Of a stretch of DNA of 39,095 nucleotides, positions 1-39,095 are shown one piece after another (the first letter of the stretch is position 1; each line of letters opens with the position of its first letter). Below the pieces are notes generated by a model that saw nothing but the letters and a program-made list of their open reading frames with translations, was not told where the DNA came from and ran no database searches. This DNA comes from a virus, in IMG/VR virus record IMGVR_UViG_3300023175_000102, positions 1-39,095 of that record; one strand, 5' to 3'. The position numbers and the translations under genes are program-made.

Positions 1-1077
1 GGGGTCGACAGTTTGAATATTTCCTACTTGAAGGTCTGGGGAAAAGCTACTGTCAGAAAGACCAGACTCAATCACCGTACCCGAAGACGTTTGAAATTCT
101 ACAGAGTTGTCCTCTGTCTGCGTGTTATCACCGATAGTGAAATTGAATCCCACCACCTTAACACCTCTACCCACCTCCTGAGTTGTACCAGTCGTGGTTG
201 TCGTAGAACCATAACTACCATCTGTACCCTGCAACTGAATCTTGAGATTGGTAAGAGTTATATTGGTGGGGTAGTAGTCCGTGAGGATGTCCTGCAGGAT
301 AGTCATGATGTCAGTCCCCGCAGGATAGGTCTGCCCTACCGCGTTGCCAAGAGCCCCGTCCGAGTTGCTTACAACAATCTGCTGGTCAATCTTTGGGTGA
401 GCGTTAATCCAGTCAAGGCCGTTATACATAAGGTAGTCGTACTGTCCAGCCGTCGCGGTGGAGACGTCACCGATATCGTCAAGCTCATCAATAGTACCCT
501 CCCCGCCCGTCACCTGCGAAGACTCATCGTCAGCTGGTTTGAATGTGCCTGACCCGCTATCGTATTTAAGAATCTGACCGTGAGCTGGCGCGACGCCAGA
601 AAAGTCAACATCCGTAAGGTCGTTGAGTTCCGTTGGGATGGTAGGCGTGTTGGTCAGACTGTTGTAGTCTCCATCGAATAGCTCGGGGGTGTTGGTCAGG
701 TCGTTGTAGTCCCCGCTAAAATCACTTGAGGCTGGAACATCAGTGAGGTCATTATAGCTTCCAGAGGTGGCTACAGCTGCAAGGGTTGGTATACCCCTTA
801 TGTCATCATAGTCTCCCTTTTCCCACTGAGCCGTCGCTGTGTTGTAGTACAGAATGTTTCCCTGCTTACCCCCCGAGCCTGCGTTAACATCAGTGAGGTC
901 GTTTAGAACCTCCGCCCCTCCCTCGCCACCACTAGATGTAAAGGTTACGATGCCATTCTGAATAACATCAATGGCTGGGACAGACGGTACGTTTACAGCG
1001 CTTACACCGCCAGGGCGTGCCTGAACCTCAACGGAGATATTCGCCGTATCCCTTATGGATATTTGAATATCGCTCAT
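1..1077 (-). CDS. Tail-fibre-like virion protein with YNDLT repeats (C-terminus cut by left edge)
   Basis: The frame is open from an ATG at 1077 to base 1 without a stop, giving at least 359 residues. The start overlaps the stop of the upstream gene as ATGA. Residues 88-160 hold spaced copies of a short motif (YDDIRGIP, YNDLTDVP, YNDLTNTP, YNSLTNTP, LNDLTDV), a repeat seen in phage tail fibres and Bacteroidetes phage appendage proteins. The rest is rich in Ser, Thr, Gly, Asp and Asn and has no Cys-rich or enzymatic motif in the visible part. It follows portal and a small Ig-like gene in the late operon, so a role as fibre, spike or head decoration is inferred. The C-terminal domain, which would normally carry receptor binding, lies outside the window. 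Confidence 0.7.
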   Translation of the reverse strand, partial: MSDIQISIRDTANISVEVQARPGGVSAVNVPSVPAIDVIQNGIVTFTSSGGEGGAEVLNDLTDVNAGSGGKQGNILYYNTATAQWEKGDYDDIRGIPTLAAVATSGSYNDLTDVPASSDFSGDYNDLTNTPELFDGDYNSLTNTPTIPTELNDLTDVDFSGVAPAHGQILKYDSGSGTFKPADDESSQVTGGEGTIDELDDIGDVSTATAGQYDYLMYNGLDWINAHPKIDQQIVVSNSDGALGNAVGQTYPAGTDIMTILQDILTDYYPTNITLTNLKIQLQGTDGSYGSTTTTTGTTQEVGRGVKVVGFNFTIGDNTQTEDNSVEFQTSSGTVIESGLSDSSFSPDLQVGNIQTVDP

Positions 1078-1427
1078 ACCGTGACATCTTCATTGACCTT
1101 AAACAAACCATGAAGCCATGTCTGAACATCACCACTCTTAGATGCCTGGATGTCGTATACATATAAGCCGCCATCCATATCCATGTTGGCTTCGTCTATA
1201 ACAACCGTGAGCTGACCACTAGCCTTTATGTAGGTTACGTCGGTGTCTGCTACAACGGTAGATGCAGCAGTATCACTGTCCCTCACTTCCATCTTAAAGT
1301 CATAGGTGGTGGCATCCAGGGCTTCTCCTGCGGCGTCGGTAAGTGTGAGTATAAGCCGAAACGTGTCTCCCTTCCTGCACGTTATATCAAGCCTACTTGA
1401 TGTATCAAGATTTACCGAATTAGCCAT
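1074..1427 (-). CDS. Small Ig-like/baseplate-type structural protein (117 aa)
   Basis: A 117-residue acidic protein made almost wholly of predicted beta strands. It has the general look of the N-terminal domain of BppU-like baseplate or neck proteins: a start of the type RLDITCRKGDTFRLILTLTD, an alternating hydrophobic pattern, and a Gly-Leu-Tyr-Val-Tyr-Asp strand near residue 87. It starts 8 nt inside the end of the portal gene and its stop overlaps the fibre start (ATGA), so the three are translationally coupled. The family call rests on pattern and position only. A head-tail connector or fibre adaptor role is inferred. Confidence 0.55.
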   Translation of the reverse strand: MANSVNLDTSSRLDITCRKGDTFRLILTLTDAAGEALDATTYDFKMEVRDSDTAASTVVADTDVTYIKASGQLTVVIDEANMDMDGGLYVYDIQASKSGDVQTWLHGLFKVNEDVTV

Positions 1428-3864
1428 TGTTCAAAATTTGAGAAATAATATCGTCCTGAGCATCGGGCGCCTCATCCATTACAGGGCGCTCTCCCTTTCG
1501 CTGAGCTATAAGCTTTGATTGAGCAGCAGCTTGCTTATCAACCCTTGAGTCCTTTCTATCCTCTTTAAGGATATCAATCTTTTCTCTAAACTCCTGCTCT
1601 GTAGAACGCATACCCACGGTCGCTTGTGCGCGAATCATCTCAATCTCTCTTCTCAATGAATGAAGAGCTTGAGCGACTTGAATCTCCGTCTGCCCCTTAA
1701 GCTGGATTTTCTGGGCCTCGACCTGAGCCTCCATCTGTATTTGTTGACTACGCATCTGCATAGCCATCTGCTGGTTCTGAGCATTCATTTGCTGCTGCAT
1801 CTGCATGTTCTGCTGCTGCGCCTTACTAGCGGCAGCCATACGACGCTTTCGTCTAACAACGAGAAGTCTTTGAGCTTGGTCTATGTCTTTAATCTGTCTG
1901 ACAGCTAATGCGTCCTCAAGGTCAATCTCCTTTTGAGCCAGTGACTGCTGTATGTTTTGCTCAAGAAACACTCTGTCTTCATCGCTCATCTCCTTAACAA
2001 CACGCACGCCAAAGTTGTACATAGGCAGCTCTTGGAATGAGGCCAGCGTCTCCATGTTGTACTTACCGATAGCCTTCTCGTATACTCGATACAAGACAGA
2101 ATCAGTTGGTATAATCTGAAGGCACTTTACTACATCCTGACAAACCCTCTTGTAAAGAACAAGCGAGGCGTTGGTGATGTCGTACAACGCATTGTTGCCA
2201 GCGGCAAGCGCTTGCTGCCGAACACCAACCAAGGCATCTCCCTTTGGTGTGCTTGCATCCATAACCTCATTAACGCCACTAGCGTCCCGAATCATTGTCA
2301 GGTAGTGGTTGTATAGCATGACGTATTGCTGGATGTTCCTGATGGTATTGTCGATTGGGCGGATGGGTGGCTGCTGACCCGTGCCGTCAGGGTTCTTACT
2401 TCTGTAGTAAAACACACCCGTCTGCTCATAGATGTCTTGAATCTGCAGTGGCTGAAGCTCACCCCCACGGCCAAGCTGGACATTCTCCAATCCCTCAATG
2501 TCAACGATAACTCCGTCTGGCTTAGCCTTAGCTATGGCCTGTTGAATCTTAAGGTGTGTGAGCTGGAGCTGGTCGGCAAACCCTATAATAGAACCAACCA
2601 TAGATTTGGGCCGCATGCGACGCAGGTTGGTACATGCAACACTGTACGATAGGCGAGCCTTAGTTAAGTCGTGAACGTTCTTGGGAACATTTTTCTTGAC
2701 ACCGTAATTAAATATTTTGTTAGCACCAATAAGGTAGCTTCCACCATACACGGTCTCCACCTCCATCTTAAAAGGCTCCCTATTGTAAACAGATTCCGTT
2801 GGAGTCTTGTAATCAAAACCCTTGTAGTAAAAACCTACGTTACCGAATCTAGATTCCTTGCTCTCGTAATACACGCAGTCAACGGAAACAAACTCAAAGT
2901 CAAGGATTTCAATAAGGTAGTCATCATAGCCATACCGCATAGAACCAGACACCTTGTCAAAGGTTCTTGAACTAAAGTTCGAGCTGTCATTGAATGACTT
3001 GGACTTAGCCTTGTTAGCAATCTCTTCGTACTCTTTTTCCGTGAACGAATCGCCAGCAAGTCTCTTGAGCTCACCAATACTTACGTGCCTTATGTGACCA
3101 CCGTATACGATGTCGGACATATTAGGGTCTTCCGTGTAGCTGTGAACAAACTTAGCTGGGTCCACATACTCAATGGTGATGCCGTAGTTTGGGTCGTTGG
3201 TTCTTTTGGCAACACCCATGCCGCACACCACCAAGTCTTCAACACAACGCCTGTATACGCCGTCATCGAAATCATTCCAATCTAAGGTCAGGGACGTTCC
3301 AATCTGAGCAGCAATCTCCGCATTCGTCTTTATGTTTTGCTCCATAAAGATTTCTGCTTCTTCCGTAGAGTCTGGTAATTCGGAAGGGTCTAGCTCTGTC
3401 TTAAGACCTATCGTTCTAGCCTCCTGAAGTATAGACTTATTTTCTATGGACGACTCTATAAGGGCCTTCTTCTCGTCCTTCTCACCTTTCGAAACTGGGT
3501 CAATAGCCTCTACTGAAGGGTATGGTTTGCGGGAAAGAACCTTGTTTACGACAACCTTAACGAACTTAGGTACGATAGGAACTGGACTCCAGTCGAGATT
3601 AAGCAGGGTGCCGTCGCCGTTATTAGGGTCGAGAGAGTTTAGAATCTGCTTGTAGATAGACGTGTCTTGCGTTCCATTGGCGTAGTCACGATTTCTCTCG
3701 AAGTCACGCTGCCTCCCCCCTACAACAGAGCTTACGTCGTCGGCACTACCCCATTGACCTTCGATGGCCTTGGCATATCTCAGTCCGTAATCGTCCGTAG
3801 CCTTCTCCTCTTGAGGTGCTAATGGGTTTGGGAACTTGCTTTGATTTCTGTTGCCTGAGGTCAT
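1420..3864 (-). CDS. Portal protein, P22-like
   Basis: An 814-residue protein with the length and layout of P22-type portals. The N-terminal 200 residues describe template and ORF size handling and membrane-free alpha/beta structure, the middle holds the clip/wing region, and the last 145 residues are a Gln/Met/Lys-rich coiled coil (about 670-790) like the long barrel helix of podovirus portals. The portal forms the dodecameric DNA channel at one capsid vertex and docks the terminase. It lies directly downstream of the large terminase with a 46-bp gap that contains a Bacteroidetes -7 box, so it can be expressed separately. The stop overlaps the next gene by 8 nt. The family assignment is by recognition of the sequence pattern; the context with terminase supports it. 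Confidence 0.85.
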   Translation of the reverse strand: MTSGNRNQSKFPNPLAPQEEKATDDYGLRYAKAIEGQWGSADDVSSVVGGRQRDFERNRDYANGTQDTSIYKQILNSLDPNNGDGTLLNLDWSPVPIVPKFVKVVVNKVLSRKPYPSVEAIDPVSKGEKDEKKALIESSIENKSILQEARTIGLKTELDPSELPDSTEEAEIFMEQNIKTNAEIAAQIGTSLTLDWNDFDDGVYRRCVEDLVVCGMGVAKRTNDPNYGITIEYVDPAKFVHSYTEDPNMSDIVYGGHIRHVSIGELKRLAGDSFTEKEYEEIANKAKSKSFNDSSNFSSRTFDKVSGSMRYGYDDYLIEILDFEFVSVDCVYYESKESRFGNVGFYYKGFDYKTPTESVYNREPFKMEVETVYGGSYLIGANKIFNYGVKKNVPKNVHDLTKARLSYSVACTNLRRMRPKSMVGSIIGFADQLQLTHLKIQQAIAKAKPDGVIVDIEGLENVQLGRGGELQPLQIQDIYEQTGVFYYRSKNPDGTGQQPPIRPIDNTIRNIQQYVMLYNHYLTMIRDASGVNEVMDASTPKGDALVGVRQQALAAGNNALYDITNASLVLYKRVCQDVVKCLQIIPTDSVLYRVYEKAIGKYNMETLASFQELPMYNFGVRVVKEMSDEDRVFLEQNIQQSLAQKEIDLEDALAVRQIKDIDQAQRLLVVRRKRRMAAASKAQQQNMQMQQQMNAQNQQMAMQMRSQQIQMEAQVEAQKIQLKGQTEIQVAQALHSLRREIEMIRAQATVGMRSTEQEFREKIDILKEDRKDSRVDKQAAAQSKLIAQRKGERPVMDEAPDAQDDIISQILNNG

Positions 3865-3885
3865 TGATTGCTATTTGGGCTCACG

Positions 3886-3893
3886 CAAATATA
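3886..3893 (-). promoter_or_regulatory. Bacteroidetes -7 box TATATTTG upstream of portal gene
   Basis: Read on the minus strand the bases are TATATTTG, a perfect match to the Bacteroidetes TAnnTTTG -7 element. It sits in the short gap between terminase and portal, 21 nt before the portal ATG. No clear TTG -33 box is visible at the expected distance. Confidence 0.55.
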
Positions 3894-3910
3894 GCAATAC
3901 TAGAAATGAC

Positions 3911-6025
3911 TTATTGGCGGACGGGGTACCTCCTGAAAAACACCTTGTCCTCGAAGTTAGATGGAGCTTTCTTAGGATTTGACTTTTGAGCGGCAAGCAA
4001 AGCCAAGCCAGCGCTGATTGTCAAGTCATACTTTGTCCTGTTGTCAATCTTAAAGCCAATCCAATCCTCCAATGTTCTATTAAAGTACATGCTGCCCATG
4101 TTGCCCTCTTCATCTAAACCGACGTGGTTATGTATGTAGTCTTCTATTGCCTGGGCGTGGGCGTGTATAACATCCTGTGAGTTTGATGGTATCCCCTTGG
4201 TTTTAACATTTGAAGACGACGTGTTGTTTCTAAGGTGCTCTGGTCTATCCATGACATAGCCATCATATCCCCTAGACTCAAAGTATCTAACTATACCGTA
4301 CTTGTTGTTCTCTATGAGCAATGGATATCCGTAAAACACTGCGGCCATAAGGACGTCCTCGTAAAATATCTTAGCGAGTGGTGGGCGGCTGGCATACTCA
4401 GCAACAAACATGTTACTAGCTCCGTCAATGTTGAACTTGTTGTATATGTGGCACGCACCCTTAGAACCTCTACTTGAGTCTACCGTCGCGTCGATGTCAT
4501 AGGAGTCAACACCCCCGCAACCAAGACTTGAATTTGGCGGTACCTTCCTTCCTCGCTCCTCGCGCAGAACACTCCTCTTGTCTGGGTCTGGCATCCACGA
4601 TATATACCACCTGCCCTGTGAAGATGGATTGAATATAACCTTGGTGTCTTGTACGCCACCTGCCCAAACAAAGTTGCCTCGAACCACTGGGTCGGGGAAC
4701 AGGGTGTCGTTGTGTTCTATCTGCTCGTAAATCTTACCTATGTTGAATAGACTTCCTTCAATAGAATCCCTAAAGGCCTCGTCGGTGGTGAATGGGAATT
4801 GACGAATAAATTCATTTAGCTCTCTTGCGTCGTGCTTCATTGCGTCACGTTCGTTCTTAAGGAACTGCTTAGAACCAAACTGCATATACTCACCATCCAT
4901 AGCCTCAACGGGTTTATCCGTATCGACAATGGGGTTTCCGTACTTGTCGAAGAATCCCTCAAGCGCATCAAATGCGGGGACAAATATGCGGTACAAGCCA
5001 GACGTAGTCCTCCCGTTAGCATTCCTTTTAGCAACGTCGGAATCATCCCACAGCTGCTTGAACTGACTGCCACCCTTATCCATAGGGTTCACGGTAGAAC
5101 CCACCAAAGCCTTTCCGATAATCTTCCTACCAACAATAAGGCACGTTCTTTCAATGCGCCAAGCCTCACGTATATCCGTTGGCTTCTCCCACTTGCCAGC
5201 CTCATCGAGGTAAAGCATGTGGAGTTTCTCACCGTCGTATGCGTTGTTGGTTGTGTTCTTCCAGTTGATTACCGTATTAAGAGCCTCGCCCTTCTGCGAA
5301 GTCTTATTGTTCTTCGTGATTCTCTTACTCGGCTCGCGAAAAGCCAACTCCATGCGTGGGTTAGTGGTACCATCCTGAATGGGCTTAAAGAAGAAGGGGT
5401 AGTGTCGGAACATGTACACCACCTTCTTCATGAATATGTTCTCCTGCGCGTCCTTACCAGTTTTGGATTGGATACCCAGAAGCTTGTCTTTTATCTGAGT
5501 GGCCTCATCTAAGAGTACCGATGAACAGATATTTGTGTAGCCACTACGCCGACACTTAGTATACAGCTGACCCATACAACGAGGGTCTGACTCACATGCC
5601 GCCATGTGCAAGAATATGTCTCTCTGGAAAGCTAAGTAGTCAGGATACCCGACATCTAGCTTAGTCCATTGAAGCATCATGTAGTGCCTGCCCGTAATAT
5701 ATGTAGGAATACCTTTATTGAAAAACCAAAGACCCTCACGCCTACGGCGAAACTCCTCTTCGATATATGGATGAAACTTTTCTCTAAACTCCTTGGGCAT
5801 CTCTGACCACTCATCCATAGACTTAATCCTAGACAACTCTGCTGGCATAGGAATCCTTTGCCACAGCTGCAGGTCGTCTGGTTTTTCATATCCAAGAATC
5901 TCCTTCTTGGGAGGCTGAGCGGGAAGAAGAATGAATAACCCCGCAAGTTCAACAACCTCTCCCTTCGTACCGTTGGGGCAAATTGAGATAAGAGCCTCTT
6001 CATTCTCTCTGTATACCAGTGACAT
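3911..6025 (-). CDS. Terminase large subunit (ATPase/nuclease)
   Basis: A 704-residue packaging motor. The N-terminal ATPase half shows a degenerate Walker A of the terminase type (KCRRSGYTN, about residues 157-165), a Walker B ending in Asp-Glu (HMLYLDEAG, D274/E275) and a coupling motif GSTVNP (309-314). The C-terminal RNase H-like nuclease half has the expected acidic residues in GVDSYDIDAT (D507/D510), LLIENNKYG (E572) and the stretch around D618-E628. It cuts concatemeric DNA and drives it into the prohead through the portal encoded next door. Its ATG overlaps the stop of the upstream 97-residue gene (TAATG). All key motifs appear intact. Confidence 0.93.
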   Translation of the reverse strand: MSLVYRENEEALISICPNGTKGEVVELAGLFILLPAQPPKKEILGYEKPDDLQLWQRIPMPAELSRIKSMDEWSEMPKEFREKFHPYIEEEFRRRREGLWFFNKGIPTYITGRHYMMLQWTKLDVGYPDYLAFQRDIFLHMAACESDPRCMGQLYTKCRRSGYTNICSSVLLDEATQIKDKLLGIQSKTGKDAQENIFMKKVVYMFRHYPFFFKPIQDGTTNPRMELAFREPSKRITKNNKTSQKGEALNTVINWKNTTNNAYDGEKLHMLYLDEAGKWEKPTDIREAWRIERTCLIVGRKIIGKALVGSTVNPMDKGGSQFKQLWDDSDVAKRNANGRTTSGLYRIFVPAFDALEGFFDKYGNPIVDTDKPVEAMDGEYMQFGSKQFLKNERDAMKHDARELNEFIRQFPFTTDEAFRDSIEGSLFNIGKIYEQIEHNDTLFPDPVVRGNFVWAGGVQDTKVIFNPSSQGRWYISWMPDPDKRSVLREERGRKVPPNSSLGCGGVDSYDIDATVDSSRGSKGACHIYNKFNIDGASNMFVAEYASRPPLAKIFYEDVLMAAVFYGYPLLIENNKYGIVRYFESRGYDGYVMDRPEHLRNNTSSSNVKTKGIPSNSQDVIHAHAQAIEDYIHNHVGLDEEGNMGSMYFNRTLEDWIGFKIDNRTKYDLTISAGLALLAAQKSNPKKAPSNFEDKVFFRRYPVRQ

Positions 6026-6318
6026 TATTTACTGAAGCGTTCTGCAAATCCGCCAGAGTAGTCCTTGTTAGCTTCAATCTCACCGTTCTGCTTCAGGTCC
6101 TTAACCATCTGCTCTAGCCTTTGCCGTTCTACAATAAGTTCCTTACAATCAACCGCAGTCTGTTTAATGGATTGAAGCTCAGCCTTCCTAGCACTACCGC
6201 TAACTTCTGGGTCGACAGGCTTCTTAATCTCCTGAATCATGTTGTTGATTGCAACCTCCATAGACTCCATGAGCCTAATCGAGGCTTCAATGGTTGTGAA
6301 GTTAGCCTTCTTCGACAT
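6025..6318 (-). CDS. Small coiled-coil protein, candidate terminase small subunit
   Basis: A 97-residue, mostly helical protein with heptad-like spacing through residues 10-80 and no enzymatic motif. It stops on the start of the large terminase (TAATG, one shared base) and itself begins inside the end of the GroES-like gene (17 nt overlap). Position immediately upstream of the large subunit is the usual place for a small terminase subunit, but no helix-turn-helix is evident, and the coiled coil alone does not prove it. It could equally be a scaffold fragment or chaperone. Confidence 0.4.
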   Translation of the reverse strand: MSKKANFTTIEASIRLMESMEVAINNMIQEIKKPVDPEVSGSARKAELQSIKQTAVDCKELIVERQRLEQMVKDLKQNGEIEANKDYSGGFAERFSK

Positions 6319-6883
6319 AGAGCAGGTGGTCTTCAGTCATTCTATAAACAACGGAACCGTCATCAAGAATCATCTTGTAGTCGGCATCCGCTGAAAAGCC
6401 CACGATAGACCCCTTAACAACACCCTGCTCCTTGAGGTAGCTTGTAGGGGTAACGACCTTGGCTACGTCCCTGTCCTTCACGTTTATACCGAGCTGAGTT
6501 ATGATTCCAGAATCCGTAACCTTATCTGTCTTATCGACCTCCCACGGCTCTACAAAAAGCCAGTTACCAAGCATGACAATCTCGTTGTCTTCCTTTCTTC
6601 GGTACGCTATCGAGTTTGGCCTGAAGCTACCAAAGCTAGACACATAAAGGTCTTCGTCTAACTTGTAATACTCGGTGGTGGTTACGTGGTGATGAAAGAA
6701 TAGTGTGTCGCCAGGCTTGGCTCCAGTATCAAACCTTGATGGAGCGCAAACTATTTCGCCATAACATATTCTGTTCTCAAACTCATTCCACTTTGAGTCG
6801 AGGTATATCTCCTTATCGCCGAGGTTGAGCGTATCGTTAAAGGCTTTTTCTACCCTTACGATAAAGTCGTTTAGAGACTTCAT
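6302..6883 (-). CDS. GroES-like co-chaperonin with two GroES-type domains
   Basis: A 193-residue protein whose C-terminal half (about 105-191) follows the Cpn10 pattern: an NWLFVEPWE strand, a flexible loop containing SGIIT at 125-129 in the place of the GroES mobile loop, a VVKGSIVGFS turn where GroES has VKVGD, and an ending DGSVVYRMTEDHLLYVEE that mirrors the GroES C-terminal strand set. The N-terminal half (about 22-85) has a weaker copy (YGEIVCAP, KPGDTLFFHHHV). GroES caps the host GroEL chamber; T4 gp31 is the classic phage version, needed for capsid protein folding. Location just upstream of terminase and portal agrees with a role in virion protein folding. The two-domain layout is about twice the usual size. 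Confidence 0.75.
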   Translation of the reverse strand: MKSLNDFIVRVEKAFNDTLNLGDKEIYLDSKWNEFENRICYGEIVCAPSRFDTGAKPGDTLFFHHHVTTTEYYKLDEDLYVSSFGSFRPNSIAYRRKEDNEIVMLGNWLFVEPWEVDKTDKVTDSGIITQLGINVKDRDVAKVVTPTSYLKEQGVVKGSIVGFSADADYKMILDDGSVVYRMTEDHLLYVEEG

Positions 6884-7116
6884 TCAAAATTACAATCGTA
6901 TTCAACTAAGACGGGTTGATTCTCAACCGTTTTCCAAATATAGGTAGAATCTTCGTCCTCGATGAATACGTTGTATCTCCGAATGCTGTGATTAAACATA
7001 GCTCGTTCGTCTTCGACTATGGCTGATACTTTTCCCTTACCAGCCCTCATGCCCACATAATAGGCCATTGCGTCCTTGGGATTTGGCCCAACGACAATCT
7101 TTCTAATTAGGTTCAT
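6880..7116 (-). CDS. Hypothetical 78-aa phage protein
   Basis: Not recognised as a named family. The protein begins MNLIRKIVVGPNPKDAMAYY and is alpha/beta in character with many charged residues. Its stop overlaps the start of the GroES-like gene by four bases and there is a one-base gap to the gene upstream, so it is part of the same translation unit. The tight coupling suggests a late structural or assembly accessory role, which is inference. Confidence 0.75.
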   Translation of the reverse strand: MNLIRKIVVGPNPKDAMAYYVGMRAGKGKVSAIVEDERAMFNHSIRRYNVFIEDEDSTYIWKTVENQPVLVEYDCNFE

Positions 7117-7117
7117 G

Positions 7118-7399
7118 TTAATTCATAAAGAGATAGTCGAGGGGGTCGTCTGGCTCCTGTGTCTTAGCAAATGCCTCAACCTGAAGCTGAATCACCTCGT
7201 CTAGCTCGTTAACGTCTTTTACATTCCAGGTGTACTTAACCTGCCACTCATGGACATCCTCTGAGGCTTCTTCACATACCCCCACGCAACCCATGTACAC
7301 TATGTTGTCTGACATATTGTACTTAGCCACTATCTCCTCAATCTGCTCGAAGCAAGAATCAATCTCCTCGAACATGGTCTTCTTTAGAATACTGTCCAT
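7118..7399 (-). CDS. Hypothetical acidic 93-aa protein
   Basis: A strongly acidic small protein with an N-terminal helix (residues 1-30) and a short strand containing two Cys residues in MGCVGVCEE (about 37-45). No family recognised. It lies one base from the next late gene and 18 nt after the preceding fibre-like gene, in the same orientation. The low pI resembles DNA-mimic or chaperone-like small phage proteins, but nothing in the sequence fixes a function. Confidence 0.7.
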   Translation of the reverse strand: MDSILKKTMFEEIDSCFEQIEEIVAKYNMSDNIVYMGCVGVCEEASEDVHEWQVKYTWNVKDVNELDEVIQLQVEAFAKTQEPDDPLDYLFMN

Positions 7400-7417
7400 G
7401 TTATCAAGTTACGACAA

Positions 7418-8353
7418 TTACTTCGTAGTGAAGATAGCTGGGAAATCCGTTGTCGACGGAGAGCCAGGCAAGCCAGTTCCGCCTGGAGCAAAGTATGAAT
7501 AGGTCTCATCGCAATAGGCGTTGCCAGTAACTACCCACCTGTTTGTGGCGTAACAATGCAACTCGACCCAGGTTCCAGCTTTGTTTCCACTAGTTGAGGT
7601 ATTTGCAGTAAGCCTTATGCGGTTCTTATTCGTACCAGCTGGGCTAAGCATAGAGTATGGGATGGATATTGACGAACTGCCCGTTCTGTCGGTAGCCGAG
7701 TTGGTGAGCAAGATGCCACCAGAATAAATATCTGTACCGTCTGTGTCAATATCAAAAGTACCCAGGTTATCGCTCACCACGACAAACTTGTATCTCAATC
7801 CAACCTCAGCAGCTGGCAAAAGCACTTGACCAACCTCCTGGCTGGTATTTGCCAGCGTAAACATCTTGCCTGAGTCGTCTGAAGAAATTGATTTAGAGTA
7901 GTTTGTTCCAGGTGAGGTTGGGTCAATTTTCTCACCAAAGTATGCTCTGGTAAGTTCAGCGTCAATCGTAATAGTTGTGCCACTAAGGTTTACCGTAGTA
8001 TTCGTACCATTCGCAATGGTGAAATCATTGAGGGCGTTAGTACCAATAGTTACGGTAGCGCTAGTCGCTGTATTAGAAACGGTAACCTCTGGGTCCGTAT
8101 CTGTGAAATCGTAGAAGCCAATGACGCCATCGGTCGCGTCCCAGTTCAGGAACTTTGTTCTGGATTGATTTTGAGATACGGATGTAATCTTTAGAGACGC
8201 CGCCTTTACAGAAGATGACGAAAGCGACAACCCAGTAGTGCCTCCAGCTCCATCGGTTACTACTTGGTCAGCTGCGCTGATAGCCGTATTGAGCTCTGTC
8301 TTCAACAAGCCAGTGTATGTGTTCTTAATCTGAGTTCCGCTAAGTGAAGCCAT
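7418..8353 (-). CDS. Fibre-like or head-decoration structural protein (311 aa)
   Basis: The N-terminus (MASLSGTQIKNTYTGLLKT) is a conserved leader I recognise from structural proteins of uncultured marine phages. The body is low in Lys and very rich in Ser, Thr, Gly and Asn with repeated beta-strand-like blocks (residues 85-140 and 180-270), ending in a Gly/Pro-rich tail near residue 290. This composition is typical of tail fibres, spikes and head fibres. It has its own promoter box 18 nt upstream and stands divergently from the plus-strand regulator at 8385. Its exact place in the virion cannot be told from sequence. Confidence 0.7.
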   Translation of the reverse strand: MASLSGTQIKNTYTGLLKTELNTAISAADQVVTDGAGGTTGLSLSSSSVKAASLKITSVSQNQSRTKFLNWDATDGVIGFYDFTDTDPEVTVSNTATSATVTIGTNALNDFTIANGTNTTVNLSGTTITIDAELTRAYFGEKIDPTSPGTNYSKSISSDDSGKMFTLANTSQEVGQVLLPAAEVGLRYKFVVVSDNLGTFDIDTDGTDIYSGGILLTNSATDRTGSSSISIPYSMLSPAGTNKNRIRLTANTSTSGNKAGTWVELHCYATNRWVVTGNAYCDETYSYFAPGGTGLPGSPSTTDFPAIFTTK

Positions 8354-8371
8354 ATCTTTAATTTTACATCA

Positions 8372-8379
8372 CAAATATA
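8372..8379 (-). promoter_or_regulatory. Bacteroidetes -7 box TATATTTG upstream of fibre-like gene
   Basis: A perfect TAnnTTTG match on the minus strand, 18 nt before the ATG at 8353. The intergenic gap to the divergent plus gene at 8385 is only 31 bp, so a repressor bound here would affect both genes. A good -33 TTG is not visible. Confidence 0.6.
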
Positions 8380-8384
8380 CTTCA

Positions 8385-8858
8385 ATGAGCAGAACACATA
8401 CGGGCAGGAAGTTTCGAGAGTTCTCTATGCTTAATGAGAGGTACGTGAATCACAACTACCTCAAGTACTACAAGCTAGCGAAGAGGGATATATGCAGTAG
8501 GCACGACATAACAGAGAACGAGCTAGAGTCCATGCTGTTCATGTATGACTATGAGTTCTTTACAAAGAACCATATAGCCAAGGCTCTGCATCAGAGTCCT
8601 AAGAAATTTTACGAGAGAGTCATAAACCCTTTGTGCCAGAGGAATATGATTGAGCGCATATACTACAGGACAGACCTAGAGAAGGTTACAATGGAACAGC
8701 TGGCATTCCTTAAGTATGACAAGAACACATATAAGGCCAGATATCAGCTCACTCAAAAAGCTAGACTAATCATCCAGCGGTTCTACCGCAAGCTACACGG
8801 AGAAGAGGTAATTAAGATTGCTCCCCGAAAATCCTCTGGCGGCGAGAATCAAACGTAG
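8385..8858 (+). CDS. Winged-helix-like DNA-binding regulator (157 aa)
   Basis: A basic, all-helical protein with a likely winged helix in residues 45-135: a helix-turn-helix ESMLFMYDYEFFTKNHIAKAL... KKFYERVINPLCQRNMIERI, then a KARYQLTQKARLIIQRFY recognition/wing segment like those of MarR-type proteins. It is transcribed against the surrounding late operon, shares a 31-bp promoter gap with the fibre-like gene, and its end overlaps the end of the transglycosylase gene by 47 nt tail to tail. That placement suggests a control gene, possibly of late transcription. No MarR-specific ligand residues can be assigned, and other wHTH families are possible. Confidence 0.6.
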   Translation: MSRTHTGRKFREFSMLNERYVNHNYLKYYKLAKRDICSRHDITENELESMLFMYDYEFFTKNHIAKALHQSPKKFYERVINPLCQRNMIERIYYRTDLEKVTMEQLAFLKYDKNTYKARYQLTQKARLIIQRFYRKLHGEEVIKIAPRKSSGGENQT

Positions 8859-9468
8859 GCCAGTTCTCCTCGAACTGTCGACCCTTCTCGGTATCCATAC
8901 CAGCAAGCTGCTCGATATACTCTCTGCTCTCTTTGTTAATCTCTTTAATCCAGTCTAGGCTGTTGTATATATCGTAGCCCTCTTTCTTGAGTCGGTTGAG
9001 CTCGCTGACAGCCGTACCTTCCCCCGCGTTATACGCGAAGGCTGCCTTAGCATACGCAACCATAGGGTCGCTATCACCAGCATGCACCCACTCCCTATCG
9101 TAGAGATTCTCCATGTAACCATACATAGCATCCCTAGCTTGCTGAGGGTCGTTAGGGTCCCAACCCTCTGGCATGATACCAAGTCTTACAACTTCTTTCT
9201 GCGCTATGGGTCTGAATTGACCGAGGCCCGTGGCCCCCGCACTTGACGTGCGGCCTGGTAGGTACGATGACTCTACTGCCATCTGTCGGTCAATCATACG
9301 GTTCAAGTCTATGCTGTCTTGCTCCTCGTGGTATTCATCCCAGCCCTCTGGCACCAAGTTAAGTCCCTCGTTGTACTCATACCCCTTGGGTGCCACAGCT
9401 TGTTCTGGATATGCGCCAAAGAAGTAGTACCTTCCGCTGTCCGACTTGTCTTTTTTCTTTGGAACCAT
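8812..9468 (-). CDS. Lytic transglycosylase, SLT/GH23 type
   Basis: A 218-residue peptidoglycan-cleaving enzyme. The catalytic glutamate is in RQMAVESSY (E66), followed by the GATGLGQF block (about 78-86) that lines the sugar groove of soluble lytic transglycosylases, and the AFAYNAGEG motif (about 137-145) with the conserved Tyr-Asn-Ala-Gly. There is no signal peptide, so it is more likely a virion-associated lysin that helps DNA entry than a secreted lysin. It is in the late operon between fibre-like and large unknown structural genes. The 3' end overlaps the plus-strand regulator by 47 nt. Confidence 0.88.
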   Translation of the reverse strand: MVPKKKDKSDSGRYYFFGAYPEQAVAPKGYEYNEGLNLVPEGWDEYHEEQDSIDLNRMIDRQMAVESSYLPGRTSSAGATGLGQFRPIAQKEVVRLGIMPEGWDPNDPQQARDAMYGYMENLYDREWVHAGDSDPMVAYAKAAFAYNAGEGTAVSELNRLKKEGYDIYNSLDWIKEINKESREYIEQLAGMDTEKGRQFEENWPTFDSRRQRIFGEQS

Positions 9469-9551
9469 TTTAACTTTCGTTTACACAATAACCAGAAATG
9501 TGTTCCGTTATAGAGACAGAAACACACCACAAATCTAATAAATTCATACTC

Positions 9552-9794
9552 ATGAAGAAGTTCATTATCCGCCTCTTGGCAATCGTCCTTATCGGGGCAC
9601 CTTTCGTAGACACGGCAGAAAGAAAGGCACGACGCCTTAGCAGAAGTTCAGTTCCAGTTGGTACTGCTGTTGCGCTCGGTCGACCGCTGCCATGGAACGA
9701 CCCTGGCTTCAATCTGAAGCAACCCGCTGGCAACCAGATTATGCGGGCGCCTTATGTTCGGCCACTAGTCCGAGCTCGGGCAGGGCAGCAATAA
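9552..9794 (+). CDS. Small secreted basic protein (80 aa)
   Basis: Starts MKKFIIRLLAIVLIGAPFVD, a standard N-terminal signal peptide with a hydrophobic core of about 13 residues and a possible cleavage after TA at residue 22. The mature part is short, Arg- and Pro-rich and without Cys. The ATG is preceded by an A-rich leader. It lies on the plus strand inside a minus-strand operon and ends at a bidirectional terminator. An export or periplasmic role, for example in superinfection control, is possible but unproven. A competing minus-strand frame on the same bases has no recognisable features. Confidence 0.5.
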   Translation: MKKFIIRLLAIVLIGAPFVDTAERKARRLSRSSVPVGTAVALGRPLPWNDPGFNLKQPAGNQIMRAPYVRPLVRARAGQQ

Positions 9795-9831
9795 AAAAGA
9801 AGGGGGCTTAGCGGCCCCCTCTTCTTTTCTT
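9792..9831. terminator. Bidirectional rho-independent terminator
   Basis: Perfect 7-bp GC stem (AGGGGGC at 9801-9807 with GCCCCCT at 9814-9820) and a 6-nt loop. On the minus strand the stem is followed by TTCTTTTTTAT, on the plus strand by CTTCTTTTCTT, so it can stop both the plus-strand secreted gene and the minus-strand 9808-10953 gene. The minus gene's stop codon lies in the loop. Confidence 0.8.
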
Positions 9832-10953
9832 ACTTACTCCGAACTTCATCTTACCTCCGTATCCAAACGAGGCAGACGCTCTGTTCTGTCGCTCCTTATA
9901 CGCATCGAGCGTAATCCTGCCGCTCAAGATATCGGCTAGGTCTTGGGCTGCCTGCCCACCTGGGGCGCTGTACTTACCCTCTCTTCTTCCGATATCCTGC
10001 ATGTACTTGGTCTCGTTGGCCTGTGCGAGCAGGTTCTTAAAGGTGGGGTCTTCCCTGATGTACTCGGGCAAGTCCTCCACACTGGTTGTTTCTCCCCTCT
10101 CTATCAGACGTCCGTTATTAGTGATGTCGCTACGCACACCTCTGAACCCTCCAGTCGTACCCTCTCCTCGCATACCAGACTGAGCGATACCTCTGTCAAA
10201 CAGTGCTGACGTTTCAAGCCCGTCGGTATCCATGTTGAAGTTAACTTCTGGTGGAATCTCTTTGGGAGGAGTGGTTGGTTTTTCTGGTGGGATGAGTATT
10301 GGCTTAGGCTTTTCTGTTGGCTCTTCTCGTGGGAGCTCACGCTTTTCCATGGACATCTTTCCAGGATTAACGTATTTCACATATCCAACCTGAGGCTCCA
10401 CGCCCCCAAGCCTATTGGTTGTTTCAGACGCCATCACAACATCCTTGAGCTTGCTGATGTTAGGGTTTGGGTCGCCCTTAATCAAGAATCCCTCTTCGGT
10501 GGTTACTGGAGTTTGATTTGGACCTTGTCTCAAAAACCCAGGGTCGGTATCGCGGCCTGCTGCGTTAGCTCTCTTCAGTGCTTCGAGCAATCCACCATCA
10601 TCATATTTTATGACGCCTCCATCGCCCATCTTGTTTGTCATAAGCTCGCGGCCATCCAACGCCTTTCTCTTCGCTGAGTTCTCAATAAAAGAGCCACGTA
10701 AGCGGCCATCTGAGCCAGTGTACTCCTCGATGTCTTGACTGGCGGATTTAACCATTTCGGCCATCTGAGACCCGTTAATCTCACCAGCATCGAATAGTTC
10801 TTGTATTCTCAGCATCTTCTGCTCAAACTCACGAGGGTATCTGTGGCCACCACCAACCTTCAGGTACGAAATAATCTTATCCATCGGGCGAGGTTCCTCG
10901 ACCGCCCCACCCATATTGTAGAGCTTCTTCTTTCTGTTGTGATATCCTGGCAT
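9808..10953 (-). CDS. Unknown virion-type protein with Pro-rich linker (381 aa)
   Basis: No family recognised. The N-terminal 30 residues are basic (MPGYHNRKKKLYNMGG), a central segment (about 205-235) is Pro/Glu/Lys-rich (repeats of the form PEKP, PPKEIPPE), and the C-terminus is strongly basic (KKRRGGR). Gly-Gly turns recur (GDGGVIKYDDGG). Length, position upstream of the transglycosylase and low complexity point to a virion or DNA-binding structural protein. It has its own promoter box only four bases before the ATG, implying an almost leaderless mRNA, and ends at the strong terminator. Confidence 0.65.
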   Translation of the reverse strand: MPGYHNRKKKLYNMGGAVEEPRPMDKIISYLKVGGGHRYPREFEQKMLRIQELFDAGEINGSQMAEMVKSASQDIEEYTGSDGRLRGSFIENSAKRKALDGRELMTNKMGDGGVIKYDDGGLLEALKRANAAGRDTDPGFLRQGPNQTPVTTEEGFLIKGDPNPNISKLKDVVMASETTNRLGGVEPQVGYVKYVNPGKMSMEKRELPREEPTEKPKPILIPPEKPTTPPKEIPPEVNFNMDTDGLETSALFDRGIAQSGMRGEGTTGGFRGVRSDITNNGRLIERGETTSVEDLPEYIREDPTFKNLLAQANETKYMQDIGRREGKYSAPGGQAAQDLADILSGRITLDAYKERQNRASASFGYGGKMKFGVSKKRRGGR

Positions 10954-10957
10954 GGCT

Positions 10958-10965
10958 CAAAGATA
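10958..10965 (-). promoter_or_regulatory. Bacteroidetes -7 box TATCTTTG, nearly leaderless start
   Basis: Perfect TAnnTTTG on the minus strand with four bases (AGCC) between it and the ATG of the 381-residue gene. A transcript starting a few bases after this box would have almost no 5' leader. The -33 region has only GTTAG near the expected distance. Confidence 0.55.
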
Positions 10966-10988
10966 GTTATTTATCACTAACGACTCCG

Positions 10989-11117
10989 TCACCTGCCCTG
11001 ACCCACGTTGCGCTTCTTATAGAGCTTGCTACGCTTGTTCTTGGATGACTTTGTCTTGGCGTGAACACCCTTTCTCTTTGCGGTGTTGCTGACATAAACA
11101 GATACTTGTTTCTTCAT
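10989..11117 (-). CDS. Small basic protein, 42 aa
   Basis: A 42-residue Lys/Arg-rich protein (MKKQVSVYVSNTAKRKGVHA at the start, ending NVGQGR). Of 42 residues about 15 are Lys or Arg. Short basic proteins with a KRKGVHAKTK-like core occur widely in phages of this kind, but I know no assigned function; nucleic-acid binding is the obvious guess. The start overlaps the stop of the next gene upstream (ATGA). Confidence 0.7.
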   Translation of the reverse strand: MKKQVSVYVSNTAKRKGVHAKTKSSKNKRSKLYKKRNVGQGR

Positions 11118-11299
11118 GAGTGCGAAGCTACTCTAAACTCCGCCTCCTTCATAGCGCCAGGGTGAGGTTTGTAGTCTCCCTTCATAAGGTAGAACCGACC
11201 CCGCTCCTCCATCCAATGATACCCCGCTGGAGGCGCGACCGAAATTTTCTTTTCGGATACGCTGAGCTTACCTCTGTCTTTGCGCTTAGATGTCTTCAC
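11114..11299 (-). CDS. Small basic phage protein, 61 aa
   Basis: Begins MKTSKRKDRGK and carries a compact aromatic core, AGYHWMEERGRFYLMKGDYK (residues 25-44), followed by PHPGAMKEAEF. The GYHWM...GDYKPHPGA pattern recurs among small phage proteins that I cannot name functionally. Four-base ATGA overlaps on both sides place it in a chain of coupled tiny genes with 42-, 60- and 81-residue products. Confidence 0.7.
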   Translation of the reverse strand: MKTSKRKDRGKLSVSEKKISVAPPAGYHWMEERGRFYLMKGDYKPHPGAMKEAEFRVASHS

Positions 11300-11478
11300 T
11301 GCATCGAAAGTTTTTCAAGGGCCTTATTGTACTCATCAATAGTGATGATGCCAGCTTTGTACTCCTTCAGCAAAAGCTCCTTCTCTGACTTAACAGATGA
11401 GTCTGGACGTGGGCCTTTGTGATTTTCGAGATAACTGAGTAGGTGTCTAACACCCGATGGCTTCTTAGATACTTTCAT
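11296..11478 (-). CDS. Small SHOCT-like helical protein, 60 aa
   Basis: The C-terminal half (LLLKEYKAGIITIDEYNKALEKL, about residues 35-57) resembles the SHOCT short C-terminal domain: two helices joined by a Gly-Ile-Thr turn with a Leu/Tyr/Leu core. The N-terminus MKVSKKPSGV is similar to that of the next gene upstream, MLVSKKPKGT. Both ends overlap neighbours by four bases. SHOCT domains mediate oligomer formation in other proteins; function here is unknown. Confidence 0.65.
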   Translation of the reverse strand: MKVSKKPSGVRHLLSYLENHKGPRPDSSVKSEKELLLKEYKAGIITIDEYNKALEKLSMQ

Positions 11479-11720
11479 TTCTGCAGGTGCTTAACAGCGG
11501 CATCGAGAACCGTTGGGTTCTTACGCGACAGTGACCATGTGGAGGCAACCTTAACGAGGAAGTCCTCATCGAGTGTTGCATCGGGTACAGCCTTCATAAG
11601 GTAGTTGCGAACCTCCTCCACTTCTCTCTTCGCTCCCTCAGATACGGCAGATGACGACAGCTTGGTTACCGCCGTGCGGCTGGTACCTGGTGTGCCTTTA
11701 GGTTTCTTTGATACGAGCAT
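11475..11720 (-). CDS. Hypothetical 81-aa late protein
   Basis: First gene of the chain of tiny late genes that runs from 11720 to 10989. It begins MLVSKKPKGTPG, sharing SKKPxG with the next gene, and has a helical C-terminal half (about 30-80). No family recognised. Its promoter box ends five bases before the ATG, so the mRNA should be nearly leaderless. Possible roles are virion cargo or DNA binding. Confidence 0.65.
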   Translation of the reverse strand: MLVSKKPKGTPGTSRTAVTKLSSSAVSEGAKREVEEVRNYLMKAVPDATLDEDFLVKVASTWSLSRKNPTVLDAAVKHLQK

Positions 11721-11724
11721 ACAG

Positions 11725-11732
11725 CAAATATA
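11725..11732 (-). promoter_or_regulatory. Bacteroidetes -7 box TATATTTG, nearly leaderless start
   Basis: Perfect TAnnTTTG on the minus strand with five bases to the ATG at 11720. A GTTG lies 11 bases upstream, too close for a standard -33 box. Confidence 0.55.
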
Positions 11733-11733
11733 C

Positions 11734-12000
11734 TTATTTAGTACAACCCCACTTTACGGTGGAGTAGCTTATCAGCTTCTTAAACTTAATGTCCCTACAT
11801 ATAAGGTGTAGGTTCTGCTGTTGTGTGGCTATGCGGGCCTTCGTCCTAAAGATATCCCGTATGAGCTTGTCCCTGAAATACTCGTTCTTCCAGATTAGCT
11901 CTTTGCTGTTGCCCACAAGGATTGCATCGAACAGCTTGTACTCCCTCTTAGTCTTCCCGTCATACAGGACGACGTCACACATGTTAATCGGTTCCTTCAT
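11734..12000 (-). CDS. Hypothetical basic protein, 88 aa
   Basis: From the second Met the sequence begins MKEPINMCDVVLYDGKTKRE; an in-frame Met two codons earlier (12006) is the alternative start. Basic (many Lys/Arg) with three Cys. The pattern is alpha/beta without a known motif. It overlaps the end of the upstream gene and is followed by a 13-bp gap and the promoter of the 81-residue gene. Function unknown. Confidence 0.6.
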   Translation of the reverse strand: MKEPINMCDVVLYDGKTKREYKLFDAILVGNSKELIWKNEYFRDKLIRDIFRTKARIATQQQNLHLICRDIKFKKLISYSTVKWGCTK

Positions 12001-12145
12001 TCTCATCTAACGAAGGGGGAGATACTTTATTGCTCAGCTTATCTATAGCTCTCGCCATAGCTCTGCGTCTACCTCTGGCCGTGTGTTGACCTCTGGTGTT
12101 GTTGGTGGCGGCCATAAGAAGGGCCAGGTGGGGATTAATTTCCAT
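11984..12145 (-). CDS. Small protein with Arg-rich patch, first late gene (53 aa)
   Basis: The preferred ATG at 12145 gives MEINPHLALLMAATNNTRGQ..., 53 residues, with an RGRRRAMAR basic patch. The frame extends upstream to a TTG at 12232, which would add 29 residues, but there is no ATG there. It is the first gene behind the promoter at 12269-12299. Function unknown; a nucleic-acid-binding role is suggested only by the Arg patch. Confidence 0.5.
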   Translation of the reverse strand: MEINPHLALLMAATNNTRGQHTARGRRRAMARAIDKLSNKVSPPSLDENEGTD

Positions 12146-12268
12146 GATACAGCTAACCCTTGATACTTTTTTCTTTAAGCGGACTTGGTATCCTGTATGG
12201 TCCCAAAAGTCTGACTGGGTGAGGACCCCCAAGGTCCGTAACCCTAAGACTGCCGCTCAAGGATGTAG

Positions 12269-12299
12269 CAAAGGTACTACTTTTTTTTTGAAAAGTCAA
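12269..12299 (-). promoter_or_regulatory. Bacteroidetes promoter for the late minus-strand operon
   Basis: On the minus strand a TTG (12297-12299) is followed after 20 bases by TACCTTTG (12269-12276), a complete match to the TTG-N19/20-TAnnTTTG promoter of Bacteroidetes. The spacer contains a run of nine A. Transcription would start near 12262 and enter the genes at 12145 and beyond. It is the best promoter in the window. Confidence 0.75.
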
Positions 12300-12310
12300 G
12301 TACTCTATAA

Positions 12311-12330
12311 GTGTTAACGAGTGTTAACGA
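12311..12330. repeat. Tandem 10-bp direct repeat, candidate operator
   Basis: Two exact copies of GTGTTAACGA in tandem, each containing the palindrome GTTAAC. They lie 12 bp upstream of the -33 element of the late promoter, a natural position for an activator or repressor. GTTAAC recurs near the early leader elements (14505, 15387, 17373). Confidence 0.6.
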
Positions 12331-12497
12331 CTAGTAGTTCTTGTTGGGATACAGGTGATGCAATACAATGGCAAGAAGGGTGACAGCAAGAAGAGCGTAA
12401 CACATATTAGGGCGTATAATTTTTATGCAAAGCTACGTGAAAATGGGTCAGCTCCACGCACCCAGGGGATTATACGTATACAGGATGCAGCGGCAAC

Positions 12498-12520
12498 CCG
12501 AACCGAAACCGAATCCCGAA
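12498..12520. repeat. Four spaced CCGAA repeats
   Basis: CCGAA occurs at 12498, 12503, 12509 and 12516, and again at 12605 and 12613. Short clustered direct repeats upstream of early genes can be protein-binding iterons or part of an origin, but no DnaA-box-like sequence is evident. Biological meaning unproven. Confidence 0.4.
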
Positions 12521-12684
12521 CCCCAGGGGGTCTTCGATTCCTGCTTTTGGATTTCAGGTTTTGACTTTGCCTTTTGGCTTTCCTGCAGGCACACACAACA
12601 CAGCCCGAACAACCGAACGAGAGACGAGACCCACAGGCCACAGGCACAATCCCTCACCCCAATTCACTTGTCTAGGGGAAAACC

Positions 12685-12720
12685 CCAAACGTGGGGCACG
12701 AGACACGTTGGCTTTTTTTT
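12685..12720 (+). terminator. Rho-independent terminator/attenuator ahead of the first early gene
   Basis: CCAAACGTG (12685-12693) pairs with CACGTTGG (12704-12711) with one bulged A, 10-nt loop, then a run of eight T (12713-12720). It stands 93 nt before the ATG at 12813 and no gene ends here, so it either ends a short untranslated RNA or acts as an attenuator in the early leader. An alternative GGGG/CCCC pairing just upstream (12675-12686) shares bases with it, as an antiterminator would. Confidence 0.7.
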
Positions 12721-12812
12721 GCATTTGGCACACAACAAACCAAGCACGAGAACGTATAGGTATCAGAAGGCGGGAGCTGATTCCTAGCCACAAACCACAT
12801 AACTTACTCATT

Positions 12813-13130
12813 ATGAGCGAAATGCAAAAGTACATCGACATCTGCAACGAGAAGGCAGGCGTTTCAGCGCAACGTTTGCGCAACATGGCCAACGTAATTG
12901 GCAACGAACAACGCTACGAGGATGGCGTTTGCACCATCGCTGACGTTCAGCGCATGACGCAGAGAAGCATCAAGGAAGTAGCAACCGAGTTGCAGAACTT
13001 GGTTCGCACCATGGCCGAGCAGTTGGCTATCGAACGCGCAGAGTGCGAGCGCATGAAGCGCATGTACGCCACAGCCAGAAAGGAGGCATCTCACTTGGAG
13101 GACATGGTCGAGAGAGCCAAGGCACAATAA
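12813..13130 (+). CDS. Early helical protein, 105 aa
   Basis: The ATG at 12813 (MSEMQKYIDICNEKAG) is chosen over in-frame upstream starts because the longer form runs through the terminator at 12685-12720. The protein is almost entirely helical, and a coiled coil is likely from residue 50 to 100 (ATELQNLVRTMAEQLAIERA). No family recognised. It is the first gene of the early block and is followed by a GGGGAG/CTCCCC hairpin. Early position fits a host-takeover or regulatory protein. Confidence 0.7.
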   Translation: MSEMQKYIDICNEKAGVSAQRLRNMANVIGNEQRYEDGVCTIADVQRMTQRSIKEVATELQNLVRTMAEQLAIERAECERMKRMYATARKEASHLEDMVERAKAQ

Positions 13131-13161
13131 CCCGAGACCGACAACGTTACACTATCAACAA

Positions 13162-13183
13162 GGGGAGGCAACTCCGTCTCCCC
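13162..13183 (+). promoter_or_regulatory. GGGGAG/CTCCCC hairpin between early genes
   Basis: Perfect 6-bp stem with a 10-nt loop, 17 nt before the next ATG. A second hairpin with the same stem sequence is at 14514-14537. Neither has a T-run, so they are more likely leader or RNA-processing elements than terminators. Confidence 0.5.
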
Positions 13184-13199
13184 ACAAACCCCAACCACA

Positions 13200-13490
13200 A
13201 TGACCCAAGAGCAAGCAAACATCCGCAACGAGCGCAATGCTCGCATCTCCGCCCAACCTGTTGGTAGCGCAGTTCTCATCGTGAACTCCTACCTCGGCAA
13301 CCCAAGCAAGTTCCTGCCCATGCTGAACTTCGTGGCGGGAGTTCGCCCAAGCGCTGTCAAGTCCATGGCTCGATTCATCTGCAACGTGCAGGACGGGTTC
13401 GTCCCCAACCCGAATGGAGGAGCTAAGGAGACATGCATCGACATGCTGACTGACCTGTACAACGACTACAAGGCACGAATCGAAGGGTGA
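13200..13490 (+). CDS. Hypothetical early protein, 96 aa
   Basis: A compact helical protein (MTQEQANIRNERNARISAQP at the start) with a hydrophobic core at residues 20-55 and a C-terminal acidic helix. No family recognised. The ATG follows a CACAA-type leader and the stop overlaps the tiny membrane-protein gene as TGATG, so it is co-translated with that and the ArdC gene. Confidence 0.7.
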   Translation: MTQEQANIRNERNARISAQPVGSAVLIVNSYLGNPSKFLPMLNFVAGVRPSAVKSMARFICNVQDGFVPNPNGGAKETCIDMLTDLYNDYKARIEG

Positions 13491-13612
13491 TGACTAGCAT
13501 GGACATCTTCGCCCACATCTTGGGCATGTACGCAGGTTGGAGTTTGGTGCTCTCCTGCATACGAATCGGACTCAACATGACGTTAGACTACCTAGAAACT
13601 CAAACACAATGA
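13490..13612 (+). CDS. Tiny membrane protein upstream of ArdC, 40 aa
   Basis: Forty residues, MTSMDIFAHILGMYAGWSLV then a second hydrophobic stretch to about residue 31, consistent with a single membrane helix. It starts on the preceding gene's stop (TGATG) and its own stop overlaps the ArdC start (ATGA). The two overlaps argue that it is a real gene despite its size. Function unknown; it may anchor or accompany the ArdC protein. Confidence 0.6.
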   Translation: MTSMDIFAHILGMYAGWSLVLSCIRIGLNMTLDYLETQTQ

Positions 13613-14499
13613 AGCAAGACGTATATGACAAGGTGACCGAGCGCGTGCTCGATGGATTGAAGGCCAAAGGCATGGCATGGTTCCGACCATGGGAAGGTAG
13701 CGGTGGGCTGTCGCCTATCAACCGAGTGACGGGCCGTCCGTACAAGGGCATGAACGTGTTCTTCCTCTTCGCAGAGATGGAGGAGAAAGGATACGAGCAC
13801 AACGAATGGCTGACCTACAAGCAGGCAGAGAAGCTTGGTGGTCAGGTGCGCAAGGGAGAGAAGTCTGCCTTGGTCATCTTTTGGAACATCTTCTTCAAGG
13901 GAGAGGACGGCAAGCTGTACAAGAAGGAGTCTGAGATTCCTGTGGGCATGCCCTACGAGAAGCTGTTCTCCCTGCGCTCCTACAACGTGTTCAACATTGC
14001 CCAATGCGACGACATCGAGCCATTGCGGAAGTCTGTCGAGGCAGGGAACGATGGAACGCCTATCGAGCGAGCCGAGGCCATCTACGAGCAGTTCAACGGA
14101 CGTCCAACCCTGAAGCAGGGAGGAGACCGCGCCTACTACATGCCTGCGAAGCACCATGTGCAGATGCCGAAGATGGAGTCCTTCGTGTCACCTGACGACT
14201 ACTACAAGGTGCTCTTCCACGAGTTGACGCACAGCACAGGCCACGAGACGCTGTTGAACCGCAAGACCTTGGTGGACATGAACTCGTTCGGTGACGAGGA
14301 CTACAGCAAGGAGGAGTTGGTGGCAGAGGTTGGTGCGCAGTTCCTGACAGGTATCGTGGGCATCCAACCCAAGTCTGACCACACGAACTCACAGGCCTAC
14401 ATCAATGGATGGATTAGCAAGATTGGCAACGACAAGAAGTTCCTCGTGAGCGCATGCACACAGGCCATGAAAGCTGTCGACTGCATCCTCGGAGATTAA
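13609..14499 (+). CDS. ardC: ArdC-type antirestriction protein (ssDNA-binding domain + zincin)
   Basis: A 296-residue protein with the two-part ArdC layout. The N-terminal domain (about 1-130) has the typical start VYDKVTERVLDGLKAKGMAW, the WFRPWEG and PYKGMNVFFL motifs and a KGEKSALVIFW strand of ArdC ssDNA-binding domains. The C-terminal domain is a zincin metallopeptidase with HELTHSTGH (H204, E205, H208) and a downstream glutamate in EELVAEVGAQF (about E236/E240). ArdC proteins protect incoming DNA from host restriction and occur on plasmids and phages as 'polyvalent' modules. The ATG at 13609 is used because it overlaps the previous stop; an upstream in-frame start at 13537 would overlap that gene by 76 nt. 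Confidence 0.9.
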   Translation: MKQDVYDKVTERVLDGLKAKGMAWFRPWEGSGGLSPINRVTGRPYKGMNVFFLFAEMEEKGYEHNEWLTYKQAEKLGGQVRKGEKSALVIFWNIFFKGEDGKLYKKESEIPVGMPYEKLFSLRSYNVFNIAQCDDIEPLRKSVEAGNDGTPIERAEAIYEQFNGRPTLKQGGDRAYYMPAKHHVQMPKMESFVSPDDYYKVLFHELTHSTGHETLLNRKTLVDMNSFGDEDYSKEELVAEVGAQFLTGIVGIQPKSDHTNSQAYINGWISKIGNDKKFLVSACTQAMKAVDCILGD

Positions 14500-14513
14500 C
14501 GTTCGTTAACAAC

Positions 14514-14537
14514 GGGGAGGGCAATAAGGTTCTCCCC
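14514..14537 (+). promoter_or_regulatory. GGGGAG/CTCCCC hairpin upstream of small-gene cluster
   Basis: Same 6-bp stem as at 13162-13183 with a 12-nt loop, followed by GTTATAGTACTAGAAACCC leader sequence. It marks the junction between the ArdC gene and the cluster of tiny genes. Confidence 0.5.
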
Positions 14538-14549
14538 ACCACGTTATAG

Positions 14550-14571
14550 TACTAGAAACCCTTAAACACAA
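14550..14571 (+). promoter_or_regulatory. Early leader element, copy 1 (full)
   Basis: Full match to TAGAAACCCTTAAACAC with TAC before it and AA after it, ending six bases before the ATG at 14578. Preceded by GTTATAG where copies 2 and 3 have GTTCTAN. Confidence 0.65.
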
Positions 14572-14577
14572 CACACT

Positions 14578-14640
14578 ATGAGCAACTACTGGTTCACTAA
14601 ACGCTACTGCATCAAGAGCGAGAGCGGCGGCACCAAGTAA
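14578..14640 (+). CDS. Microprotein, 20 aa
   Basis: A 20-residue reading frame (MSNYWFTKRYCIKSESGGTK) placed exactly behind a full copy of the leader element with the same spacing as longer genes. The leader is the main support; the peptide is basic with one Cys and two aromatic clusters. It could instead be an upstream leader peptide for the following gene. Confidence 0.4.
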   Translation: MSNYWFTKRYCIKSESGGTK

Positions 14641-14650
14641 GACTAACTAC

Positions 14651-14667
14651 AAACCCCTTAAACCCAA
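14651..14667 (+). promoter_or_regulatory. Early leader element, copy 2 (short)
   Basis: AAACCCCTTAAACCCAA, a short version of the leader lacking TACTAG, four bases before the ATG at 14672. Confidence 0.5.
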
Positions 14668-14671
14668 TGCA

Positions 14672-14962
14672 ATGAGCATGCTCCCAAAAATTAGCAAGAC
14701 CATCGTCACGAGCGATGGCTACACCAAGCACATCAGCACGATGGGCGACACCACCCACGTCATGGTCAACGATTTCTGCTACCACATCCGTCAGATGGCC
14801 GATAGCGAACTCCGCGATGCCTGTGTCCAACTCCTCATGGAGGCAAAGAAGATGGCGCAGGAGGACACGCAATTCGGAATCGCTGTGGACCCCGACGACG
14901 CACCGCGTCGAGGATTGGTCAACATGGACGGGACTATCGAATACTTTTACGGAGAATACTAA
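14672..14962 (+). CDS. Hypothetical early protein, 96 aa
   Basis: Mixed alpha/beta protein with a central Cys-Tyr-His stretch (FCYHIRQM) and an acidic C-terminal half (QEDTQFGIAVDPDD). No family recognised. The ATG at 14672 follows a short leader copy; an ATG six bases upstream is closed by a stop at once. Likely host-directed, by position only. Confidence 0.65.
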   Translation: MSMLPKISKTIVTSDGYTKHISTMGDTTHVMVNDFCYHIRQMADSELRDACVQLLMEAKKMAQEDTQFGIAVDPDDAPRRGLVNMDGTIEYFYGEY

Positions 14963-14976
14963 ACCCTTAAACCCAA
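14957..14976 (+). promoter_or_regulatory. Early leader element, copy 3 (short)
   Basis: TACTAAACCCTTAAACCCAA. It starts inside the stop codon of the previous gene and ends five bases before the ATG at 14982. Confidence 0.5.
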
Positions 14977-14981
14977 TACAC

Positions 14982-15146
14982 ATGAACATATGGGATAGAT
15001 ACCCAAAGGGGACAACCCTATCAACGAACCTTCAGGTTCAGGTTGACGCGGCTCGACGAGAGCGCGAAGCAAGATTGATGAAGCAGTACGGAACGATTGA
15101 CCCTGTGCGGATTCGAGAATTTTTACAACAAGAAAAGAAGAAGTGA
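14982..15146 (+). CDS. Small basic helical protein, 54 aa
   Basis: Starts MNIWDRYPKGTTLSTN after a leader copy and is dominated by a charged helix (QVDAARREREARLMKQYG) with a Lys-rich C-terminus. A long in-frame extension upstream overlaps the previous gene and is rejected. The stop overlaps the next start (TGATG). Confidence 0.6.
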   Translation: MNIWDRYPKGTTLSTNLQVQVDAARREREARLMKQYGTIDPVRIREFLQQEKKK

Positions 15147-15391
15147 TGCCATACAACCATGTATTCTTGATTGAGGACGGAGACGAGGTGCTCGGACTCT
15201 ACACAAGCTACGACAGCGCGTGCTCTGCCATCCACAAGCACATTGCGCAGGGAGACCCGAAAGATGCCTATCCTTTCGTTCAGGTGTGGAAGAACATCGT
15301 GCATTACGAGGACGGGAGACCTCCATCCAAGGGGTGGTTGGGACGTGAGTTCCTGATGCTCGAACGTCTATACGGAAGACCAAAGCGTTAA
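15146..15391 (+). CDS. Hypothetical early protein, 81 aa
   Basis: Starts MPYNHVFLIEDGDEVLGLYT, an alternating strand pattern, followed by a helix with SACSAIHKHI and an aromatic C-terminal segment (YPFVQVWKNIVHYEDG). The layout strand-helix-strand resembles small early proteins of unknown role (compare the 55-residue protein at 17200, which has a similar YWTVYNEIDDRIYDGT start). The upstream GTG is less likely than the ATG in the TGATG overlap. Confidence 0.65.
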   Translation: MPYNHVFLIEDGDEVLGLYTSYDSACSAIHKHIAQGDPKDAYPFVQVWKNIVHYEDGRPPSKGWLGREFLMLERLYGRPKR

Positions 15392-15423
15392 CACTTTTTT
15401 ACAATTCAGACACAATAACTCAA

Positions 15424-15462
15424 GAACGATAGCGTTCTACTACTAGAAACCCTTAAACACAA
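15424..15462 (+). promoter_or_regulatory. Early leader element with GAAC-N6-GTTC inverted repeat, copy 4 (full)
   Basis: Inverted repeat GAACGATAGCGTTC (15424-15437), then TAC, then the full leader (15441-15462), six bases before the ATG at 15469. The distance from inverted repeat to leader is the same as in the copy at 16325. Confidence 0.65.
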
Positions 15463-15468
15463 TACGCT

Positions 15469-15615
15469 ATGAACAGCAAAGACATCTTCAACATCGTCGT
15501 TGACCTCGCCAAGATGCAGGACGCGGCTATCAAGGCACACAACAAGTCTCTCGCGGAGCAGTTGTCCAAGACCGCCAAGCCATCCACGTTCAACCTCTCA
15601 AAGAACAAGTCATGA
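15469..15615 (+). CDS. Small helical protein, 48 aa
   Basis: A single amphipathic helix (DIFNIVVDLAKMQDAAIKAH) with a Lys/Ser-rich C-terminus. It starts right after a full leader copy and overlaps the next gene by ATGA. No family recognised. Confidence 0.55.
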   Translation: MNSKDIFNIVVDLAKMQDAAIKAHNKSLAEQLSKTAKPSTFNLSKNKS

Positions 15616-15872
15616 CCTTTGACCCACACAGCATTGGTGTTGTCCTGACCCACCTTGTGGGTACGCAACGCGGCCAAATAAAACTGCACCTGTCTGACAG
15701 CTTGGCGATATCCTTGGTCGAGATTTGTGACGGGATGCAGGAGATGGCTCTCGTCAAGCACCACAAGGGAAAGATAACTGACGTGATAGGGGACAGCGTT
15801 CCGTTTCACAACCTCGGAGACATACTCCGAATCATCGAGGAATCACAAACACAAATCGAAGACAATGAATAA
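15612..15872 (+). CDS. Hypothetical early protein, 86 aa
   Basis: Starts MTFDPHSIGVVLTHLVGTQR; alpha/beta, rich in His and Asp, with an acidic C-terminus. Coupled to neighbours by 4-nt and 8-nt overlaps. No family recognised. Confidence 0.6.
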   Translation: MTFDPHSIGVVLTHLVGTQRGQIKLHLSDSLAISLVEICDGMQEMALVKHHKGKITDVIGDSVPFHNLGDILRIIEESQTQIEDNE

Positions 15873-16089
15873 GAGAAAGCAGACCAAAGGTGACCTCGTC
15901 ACCACCATCGTGGCCTTTGAGTCAGGTGAGTTGAGCAACGCAGACACCATCGTGTTGTTCTCCAACCTCATCAAGACGGGCCTCGTGAATCAACTCCAAG
16001 GAAGCTACGGACGTGGCGCACGTAACCTCGTCCTCCAAGGATACCTCAACAACCAAGGTGACATCACCTGCAATCTTGACTACGTATGA
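15865..16089 (+). CDS. Small phage/plasmid protein with LQGSYGR core, 74 aa
   Basis: Two helices and the core ESGELSNADTIVLFSNLIKT followed by GLVNQLQGSYGRGARNLVLQ. I recognise this ESGE...FxxLI...LQGSYGR pattern from small proteins on many phages and plasmids (a DUF7417-like family), but no function is known to me. The ATG lies inside the end of the previous gene. Confidence 0.65.
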   Translation: MNKRKQTKGDLVTTIVAFESGELSNADTIVLFSNLIKTGLVNQLQGSYGRGARNLVLQGYLNNQGDITCNLDYV

Positions 16090-16301
16090 GCCTGACCATC
16101 AAAGAAGTAATCCGTGGCCGACAGCTTGCCATTGATACGTGCAACCTGCTCCACGAATCCGTTGTACCCGACGTATACGCACACTATCGTGAGCTCGGTG
16201 ATAGGGGTGACGAGTTCGCAGACTTTGTAGCACGCTCCATCGCGTCCATTTGGGCAGACTTTGTGGATATCCCTGACATGAAGTACGAACTAGGAATTTA
16301 A
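16086..16301 (+). CDS. Hypothetical early protein, 71 aa
   Basis: All-helical and acidic, starting MSLTIKEVIRGRQLAIDTCN with two Trp/Phe near the C-terminus. Overlaps the previous stop by four bases. Function not recognised. Confidence 0.6.
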   Translation: MSLTIKEVIRGRQLAIDTCNLLHESVVPDVYAHYRELGDRGDEFADFVARSIASIWADFVDIPDMKYELGI

Positions 16302-16324
16302 CATTCATTCACACAATAAACCGA

Positions 16325-16363
16325 GAACACATACGTTCTAATACTAGAAACCCTTAAACACAA
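16325..16363 (+). promoter_or_regulatory. Early leader element with GAAC-N6-GTTC inverted repeat, copy 5 (full)
   Basis: GAACACATACGTTC (16325-16338), then TAA and the full leader (16342-16363), five bases before the ATG at 16369. Same architecture as at 15424. Confidence 0.65.
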
Positions 16364-16368
16364 GCGCA

Positions 16369-16533
16369 ATGAAAGAGCATCAATACATGAGGTACGCAGT
16401 GTACCTGTACCACGGAGGCGAAGCACCAGACCAGTGCATCGGCACCAACAGCCTCGAAGAGGCACGAGAACTCGCCTTGCGAGCAGAGCACTCAGTAATC
16501 TCTGACAACTACGAAGGCAAAACAATAAACTGA
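16369..16533 (+). CDS. Hypothetical early protein, 54 aa
   Basis: Starts MKEHQYMRYAVYLYHGGEAP and has a helix EEARELALRAEHSV. The strand-helix pattern is like the 81- and 55-residue proteins nearby. A full leader copy decides the start. Function unknown. Confidence 0.6.
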   Translation: MKEHQYMRYAVYLYHGGEAPDQCIGTNSLEEARELALRAEHSVISDNYEGKTIN

Positions 16534-16550
16534 CACCTCCCACGTTGAAT

Positions 16551-16572
16551 AAGTAGAAACCCTTAAACCCAA
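16551..16572 (+). promoter_or_regulatory. Early leader element, copy 6
   Basis: AAG then TAGAAACCCTTAAACCCAA, six bases before the ATG at 16579. Differs from the full copies by AAG for TAC and one C for A. Confidence 0.6.
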
Positions 16573-16578
16573 TACACT

Positions 16579-16755
16579 ATGCCCCGACCCAAGTACATCA
16601 GCACGTTAGAATTGGTTACGCACGTACACCACGACGACAAGTCCGACATCCCAACAGATGAGGTTATCAGCGCCCTTCAAACAGCCATCTCGGACATCAG
16701 AGACGCAGGTTCGTACAGAGCGTGGATGGAAGTCATCTACACCGAAGAAAGATAA
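16579..16755 (+). CDS. Hypothetical early protein, 58 aa
   Basis: Starts MPRPKYISTLELVTHVHHDD and is mostly helical and acidic. The leader copy fixes the ATG. No family recognised. Confidence 0.6.
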   Translation: MPRPKYISTLELVTHVHHDDKSDIPTDEVISALQTAISDIRDAGSYRAWMEVIYTEER

Positions 16756-16770
16756 ACCCCCTAACCCCAA
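16754..16770 (+). promoter_or_regulatory. Early leader element, copy 7 (short)
   Basis: AAACCCCCTAACCCCAA, partly inside the stop codon of the previous gene and six bases before the ATG at 16777. Confidence 0.45.
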
Positions 16771-16776
16771 TACACA

Positions 16777-16968
16777 ATGCCTAAGTCAGATACAGCAACC
16801 ATGATTGAGTTGGCCGCATGCGGTGGTCAGTTCTTGAAAATCATGCAGTACTACCAAGAGTGTCAGCGTGACAACCCCAACTTTGACCCACGTCAGGCAC
16901 TACACGACCTATGCACAGACCTTAACTACCTCTGCAATAAAACGAAATTAAACCTTTCAGAACAATGA
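16777..16968 (+). CDS. Hypothetical early protein, 63 aa
   Basis: Helical protein with four Cys (residues about 15, 28, 45 and 52) and a C-terminal basic helix, starting MPKSDTATMIELAACGGQFL. Stop overlaps next start (ATGA). Cysteine spacing is not a known zinc motif. Confidence 0.6.
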   Translation: MPKSDTATMIELAACGGQFLKIMQYYQECQRDNPNFDPRQALHDLCTDLNYLCNKTKLNLSEQ

Positions 16969-17210
16969 GTACTATCAAGAAAACAACAGAGGACGGATGG
17001 GACTGCGCCCCATCTCTCCGAGAGACAGCCCGTGTTGTCGATGAATTCGGCCACCTGTTCTATGAGATTAAGAACTGCGTCCGTGTAATGTCCACCGAGG
17101 ATATGCTGACCGAACTACGATACTTCGTAGAGTGCCTCGATGAGGTCGTGTCGGAGGCAGAGAATCAGCTCGATGGCGTTGAATTTCAAACCGTGAGCGA
17201 TGAAGACTGA
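16965..17210 (+). CDS. Hypothetical acidic early protein, 81 aa
   Basis: Starts MSTIKKTTEDGWDCAPSLRE, then helices with many Glu/Asp, ending acidic (VSDED). No family recognised. Overlaps the previous gene by four bases and the next by eleven. Confidence 0.6.
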   Translation: MSTIKKTTEDGWDCAPSLRETARVVDEFGHLFYEIKNCVRVMSTEDMLTELRYFVECLDEVVSEAENQLDGVEFQTVSDED

Positions 17211-17367
17211 CACCTACTGGACTGTCTACAACGAGATAGACGACCGAATCTACGATGGCACGCCCCTGTTCACCCGAAAGGATGAGGCACGCACTTGGAT
17301 GGTATTCAACGATGGAAGACCATCGAGCATGGTCATCCGAGTAAAAGTAACAGAGATGATGTCTTAA
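17200..17367 (+). CDS. Hypothetical early protein, 55 aa
   Basis: Starts MKTDTYWTVYNEIDDRIYDG and shows the strand-turn-strand-helix order of the 81-residue protein at 15146 (both have an aromatic first strand, a D/G turn and a helix beginning with charged residues). Overlaps the previous gene by 11 nt. Function unknown. Confidence 0.55.
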   Translation: MKTDTYWTVYNEIDDRIYDGTPLFTRKDEARTWMVFNDGRPSSMVIRVKVTEMMS

Positions 17368-17400
17368 CATCCGTTAACACAATATCCCAAACACTAATCC

Positions 17401-17416
17401 GTTCTAATAACAGAAC
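17401..17416 (+). promoter_or_regulatory. Variant early leader: GTTCT-N6-AGAAC inverted repeat
   Basis: GTTCTAATAACAGAAC is a perfect GTTCT-N6-AGAAC inverted repeat in the place where other leaders have GTTCTAATACTAGAAACC; the following ACACAATAC resembles the leader end, and GTTAAC lies at 17373. The ATG is at 17432. Confidence 0.5.
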
Positions 17417-17431
17417 ACAATACAACGCACA

Positions 17432-18508
17432 ATGGAATACACAAAAGAACAAATCAAACAAGCCGAGGTTGCTGTCGACAAGCTCCCCTCTGCCAATCGT
17501 CTAGCCACCAAGTACATTCAGTCTGACGACTACAAGTTCTACCTGTACTGCTACAAGGAGCACAACGGGTGGAGGTTCCGCTCCAAAGCAGATGATATGG
17601 TAAGAGATATTATCGGAGAGGAGGCATATGGTATCGCGCGTGATGCGCAATGGCAAGAGAAGCTGATGAATACTGACGTTGGTTTGCGGTTTCGTCGTTA
17701 TATCCAAGAGGTTGCAGACATTATTCAAGACAGCCTTGACAAGACGCTCGCTGACTACCGCTTGGCTGACAGCTTTGGCAAGAAGTTCGATGTCGTTGGC
17801 ACGCAGGGGGTGCGACGAGTGTTGAACTGCCCCGTCCGCAACGCATACGTCCTTAAGTTCGATGGATACTTTCAGCTGTCAGTCCTCAAGGGTGAACTCG
17901 GTGACAACTTCGGAATGAAGGCGGGCGACTACGAGTACGTTACAAATGCTGATTCACTCAAGGAAATTGCCCTCGGATTCCCATACCTCATCAACCTCAA
18001 TGTGGAGCGGTGCGAGCGTGAGCTGACGCATCTTCGTGAGCGTGGACAACTGTCTTCCAACAAGGTAGTATACAACAAGTGGTTCATCACCGACGAAACC
18101 TTCAAGGAGATTTTGGACAAGACGATGAGTGTTGAAGAGCTGAAATTCTCTGTTGTGTACAGGGGGTACACCGAGTTCCAATCACTTCAGGTTGTACCTG
18201 ACAAAAAGGCATCCGAGTTGGGTTCTCTGTGGAAGGTTGTGGGTAGCGGGATGACGTTCATGCTCGCTAAAGAGATGTACAATCGTATTCAGCGACTCAT
18301 CTTTTCTCGCGCGTCCGCTGAGAGCTCACGCAAGAGTCTCAAGGCGCTCCGAGATAAGCTTGCTGAGGCAGAGAATAGTGTAGAGAAATCTGATTTGGAG
18401 TACAATAGTCAGGCCCGCAACCTCGACCACTTCCTGAGCAATAACAGCATCCCTGACGACGTTGTAATTGAAATAAACAAGTGTTTAACTAAAACAAATC
18501 AGCAGTAA
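17432..18508 (+). CDS. Unknown early protein, 358 aa
   Basis: The largest unrecognised early gene. The first 110 residues are helical and charged, the middle (120-275) is alpha/beta with aromatic strands, and residues 285-330 look like a coiled coil (SRKSLKALRDKLAEAENSVE). No nuclease, ATPase or HTH motif is visible. It has its own leader-like element and its stop shares one base with the next start (TAATG). Position between the host-takeover cluster and the recombination genes leaves both roles open. Confidence 0.7.
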   Translation: MEYTKEQIKQAEVAVDKLPSANRLATKYIQSDDYKFYLYCYKEHNGWRFRSKADDMVRDIIGEEAYGIARDAQWQEKLMNTDVGLRFRRYIQEVADIIQDSLDKTLADYRLADSFGKKFDVVGTQGVRRVLNCPVRNAYVLKFDGYFQLSVLKGELGDNFGMKAGDYEYVTNADSLKEIALGFPYLINLNVERCERELTHLRERGQLSSNKVVYNKWFITDETFKEILDKTMSVEELKFSVVYRGYTEFQSLQVVPDKKASELGSLWKVVGSGMTFMLAKEMYNRIQRLIFSRASAESSRKSLKALRDKLAEAENSVEKSDLEYNSQARNLDHFLSNNSIPDDVVIEINKCLTKTNQQ

Positions 18509-18705
18509 TGAATGGTCAACTGCCACACGAGGTCATCATGACACTCGAAGACAAGGCGCGATTGTTTGACAAGATTGTGCGCTACCACAAGATTAAGATA
18601 GACCTGATGAAGCAGTCCAACACCAACGGACAGGCAATCTCAAACCGATTCATGATTCAAGTCACAAAAATTATGAGAGATGCAGAACGTTATGGATTCC
18701 TTTGA
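18508..18705 (+). CDS. Small basic helical protein, 65 aa
   Basis: Starts MNGQLPHEVIMTLEDKARLF; highly helical and basic, with no known motif. The start shares a base with the preceding stop and the end overlaps the next gene. Confidence 0.6.
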   Translation: MNGQLPHEVIMTLEDKARLFDKIVRYHKIKIDLMKQSNTNGQAISNRFMIQVTKIMRDAERYGFL

Positions 18706-18883
18706 CCACATGGGGTTTCAACAGGTCATCCTCCCCGTGTTAAACAAAATTAACAGACACATCCTTGCTTTTCAACAAAATACTTCCGAACTTTGTAAAA
18801 CAAATCAACCAAGCGATACTGCTTCGCTCCATCAAGAAGCAGGAGAAGCTGTTGATTCAATCACTAAAAACCAAACTCAATGA
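18692..18883 (+). CDS. Hypothetical early protein, 63 aa
   Basis: Starts MDSFDHMGFQQVILPVLNKI (an upstream ATG at 18680 in frame gives four more residues). The first half is an amphipathic or membrane-associated helix, the second is polar (Gln, Asn, Thr). The stop overlaps the next ATG (ATGA). No family recognised. Confidence 0.45.
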   Translation: MDSFDHMGFQQVILPVLNKINRHILAFQQNTSELCKTNQPSDTASLHQEAGEAVDSITKNQTQ

Positions 18884-19044
18884 AGATACTGCATTGGATT
18901 GTACTCATAACAGCACTACTCGTAAGTCTTCTAATGTGGCTGCCAATGTACATCATAAGAAATGTATTCATACACAGCCTCATGGTAGCAAGCGAAGCAA
19001 GCGAGAAGGCATTGGGTCTTAAGATAGACCTACCCAAGGAATAA
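18880..19044 (+). CDS. Small single-pass membrane protein, 54 aa
   Basis: Starts MKILHWIVLITALLVSLLMW and continues with PMYIIRNVFIHSLMV, giving a membrane helix (or signal anchor) near residues 5-30, then a charged tail (SEKALGLKIDLPKE). It begins at the previous stop (ATGA overlap) and precedes the ERF gene by 25 nt. A longer frame on these bases (18765-19022) lacks such features. Confidence 0.6.
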   Translation: MKILHWIVLITALLVSLLMWLPMYIIRNVFIHSLMVASEASEKALGLKIDLPKE

Positions 19045-19069
19045 AATTAGAATCTCAAATTAATTAATC

Positions 19070-19696
19070 ATGTCAGAACAGACAACAACACCAGCGGCCA
19101 TCGTAGAATCAATGGCAACCATTCAGTCTTCCCTCAAAGCACCCAAGGGACAGACAAATAAATTCGGAGGATACAAGTACCGCTCATGCGAGGACATCCT
19201 CGAAGCAGTGAAGCCACACCTTCAAAGCCATAGCCTTGTGCTCACCATCACCGATGAGATTACCGAGGTTGGTGGTCGGGTGTACGTTAAGGCAACAGCA
19301 GTTGTGCATAACAAGGACGGCCATTCAATTCAGACCACGGGGTTTGCTCGTGAGGAAGAGAACAAGAAGGGCATGGACTCATCGCAGATTACAGGTTCAG
19401 CTTCTAGCTATGCTCGCAAGTATGCCCTCAATGGATTGTTCTGCATTGACGATACTAAGGACAGCGATGCAACCAACAACCATGGGCGCACTGCCCCAAC
19501 AGCCAAGTCCGCTCCTGCCCCAAAGCCTCCAGTAAAGAAGGCAGAGTCATCGGGTCTGAGTGACGAGGAGATGGAACAGCTAGAGAACTATATCCGTAAC
19601 AGCAAGAACAGATTGGCGGCATTCCAAGCTGTTGACGAGAAGCATGGTAAGCGCATGTCCATCAAGCAGAACGACTACCTCAAGTCTGTTTGTTGA
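19070..19696 (+). CDS. erf: ERF-family single-strand annealing protein
   Basis: A 208-residue recombinase. The hallmark is GSASSYARKYALNGLF (about 104-119) followed by a DDTKDSD tail, the ERF signature, within a 1-125 core that also has the NKFGGYKYRSCEDILEAVKP start of ERF proteins. A Pro/Ala-rich linker (about 140-160) and a small helical C-terminal domain follow. ERF anneals complementary single strands in phage homologous recombination, usually after resection by an exonuclease. The exonuclease gene starts one base into its stop (TGATG), a two-gene recombination pair. Confidence 0.92.
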   Translation: MSEQTTTPAAIVESMATIQSSLKAPKGQTNKFGGYKYRSCEDILEAVKPHLQSHSLVLTITDEITEVGGRVYVKATAVVHNKDGHSIQTTGFAREEENKKGMDSSQITGSASSYARKYALNGLFCIDDTKDSDATNNHGRTAPTAKSAPAPKPPVKKAESSGLSDEEMEQLENYIRNSKNRLAAFQAVDEKHGKRMSIKQNDYLKSVC

Positions 19697-20481
19697 TGAT
19701 GGAGTTTGCTAACAAACTTGCGGAGCGAGTGGGCAAGGGATACTTGTCCTACTCCTCCTGCAAGGAGGCCCTCAAGGACATCAAGCTATGGGAGATGTAC
19801 ATGCAGGGACGAATCCGCAAGGACAGCGACGCCCTTCGCTTCGGCTCCATCTACGATAAGCTTTTGTTTGAACCACAATTATTTGCAGACGAGTTCGTTA
19901 TCATGAACGACGACAAGATTGTGGCAGAGATTGGGGGTAAATCTCCGAGAGCTACGAAGAAGTACAAGGACTGGTTGAAGGAGAGAACTATCCAAGCTAC
20001 CACTGACGGGAAGGTTGTTGTCAACGACAACGACTACAAGCAAGCGATTGAGATGATTGAACGCCTAGACAGAACGCCTGTCCGCAAGGAGTTCCTGAGC
20101 GGGGACTACCAAGTAGAGTTCAACAACTTCATCGAGGGTATCCAAGGGGATGACATCCCCGTCCGAGGATTCCTAGACTGCAAGGGGGATGGGTACATCT
20201 CCGACAGCAAGACCACCCAACGCATGAGTGGATTCAAGTACGATGTATTCAAGTTTGGATACGACATCCAAGCTTACATCTACTGCCGAGTCTTTGATGT
20301 GGATGAGTACTACTGGGTTGTCCAAGAAAAGGTTTTCCCTTACGCTGTCGGTGTGTACAAGGCATCTCCACAAACATTAGAATCAGGAGAAAGAAAGTTT
20401 AACACAGCAGTGGAGAAGATTAAGGAGTACCTTGACGGCACACTTATCTCCGACGCATACTACAATTACCAAGAGATATGA
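19696..20481 (+). CDS. PD-(D/E)XK exonuclease, partner of ERF
   Basis: A 261-residue nuclease of the RecE/PDDEXK_1 type. The metal-binding core is VRGFLDCKGDGYISDSKTT (about 157-175): an aspartate in the first strand, then DxK, with a downstream Gln in FGYDIQAYIY. It resects double-strand ends to give single strands for the ERF protein. It starts at the ERF stop and its own stop overlaps the next ATG. Start at 19696 or 19699 (two Met codons in tandem). Confidence 0.87.
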   Translation: MMEFANKLAERVGKGYLSYSSCKEALKDIKLWEMYMQGRIRKDSDALRFGSIYDKLLFEPQLFADEFVIMNDDKIVAEIGGKSPRATKKYKDWLKERTIQATTDGKVVVNDNDYKQAIEMIERLDRTPVRKEFLSGDYQVEFNNFIEGIQGDDIPVRGFLDCKGDGYISDSKTTQRMSGFKYDVFKFGYDIQAYIYCRVFDVDEYYWVVQEKVFPYAVGVYKASPQTLESGERKFNTAVEKIKEYLDGTLISDAYYNYQEI

Positions 20482-20750
20482 GTACAGAGGACATCATCAA
20501 GCAAGCCAACAAGTACTTCGGTACTGACGTGACCAAGGCCACTAAGTTTCAGACACCACTATGGGATGCCAAGTGCAGTGTGGTTAGGTACCTCGTCGCC
20601 GACAAGAACGTTCCTTACACCGAGCTTCATGCCCCGCTCAACTGCACAAGCAATGAGCTTTGGTTCTTGCGAGTACATGGGGACAATAAGATGATGATTC
20701 CTGCGTTCAGAAATCAGTACAACGACTTCGTTAATACACTAAACCCTTAA
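20478..20750 (+). CDS. Small protein with possible DNA-binding fold, 90 aa
   Basis: Starts MSTEDIIKQANKYFGTDVTK with a helical middle (AKCSVVRYLVADKNVPYTEL) that could be a helix-turn-helix, then an aromatic strand segment. No firm family. It overlaps the exonuclease stop and its own 3' end contains a short leader copy used by the SSB-like gene. A DnaA domain IV-like reading is possible but much weaker than for the gene at 21515. Confidence 0.5.
   Translation: MSTEDIIKQANKYFGTDVTKATKFQTPLWDAKCSVVRYLVADKNVPYTELHAPLNCTSNELWFLRVHGDNKMMIPAFRNQYNDFVNTLNP
20735..20750 (+). promoter_or_regulatory. Early leader element, copy 8 (inside coding end)
   Basis: TACACTAAACCCTTAA forms the last codons and stop of the upstream gene and lies ten bases before the ATG at 20761. 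It is the farthest downstream copy of the leader. Confidence 0.45.
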
Positions 20751-20760
20751 TTTTTTAGCC

Positions 20761-21015
20761 ATGTCGAAAGACACAAACAACAACTACGTAGGATACGTAG
20801 AACCACACGTCTCACTCAAGGTCAAGTTCAGCTTGTCTGAGTTGGAACAGATGAAGCAGTTCGCCACTGAGAAGGGCAACGTTTACATCAAGGTGAACAT
20901 CACCAAGAACAAGGAGCAGAACAACAAAGGCAATGCCTGGGCTGTTATCGAGGACCCTGCGTCCTGGAAGTCTCAAAACCCAGCTGAAACGTCAGCTGAC
21001 GGCATGCCGTTCTGA
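20761..21015 (+). CDS. Small protein with SSB-like C-terminal tip, 84 aa
   Basis: An alpha/beta protein with SLKVKFSLSELEQMKQFA and VYIKVNITKNK strands, ending SADGMPF. Bacterial SSB proteins end in an acidic DDxPF tip that recruits repair enzymes; GMPF with a preceding Asp is close. It is too short for a full SSB OB-fold of standard type, so this is either a small single-strand-binding protein or one that borrows the SSB tip. Its place between recombinase/exonuclease and helicase genes fits DNA replication. Confidence 0.5.
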   Translation: MSKDTNNNYVGYVEPHVSLKVKFSLSELEQMKQFATEKGNVYIKVNITKNKEQNNKGNAWAVIEDPASWKSQNPAETSADGMPF

Positions 21016-21020
21016 CCCTA

Positions 21021-21092
21021 GGGTGGTGCATGGTGTGCAGGGAGAGCCTGCAACGGGCCTAAGTATTGGGCCTTAGGAAACAAAGCCACCCT
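21021..21092 (+). ncRNA. Predicted three-way-junction structured RNA
   Basis: A 71-nt unit closed by GGGTGGT (21021-21027) with GCCACCC (21085-21091), enclosing two perfect hairpins: TGCAGG/CCTGCA (21036-21052, 5-nt loop) and CCTAAG/CTTAGG (21058-21077, 8-nt loop). It begins five bases after the SSB-like stop and ends seven bases before tRNA-Arg, so the two are probably on one transcript. It is tRNA-sized but has no T-loop motif, and hammerhead and HDV cores do not fit. No U-run follows, so it is not a simple terminator. Identity unknown. Confidence 0.5.
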
Positions 21093-21098
21093 ACCTAT

Positions 21099-21172
21099 GC
21101 CCTCGTAGCTCAACAGGATAGAGCATTTGCCTTCTAAGCAAACGGTTACAGGTTCGAGTCCTGTCGGGGGTA
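21099..21172 (+). tRNA. tRNA-Arg (anticodon TCT)
   Basis: Complete cloverleaf: acceptor GCCCTCG with CGGGGGT (two G-U pairs), D arm with GTAGCTCAACAGGATAGAGC, anticodon stem TTTGC/GCAAA with loop CTTCTAA (anticodon TCT), T arm ACAGG-TTCGAGT-CCTGT, discriminator A. CCA is not encoded. It reads AGA codons, often useful when phage and host codon use differ. Confidence 0.93.
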
Positions 21173-21374
21173 CATCCCATTTATTCTAGCCCTTGTGCGC
21201 AATAGAACTCTACCTTGTCGGGTGAGGTGGGATATCCAGTCAGCCAGCCATCTGTTCGAATGAATGGTATTGGATTAGATGATGTTTGGAATGATTAAGT
21301 CGGGGTACAAGGTTGATGACTCATTGCCCGTTATGGATATCAAAGACTGACAGCTTGGAAAGACAGGCCAATTA
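21173..21374 (+). other. Gene-free stretch in the tRNA region
   Basis: About 200 nt with no convincing ORF. ATCCCA (21174-21179) can pair with TGGGAT (21228-21233). A TTCGAAT motif at 21254-21260 looks like a T-loop but its flanks do not form a T stem. GGATATC occurs at 21230-21236 and again near 21335. It may be leader or remnants of further tRNA genes. Confidence 0.4.
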
Positions 21375-21451
21375 TCGGAAGTATCTCCTCAAGCTTATAC
21401 CTTGTAGAAAGAGTAACTGGTCACATGTGGGTTCAAGTCCCGCCTTCCGAA
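21375..21451 (+). ncRNA. tRNA-like element with acceptor and T arms but aberrant middle
   Basis: A 77-nt unit. The 7-bp acceptor TCGGAAG (21375-21381) with CTTCCGA (21444-21450) is perfect, the T arm GTGGG-TTCAAGT-CCCGC is perfect, and a discriminator A follows. The middle 45 nt do not form normal D and anticodon arms; the best anticodon-like hairpin is CAAG-CTTATAC-CTTG (loop would give anticodon TAT), leaving no room for a D arm. It may be a divergent or decayed tRNA, a D-armless tRNA, or a tRNA mimic. Confidence 0.5.
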
Positions 21452-21457
21452 CGAATC

Positions 21458-21499
21458 AGGGCGCATGGTGCTCGGAGGTGTTCGATTCCCCTCCGCCCT
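21458..21499 (+). ncRNA. Truncated tRNA-like hairpin (acceptor plus T-arm-like)
   Basis: AGGGCG (21458-21463) pairs with CGCCCT (21494-21499) and encloses GGAGG/CCTCC around a loop with GTTCGATTCC, the T-loop signature, but only 11 nt stand where D and anticodon arms should be. It resembles a tRNA minihelix or a tRNA with its central half deleted. It ends 15 nt before the DnaA-like gene. Confidence 0.4.
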
Positions 21500-21514
21500 C
21501 AACACAATAGAGCC

Positions 21515-22015
21515 ATGAAAAAAATTAATACAAACCCCTTTGTATCTCAGGTAAGAGATAGGTACTTTGAAGAGATTGGCATTGGCCATCTGAGCAGAAC
21601 TTCTAAGAGCAGGTGGATGAAGAACAGGAAGCGGCCCAATGTAGAGGCCCGCGCCGCACTCTTTAATGCTATCGCTCCATTCGTTGGTAGGGTTGAGTGC
21701 GCCTCCATGTTCGGCAAGGACCACGCCACGGTACTCCACGCAATTAAAAATCATGAGATGTACCTAGGCTACAGCGGGCACTACGGTGAGTGCTACGAAA
21801 AGGGTACTCGTATTGTCGCGGAGGTGGCCAACGAAATGAACATGCACCCCATCGGGAGATACAGACACTACATCAATAGCGAATCAGAACTAGAGGTTTT
21901 GCAACGCACACTCAACAACATTCAATCAACCATCGACAATGTCAGAGAACGCATCAAAAAGAATCAAAGCTCAGTGCGACAGTATCGCAGAGTTCTTGAT
22001 AAGCAAGAACAATAA
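21515..22015 (+). CDS. DnaA domain IV-like DNA-binding protein
   Basis: A 166-residue protein with the DnaA C-terminal domain pattern in residues 10-85: RKRPNVEARAALFNAIAPF (the DnaA 'RxxxxARxxA' helix), then GKDHATVLHAIKNHE, nearly identical to the DnaA signature GRDHTTVLHA that contacts the DnaA box. The AAA+ ATPase part of DnaA is absent. A coiled-coil tail (about 125-165) follows. It may bind the phage origin or a host DnaA-box region. The start at 21515 is taken rather than an in-frame ATG at 21425 that lies in the tRNA-like element. Confidence 0.8.
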   Translation: MKKINTNPFVSQVRDRYFEEIGIGHLSRTSKSRWMKNRKRPNVEARAALFNAIAPFVGRVECASMFGKDHATVLHAIKNHEMYLGYSGHYGECYEKGTRIVAEVANEMNMHPIGRYRHYINSESELEVLQRTLNNIQSTIDNVRERIKKNQSSVRQYRRVLDKQEQ

Positions 22016-22316
22016 GTACGGAGACTCAGCGTTAGAACCACTGAACATCTTCAGCAAGGCAACCCCTGTCGAGGGACTGCTTGGGCGCATCGACGATAAG
22101 CTCAAGCGCATGAGGAACTACGACTCAGCGACTGAAGATGAGGACGTCATCAGAGATTTAATTGGATACTTAATACTACTAGAACTAGCAATACAAGATG
22201 AGCAACCCAATCGTAACCATCTTCCCTTCCATTCATCAAGTGCAGGAACCAACCTATATCCGTTTGGAGACAGCACTTCAACGCATCAAGGAGGGAAAGC
22301 ACACAACGAGGATTGA
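21939..22316 (+). CDS. MazG-like nucleotide pyrophosphohydrolase-type protein
   Basis: The core KNNKYGDSALEPLNIFSKA followed by GRIDDKLKRMRN and EDEDVIRDLIGYLILLELA (about residues 23-88) matches small phage proteins of the all-alpha NTP pyrophosphohydrolase (MazG/MazZ-like) type, whose acidic residues bind Mg-NTP. It overlaps the DnaA-like gene by 77 nt at its start. The last 38 codons overlap the start of the helicase gene in another frame, although the domain seems complete by residue 88; a frameshift that removed the usual ATGA stop is possible. Confidence 0.65.
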   Translation: MSENASKRIKAQCDSIAEFLISKNNKYGDSALEPLNIFSKATPVEGLLGRIDDKLKRMRNYDSATEDEDVIRDLIGYLILLELAIQDEQPNRNHLPFHSSSAGTNLYPFGDSTSTHQGGKAHNED

Positions 22317-24003
22317 CCGCATCCGAGAGGGTGACAAGAAAGAGAAGACCAAGCTGCCTATTGTCCTGTTCTCTGGAGAGTTCAGTGGCCGCAAGGACGA
22401 CGAGCTGAAGAGACACAGCGGGCTTATCGTCCTAGACTTTGACCACGTTGATGTGGACAGGGCTAAGTCTGTGATAGGCTCGGACAAATATGTTCGCAGC
22501 TGTTGGGTTAGTCCTAGCGGCAACGGCATAAAGGCCTTGGTCGAGGTGTCCGAACCGTCACGACACAGAGACCACTTCCGTAGTCTTCAGAAGTACTTCG
22601 ACAGCCAGTATGGTTTGGAGGTAGACTCAACAGGCATCAACGAATCCCGTGCCTGCTTTGAATCTGCGGACCCCGACATCGTGGTGCGGGACGCATCCGA
22701 CGTGTTCACTGGCATGATAGGTGAGCGAAGCAACGATGATTACATCCTCGACATTCAGAGCAAGACTGACTACGAGAAGCTGAACATCGCTGCCCGCATG
22801 ATTAACAGGGCCTCGGACGGGGAGAAGCACGCGACACTCATCAGGGCATCACACCTTATCGGTGGATACATAGCGGCGGGAAAGATTGAAGAGGACGTAG
22901 CGTTTTACGTACTTGAGAGGGAGATTGAGAAGCACGACCTAGAGGACATGGAGTTGGCTCGACGCACCATCAGAGATGGTATCAGCCACGGTAAGACGAT
23001 GCCCATTAAGGAGGTGATTGAGGATGAGGAGAAGATTAAGAGGGACATGCTCCTACAGGATGGCGACATGTCATTCATCTCGTCTGACGACGCAGACTTC
23101 TTGTGGATTGACCAGTATCGACAGGGGAATATTGAGGTTGGCCTGTCCACAGGTAACACTAGGGTCGACCAGAACTTTAGGTTCAAGAAGGAGTTCGTTA
23201 TGATTAACGGGCACAGCAACATCGGTAAGACTACATTCACCCTGTTCCTTATGGTCAGCGCAAGCATGAACCACGGGTGGCGATGGGTTATCTACAGCGC
23301 AGAGAATAGTACGGCTGCTATCAAGATGAAGCTCATGCAGTTCTGTTTGAACAAGCACGTCAGCAGCATGAGGTATCAAGAACAGAAGCGTGCATACGAA
23401 TGGGTTAAGAAGCACTTTGTTGTAATAAAAAATGATGAGGTGCTTAGCTACACAGACGTGCTGTTGTACGCAGAGAAGCTGCACAGAAACAAGGCTATCG
23501 ACGGGCTGTTCATCGACCCTTACAACAGCTTGCGCATCGACGGCATGAAGGGTAAGCACCTTAACTCCCACGAGTACCACTACGAGGCAGCCTCTGACTT
23601 CCTAACCTTTAGCAACAGGCTGGGTGTAGCTATATGGGTCAACGCTCACAGCGTTACTGAATCACAGAGACAGAAAGACCCTGACGGATATCCCCGCGCC
23701 CCATACGCAGAGGACACAGAAGGTGGTGGTAAGTGGGTGAACAGAGCGGACTGCTTTATTACCCTGCACCGCAAGGTTCAGCACGTTGACCCCAACATTA
23801 GGTACTGCACAGAGATGCACGTTCGTAAGGTTAGAGAGACGGACACAGGCGGAGCACCTACCCCGTTTGCAGAGCCACTGTTCTTCAGGTTCAACCAAAC
23901 GAACAGCGCGTTCTACTTAGAGGGGCCAGTGCAGGATTTCTTTTCTCCACTAGGTGAACAAGTTGTTGGTGAACAGTCTGCTTTTCATCCAGATGTTTTG
24001 TAA
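22198..24003 (+). CDS. BT4734-type N-terminal domain fused to RecA-fold replicative helicase
   Basis: A 601-residue two-part protein. The first 170 residues (SGLIVLDFDHVDVD and VSPSGNGIKALVEV) match the BT4734/VirE-associated N-terminal domain common in Bacteroidetes mobile elements, thought to be a primase-related fold. The second part is a RecA-type ATPase: Walker A GHSNIGKT (about 340-347), Walker B IDGLFIDPYNSL (about 433-444) and an ATPase-sensor-like WVNAHS segment, as in DnaB/RepA helicases. It is likely the replicative helicase, possibly with primase-like function. No phage polymerase follows, so host polymerase is expected. Confidence 0.85.
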   Translation: MSNPIVTIFPSIHQVQEPTYIRLETALQRIKEGKHTTRIDRIREGDKKEKTKLPIVLFSGEFSGRKDDELKRHSGLIVLDFDHVDVDRAKSVIGSDKYVRSCWVSPSGNGIKALVEVSEPSRHRDHFRSLQKYFDSQYGLEVDSTGINESRACFESADPDIVVRDASDVFTGMIGERSNDDYILDIQSKTDYEKLNIAARMINRASDGEKHATLIRASHLIGGYIAAGKIEEDVAFYVLEREIEKHDLEDMELARRTIRDGISHGKTMPIKEVIEDEEKIKRDMLLQDGDMSFISSDDADFLWIDQYRQGNIEVGLSTGNTRVDQNFRFKKEFVMINGHSNIGKTTFTLFLMVSASMNHGWRWVIYSAENSTAAIKMKLMQFCLNKHVSSMRYQEQKRAYEWVKKHFVVIKNDEVLSYTDVLLYAEKLHRNKAIDGLFIDPYNSLRIDGMKGKHLNSHEYHYEAASDFLTFSNRLGVAIWVNAHSVTESQRQKDPDGYPRAPYAEDTEGGGKWVNRADCFITLHRKVQHVDPNIRYCTEMHVRKVRETDTGGAPTPFAEPLFFRFNQTNSAFYLEGPVQDFFSPLGEQVVGEQSAFHPDVL

Positions 24004-24013
24004 ACTTTAGCGT

Positions 24014-24496
24014 ATGCAGAGGAAGCCACGTAAGAACCTCACGCGACCAAGAAAAAAGACTGCTAAGACTAGGAACCTTCGACGCGATGGTAAGCAGCTA
24101 AAGTCTAACCTTGAGACTTATTGTTACGACCAGTTGAAGGAGGCGGATATTGATTTCGTTTACGAAGGGGAGACGTTTGTGGTGCAGGATGGGTTTAGAT
24201 ACCCAGGCATATACTACAAGTCAACCAAGGCCAAGGACTACATGATGAACGCAACGGGCAACGCAGTCTTGCAGGTGAAGTACACGCCAGACTTTGTTTC
24301 CCACAAGCACAAGTTCATCATCGAAACCAAGGGCTATGTTCCATCGCAACACACCTTCCCAATCAGGTGGAAGATGTTCTTGAAATATCTAGTTGATAAT
24401 GGTATGGAGGATTACATGCTCTTCATACCCAAGAACAAGAAGCAAGTAGACGAAACCATCCAAACAATCCGTCGTGAAATTAGAAACTCTCAGTGA
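24014..24496 (+). CDS. PD-(D/E)XK endonuclease, T7 endonuclease I-like
   Basis: A basic 160-residue nuclease. After a Lys/Arg-rich N-terminus comes SNLETYCYDQL (first Glu), then YTPDF (Asp) and FIIETKGY (ExK), the spacing of T7 endonuclease I and related Holliday-junction resolvases. A resolvase or debranching role during recombination and before packaging is likely. It ends in a charged helix and overlaps the next small gene by 23 nt. Confidence 0.8.
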   Translation: MQRKPRKNLTRPRKKTAKTRNLRRDGKQLKSNLETYCYDQLKEADIDFVYEGETFVVQDGFRYPGIYYKSTKAKDYMMNATGNAVLQVKYTPDFVSHKHKFIIETKGYVPSQHTFPIRWKMFLKYLVDNGMEDYMLFIPKNKKQVDETIQTIRREIRNSQ

Positions 24497-24692
24497 AATT
24501 TATTTCACATCAACCTCAAGCATACAGCGGGAAGCGACCGAGCTGTACGAAGCACTGCATACAGAGTGCGGCAACCCGCACACCAACTGGGTGCGAGTGC
24601 TTGACCTAGTACGCTCGTTCAAGAACACCGTATCTGTAGAGCTTGATACCATAACCACCGCTTGCGAAGAACACAATGAAGCCGAATTTTAA
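24474..24692 (+). CDS. Hypothetical 72-aa protein with GTG start
   Basis: The frame starts at GTG 24474 inside the nuclease gene and contains no other early Met. A helical, acidic protein with two Cys (SIQREATELYEALHTECG). It overlaps the next gene by 17 nt. Real coding is supported by gene density and lack of an alternative frame, not by similarity. Confidence 0.45.
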   Translation: MKLETLSEIYFTSTSSIQREATELYEALHTECGNPHTNWVRVLDLVRSFKNTVSVELDTITTACEEHNEAEF

Positions 24693-25209
24693 GGGGGCTC
24701 TTGGGTATGGCAAGGAGGGTGAGATGATGTTCGAGGATTACCTCGTGTCCAACAATCACACCGTAATAAACTCTGACGACCAGAGGCAGGGCAAGAACTT
24801 GTACTGGGACCTGGAGATTGAGAACGGGACTAGGTTCGAGATTAAGTACGACCAGAAGGCGTGGGTTTACTACCACATGAAAGAGCACCAGCACTGCCCA
24901 AACCTTTTCCTTGAACACTGGTCAAAGACAAGGGGTGAGAAGTGTGGCCTATACTCTTCGCTTGGAGAGGCAGACATCTTCGTCTATATCATGAAGAACA
25001 TTGATGCAGACGGTAGGCATATTGGCGATTACGCTCACACCTTTTACCTTGAGCCACTGATTGTGTGGTGCGAGGGCAAGAAGTTCAGGACCGCCCCATG
25101 CAGCACATCTGGTGATGACAATGCAGAAGGCTGGCTTGCTCCTGAGTGGGACATCATAGCAGACCAAGCGTTTAACGGATACATAAAGAAGATAACATTC
25201 GACAAGTGA
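24676..25209 (+). CDS. PD-(D/E)XK-like nuclease, 177 aa
   Basis: The N-terminal part has GKEGEMMFEDYL then DLEIENGTRFEIKYD (about 51-66), an acidic strand followed by ExK typical of PD-(D/E)XK nucleases including restriction-like and recombination enzymes. The middle has conserved-looking Cys/Trp residues and the C-terminus an aromatic segment. Exact role (repair, host-DNA attack, or modification-dependent cutting) is not clear. Its stop overlaps the GTG of the next gene. Confidence 0.6.
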   Translation: MKPNFKGALGYGKEGEMMFEDYLVSNNHTVINSDDQRQGKNLYWDLEIENGTRFEIKYDQKAWVYYHMKEHQHCPNLFLEHWSKTRGEKCGLYSSLGEADIFVYIMKNIDADGRHIGDYAHTFYLEPLIVWCEGKKFRTAPCSTSGDDNAEGWLAPEWDIIADQAFNGYIKKITFDK

Positions 25210-25697
25210 TTTCACGCAGAAGAAGAGACTACTCAAGTACAACAGGCAGGGTTTCTGAGGTGAGATTTAAGCGGGCTGCGGAGGCACTGGGTTTTGACGT
25301 AGCAAAATCATCGAAGGGCTCAGACATCCACCATCACATAGACTTTCACATGACCATGGGCAACAAGACATGGTCTGTTGATGTCAAGGGAAACAATCTT
25401 CCAGATGAGATATGGTGCGAGTTCAAGAATGTTCATGGAAGAGACGGGTGGATGCGTGGTAGAGCAAGCATCATAGCATTTGAAATGCCAGAGGAAGGGG
25501 GGTTCTGCGTGGTCAATAGAGACAAGCTTCTTGAATGGTGTAACGAAAACATATCTGATGTGCTCGTTGACAGTAAGGACATGGCCTACAAGAAGAAGTA
25601 TACAAGGGCCAATAGGAAAGACGTGGTGACTAAGATTTATCTTGATGACCTGAGGTCAATAGAATCTTTCAGGGTCTGGAAATACAGAACTGCGTAG
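25206..25697 (+). CDS. PD-(D/E)XK-like nuclease, 163 aa
   Basis: GTG start in the stop of the previous gene. SEVRFKRAAEAL (possible first Glu) and DFHMTMGNKTWSVDVKG (about 45-61) give the Asp ... DxK pattern of the fold, and the C-terminal half is basic. The nearest analogues are small phage nucleases of the resolvase/VSR type. It is the last gene before the terminator at 25726. Confidence 0.6.
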   Translation: MISRRRRDYSSTTGRVSEVRFKRAAEALGFDVAKSSKGSDIHHHIDFHMTMGNKTWSVDVKGNNLPDEIWCEFKNVHGRDGWMRGRASIIAFEMPEEGGFCVVNRDKLLEWCNENISDVLVDSKDMAYKKKYTRANRKDVVTKIYLDDLRSIESFRVWKYRTA

Positions 25698-25725
25698 CCA
25701 TTATTTACGTCTCGGGTTCGGATAG

Positions 25726-25761
25726 GAGGGGCGACTACATAAGATGCCCCTCTTTTCTTTT
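25726..25761 (+). terminator. Rho-independent terminator of the early operon
   Basis: Perfect 7-bp stem GAGGGGC (25726-25732) with GCCCCTC (25746-25752), 13-nt loop, then TTTTCTTTT. It lies 29 nt after the last early stop and separates early genes from the secreted-protein pair. Confidence 0.85.
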
Positions 25762-25790
25762 CGTAACTTGCAATGTTAAACAACTGACTA

Positions 25791-27698
25791 ATGAGATACT
25801 TCTTGCTTGCAGTAACACTGCTTATTATCAACAACGTAACGGCTCAAGAATGCTCTCTTCTTACCGACGGAGTAAGAACAATGGGCCTTGTTGAGCGTGA
25901 CTATCCCAGCCTTGCTGATGTAGACACAGTGACCATCCCTATTGTGTTTCACATCGTCCACACTGGGGCTGGAGAAGAGAACAACATCTCTGACGCACAG
26001 GTATACTCTCAGCTTGATGTCCTCAACGAAGAGTTTGCCGACAGCAAGATTCAATTCTGTATGGCTGCGCGAGACCCATGGGACAATCCAACCGATGGCA
26101 TTACTCGCTTCGACGGGAGTATCTGGGAGGACTACTTGTATGAGGGAATCTCCAATGGCAACGACCCTGACGCTATGGACCAAGAGGACCTAAAGGAGGC
26201 TGTAGGTTGCTGGAACCCTAGCGAGTACATCAACTACTACGTGGTGTCGGAAATCAACGGCAACAACGGGGGTAATGGCATCCAAGGCTTCGCCTACCTC
26301 GGGCCTACGGGAGACTGCCGTGATGGAGTGGTAGTGCTATACAATGCCACAGGAAATGTTGGGGTACAGAAGCCAGGAAGGGAGCTTGGGCTTACGGGGG
26401 TTCACGAGGTTGGTCACCACCTATCCTTGTGGCACACCTTCTCAAACAGCGACGACTGCGAGGAGACGAACTGCGAGACGCAGGGCGACCAGGTCTGCGA
26501 CACCCCTCCCACCCTGTCAAACACATCCTGTAGTTTGCCTACGTGCCCTGATGCTCTGGTAGAGAACTTCATGGATTATACACAGGAGACGTGCAGAAAC
26601 AGCTTTACTGTGGGGCAGTCAGAGCGTATGCACGAGTGCCTTCAGACTGTACGCACTGGACTTGTAGACAATATGAACTGCATCCCACCTATGCAGTACG
26701 ACGCAGCACCTACGCTTGCAACATACCAACAGCAGTGGTGTACTCCGAACCAAGACATCTGGATTCAGGTCAAGAACTTTGGTAGCGAGATGATTGACAT
26801 GGTGGATGTGCAGCTGTACTGCAACGGCATTCAGTATGATGCCCCAGTATTTGACCTAGTTCCTGGTGTTGGTCAGGATGTGTTATTCCCTGATGTGTAT
26901 GTCGATGGCGCTCAGATGTTTGAGGTTCAGGTGGTCGGTGCTCAGAACGATTATCTTGAGAACGACTACGCCTCTTGGCCCATCGAGACCACACCTGGGG
27001 CTCTAATGAGCATCACAGTGTCAACAGACAACTGGGCCAATGAGACCGACTGGGTCATCTACGACAGTTCGGGAGAAGTCTTAATTGGTGATGGCAACTA
27101 CCCCCTTGGCGTAGCCACCTACGAGTATGAAATCTGTATCTACGAAGATTGCTACGATGTAGTCATCGAAGACTCCAATGGCGACGGGTTCTGCGCCTTT
27201 GACTTCGGCAACGACGGGGTCTGCGACTTTGGCGGTGAGGGTATGACGGCCACCGTAGGCAGCGACACGGTTTTTACGACGGGGTTTGGGGCGAGCTTCG
27301 ACGTATGGGAGACATCGTTCTGCAACACCCTCCCCGAATGCCCATTGGACTTCGATGGAAGCGGAACCATAGGCAATGGCGACGTTCTCATTATGCTGTC
27401 TAACTATGGGTGTCAAGGTGTTTGTGACTACGACGTCAACAACGATGGAAGTGTGAATGTCTTTGACCTTCTGGAAATGCTCGCATCGCAGGGTGCGTGC
27501 CCAGTCGAGCAGGACTTCAGTATCGGCACATACAAGGACTTGGTTGTCGGGAACAGCGACGGGTTCTCATGGCCATCAGGACCACCACGTATCTACGACA
27601 TCCTTGGCAGGGAGATTGATAAGCCTTTTGACCAGCTTGCTACTGGCGTATACATCTTGCGTTGGAAGCGCGTAACCAGAAAAGTATTTGTACAATGA
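25791..27698 (+). CDS. Secreted M43-type metalloprotease with T9SS type A sorting domain
   Basis: A 635-residue secreted protein. Residues 1-19 form a signal peptide ending AQE. Residues 40-295 are a pappalysin/M43-like zincin: HEVGHHLSLWH (H205, E206, H209, H215), CDTPP (236-240) and the Met-turn FMDYT (M261). The usual Gly of HExxHxxGxxH is Ser212 here. Residues 300-500 look like CARDB/beta-sandwich modules, 520-570 hold two dockerin-like EF-hand loops (DFDGSGTIGNGD, DVNNDGSVNVFD), and the last 50 residues (RIYDILGREI ... GVYILRWK) form a type A T9SS sorting domain. T9SS cargo is exported across the outer membrane and often anchored to the cell surface, so the product should act on the host's outside. 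The cargo gene is coupled (ATGA) to a second one. Confidence 0.85.
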   Translation: MRYFLLAVTLLIINNVTAQECSLLTDGVRTMGLVERDYPSLADVDTVTIPIVFHIVHTGAGEENNISDAQVYSQLDVLNEEFADSKIQFCMAARDPWDNPTDGITRFDGSIWEDYLYEGISNGNDPDAMDQEDLKEAVGCWNPSEYINYYVVSEINGNNGGNGIQGFAYLGPTGDCRDGVVVLYNATGNVGVQKPGRELGLTGVHEVGHHLSLWHTFSNSDDCEETNCETQGDQVCDTPPTLSNTSCSLPTCPDALVENFMDYTQETCRNSFTVGQSERMHECLQTVRTGLVDNMNCIPPMQYDAAPTLATYQQQWCTPNQDIWIQVKNFGSEMIDMVDVQLYCNGIQYDAPVFDLVPGVGQDVLFPDVYVDGAQMFEVQVVGAQNDYLENDYASWPIETTPGALMSITVSTDNWANETDWVIYDSSGEVLIGDGNYPLGVATYEYEICIYEDCYDVVIEDSNGDGFCAFDFGNDGVCDFGGEGMTATVGSDTVFTTGFGASFDVWETSFCNTLPECPLDFDGSGTIGNGDVLIMLSNYGCQGVCDYDVNNDGSVNVFDLLEMLASQGACPVEQDFSIGTYKDLVVGNSDGFSWPSGPPRIYDILGREIDKPFDQLATGVYILRWKRVTRKVFVQ

Positions 27699-28708
27699 GA
27701 AGGTTGATTTGGTTTTTGCTCCCACTAATTTCTTGGGGGCAGGGCATATGTGACATGGAGATTATTGGATTCAATCCTATCTCCACTGACATGACGATTG
27801 CTGTCAATGGGGGCTACTGTACTCCTGCGGCTGGCGACTCTATCGGAGAGTTCCTCCTTGGACTGGCTTTTAATCCTGCACTAGAGGACGACAGTGAGTT
27901 TCCTTGCATCTATGAGAACGGCTGGGCGCTGCTTATCTTCCCTCTCGACTTTCCTGGGTTTGACATTGGGCAGGGTAGCGACGACATCCTTCAAACGGGG
28001 GATACGATTTCATTCGCACTCGATGAAGTCCCTGCCTTTGGTAGCGGTACGGCTGCATGCTGGATAGACATCATGCAGAGTGGGGCGTACTACGAGGAGT
28101 GCTTGGTCATTTCTGTTTGGCAAATCAATGACTCCGATGCTCTGGATGGAGACGCTGGGCTAGGAGGTTTCCCATATCCAGACGCTGATGTAATGAACTC
28201 GTGGATTATGTGGAGCCTGAACGGAGCGTGCTCTCCACCTCCACCACCCATCGTGTACGGGTGTACTGACATGTTCGCATACAACTACAACTTCGCTGCG
28301 TCTCAAGACGACGGGTCGTGTATCTATCAAGGGTGCCAAGACCCGCTGGCTCTTAACTACTGCGAAGACTGTGAGGTTGAAGGGGAGTGCATCTATGACT
28401 CACCCGCTGGTGAGGACTGTGGAGACCCACTCGTGTTCATCCCAAACACCTTCAGCCCCAACAACGACGGCCTGAATGATTACTGGAAACCAGTGACTAG
28501 ACCTGAGTGCTGGCTCACATGGGAGCTTCGCATCTACAACAGATGGGGTACTCTCGTCTGGGCGAGCTTCGACCCTAACGATAAGTGGATAGGCAATCGT
28601 CTCGACGCTTTTGTTCCAGACGGAGTGTATACGTGGGCACTCAAGGCCAAGACATTTGAGTCCACCAAGGTGATTGATACAGCAGGAAACGTAACGGTGT
28701 TCCGTTAA
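27695..28708 (+). CDS. Secreted cargo protein with T9SS type B (CHU_C) sorting domain
   Basis: A 337-residue secreted protein starting MRRLIWFLLPLISWGQG (signal peptide). Middle residues include a GCTDMFAYNYNFAASQDDGSC segment, a Cys-rich motif recurrent in Bacteroidetes surface proteins. The C-terminal 85 residues (FIPNTFSPNNDGLNDYW ... RIYNRWG ... GVYTW) are the gliding-motility type B T9SS domain. No catalytic motif is visible, so adhesion or partner function is likely. It starts on the protease stop (ATGA) and its own stop overlaps that of the convergent gene at 28705 (shared TTAA). Confidence 0.85.
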   Translation: MRRLIWFLLPLISWGQGICDMEIIGFNPISTDMTIAVNGGYCTPAAGDSIGEFLLGLAFNPALEDDSEFPCIYENGWALLIFPLDFPGFDIGQGSDDILQTGDTISFALDEVPAFGSGTAACWIDIMQSGAYYEECLVISVWQINDSDALDGDAGLGGFPYPDADVMNSWIMWSLNGACSPPPPPIVYGCTDMFAYNYNFAASQDDGSCIYQGCQDPLALNYCEDCEVEGECIYDSPAGEDCGDPLVFIPNTFSPNNDGLNDYWKPVTRPECWLTWELRIYNRWGTLVWASFDPNDKWIGNRLDAFVPDGVYTWALKAKTFESTKVIDTAGNVTVFR

Positions 28709-29004
28709 CCCCGAAGTCTATCGTTCTCTTTCTCTAGGAACTCCAGCCGAACCTTGTATTCTGCAAGGGTCTGGAGAACTTCTGTGAGTTCCCGTTGCAC
28801 TTTTGCTTTTTCCTCGTATGACTCCTCAAGCTTCTGCTCAAGGACGGCGACGCGCTCTCTTAAATCATCGCGGAAGAGCGTCTGCTCTCCCTTATCTTCT
28901 TTTCGCTCCTGATGCTTGAGCTTCATGCGCGACTGATAGAACTGCCACGCACCAGCGGAACCTAGCACAGTTACGATTGTGATAATAGTCTGGGCGTCAA
29001 TCAC
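28705..29004 (-). CDS. Anchored coiled-coil protein, spanin-like candidate
   Basis: A 99-residue protein with an N-terminal membrane helix (residues 5-25, TIITIVTVLGSAGAWQFYQ) and a long coiled coil through residues 35-95 (heptads of Leu/Val in RVAVLEQKLEESYEEKAKVQ). This layout is typical of inner-membrane spanins or holin-associated proteins in lysis cassettes. It lies last in a set of membrane-protein genes. No lipoprotein partner is visible here, so spanin is only a candidate call. Confidence 0.55.
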   Translation of the reverse strand: MIDAQTIITIVTVLGSAGAWQFYQSRMKLKHQERKEDKGEQTLFRDDLRERVAVLEQKLEESYEEKAKVQRELTEVLQTLAEYKVRLEFLEKENDRLRG

Positions 29005-29384
29005 CTCTTATACATTTCTTCGTTTGTAACACGATACAAATTCCAGATGCTCATCCCACATATTAGGAGCCACCCTAAATGTGAGCCGTGCATCATACCA
29101 GCCGTCGTGTAGTTAGCGACTGTGGCTATTGAAATGATGGATGCAATTTGAACTGCAAGTTTACGCATAAATAACCTGCCGTCCCATAGAGCACAGTAGA
29201 CCTGAAAACCGCCAGCTAGATGAGCCGCAATCTGCAACATCATCCATGGCTTTCCTAGCTCGAACATGGCGAAGGGAAGGATGGACATGTGCAATACACC
29301 AATCATAAGCTCATTGCTTTCTGAGTCAGTGTACTTCATGATGGCCTTAGCTCTGGCCAGTCCTTTCTTATCCCTTAGTGGCAT
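29001..29384 (-). CDS. Multi-pass membrane protein of lysis cassette, 127 aa
   Basis: Hydrophobic segments near residues 27-47, 48-68, 76-93 and 100-120 suggest three or four membrane helices. No family recognised. It overlaps the previous gene by four bases and lies in the lysis region, so a holin or antiholin role is possible. Confidence 0.55.
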   Translation of the reverse strand: MPLRDKKGLARAKAIMKYTDSESNELMIGVLHMSILPFAMFELGKPWMMLQIAAHLAGGFQVYCALWDGRLFMRKLAVQIASIISIATVANYTTAGMMHGSHLGWLLICGMSIWNLYRVTNEEMYKR

Positions 29385-29441
29385 GTCAAAACACTTTACT
29401 GAACTCTATCCAGGCCCAGATTATTTTCTTACCCCATTGTT

Positions 29442-29570
29442 TTAGCTTCCGCATGCTTCGCAGTCCTCTGGATTCTCAATGTTGCATGTCACCTCACCAG
29501 ACTCAATCTTCTGCTCTTGTTTTTTGAGCTTGTCTTGGTCAAGAAAGCTGATGTCAAAATCTTCCTCCAT
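29442..29570 (-). CDS. Small Cys-containing protein, 42 aa
   Basis: A 42-residue acidic/charged peptide (MEEDFDISFLDQDKLKKQEQ ...) ending VTCNIENPEDCEACGS with three cysteines (C-x8-C-x2-C). It stops 57 nt before the membrane gene and its ATG overlaps the stop of the holin-like gene (TAATG). The ending EDCEACGS looks like a short metal-binding or lipid-attachment tail, though it lacks a signal peptide. Small lysis-region protein of unknown role. Confidence 0.55.
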   Translation of the reverse strand: MEEDFDISFLDQDKLKKQEQKIESGEVTCNIENPEDCEACGS

Positions 29571-30007
29571 TATTTCTTTGATTTCTCAATGGTTCTGCCA
29601 GCGAAATAAGCACCGAACGCCGTTAACATAAGTATCTCCAGCAAAGATACGTAACTCTCTTTGACGTTAAAGGGCAGGTAATCAAGTGAGTCAAGCACCA
29701 TGGTCACCATAAACATGCACATCAAACATATCAAAGTCACTGGTCTTATGTACTTTGCGAGCTTGATGTCACTACCCATGTCCGCCTTCCACCTTTCGGT
29801 TACGTTGTTCTGAAACTGTATCTCGGCATCGACGCGAGCCTGAACCTCAGCAGGGTCCATACCCTCCATGCCGCTCAATAGATTCTTTACAATCCCCAGT
29901 CCACCGCTGTCTGGAAGCAGGTCACCTACGGTGTCTAGAACATCTGGAGCTTTCTCCTTAATCCAGAGACCGAGCTTTGTGTCTCTTATCTTCCTTGATT
30001 CAGCCAT
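29570..30007 (-). CDS. Holin-like protein (GTA holin 3TM type)
   Basis: A 145-residue protein with an N-terminal soluble part (1-85, amphipathic helices) and two clear membrane segments (about 88-107 and 119-138), with KYIRPVTL before the first, as in the GTA_holin_3TM family. Holins open the inner membrane at the end of infection. It overlaps the DUF5675 gene by eight bases and stands in the lysis cassette. Confidence 0.7.
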   Translation of the reverse strand: MAESRKIRDTKLGLWIKEKAPDVLDTVGDLLPDSGGLGIVKNLLSGMEGMDPAEVQARVDAEIQFQNNVTERWKADMGSDIKLAKYIRPVTLICLMCMFMVTMVLDSLDYLPFNVKESYVSLLEILMLTAFGAYFAGRTIEKSKK

Positions 30008-30467
30008 CGTAATCTATGTATGTTATGGTTACTTCTTGGTTAGATTCAATAGCACGCGCAATCCTTGGATAAATTTCGAAGTACGCTTGCGTGCTGCGTC
30101 CAATAAACCCGTCGCCCTTTTTGATATTACTTTCCTGAGTTTCGCCAACGAGAAGGCAACCAGCAGTGTGCTCATCAGTATTGCCACAATGAATAAGTAC
30201 GTACTCAAAATTAGGTACGTCACGAACCCAGAGCATGCCTTTGTGAATATCCTGAAAACGATGGGCATATCTGCTGTGAAAGCCGCCAACTGTTCGTAGC
30301 GTAACTCGATACGTTCCAGCGGGGATACGAGTTTCTCCATCAACTTTGTCAATTCTTTTTTCATCTTCTAATGTGTAACACAGGAACTCCCTGCCGTTGG
30401 TTATATCAAACAAAACTCCAGAGGTTGAGTCCCCCTGGCTGCTGATTCTTAATACTTCTAATTTCAT
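30000..30467 (-). CDS. DUF5675-like cell-wall-associated protein (possible L,D-transpeptidase fold)
   Basis: A 155-residue protein with RIPAGTYRVTLR and a conserved block VLIHCGNTDEHTAGCLLVG (about 90-108). The HxGNxxxxTxGCxLVG pattern places a His and a Cys like those of YkuD/L,D-transpeptidases, and DUF5675 proteins occur in phage lysis and structural regions. There is no signal peptide. A peptidoglycan role is likely but not shown. A second frame of the same strand (30029-30364) encodes a separate membrane-protein-like product. Confidence 0.75.
   Translation of the reverse strand: MKLEVLRISSQGDSTSGVLFDITNGREFLCYTLEDEKRIDKVDGETRIPAGTYRVTLRTVGGFHSRYAHRFQDIHKGMLWVRDVPNFEYVLIHCGNTDEHTAGCLLVGETQESNIKKGDGFIGRSTQAYFEIYPRIARAIESNQEVTITYIDYDG
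30029..30364 (-). CDS. Candidate nested membrane protein inside the DUF5675 gene
   Basis: Same strand, different frame: 111 residues starting MKKELTKLMEKLVSPLERIE, a charged coiled N-terminus, a strong membrane helix at about 48-72 (VTYLILSTYLFIVAILMSTL) and a basic tail (KRATGLLDAARKRTSKF). Nested holin or Rz1-type genes are well known in phage lysis modules. The frame could also be a chance product of the host codon pattern, so support is moderate. Confidence 0.35.
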   Translation of the reverse strand: MKKELTKLMEKLVSPLERIELRYEQLAAFTADMPIVFRIFTKACSGFVTYLILSTYLFIVAILMSTLLVAFSLAKLRKVISKRATGLLDAARKRTSKFIQGLRVLLNLTKK

Positions 30468-33400
30468 TCTGTTAGATTGTAGAACATGCTCTCTTCAAGG
30501 GTTCCGCTACGCATGCCCGCCATGTAGAAGTCAGCAAGATTCTTGAACTCAGCAAACTCAGTTGCGTCCATAGAGTCCTTTCTTCTGTTGACCATGGCAA
30601 AGTAATCCTTTGCGTCGCCTGCGTTCTTAAAGATAACGCGGATGTCTCGGATGTGTTGTGCATACCCGTCCATGTCTCGCATAGACAGCTCAATAGCTGC
30701 AGCCTTAGCTCCTTTCTGGAACTTCGAAGCCGCCTTCTCAGCGTCGTATGGTGAGTAGTCCAGCTTCTCGATAAGGATTCTTTGGAACCTTTCAATACCA
30801 CTGCCATCTTCAAGGGTAGCAAGGAAGTCTGCGTCATCCTTGAACACAGACTTAGCAATCATCTCGTATGCAGCTAGCTCCTCTTCGGAACCAAGTGACC
30901 TTTCGCGTGGGAGGTCATCGAGTCTTCTTGCGACGATGTCAATCTCCTTGGAGGAGAACCCAGCCATCTGGCCCATAGCCATCAAGAACTTCATAGCAAA
31001 GAACATGTCCATCTGGTCCTTGTCTTCTGGTCTGACAAAGTATTCTTTGCCTGTAGAAGAGTACACCTTGTTGCCGTCTTCCATGAGGTTTCTCAATGTG
31101 TTGCCAGCGTCGGTGACGAACTCTCCGTATGGGCCCATTGCCACCTTAAGTAATCCGCTTGCAGAGAGTTCAGGGTTACTGCTGTATGTTGGGATGGTGG
31201 CAGATGTGTTCTTCCATCTTTCGTATCTGTCATCATAGCCTTCGCCCTCAAGGAATGAAGGGATGCCGTCCATACCCTCTGAGATTGGGAACAACAAATA
31301 CTTGTTGGTCATCTCTTTTACCACATCCTCAAGGTATCCCAACGGTGGCAGTGGATTCATGTCAGTAAGAACTCCTCCCCCAATGTCGAGCCACGGACTC
31401 TTTCTGTACTCAGATTCCTCCTCCTCCTCATCAACAAACATGGATGCGATTGCTGGGATAAGAATCTTTCCGACAGCGTGGAACGTGGCAAGCTCAGCCA
31501 TGTGGCCAGCCATAGCAACAGTCCCCTCCTTTACCGCTGTACCTGTACGAATCTTCTCAAAGTCTGAGTACACGCTTCGCTTCTTGTTGACTGCAAATCG
31601 AGAGAAGGCAAGGATGATGTTACGCACCAAGGCCACCACCGCGCTCATAGTCCCAGAGGTGTCTTTGTATATATCTGCCGCTTGACGTGGTGTTGATGCC
31701 GCCTGGTCTTTGGTAACCATAGAGTCTGCGTAACTAAGCGCGTCGAGATTGGGCCGTGCGGCCTGTTCCTCCCAGTTGATTTCATCGAAGCTGTCGGCCA
31801 GGCCCTCCGAGATAAGGTAGTCACCGTAAAACGTGAACCACGATGCAATCGCAGCAATCTTGTCTGTTGACTTCAGGTTTTGAAGAGCGAGGTCATTGAG
31901 CTTGTCCCTTGTTCTAACGAACCAGCTTGTCTCAGTATCAATGGCTCCCGTGTACGGGTCAATGTTGCCCGCCTGATAGTCACGAGAGAACACTGGTGAG
32001 TTCTGAAGAAGCTTGTATCTACCGTTGGCCTCAAGAGCAATCTTAGAATCCTTAAACAAACCGTTGCGAACAGCAAAGGCAAACAGCTCACCCACCGTCT
32101 TAATCATATATGGAATAGACTGCGTAGGAACCTTTGAGTTAAACATGGTACTGATAAGCACGGTGCTTTGCTTCAGTGTCTGAGTGAGCACGCCGCCAAA
32201 AGCCTTGACAATCACAGCGTTACGAATGGTCTTGACGGGGTTCCTAAACTTCTTGCCGCCAATCATGAACCTGGACTGGAATACAAATGGTGCTCGTCCA
32301 GCATCCTGAGTGATGTACTGCATCAGCTTGCTGTGAAGCTGTTGTCTTACTCCGTCGTCAGAAATAAGCTCAGACATCTCGTCGCTTGAGAATACAGACT
32401 GCAATGCCATCACCTCGCCCACAGTATTCGACAGGATGGTGTTCTCTCTAAGTGTGCGCTCGTTAATCTTAATGAAGTCAAGACCAATGATGTTGCCAGA
32501 GCCCGTGATACTCTTTGGGTTTCTCTCGTATGATGAGCCCGCAACCTTCTTGGCGTTAGACAAGGAGCTGCTTCGCATGCTGTCCATGATAGCTTGCCTC
32601 ATTTGCAACCCCTCATCAACAGCTTCGTTCTTCACCCTCACCTTAACGCTGAATGGCGTGTAGTTATTCTCCCTCGTAAGGTTCTTGCCGAGGTATCGCT
32701 CAACGTAATTAGCAAACGAATCTTCAAGAGTGGAGTGTACCCCAGTCATGAAGTCAACCATTTGAACAAGGTCGGCGCGTTCTGTCTGGACCTTGGCGAT
32801 TAGGTCAGGCAGGTTCTTCTCTGCGAACAGATACTCAAACGCTGCCTCCATCTGAGCTATATCCTCATCTGAATACAGCTCACGCTGGTCTCTGTAGTGG
32901 TCAATGCTGCGACGCATTGCGTCTCTCAAGGCGAGGTACCACTCTGCTTCATTCTGACCAGGCGCCCCCTCTTCAAGGACTGGCATCTGTCTGGCCATAG
33001 AGAACAGCTGCATGATGGCATTGTCTGCCACAGTCTTGACACTGCCGCCCTCCTTTTCAATCCTATCAATCTCCTCGCTGATTGCCTCCACCGTCATGGC
33101 GTGAATCATGTCCGCCTTGGCAAACGCTCGCTCCATATCAGCAAAACCAATGAGCCTTCTAATCTTAGCAATGGTCTTGTTGTCTGTCTTAAACACAAGC
33201 CTAATGAAGGAGTCTGCTGTATCAAGCAGAGACAGGATGGGTCTCGCCCCAGCCTTGATTCCCTTGCTGGTCAGCTCACCCTTGATTGCGTCAGCCATCT
33301 CAATACGTCCCCTTACTCTAGCTGCTAGATACCCAAGCCCCATGACAGAGTCGTTCATCAGGTAGTCATCAAGCTTAAACTCCAGGTTGGCGAGGTGAAT

Positions 33401-36400
33401 CTTGTCCAGCTTGCTGAGTCTAGCAACCAGCTCGCTAACGTTGAACTTAGCAGCATCGTACAACCCAAGAATCTCAGCGATGTGTCTATCCTCAAGTAGC
33501 TTGTCGAGGTTGAATGCAATCTGAGGAAGAAGTACATCTGTAATGATAGCCTCCTTTGATTGCTCCTCAAGCAGTGCCTTGTTCTCGGCCAGCTGTTGCA
33601 GCACATACTCTACGTCAGCTGGGTTGGCTGGGTCAAGGCCGAGGTTTGGATTGTCCTCTATGAACTTAAGGATGGCCTTACGTGTACCGCTAACCTTACG
33701 AAGTCCTTCTGCCTTGAGCAATGCTGAGTACTCCTCCTCAAAGGTGGTGCCGTTCTTCTCTGCCAAGGCCTTCGCCTTAGCCACCATGACTGCATTGCGA
33801 CCGAGTTCCTCCATGGCCTTGAACTTGTCAGCCAGTGCGCTCAATGTCTCTACCGAACGACGTGCAGGCGCCTCAGCTACAATGCGTTGCTCCTCAGTAC
33901 TGAAGGATGTCTTGACCTTAGACACTGTCTGAACTGCTGCGTTCAGCGTATTGATAAAGTCTTTAACATCTGTTGGCGAAAGCAAGGCAGGGTTTATATC
34001 CGCAAGCCTAGACAGTACCTTGGCGTAGGATGCAACAGACTTGAGCGCCTCACCCTTCTTGCGCTTCTTTGTTATGTTGTTGAGCCTCTTCTGTAGCTTT
34101 CTTGCCGCACTAATAGACGCGAGGTAATCACGCATAGCTGCCTTTGCATCCTGCTTATCAAAGATGTCGATAAGCTTCTCGATGAACGTGTCCATTACCT
34201 CAGCCTCTCCCTCCTTAGCGATACGCTTGGCAGAAGACTTGTGTGCCTGACGTACAATCTTCAGCAACCTCTGGATATCAGCGTTGCCGAATGGCTGCTG
34301 ACCCTTCCCCTTCATGCGCTCATCTACAAGCTTGATTGCAAATGATAAGAACTCCTCTACAGTCTTTGCTTTGTTCTTGAGCTGGTCGAGTTCTTTCCTG
34401 AGTGCCTTGGCTTCTGTACTTAGCTCTCTATTTCTCTTACCGAGTGTGCTCTGAGCCTCCTTGGTTGCGAGCTTCCTGCCCGCAGTCCTTCCCTCCTTGT
34501 ACGCCTTGGCATTGGCATACAAAGCCTGCGCGTTTTCTTTGCTCATGCCACTGGCAACGAGCAGGTCCACGACCTCCTTCTTTCTCTTGTTCCATAGCTC
34601 GGTTTTTGAGGGCGCAATAATAAGCTTTCCTCGCTTAGTGACCCGAGCACTTGGAGTAGGAATTGAAGGGTCTACCATATCCGCTATGAGCTTCATCAAG
34701 TTACCCTGTGACTTTGCTCTTACACCGATAGGTTTGCTCTCATCCATGTTAAGGATGTCGCGTGTGATAGTATCAATAGGTACTGGTGACTTGACAGTCA
34801 TCCTTCCCCATGTGGCCTGACCCATACCACCCATCATCTCAAATGCGGCAGGAGTTATGAGCTTACGCTCTCCCTTGCTGTTGATGTACATATCACCTAT
34901 CTCTAGGCCACGGTTTGCTGGATTGACACCCCTGGTAACAAGCGTACCCGCAGCAGAGCGCATAGTCTTAAAGACAATAGTCCTTGGGCGTGGGGCGTTA
35001 GGGTCTGTGTTGACAAGCTTAAGTGGATATGATGCTGTTGGGTTGGGGTCTTTCTCAAGCTTGACTTCAGACGTCACCTCGATAGCTCCGTAGATTTCAT
35101 TAACCTGCCCCCCCTGCAAAATCTTTTCTTGGAAGAAATCGAAAAAGAAATTCTTGAGTGTAGAGCCGAACTGATTAGCGTTGGGTCTAAATCCAAACAC
35201 CCTCTCATACGAATCAATAATCCGCTTCTTTTCTTGAGCACTTTCCTTTGACTTAACAGCCACTGCATTGCCAATATTCGTTGCGAACTTATCTACAAAC
35301 TCACGTCTTTGTTCAAACGTAGACTTGTATGGAGAGGCAAACTCTACAAAGAAGCGTTCAAACAAAGCCTCGATAGTCCCGCCCATAGAGCTAAGCTTTG
35401 TTGTCCCATTCTTAATTGGATTCGGTTCTTTGCCTTTCTTTACTCTAGCTTCGTTGGCGGCTATCTGTTTCTGAACAGACAGCTGCTCAGTCTCGGCAAT
35501 AGTCTGCTTAAGAACGTTCTTGAGTTCTGTCTTAGTTATGATGCCCTGGTTAACAAGCTCAAATCCAATAGACGCCATAGACATGACCCCGTTAGTGGAG
35601 CTTCTGTGCTTCTGACGGCTGCCGCTGATGAGCAGGAGGTAGGCTTTTCCGTCAGGTGACTTTTTGAGCAGTTCATTAAGTTCGTTGGCCATGTTGTTGC
35701 CAGCGCTCTCGCCAGCCACGGCCCATACATCACCTGAGTTGGCAGAATAAAACAGCCCGCCTCCATTATTCACCAGTACCCTACCGTCAACAGACACCGA
35801 GCCAACCATCATGTTGTCTGGTGAGTGTGACAGTACATCTCTCCCCTCCAGAATGGACATGTCTTCTTGACGGACGATGCCTGACTTAAGCCAGTCCTCC
35901 ATCTGCGTGGTGCTTGCTGCGTATTTCAGGTCAAAGATTCCAATCTTCTGTGACTTGACCAAAGACACGGGGTCGGTAACATCAGAGCCTGGGCGCTGGA
36001 ACTTGATGGCCTTGCCCCCCACCTTGCTTTTCGCTTCAAAGCGTGGGTCAGATTCTGAAATCTTAACCGCATCCTTAGCAAGAACAAGTGCTCCAACCTG
36101 AATAATTTCAGAGGCTTCTGCCAACGGGCGTCCATCCCTCTTGTCGTAGAACCAGCTGTGTCTAAACGGGTTCATCCCCACCTGAACCCAGCCCTCCATC
36201 TTACCAATCTCCTTGTAGTCAGAGTTGTAATCAGGACCATTCATGATGTCAACCGCACGCTGCCTTGTGGCTTCTGGATTTTCATTTCTCCAGTCTCCAA
36301 ACATCCTGGCTATTGTGGTCTTGGCTGTACCGCGTGCGATGTTCAACGCCGCTGTTGGAGTAGAGTCAAATGTGGCGTTTGTAATAACAGCGGTCTGACC

Positions 36401-39095
36401 ATAACCAATGGACTTGCCACCAAGGAACGGAGACCTAGCTTCCGCCTTCTTGCCCTGGTGTACAGACACCACCCATGTGTCATAATTGTCGTAAGCTGGG
36501 ATGTCTAAACGAAGGCCAACGTAGTATCCATCCTCAACCTCTTTGTTTACGCCAATGATTCCCTTGTCAACCTTGTTTGCGTCAAGAGCAGAGGCAATGT
36601 CGAGTACCGTTGGGATTTCTGGCACTACCTCGAACGCCTTAATCGGCATGTTCTCCCTGACAGCACGCAAGTAATCCTCTTGTGTGATTTCCCCAAGCTC
36701 ATACTTATTGAGCACACCCAAAATAACGTTGTTTCTTACCTGCCTCTGAGACTCTGGAAGTTTAATCTCAGTACGTCTCTGTTCCCTCTGCGACGGTGTG
36801 ATACCCGATGCCTCCTCAATAGACACCTCGGCATTCTCTTGGAGTTCTGGGTTTGGTAGTGCCTGAGCCTTGGGCTTCTCACCCTTGGCCATAGTCTCTG
36901 CGGAAGAATACGCCTCCATGTAGTCGTCGTACATCTTACCGTCACCCACCTTACCCTCGCCCTCAACGAAGAACACTACGTCAGGCTGCTCCATTAAAGG
37001 AGAACCCTCCTCGTTCCACCCCTCTGGGGCAAACTCAGGGTTGAACTTAACTCTAGCCACAGGCTTCCACCCGTTCTCTACGTACTGTCTCTCCAGGTCT
37101 GTTGCATAGGCGTCGAAGAAACCGCTCTTCATGCCCCAATTCTTAGCAAGGCTGTTCCTCTTGTCTTGAAGAGGCTTAGACACCCTGCTCAACGAGGACT
37201 CTGGGCTCTTCCACAACCCACCCATATAGCCATCTCTCTTGACGTAGGCACCAGCCTTGTTGTCTGACGTGGAAAATATGGCTCCTCCATCATCGGCAAT
37301 CTTCTTTACGTCTTCTGCTGTGAGAGGCGTAACCTGAATACCTAAGTTAACCCCAGACTCCTTCATGAGCTGAAGGGCCTTGGCCATATTCTTAGCAAAG
37401 GCTTCATAGTCCCAAGCCTGAACCGAGTACACGTCCTGCTCGGTGGCCTGAACCTTGGTCCTGGGCCTTGGTTGCTGCGACTGCACTGCGTCCTTTCGCT
37501 TGTAATCCACACCTCTATACGTACCCTCTTTGATATAGATTTCGTCGCTCTCCCAACCTTTGTTTTTCTCCATCCACTTGATGAAGTTTTCAAGGTGCTG
37601 CTCATTGTTGAACACACGGGTAACTGGATATCTTCCACTCACCCTAGTCTTACCAACTTTGAATATGATTGTGGCCTCAATCTTAGAATCACCAGCATCC
37701 ATTGCCTGTGATTTAGACTCATCAAATCCTTCATCTGAATCCTCATCAGCAGCGATACCAATCTTTGTAGCCATGCCAGCATACCCCGCTCGGATGACTG
37801 CTTCGTTCAGTTTTCTCTGTCCCTCAAGCCTGCGGCCCTCGGAGAACTCTTGAGTCATCTGTTGGATAGCAGATACGACGTTGTCAATCTTCGCGTCAGG
37901 AATACCTCTGACCCCAATGCGCCCCAAGTGCGGAGCAAGGAACTCCATGAACTGCCTAATTACACTCTTCTGAATGTCGATAGATATATTGCCTGCTGTG
38001 ATATCAGCAAGAAGTTCTGTAAGGAACTCGTCGGCAACCTGGACCTTCTGTTGTTCTGTTAGAGATTTGTCATCAAGTGAAGACGTGAGGTTGCCTCTGC
38101 CATCCCCGTAGCTTGTTAAGAACTGTGAATACCTTTTAGATAGATTGTCTGGCAGGGCTTGAAACAACTTCTTTGCCAACCCAACAGCAGCCTTAGTTCC
38201 AATAGTCTGCAACACGAAGTCGTGGTACCCCTCGTGGTAGGCCGTGTTCTCCAATAGTGATGGGAGGAAAAGCTTAATCTGACCCGAGCCTGTCCACATA
38301 CCGCGACCTGCTGCATTTACAGCTTCCTCTCTAGTCATGCCACCCTCCTCCATCAGGTCGGCGATGTACGTATCGTAATCTCTGTACATGTCAATAGCGA
38401 CATCCCCCAAGGAGGCCAGACCCCTCACCACATTCATAGCGTTTTGCATCCCCTTGACAATGCGTTCACCAGTAGTAATAGACTTTGTCTTGCCCTCACC
38501 ATCTAGGGTTGTGTGGGGGAGTACGTCAAGAGAAGTGAGCCTTGAGATTAACTTCGATACCGAGTCTAAATTGCCCGCTGTTACAGTAACCTTTCCTCTG
38601 CCCTCCTGGAACAACCCTCCATAGTTACGTCTCTTATTCCCAGCCTTTCTTCCCTCCTTAGCCAGGATACGAGACTCAAGCTTGCCATCGGTCTGGAGCA
38701 TAGAATCCATCTCCCCCTCAATAGTGCCTCTTTCTTGCAGAAGCTCCCTGACTTCTTTCGTAATCTTTCTTCTTCCGTTAGAGTCAGCCCTAGTATACTG
38801 CTCGGCAAGAATCTCCACCTTATTGTGAATGTCCACGAGTCTTTGAAAAGTCTCTGGATTTGTTTCCGCCAAGTATTCCATCAGCTGTTGGCGTCTATCG
38901 AACAGCTTGGTGTGCGCATCAATGGCATCAACAATCCTCCTGCCAATGCTTGCTCTTTCAGCCTTAGACTCAGCCTGAGTAAACTGCTTCTTGAGCTCGT
39001 TAATCTTCGCTGTGGTTCGGAGCATATCGAGCCCCTTGGTGGCCACCGTCCTAGTGACATTACCTACGCCCGCAAGTCCCCCACCCATACCCATA
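30464..39095 (-). CDS. Giant polyvalent-type protein with HEGYH zincin motif (5' end beyond right edge)
   Basis: More than 2,876 codons; the frame is open at the right edge, and the Met at 39094 may be internal. Domains seen: residues 280-420, a metallopeptidase-like region with HEGYH (H287, E288, H291) and a downstream EFLTELLAD glutamate; residues 555-715, a GNAT/ART-like region (GGAIFSTSD, GGLWKSPES, FFDAYATDLERQY, GWKPVARV, DVVFFVEG); about 1450-1950, long coiled-coil and Lys/Ala-rich helices; about 2350-2650, a C-terminal block with DKIAAIASWFTFYGDYLI and a short hydrophobic segment near IPAIASMFVD. Such giants are called polyvalent proteins and are thought to be carried in the virion and injected to block defences early. 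It heads the lysis cassette, whose first gene overlaps its stop by four bases. Confidence 0.75.
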   Translation of the reverse strand, partial: MGMGGGLAGVGNVTRTVATKGLDMLRTTAKINELKKQFTQAESKAERASIGRRIVDAIDAHTKLFDRRQQLMEYLAETNPETFQRLVDIHNKVEILAEQYTRADSNGRRKITKEVRELLQERGTIEGEMDSMLQTDGKLESRILAKEGRKAGNKRRNYGGLFQEGRGKVTVTAGNLDSVSKLISRLTSLDVLPHTTLDGEGKTKSITTGERIVKGMQNAMNVVRGLASLGDVAIDMYRDYDTYIADLMEEGGMTREEAVNAAGRGMWTGSGQIKLFLPSLLENTAYHEGYHDFVLQTIGTKAAVGLAKKLFQALPDNLSKRYSQFLTSYGDGRGNLTSSLDDKSLTEQQKVQVADEFLTELLADITAGNISIDIQKSVIRQFMEFLAPHLGRIGVRGIPDAKIDNVVSAIQQMTQEFSEGRRLEGQRKLNEAVIRAGYAGMATKIGIAADEDSDEGFDESKSQAMDAGDSKIEATIIFKVGKTRVSGRYPVTRVFNNEQHLENFIKWMEKNKGWESDEIYIKEGTYRGVDYKRKDAVQSQQPRPRTKVQATEQDVYSVQAWDYEAFAKNMAKALQLMKESGVNLGIQVTPLTAEDVKKIADDGGAIFSTSDNKAGAYVKRDGYMGGLWKSPESSLSRVSKPLQDKRNSLAKNWGMKSGFFDAYATDLERQYVENGWKPVARVKFNPEFAPEGWNEEGSPLMEQPDVVFFVEGEGKVGDGKMYDDYMEAYSSAETMAKGEKPKAQALPNPELQENAEVSIEEASGITPSQREQRRTEIKLPESQRQVRNNVILGVLNKYELGEITQEDYLRAVRENMPIKAFEVVPEIPTVLDIASALDANKVDKGIIGVNKEVEDGYYVGLRLDIPAYDNYDTWVVSVHQGKKAEARSPFLGGKSIGYGQTAVITNATFDSTPTAALNIARGTAKTTIARMFGDWRNENPEATRQRAVDIMNGPDYNSDYKEIGKMEGWVQVGMNPFRHSWFYDKRDGRPLAEASEIIQVGALVLAKDAVKISESDPRFEAKSKVGGKAIKFQRPGSDVTDPVSLVKSQKIGIFDLKYAASTTQMEDWLKSGIVRQEDMSILEGRDVLSHSPDNMMVGSVSVDGRVLVNNGGGLFYSANSGDVWAVAGESAGNNMANELNELLKKSPDGKAYLLLISGSRQKHRSSTNGVMSMASIGFELVNQGIITKTELKNVLKQTIAETEQLSVQKQIAANEARVKKGKEPNPIKNGTTKLSSMGGTIEALFERFFVEFASPYKSTFEQRREFVDKFATNIGNAVAVKSKESAQEKKRIIDSYERVFGFRPNANQFGSTLKNFFFDFFQEKILQGGQVNEIYGAIEVTSEVKLEKDPNPTASYPLKLVNTDPNAPRPRTIVFKTMRSAAGTLVTRGVNPANRGLEIGDMYINSKGERKLITPAAFEMMGGMGQATWGRMTVKSPVPIDTITRDILNMDESKPIGVRAKSQGNLMKLIADMVDPSIPTPSARVTKRGKLIIAPSKTELWNKRKKEVVDLLVASGMSKENAQALYANAKAYKEGRTAGRKLATKEAQSTLGKRNRELSTEAKALRKELDQLKNKAKTVEEFLSFAIKLVDERMKGKGQQPFGNADIQRLLKIVRQAHKSSAKRIAKEGEAEVMDTFIEKLIDIFDKQDAKAAMRDYLASISAARKLQKRLNNITKKRKKGEALKSVASYAKVLSRLADINPALLSPTDVKDFINTLNAAVQTVSKVKTSFSTEEQRIVAEAPARRSVETLSALADKFKAMEELGRNAVMVAKAKALAEKNGTTFEEEYSALLKAEGLRKVSGTRKAILKFIEDNPNLGLDPANPADVEYVLQQLAENKALLEEQSKEAIITDVLLPQIAFNLDKLLEDRHIAEILGLYDAAKFNVSELVARLSKLDKIHLANLEFKLDDYLMNDSVMGLGYLAARVRGRIEMADAIKGELTSKGIKAGARPILSLLDTADSFIRLVFKTDNKTIAKIRRLIGFADMERAFAKADMIHAMTVEAISEEIDRIEKEGGSVKTVADNAIMQLFSMARQMPVLEEGAPGQNEAEWYLALRDAMRRSIDHYRDQRELYSDEDIAQMEAAFEYLFAEKNLPDLIAKVQTERADLVQMVDFMTGVHSTLEDSFANYVERYLGKNLTRENNYTPFSVKVRVKNEAVDEGLQMRQAIMDSMRSSSLSNAKKVAGSSYERNPKSITGSGNIIGLDFIKINERTLRENTILSNTVGEVMALQSVFSSDEMSELISDDGVRQQLHSKLMQYITQDAGRAPFVFQSRFMIGGKKFRNPVKTIRNAVIVKAFGGVLTQTLKQSTVLISTMFNSKVPTQSIPYMIKTVGELFAFAVRNGLFKDSKIALEANGRYKLLQNSPVFSRDYQAGNIDPYTGAIDTETSWFVRTRDKLNDLALQNLKSTDKIAAIASWFTFYGDYLISEGLADSFDEINWEEQAARPNLDALSYADSMVTKDQAASTPRQAADIYKDTSGTMSAVVALVRNIILAFSRFAVNKKRSVYSDFEKIRTGTAVKEGTVAMAGHMAELATFHAVGKILIPAIASMFVDEEEEESEYRKSPWLDIGGGVLTDMNPLPPLGYLEDVVKEMTNKYLLFPISEGMDGIPSFLEGEGYDDRYERWKNTSATIPTYSSNPELSASGLLKVAMGPYGEFVTDAGNTLRNLMEDGNKVYSSTGKEYFVRPEDKDQMDMFFAMKFLMAMGQMAGFSSKEIDIVARRLDDLPRERSLGSEEELAAYEMIAKSVFKDDADFLATLEDGSGIERFQRILIEKLDYSPYDAEKAASKFQKGAKAAAIELSMRDMDGYAQHIRDIRVIFKNAGDAKDYFAMVNRRKDSMDATEFAEFKNLADFYMAGMRSGTLEESMFYNLTE

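Follow-up and report, generated by a model that had tools for sequence, protein, structure and literature searches.

Genes carrying sorting domains of the type IX secretion system (T9SS) have been described in phages before. The 76-kb phage Cryophage, which belongs to the uncultured Bacteroidetes phages, carries three variable type A cargoes (an endoglucanase, a GH39 protein, and a PA14 protein), and according to the accessible part of the report its authors (Bellas et al. 2020) proposed that it hijacks the host T9SS, perhaps for superinfection exclusion (PMC7468147). Phage-borne T9SS sorting domains also occur near the head genes in BACON phage cluster 2 (PMC6949934, as excerpted), and lyases and peptidases of flavophages have been proposed, in the sections available, to aid entry or the escape of progeny from debris or matrix (PMC8776804). 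Type B cargo needs PorP/SprF shuttles, which, in the available text of two sources, are thought to hold the cargo at the cell surface (PMC9143113, PMC12618676). A cognate shuttle gene near the type B cargo is described in the latter text as common, but not universal (PMC12618676), and the accessible published work presents PorP/SprF-like shuttles as scarce and apparently not recycled.

Here we describe two coupled genes, designated A and B, in a 39,095-nucleotide stretch of viral DNA (IMG/VR record IMGVR_UViG_3300023175_000102), referred to below as the window. They encode a predicted M43 metalloprotease and a T9SS type B cargo. The earlier note on this DNA had known of no phage system of this kind. 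Since Cryophage T9SS cargo has already been described (PMC7468147, in the portion accessible), phage T9SS cargo itself is not new; the part of the claim that stands concerns the pair, as no description of a paired protease and type B protein in a phage was found in the literature searched.

The A-B pair and its distribution

Profile searches identified genes for TerL, portal, primase-helicase, and holin in the window, which identifies it as phage DNA. Among 122 records of TerL relatives, those with names were Flavobacterium (68), Cellulophaga (15), Tenacibaculum (2), Azobacteroides (2), and Maribacter (1). Gene A (635 amino acids) lies on the plus strand at positions 25791 to 27698, with its ATG at 25791 and its stop codon at 27696 to 27698. 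Gene B (337 amino acids; plus strand, 27695 to 28708) starts within that stop codon, forming an ATGA overlap; the ORF caller had placed the B start at a TTG at 27662, and the ATG at 27695 is the one conserved across relatives. The coordinates, adjacency, and coupling given in the earlier note are thus correct, and its assignment of both genes to the phage is supported by the gene content of the window and by the recurrence of the pair in IMG/VR.

Related phages carry the same pair, a check that the note had proposed: A and B occurred together in 52 of the 102 other IMG/VR contigs fetched as matching A or B. L002 is identical to the window over both genes. An ATGA or GTGA start/stop overlap was kept in 50 of 53 pairs (window included) and, once the sequences had been clustered at 90% B identity, in 25 of 26 clusters. 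For these counts, loci on the same contig were merged, near-identical contigs of other samples were collapsed in the 90% B identity clusters, and L001, 25 contig-repeating loci, L037, and L038 were dropped beforehand. Because the A-B junction recurs across contigs, chance and misassembly with a piece of host chromosome were rejected. The dN values were far below dS (dN/dS about 0.02 to 0.10 for hand-chosen pairs with finite dS), and the A-B pair is under purifying selection.

B was found without A in 20 of 72 contigs, and its role may therefore not need the protease. Sixteen contigs had A (at least 203 bits) without B: 14 of them run off the contig end within A, and the two complete ones have a type B gene directly upstream (L057) or a second M43 gene (L058). 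Two distant phages (L059 and L060) have an M43 gene followed by a type B gene, the proteins being very different from A and B. Among 15 TerL-selected contigs of >30 kb (from the best 80 of at least 600 matches), the A-B pair was present in two (G009 and G011), nine had other T9SS-domain genes over the cut-off, and four had none over the cut-off; the exact pair is not general in this TerL clade. Since a T9SS sorting domain, mostly in other genes, was over the cut-off in 11 of these 15 records, infection in this lineage may regularly involve phage use of the T9SS.

The cellular relatives of A (the best 80 of 123 kept) match mainly residues 30 to 300 and at most up to residue 394, the best at 37%. 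Many are from Saprospiraceae and other Bacteroidota, and a few are from MAGs labeled archaeal, proteobacterial, or Chloroploca. A type A-like tail was detected with our own profile in 31 of these 80. Acquisition of both genes together from a host was considered and rejected, as the cellular matches stop by residue 394 of A and the N-terminal domain of B was not found in cells by searches of limited scope. As a separate observation, a same-strand type B gene adjoins the M43 gene in 4 of the same 80 cellular loci (L152, L192, L203, and L208), and a type B gene lies anywhere in the locus in 8; being raw counts with no background rate, these neighbors are only suggestive as a host precedent.

Predicted products of genes A and B

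Gene A is predicted to encode a secreted-type M43 (ulilysin-like, pappalysin) metalloprotease. The Peptidase_M43 profile (PF05572) scored 64.5 bits against a curated cut-off of 23, and the A family profile matched ulilysin (E 6e-38) and mirolysin (about 1e-34). The catalytic domain (residues 45 to 300; plus strand, 25923 to 26690) was delimited by profile matches. The AlphaFold model of A also matched ulilysin (140 residues; Z, 12.0), even though this model is poor in the M43 region (pLDDT mostly <50 for residues 154 to 300) and reliable at about residues 301 to 510 only. The zinc motif HEVGHHLSLWH is located at 26403 to 26435 (plus strand). Among the 51 A proteins of >500 amino acids, the strict pattern HE[VMLI]GHxLxLxHTF is kept in 45, and the remaining six retain HExGH and the third His; the zinc ligands are intact in all 51, and the Met-turn N[FY]MDY is present in 50. 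The protease identity proposed from the letters alone is accordingly upheld by a profile over its cut-off and an intact zinc site.

Downstream of the catalytic domain, residues 301 to 403 (plus strand, 26691 to 26999) form a CARDB-like beta-sandwich (VIA-align Z scores of 12.4 against 2l0d and 12.3 against 3idu). Apart from CARDB and M43, the structure matches of A were common beta-sandwiches, which we left uninterpreted. A dockerin-like, EF-hand calcium-binding repeat region at 27339 to 27506 (plus strand) is sub-threshold in A and its near relatives; Dockerin_1 was over the cut-off in the distant relative L057.

Both proteins begin with a putative signal peptide, encoded on the plus strand at 25791 to 25844 in A and at 27695 to 27739 in B, with cleavage predicted before Gln-19 and Gln-16, respectively. 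A Gln after a small or hydrophobic residue occurs at positions 12 to 34 in 51 of 51 A proteins (a raw count with no chance rate), and a Gln occurs at positions 12 to 34 in 69 of 70 B proteins. Of the signal peptides that the earlier note had claimed, the leader-like N termini stand, the signal peptide call itself being made by eye.

The same note had assigned a T9SS type A sorting domain to A, an assignment that was not confirmed. A possible divergent type A tail (RIYDILGREI...GVYILRWK...KVFVQ) lies at 27513 to 27695 (plus strand), where TIGR04183 was not listed at E ≤ 1, and PF18962 had no match in the window or in the record of L002. Sub-threshold PF18962 matches (E 0.003 to 0.015; positions converted by hand) were seen at the end of A in 5 of 10 records with a tail-bearing A, and under-cut-off matches also appeared in 4 of 14 control genomes. 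In a profile-profile comparison (hhalign), the A tail against type A had a probability of 0.93, versus up to 13.5 in 20 column shuffles; setting type B against type A in the same way was equally unsuccessful, so the power of the method is low for alignments this short and shallow. Our own type A profile scored nothing in the distant M43 proteins of L057 to L060. One clade (L020 to L024, L027, L033, L047, and L048) has an A without such a tail and retains B.

The type B sorting domain claimed for B, in turn, passed both curated cut-offs: the C terminus (plus strand, 28439 to 28705) scored 36.7 bits with TIGR04131 (cut-off, 35) and 55.5 bits with PF13585 (cut-off, 27). PF13585 (CHU_C) was over its cut-off in 16 of 16 A-bearing records, and the TIGR04131 scores in relatives included 38.6 in L009 (over) and 33.7 in L024 (under). 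GCTD...DDGSC-type cysteine repeats, identified by alignment at 28256 to 28398 (plus strand), are absent from L020, L023, L024, and L027. The AlphaFold model of B was poor (pLDDT 48.7), and searching PDB profiles with B yielded no meaningful match.

The N-terminal domain of B (plus strand, 27743 to 28195) was seen in viral contigs only, at 71 IMG/VR loci. Two strict peptide patterns gave 82 matches in genome_contigs, none of which was confirmed, and the domain was found in 0 of 395 and 0 of 395 cellular genomes in two partly overlapping samples, with at most nine first-look candidates scored per genome among the matches listed; in a positive control on 24 viral and phage records, the domain was found in 8. 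Within the limited scope of these searches, the domain is restricted to viruses. The PorP/SprF profile (PF11751) had no match in a set of 24 phage records that includes fragments, compared with 26 and 5 matches (26 and 4 over the cut-off) in two Bacteroidota control genomes. As no shuttle gene was found in the phage, B would have to use PorP/SprF-like shuttles of the host.

Upstream signals and lysis gene neighborhood

An intrinsic terminator on the plus strand at 25726 to 25761 (7-bp stem, 13-nucleotide loop, and T-rich tail; stem at 25726 to 25752; -20 kcal/mol; z, -4.0) closes the gene block preceding A, and the lysis genes lie downstream of B, so that A and B are placed between the two as the earlier note had reported. 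Perfect-stem hairpins with a T tail precede A in 13 of the 36 loci scanned for them. The terminator is followed by a weak promoter-like element, TAACTTGC (plus strand, 25764 to 25771), at the same place as the TAnnTTTG of relatives, which we take to be the Bacteroidota -7 motif. TAnnTTTG is present upstream of A in 18 of 35 relatives versus 1.0 expected from base shuffles; the region upstream of A in the window has no exact copy, and a sigma-70 scan gave no match.

Convergent with B are a small spanin/hol-like gene (minus strand, 28705 to 29004; phrog_2658, E 2e-7; phrog_89, E 5e-5), the holin gene (minus strand, 29570 to 30007; phrog_3427, E 2e-20), and an adjoining DUF5675 gene (minus strand, 30000 to 30467; PF18925, 91.4 bits). 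A holin, M15, or amidase gene lies within 2.5 kb in 52 of 73 B-bearing contigs and 27 of 36 clusters, which are raw counts with no background rate; the other 21 contigs (9 clusters), several of which end nearby, have none within that distance. The lysis proteins used as references came from this very set of loci, which biases the count toward nearby lysis genes; with each reference left out in its own contig, the count was 51 of 73. Gene B of L016 and L086 overlaps a gene of 67 amino acids that is weakly holin-like and is followed by an Amidase_2 gene, and 17 of the 18 contigs in the B-only set have an M15 gene ending 0.33 to 0.35 kb upstream of B. In several phage groups the A-B module accompanies lysis genes, an arrangement that favors action at egress more than an early superinfection block. 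In the window, A and B are on the strand of the replication genes, 3' of the terminator, so the window itself provides no basis for late timing.

Proposed function and comparison with known systems

We tentatively favor, at somewhat below an even chance, a reading in which A is a host-exported surface protease and B its surface partner, the two acting around lysis in progeny release or receptor stripping. We infer their secretion, anchoring, late timing, substrate, and benefit as follows. Both products would leave the infected Bacteroidota cell by Sec first and then by the host T9SS. For B, a type B cargo, no phage shuttle was found; it would be taken up by a PorP/SprF-type outer membrane protein of the host and kept on the surface. 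A would rely for export on its own divergent tail or leave jointly with B. This zinc protease, which also has CARDB-like and calcium-binding regions, would cleave proteins of the surface or matrix. Produced around lysis, the pair would remove adhesins and receptors from the cell and loosen its surface layer, letting progeny get away without rebinding debris, any superinfection block being a side effect.

Superinfection exclusion as the main role, with A cleaving or B displacing surface adhesins used as receptors in mid-infection to exclude competing phages, is the strongest competitor, although we consider it rather unlikely. The same A-B anatomy fits it, and the terminator that sets A and B apart in the window and the TAnnTTTG just upstream of A in about half of the relatives are compatible with lysis-independent expression. 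Type B cargo, moreover, needs stoichiometric PorP/SprF shuttles that, in the text available, also serve gliding adhesins (PMC12618676). However, the recurrent lysis gene neighbors and, in siphovirus-like relatives, the direct overlap with holin-like and amidase genes suggest that the products are made late, at a stage where exclusion would be worth little. In a further, unlikely reading, B would be a shuttle thief that takes up the scarce host PorP/SprF-like shuttles and halts the delivery of host type B adhesins (e.g., a gliding adhesin), while the coupled M43 protease clears the adhesins already on the surface, a two-step erasure timed to lysis and reused by unrelated phage groups.

The lysis cassette position and gene overlaps would suit a spanin-accessory-like aid to envelope lysis, in which A, perhaps with B, helps from the periplasm or outer membrane to break the outer membrane or peptidoglycan links; the A of the tail-less clade, having a leader, would stay periplasmic unless B carries it. 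B, however, has a clear outer membrane export signal, and the window has separate spanin-like and holin genes, which makes such an aid improbable. Still less probable is an auxiliary role in nutrient or matrix proteolysis, freeing peptides or opening biofilm or particles for the infected cell or for phage spread. Ulilysin and mirolysin, the solved relatives of A, are secreted proteases, and 31 of 80 of the best cellular matches (Saprospiraceae and other Bacteroidota M43 proteins) carry the type A-like tail, but this role leaves the virus-restricted B and the lysis neighborhood unexplained. A virion location for A and B, as adhesins or tail decorations that only look like secreted proteins, is very improbable: A follows large unidentified genes at a tail gene position in siphovirus-like relatives and the B cysteine repeats have weak matches among Synechococcus phage proteins, some of which carry a virion structural annotation, but nearly all members have leader-like N termini along with the T9SS sorting domain, and no recognized structural gene adjoins the pair in the window.

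If the favored reading of a protease and partner exported around lysis is true, Bacteroidota phages use the type IX machine of the host to dress or strip the cell surface at that stage, with a conserved two-gene module spread over several unrelated phage groups. A and B would then be named proteins for asking how progeny exit cells coated with T9SS proteins, and B, if working, would be a type B cargo running on borrowed shuttles.

The window shares phage-borne T9SS cargo with Cryophage; the accessible text on Cryophage mentions neither an M43 protease nor a type B partner, and neither gene coupling of such a pair nor a link to lysis (PMC7468147). The sorting-domain genes of BACON phage cluster 2 encode BACON proteins instead, with no protease pair mentioned in the available portion of that report (PMC6949934). 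The zinc peptidase of the flavobacterial phage Molly has likewise been discussed for entry and progeny escape, but this metallopeptidase has 199 amino acids and a lipoprotein domain, and no T9SS tail or partner is mentioned in the sections available (PMC8776804). The TerL of Elemovirus (Flavobacterium phage elemo; genome of about 60 kb) is 41% identical to that of the window phage, whereas elemo (NC_055852) has no B N-terminal domain match, and the profiles for M43, type A, and type B had no match in its first 50 kb. The type B domain of B belongs to one curated family with those of the SprB/SprF and PG1035/PorP cargo-shuttle systems, as these are described in the accessible texts (PMC9143113, PMC12618676); B differs from them in an N-terminal domain that the present searches did not find in cells and in lacking a PorP/SprF match in the 24 phage records. 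A matches ulilysin and mirolysin in its catalytic domain and retains the zinc site; unlike them, the phage protein adds CARDB-like and dockerin-like regions and is coupled to B.

Domain organization of the gene pair

Gene A (25791 to 27698, + strand) encodes a 635-amino-acid protein matching Peptidase_M43 (64.5 bits), and gene B (27695 to 28708, + strand), the start of which overlaps the A stop codon by ATGA, encodes 337 amino acids. After a leader ending before Gln, protein A comprises the M43 domain (residues 45 to 300), a CARDB-like sandwich (residues 301 to 403; structure comparison Z, 12.4), and, as read from the sequence, a calcium-type stretch (GDGFC/GNDGVCD), a dockerin-like pair of EF-hand loops, and a short C-terminal tail (RIYDILGREI...GVYILRWK...KVFVQ). 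The A family profile matched the known structures of ulilysin (E value, 6e-38), mirolysin (about 1e-34), and, more weakly, pappalysins. The zinc and Met-turn residues are conserved across A proteins, and dN/dS was about 0.02 to 0.10 for the tested pairs with finite dS, which was near saturation in a few.

Protein B likewise starts with a leader that ends before Gln and continues with an N-terminal domain (27743 to 28195, + strand), cysteine repeats, and a type B tail. The earlier note had assigned T9SS sorting domains to both proteins. The type B assignment stands, as the B C terminus scores above both curated cut-offs (TIGR04131 and PF13585), whereas the type A assignment of the A tail is tentative, as no curated cut-off was reached. 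The A tail resembles in sequence the end of type A domains without their usual front half; it was not listed in the TIGR04183 search, was unmatched in the PF18962 search of the window, and was negative in a profile-profile test against type A. Of 10 records with a tailed A, 5 had a PF18962 match to the tail below the cut-off. In loci L020 to L024, L027, L033, and L047 to L048, A stops right after the dockerin-like region, and the ATGA into B is kept.

The B N-terminal domain was not confirmed in any match from genome_contigs and was found in 0/395 and 0/395 genomes of two partly overlapping Bacteroidota samples; as a positive control, the domain was recovered in 8 out of 24 records of viruses and phages. 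Annotated phage records yielded one match to A (31%) and nine to B, located on its repeats or tail.

Phage context and recurrence

The window, derived from a virus record of 39,095 bases, encodes TerL, portal, primase-helicase, Erf-like annealing protein, and exonuclease families, which identifies it as a tailed phage. It also contains a GroES-like co-chaperonin gene (phrog_13932; 6302 to 6883, - strand), an anti-restriction family gene (phrog_7245; 13537 to 14499, + strand), a tRNA-Arg (TCT) gene between the primase-helicase and recombination genes (21099 to 21173, + strand), and a 2876-amino-acid open frame without a PHROG match (30464 to 39094, - strand), which extends to the window's end and possibly encodes an internal virion protein. 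Among 122 annotated phage records with related TerL, the names indicate the host genera Flavobacterium (68), Cellulophaga (15), Tenacibaculum (2), Azobacteroides (2), and Maribacter (1). Fifteen contigs of >30 kb were taken from the best 80 TerL matches listed, and 11 of them had a type A or B domain above the cut-off (G009, G011, G016, G019 to G022, G024 to G026, and G028), the A-B pair itself being present in two (G009 and G011). Control genomes exceeded the cut-off in 0/14 cases for PF13585 and 1/14 for TIGR04183.

IMG/VR scans gave 35 loci by A, 65 by A alignment, and 71 by the B N-terminal domain. After merging by contig, 102 contigs were left in addition to the window. Both genes are present in 52 of them, so that the pair does recur in other phages as the earlier note proposed to check; 30 have A only, and 20 have B only. 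The A-only contigs comprise 14 with other M43 proteins of low score (at most 142 bits), 14 truncated by the contig end inside A, and two complete loci, with a type B gene directly upstream (L057) or a second M43 gene (L058). L060, a low-scoring A match, has an M43 gene followed by a type B gene. The coupling described for the window extends to 50 of 53 loci (window included) with a start/stop overlap, the exceptions being a broken A frame (L025) and a short gap (L123/L124). Collapsing at 90% B identity left 26 A-B clusters (overlap in 25) and 10 B-only clusters.

Lysis genes and other exported-looking genes

The gene preceding A ends at 25697 and is followed by a strong terminator hairpin; downstream of B, in convergent orientation (- strand), are a spanin/hol-like gene, a 127-amino-acid gene, a holin gene (phrog_3427), and a DUF5675 gene. 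The module thus lies between a terminator and lysis genes, as initially described, and is flanked by replication-side nuclease genes and lysis genes. The motif TAnnTTTG occurs upstream of A in 18 of 35 loci (1.0 expected), and the window carries a near form only.

The position that the module has in the window is taken in G016 by a type B cargo gene with a different body, and L126 has B alone near that position. The module follows the holin gene on the lysis strand in L111 and precedes TerL in L113. In L016 and L086, it comes after large unidentified genes and overlaps a 67-amino-acid gene with weak holin similarity, followed by an Amidase_2 gene; L018 is similar, L049 has M15 in place of Amidase_2, and in L012, of the same group, a tape-measure gene lies two genes upstream of A. 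Among 18 contigs with B but without A, an M15 gene ends 0.33 to 0.35 kb upstream of B in 17; in L102, missed by the M15 query, a DUF5675 gene overlaps the end of B, and L101 combines tape-measure and portal genes with a TerL from a different family (phrog_9 rather than phrog_6681). Of the 73 contigs with B, 52 have a holin, M15, or amidase gene no more than 2.5 kb away (27 of 36 clusters), a raw count, uncorrected for background, for which the reference lysis proteins came from loci of the same set; it becomes 53/73 with DUF5675 counted and 51/73 without self-references.

A second pair, C then D, adjoins the holin gene in L024 (8724 to 12187, - strand), L027, and L033 and is also present in L021 (after TerL- and portal-like genes), L301, L303, L306, and L310. 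C is large (686 to 810 amino acids in the first three loci); its type A tail is above the cut-off in most searched records having C, including L024 (TIGR04183), and below it in L027. D (344 to 348 amino acids in those three loci and 344 to 365 overall) begins with a leader or a hydrophobic segment and matches no family above the cut-off; judged by eye, its C terminus could be an outer-membrane barrel. Tandem type B cargo genes (619 and 296 amino acids; ATGA overlap) occur in a 169-kb viral contig (L127, 8094 to 10840), and the B query hit three and two sites resembling type B tails in the uncultured phage records LR745206.1 and LR756502.1 (634 and 642 kb; H27, H28, and H36). In four Bacteroidota contigs (L152, L192, L203, and L208), an M43 gene adjoins a type B cargo gene, which may represent a cellular precursor of the pair seen in phages.

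Proposed role and known phage cargo

According to two sources (PMC9143113 and PMC12618676), type B cargo of F. johnsoniae requires PorP/SprF-type shuttles, which are thought to retain it at the surface and are apparently limiting. PorP/SprF gave 0 matches in 24 phage records and 26 and 5 in two Bacteroidota genomes; therefore B, if exported, would have to ride on a borrowed host shuttle, and the cell surface would then be where the protease acts. Secretion, activity, and timing of A and B are what we infer here. Because the module accompanies lysis genes, we tentatively prefer, over all rivals, that it frees progeny and prevents their re-binding. Superinfection exclusion, one suggestion of the earlier note, appears unlikely; an aid to lysis is more doubtful, and nutrient use is improbable. 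A role in the virion is the least credible.

Published accounts describe T9SS cargo in Cryophage (PMC7468147) and T9SS domains in BACON phages (PMC6949934). Searches of open-access literature yielded no report of a pair of protease and type B cargo or of a link to lysis.
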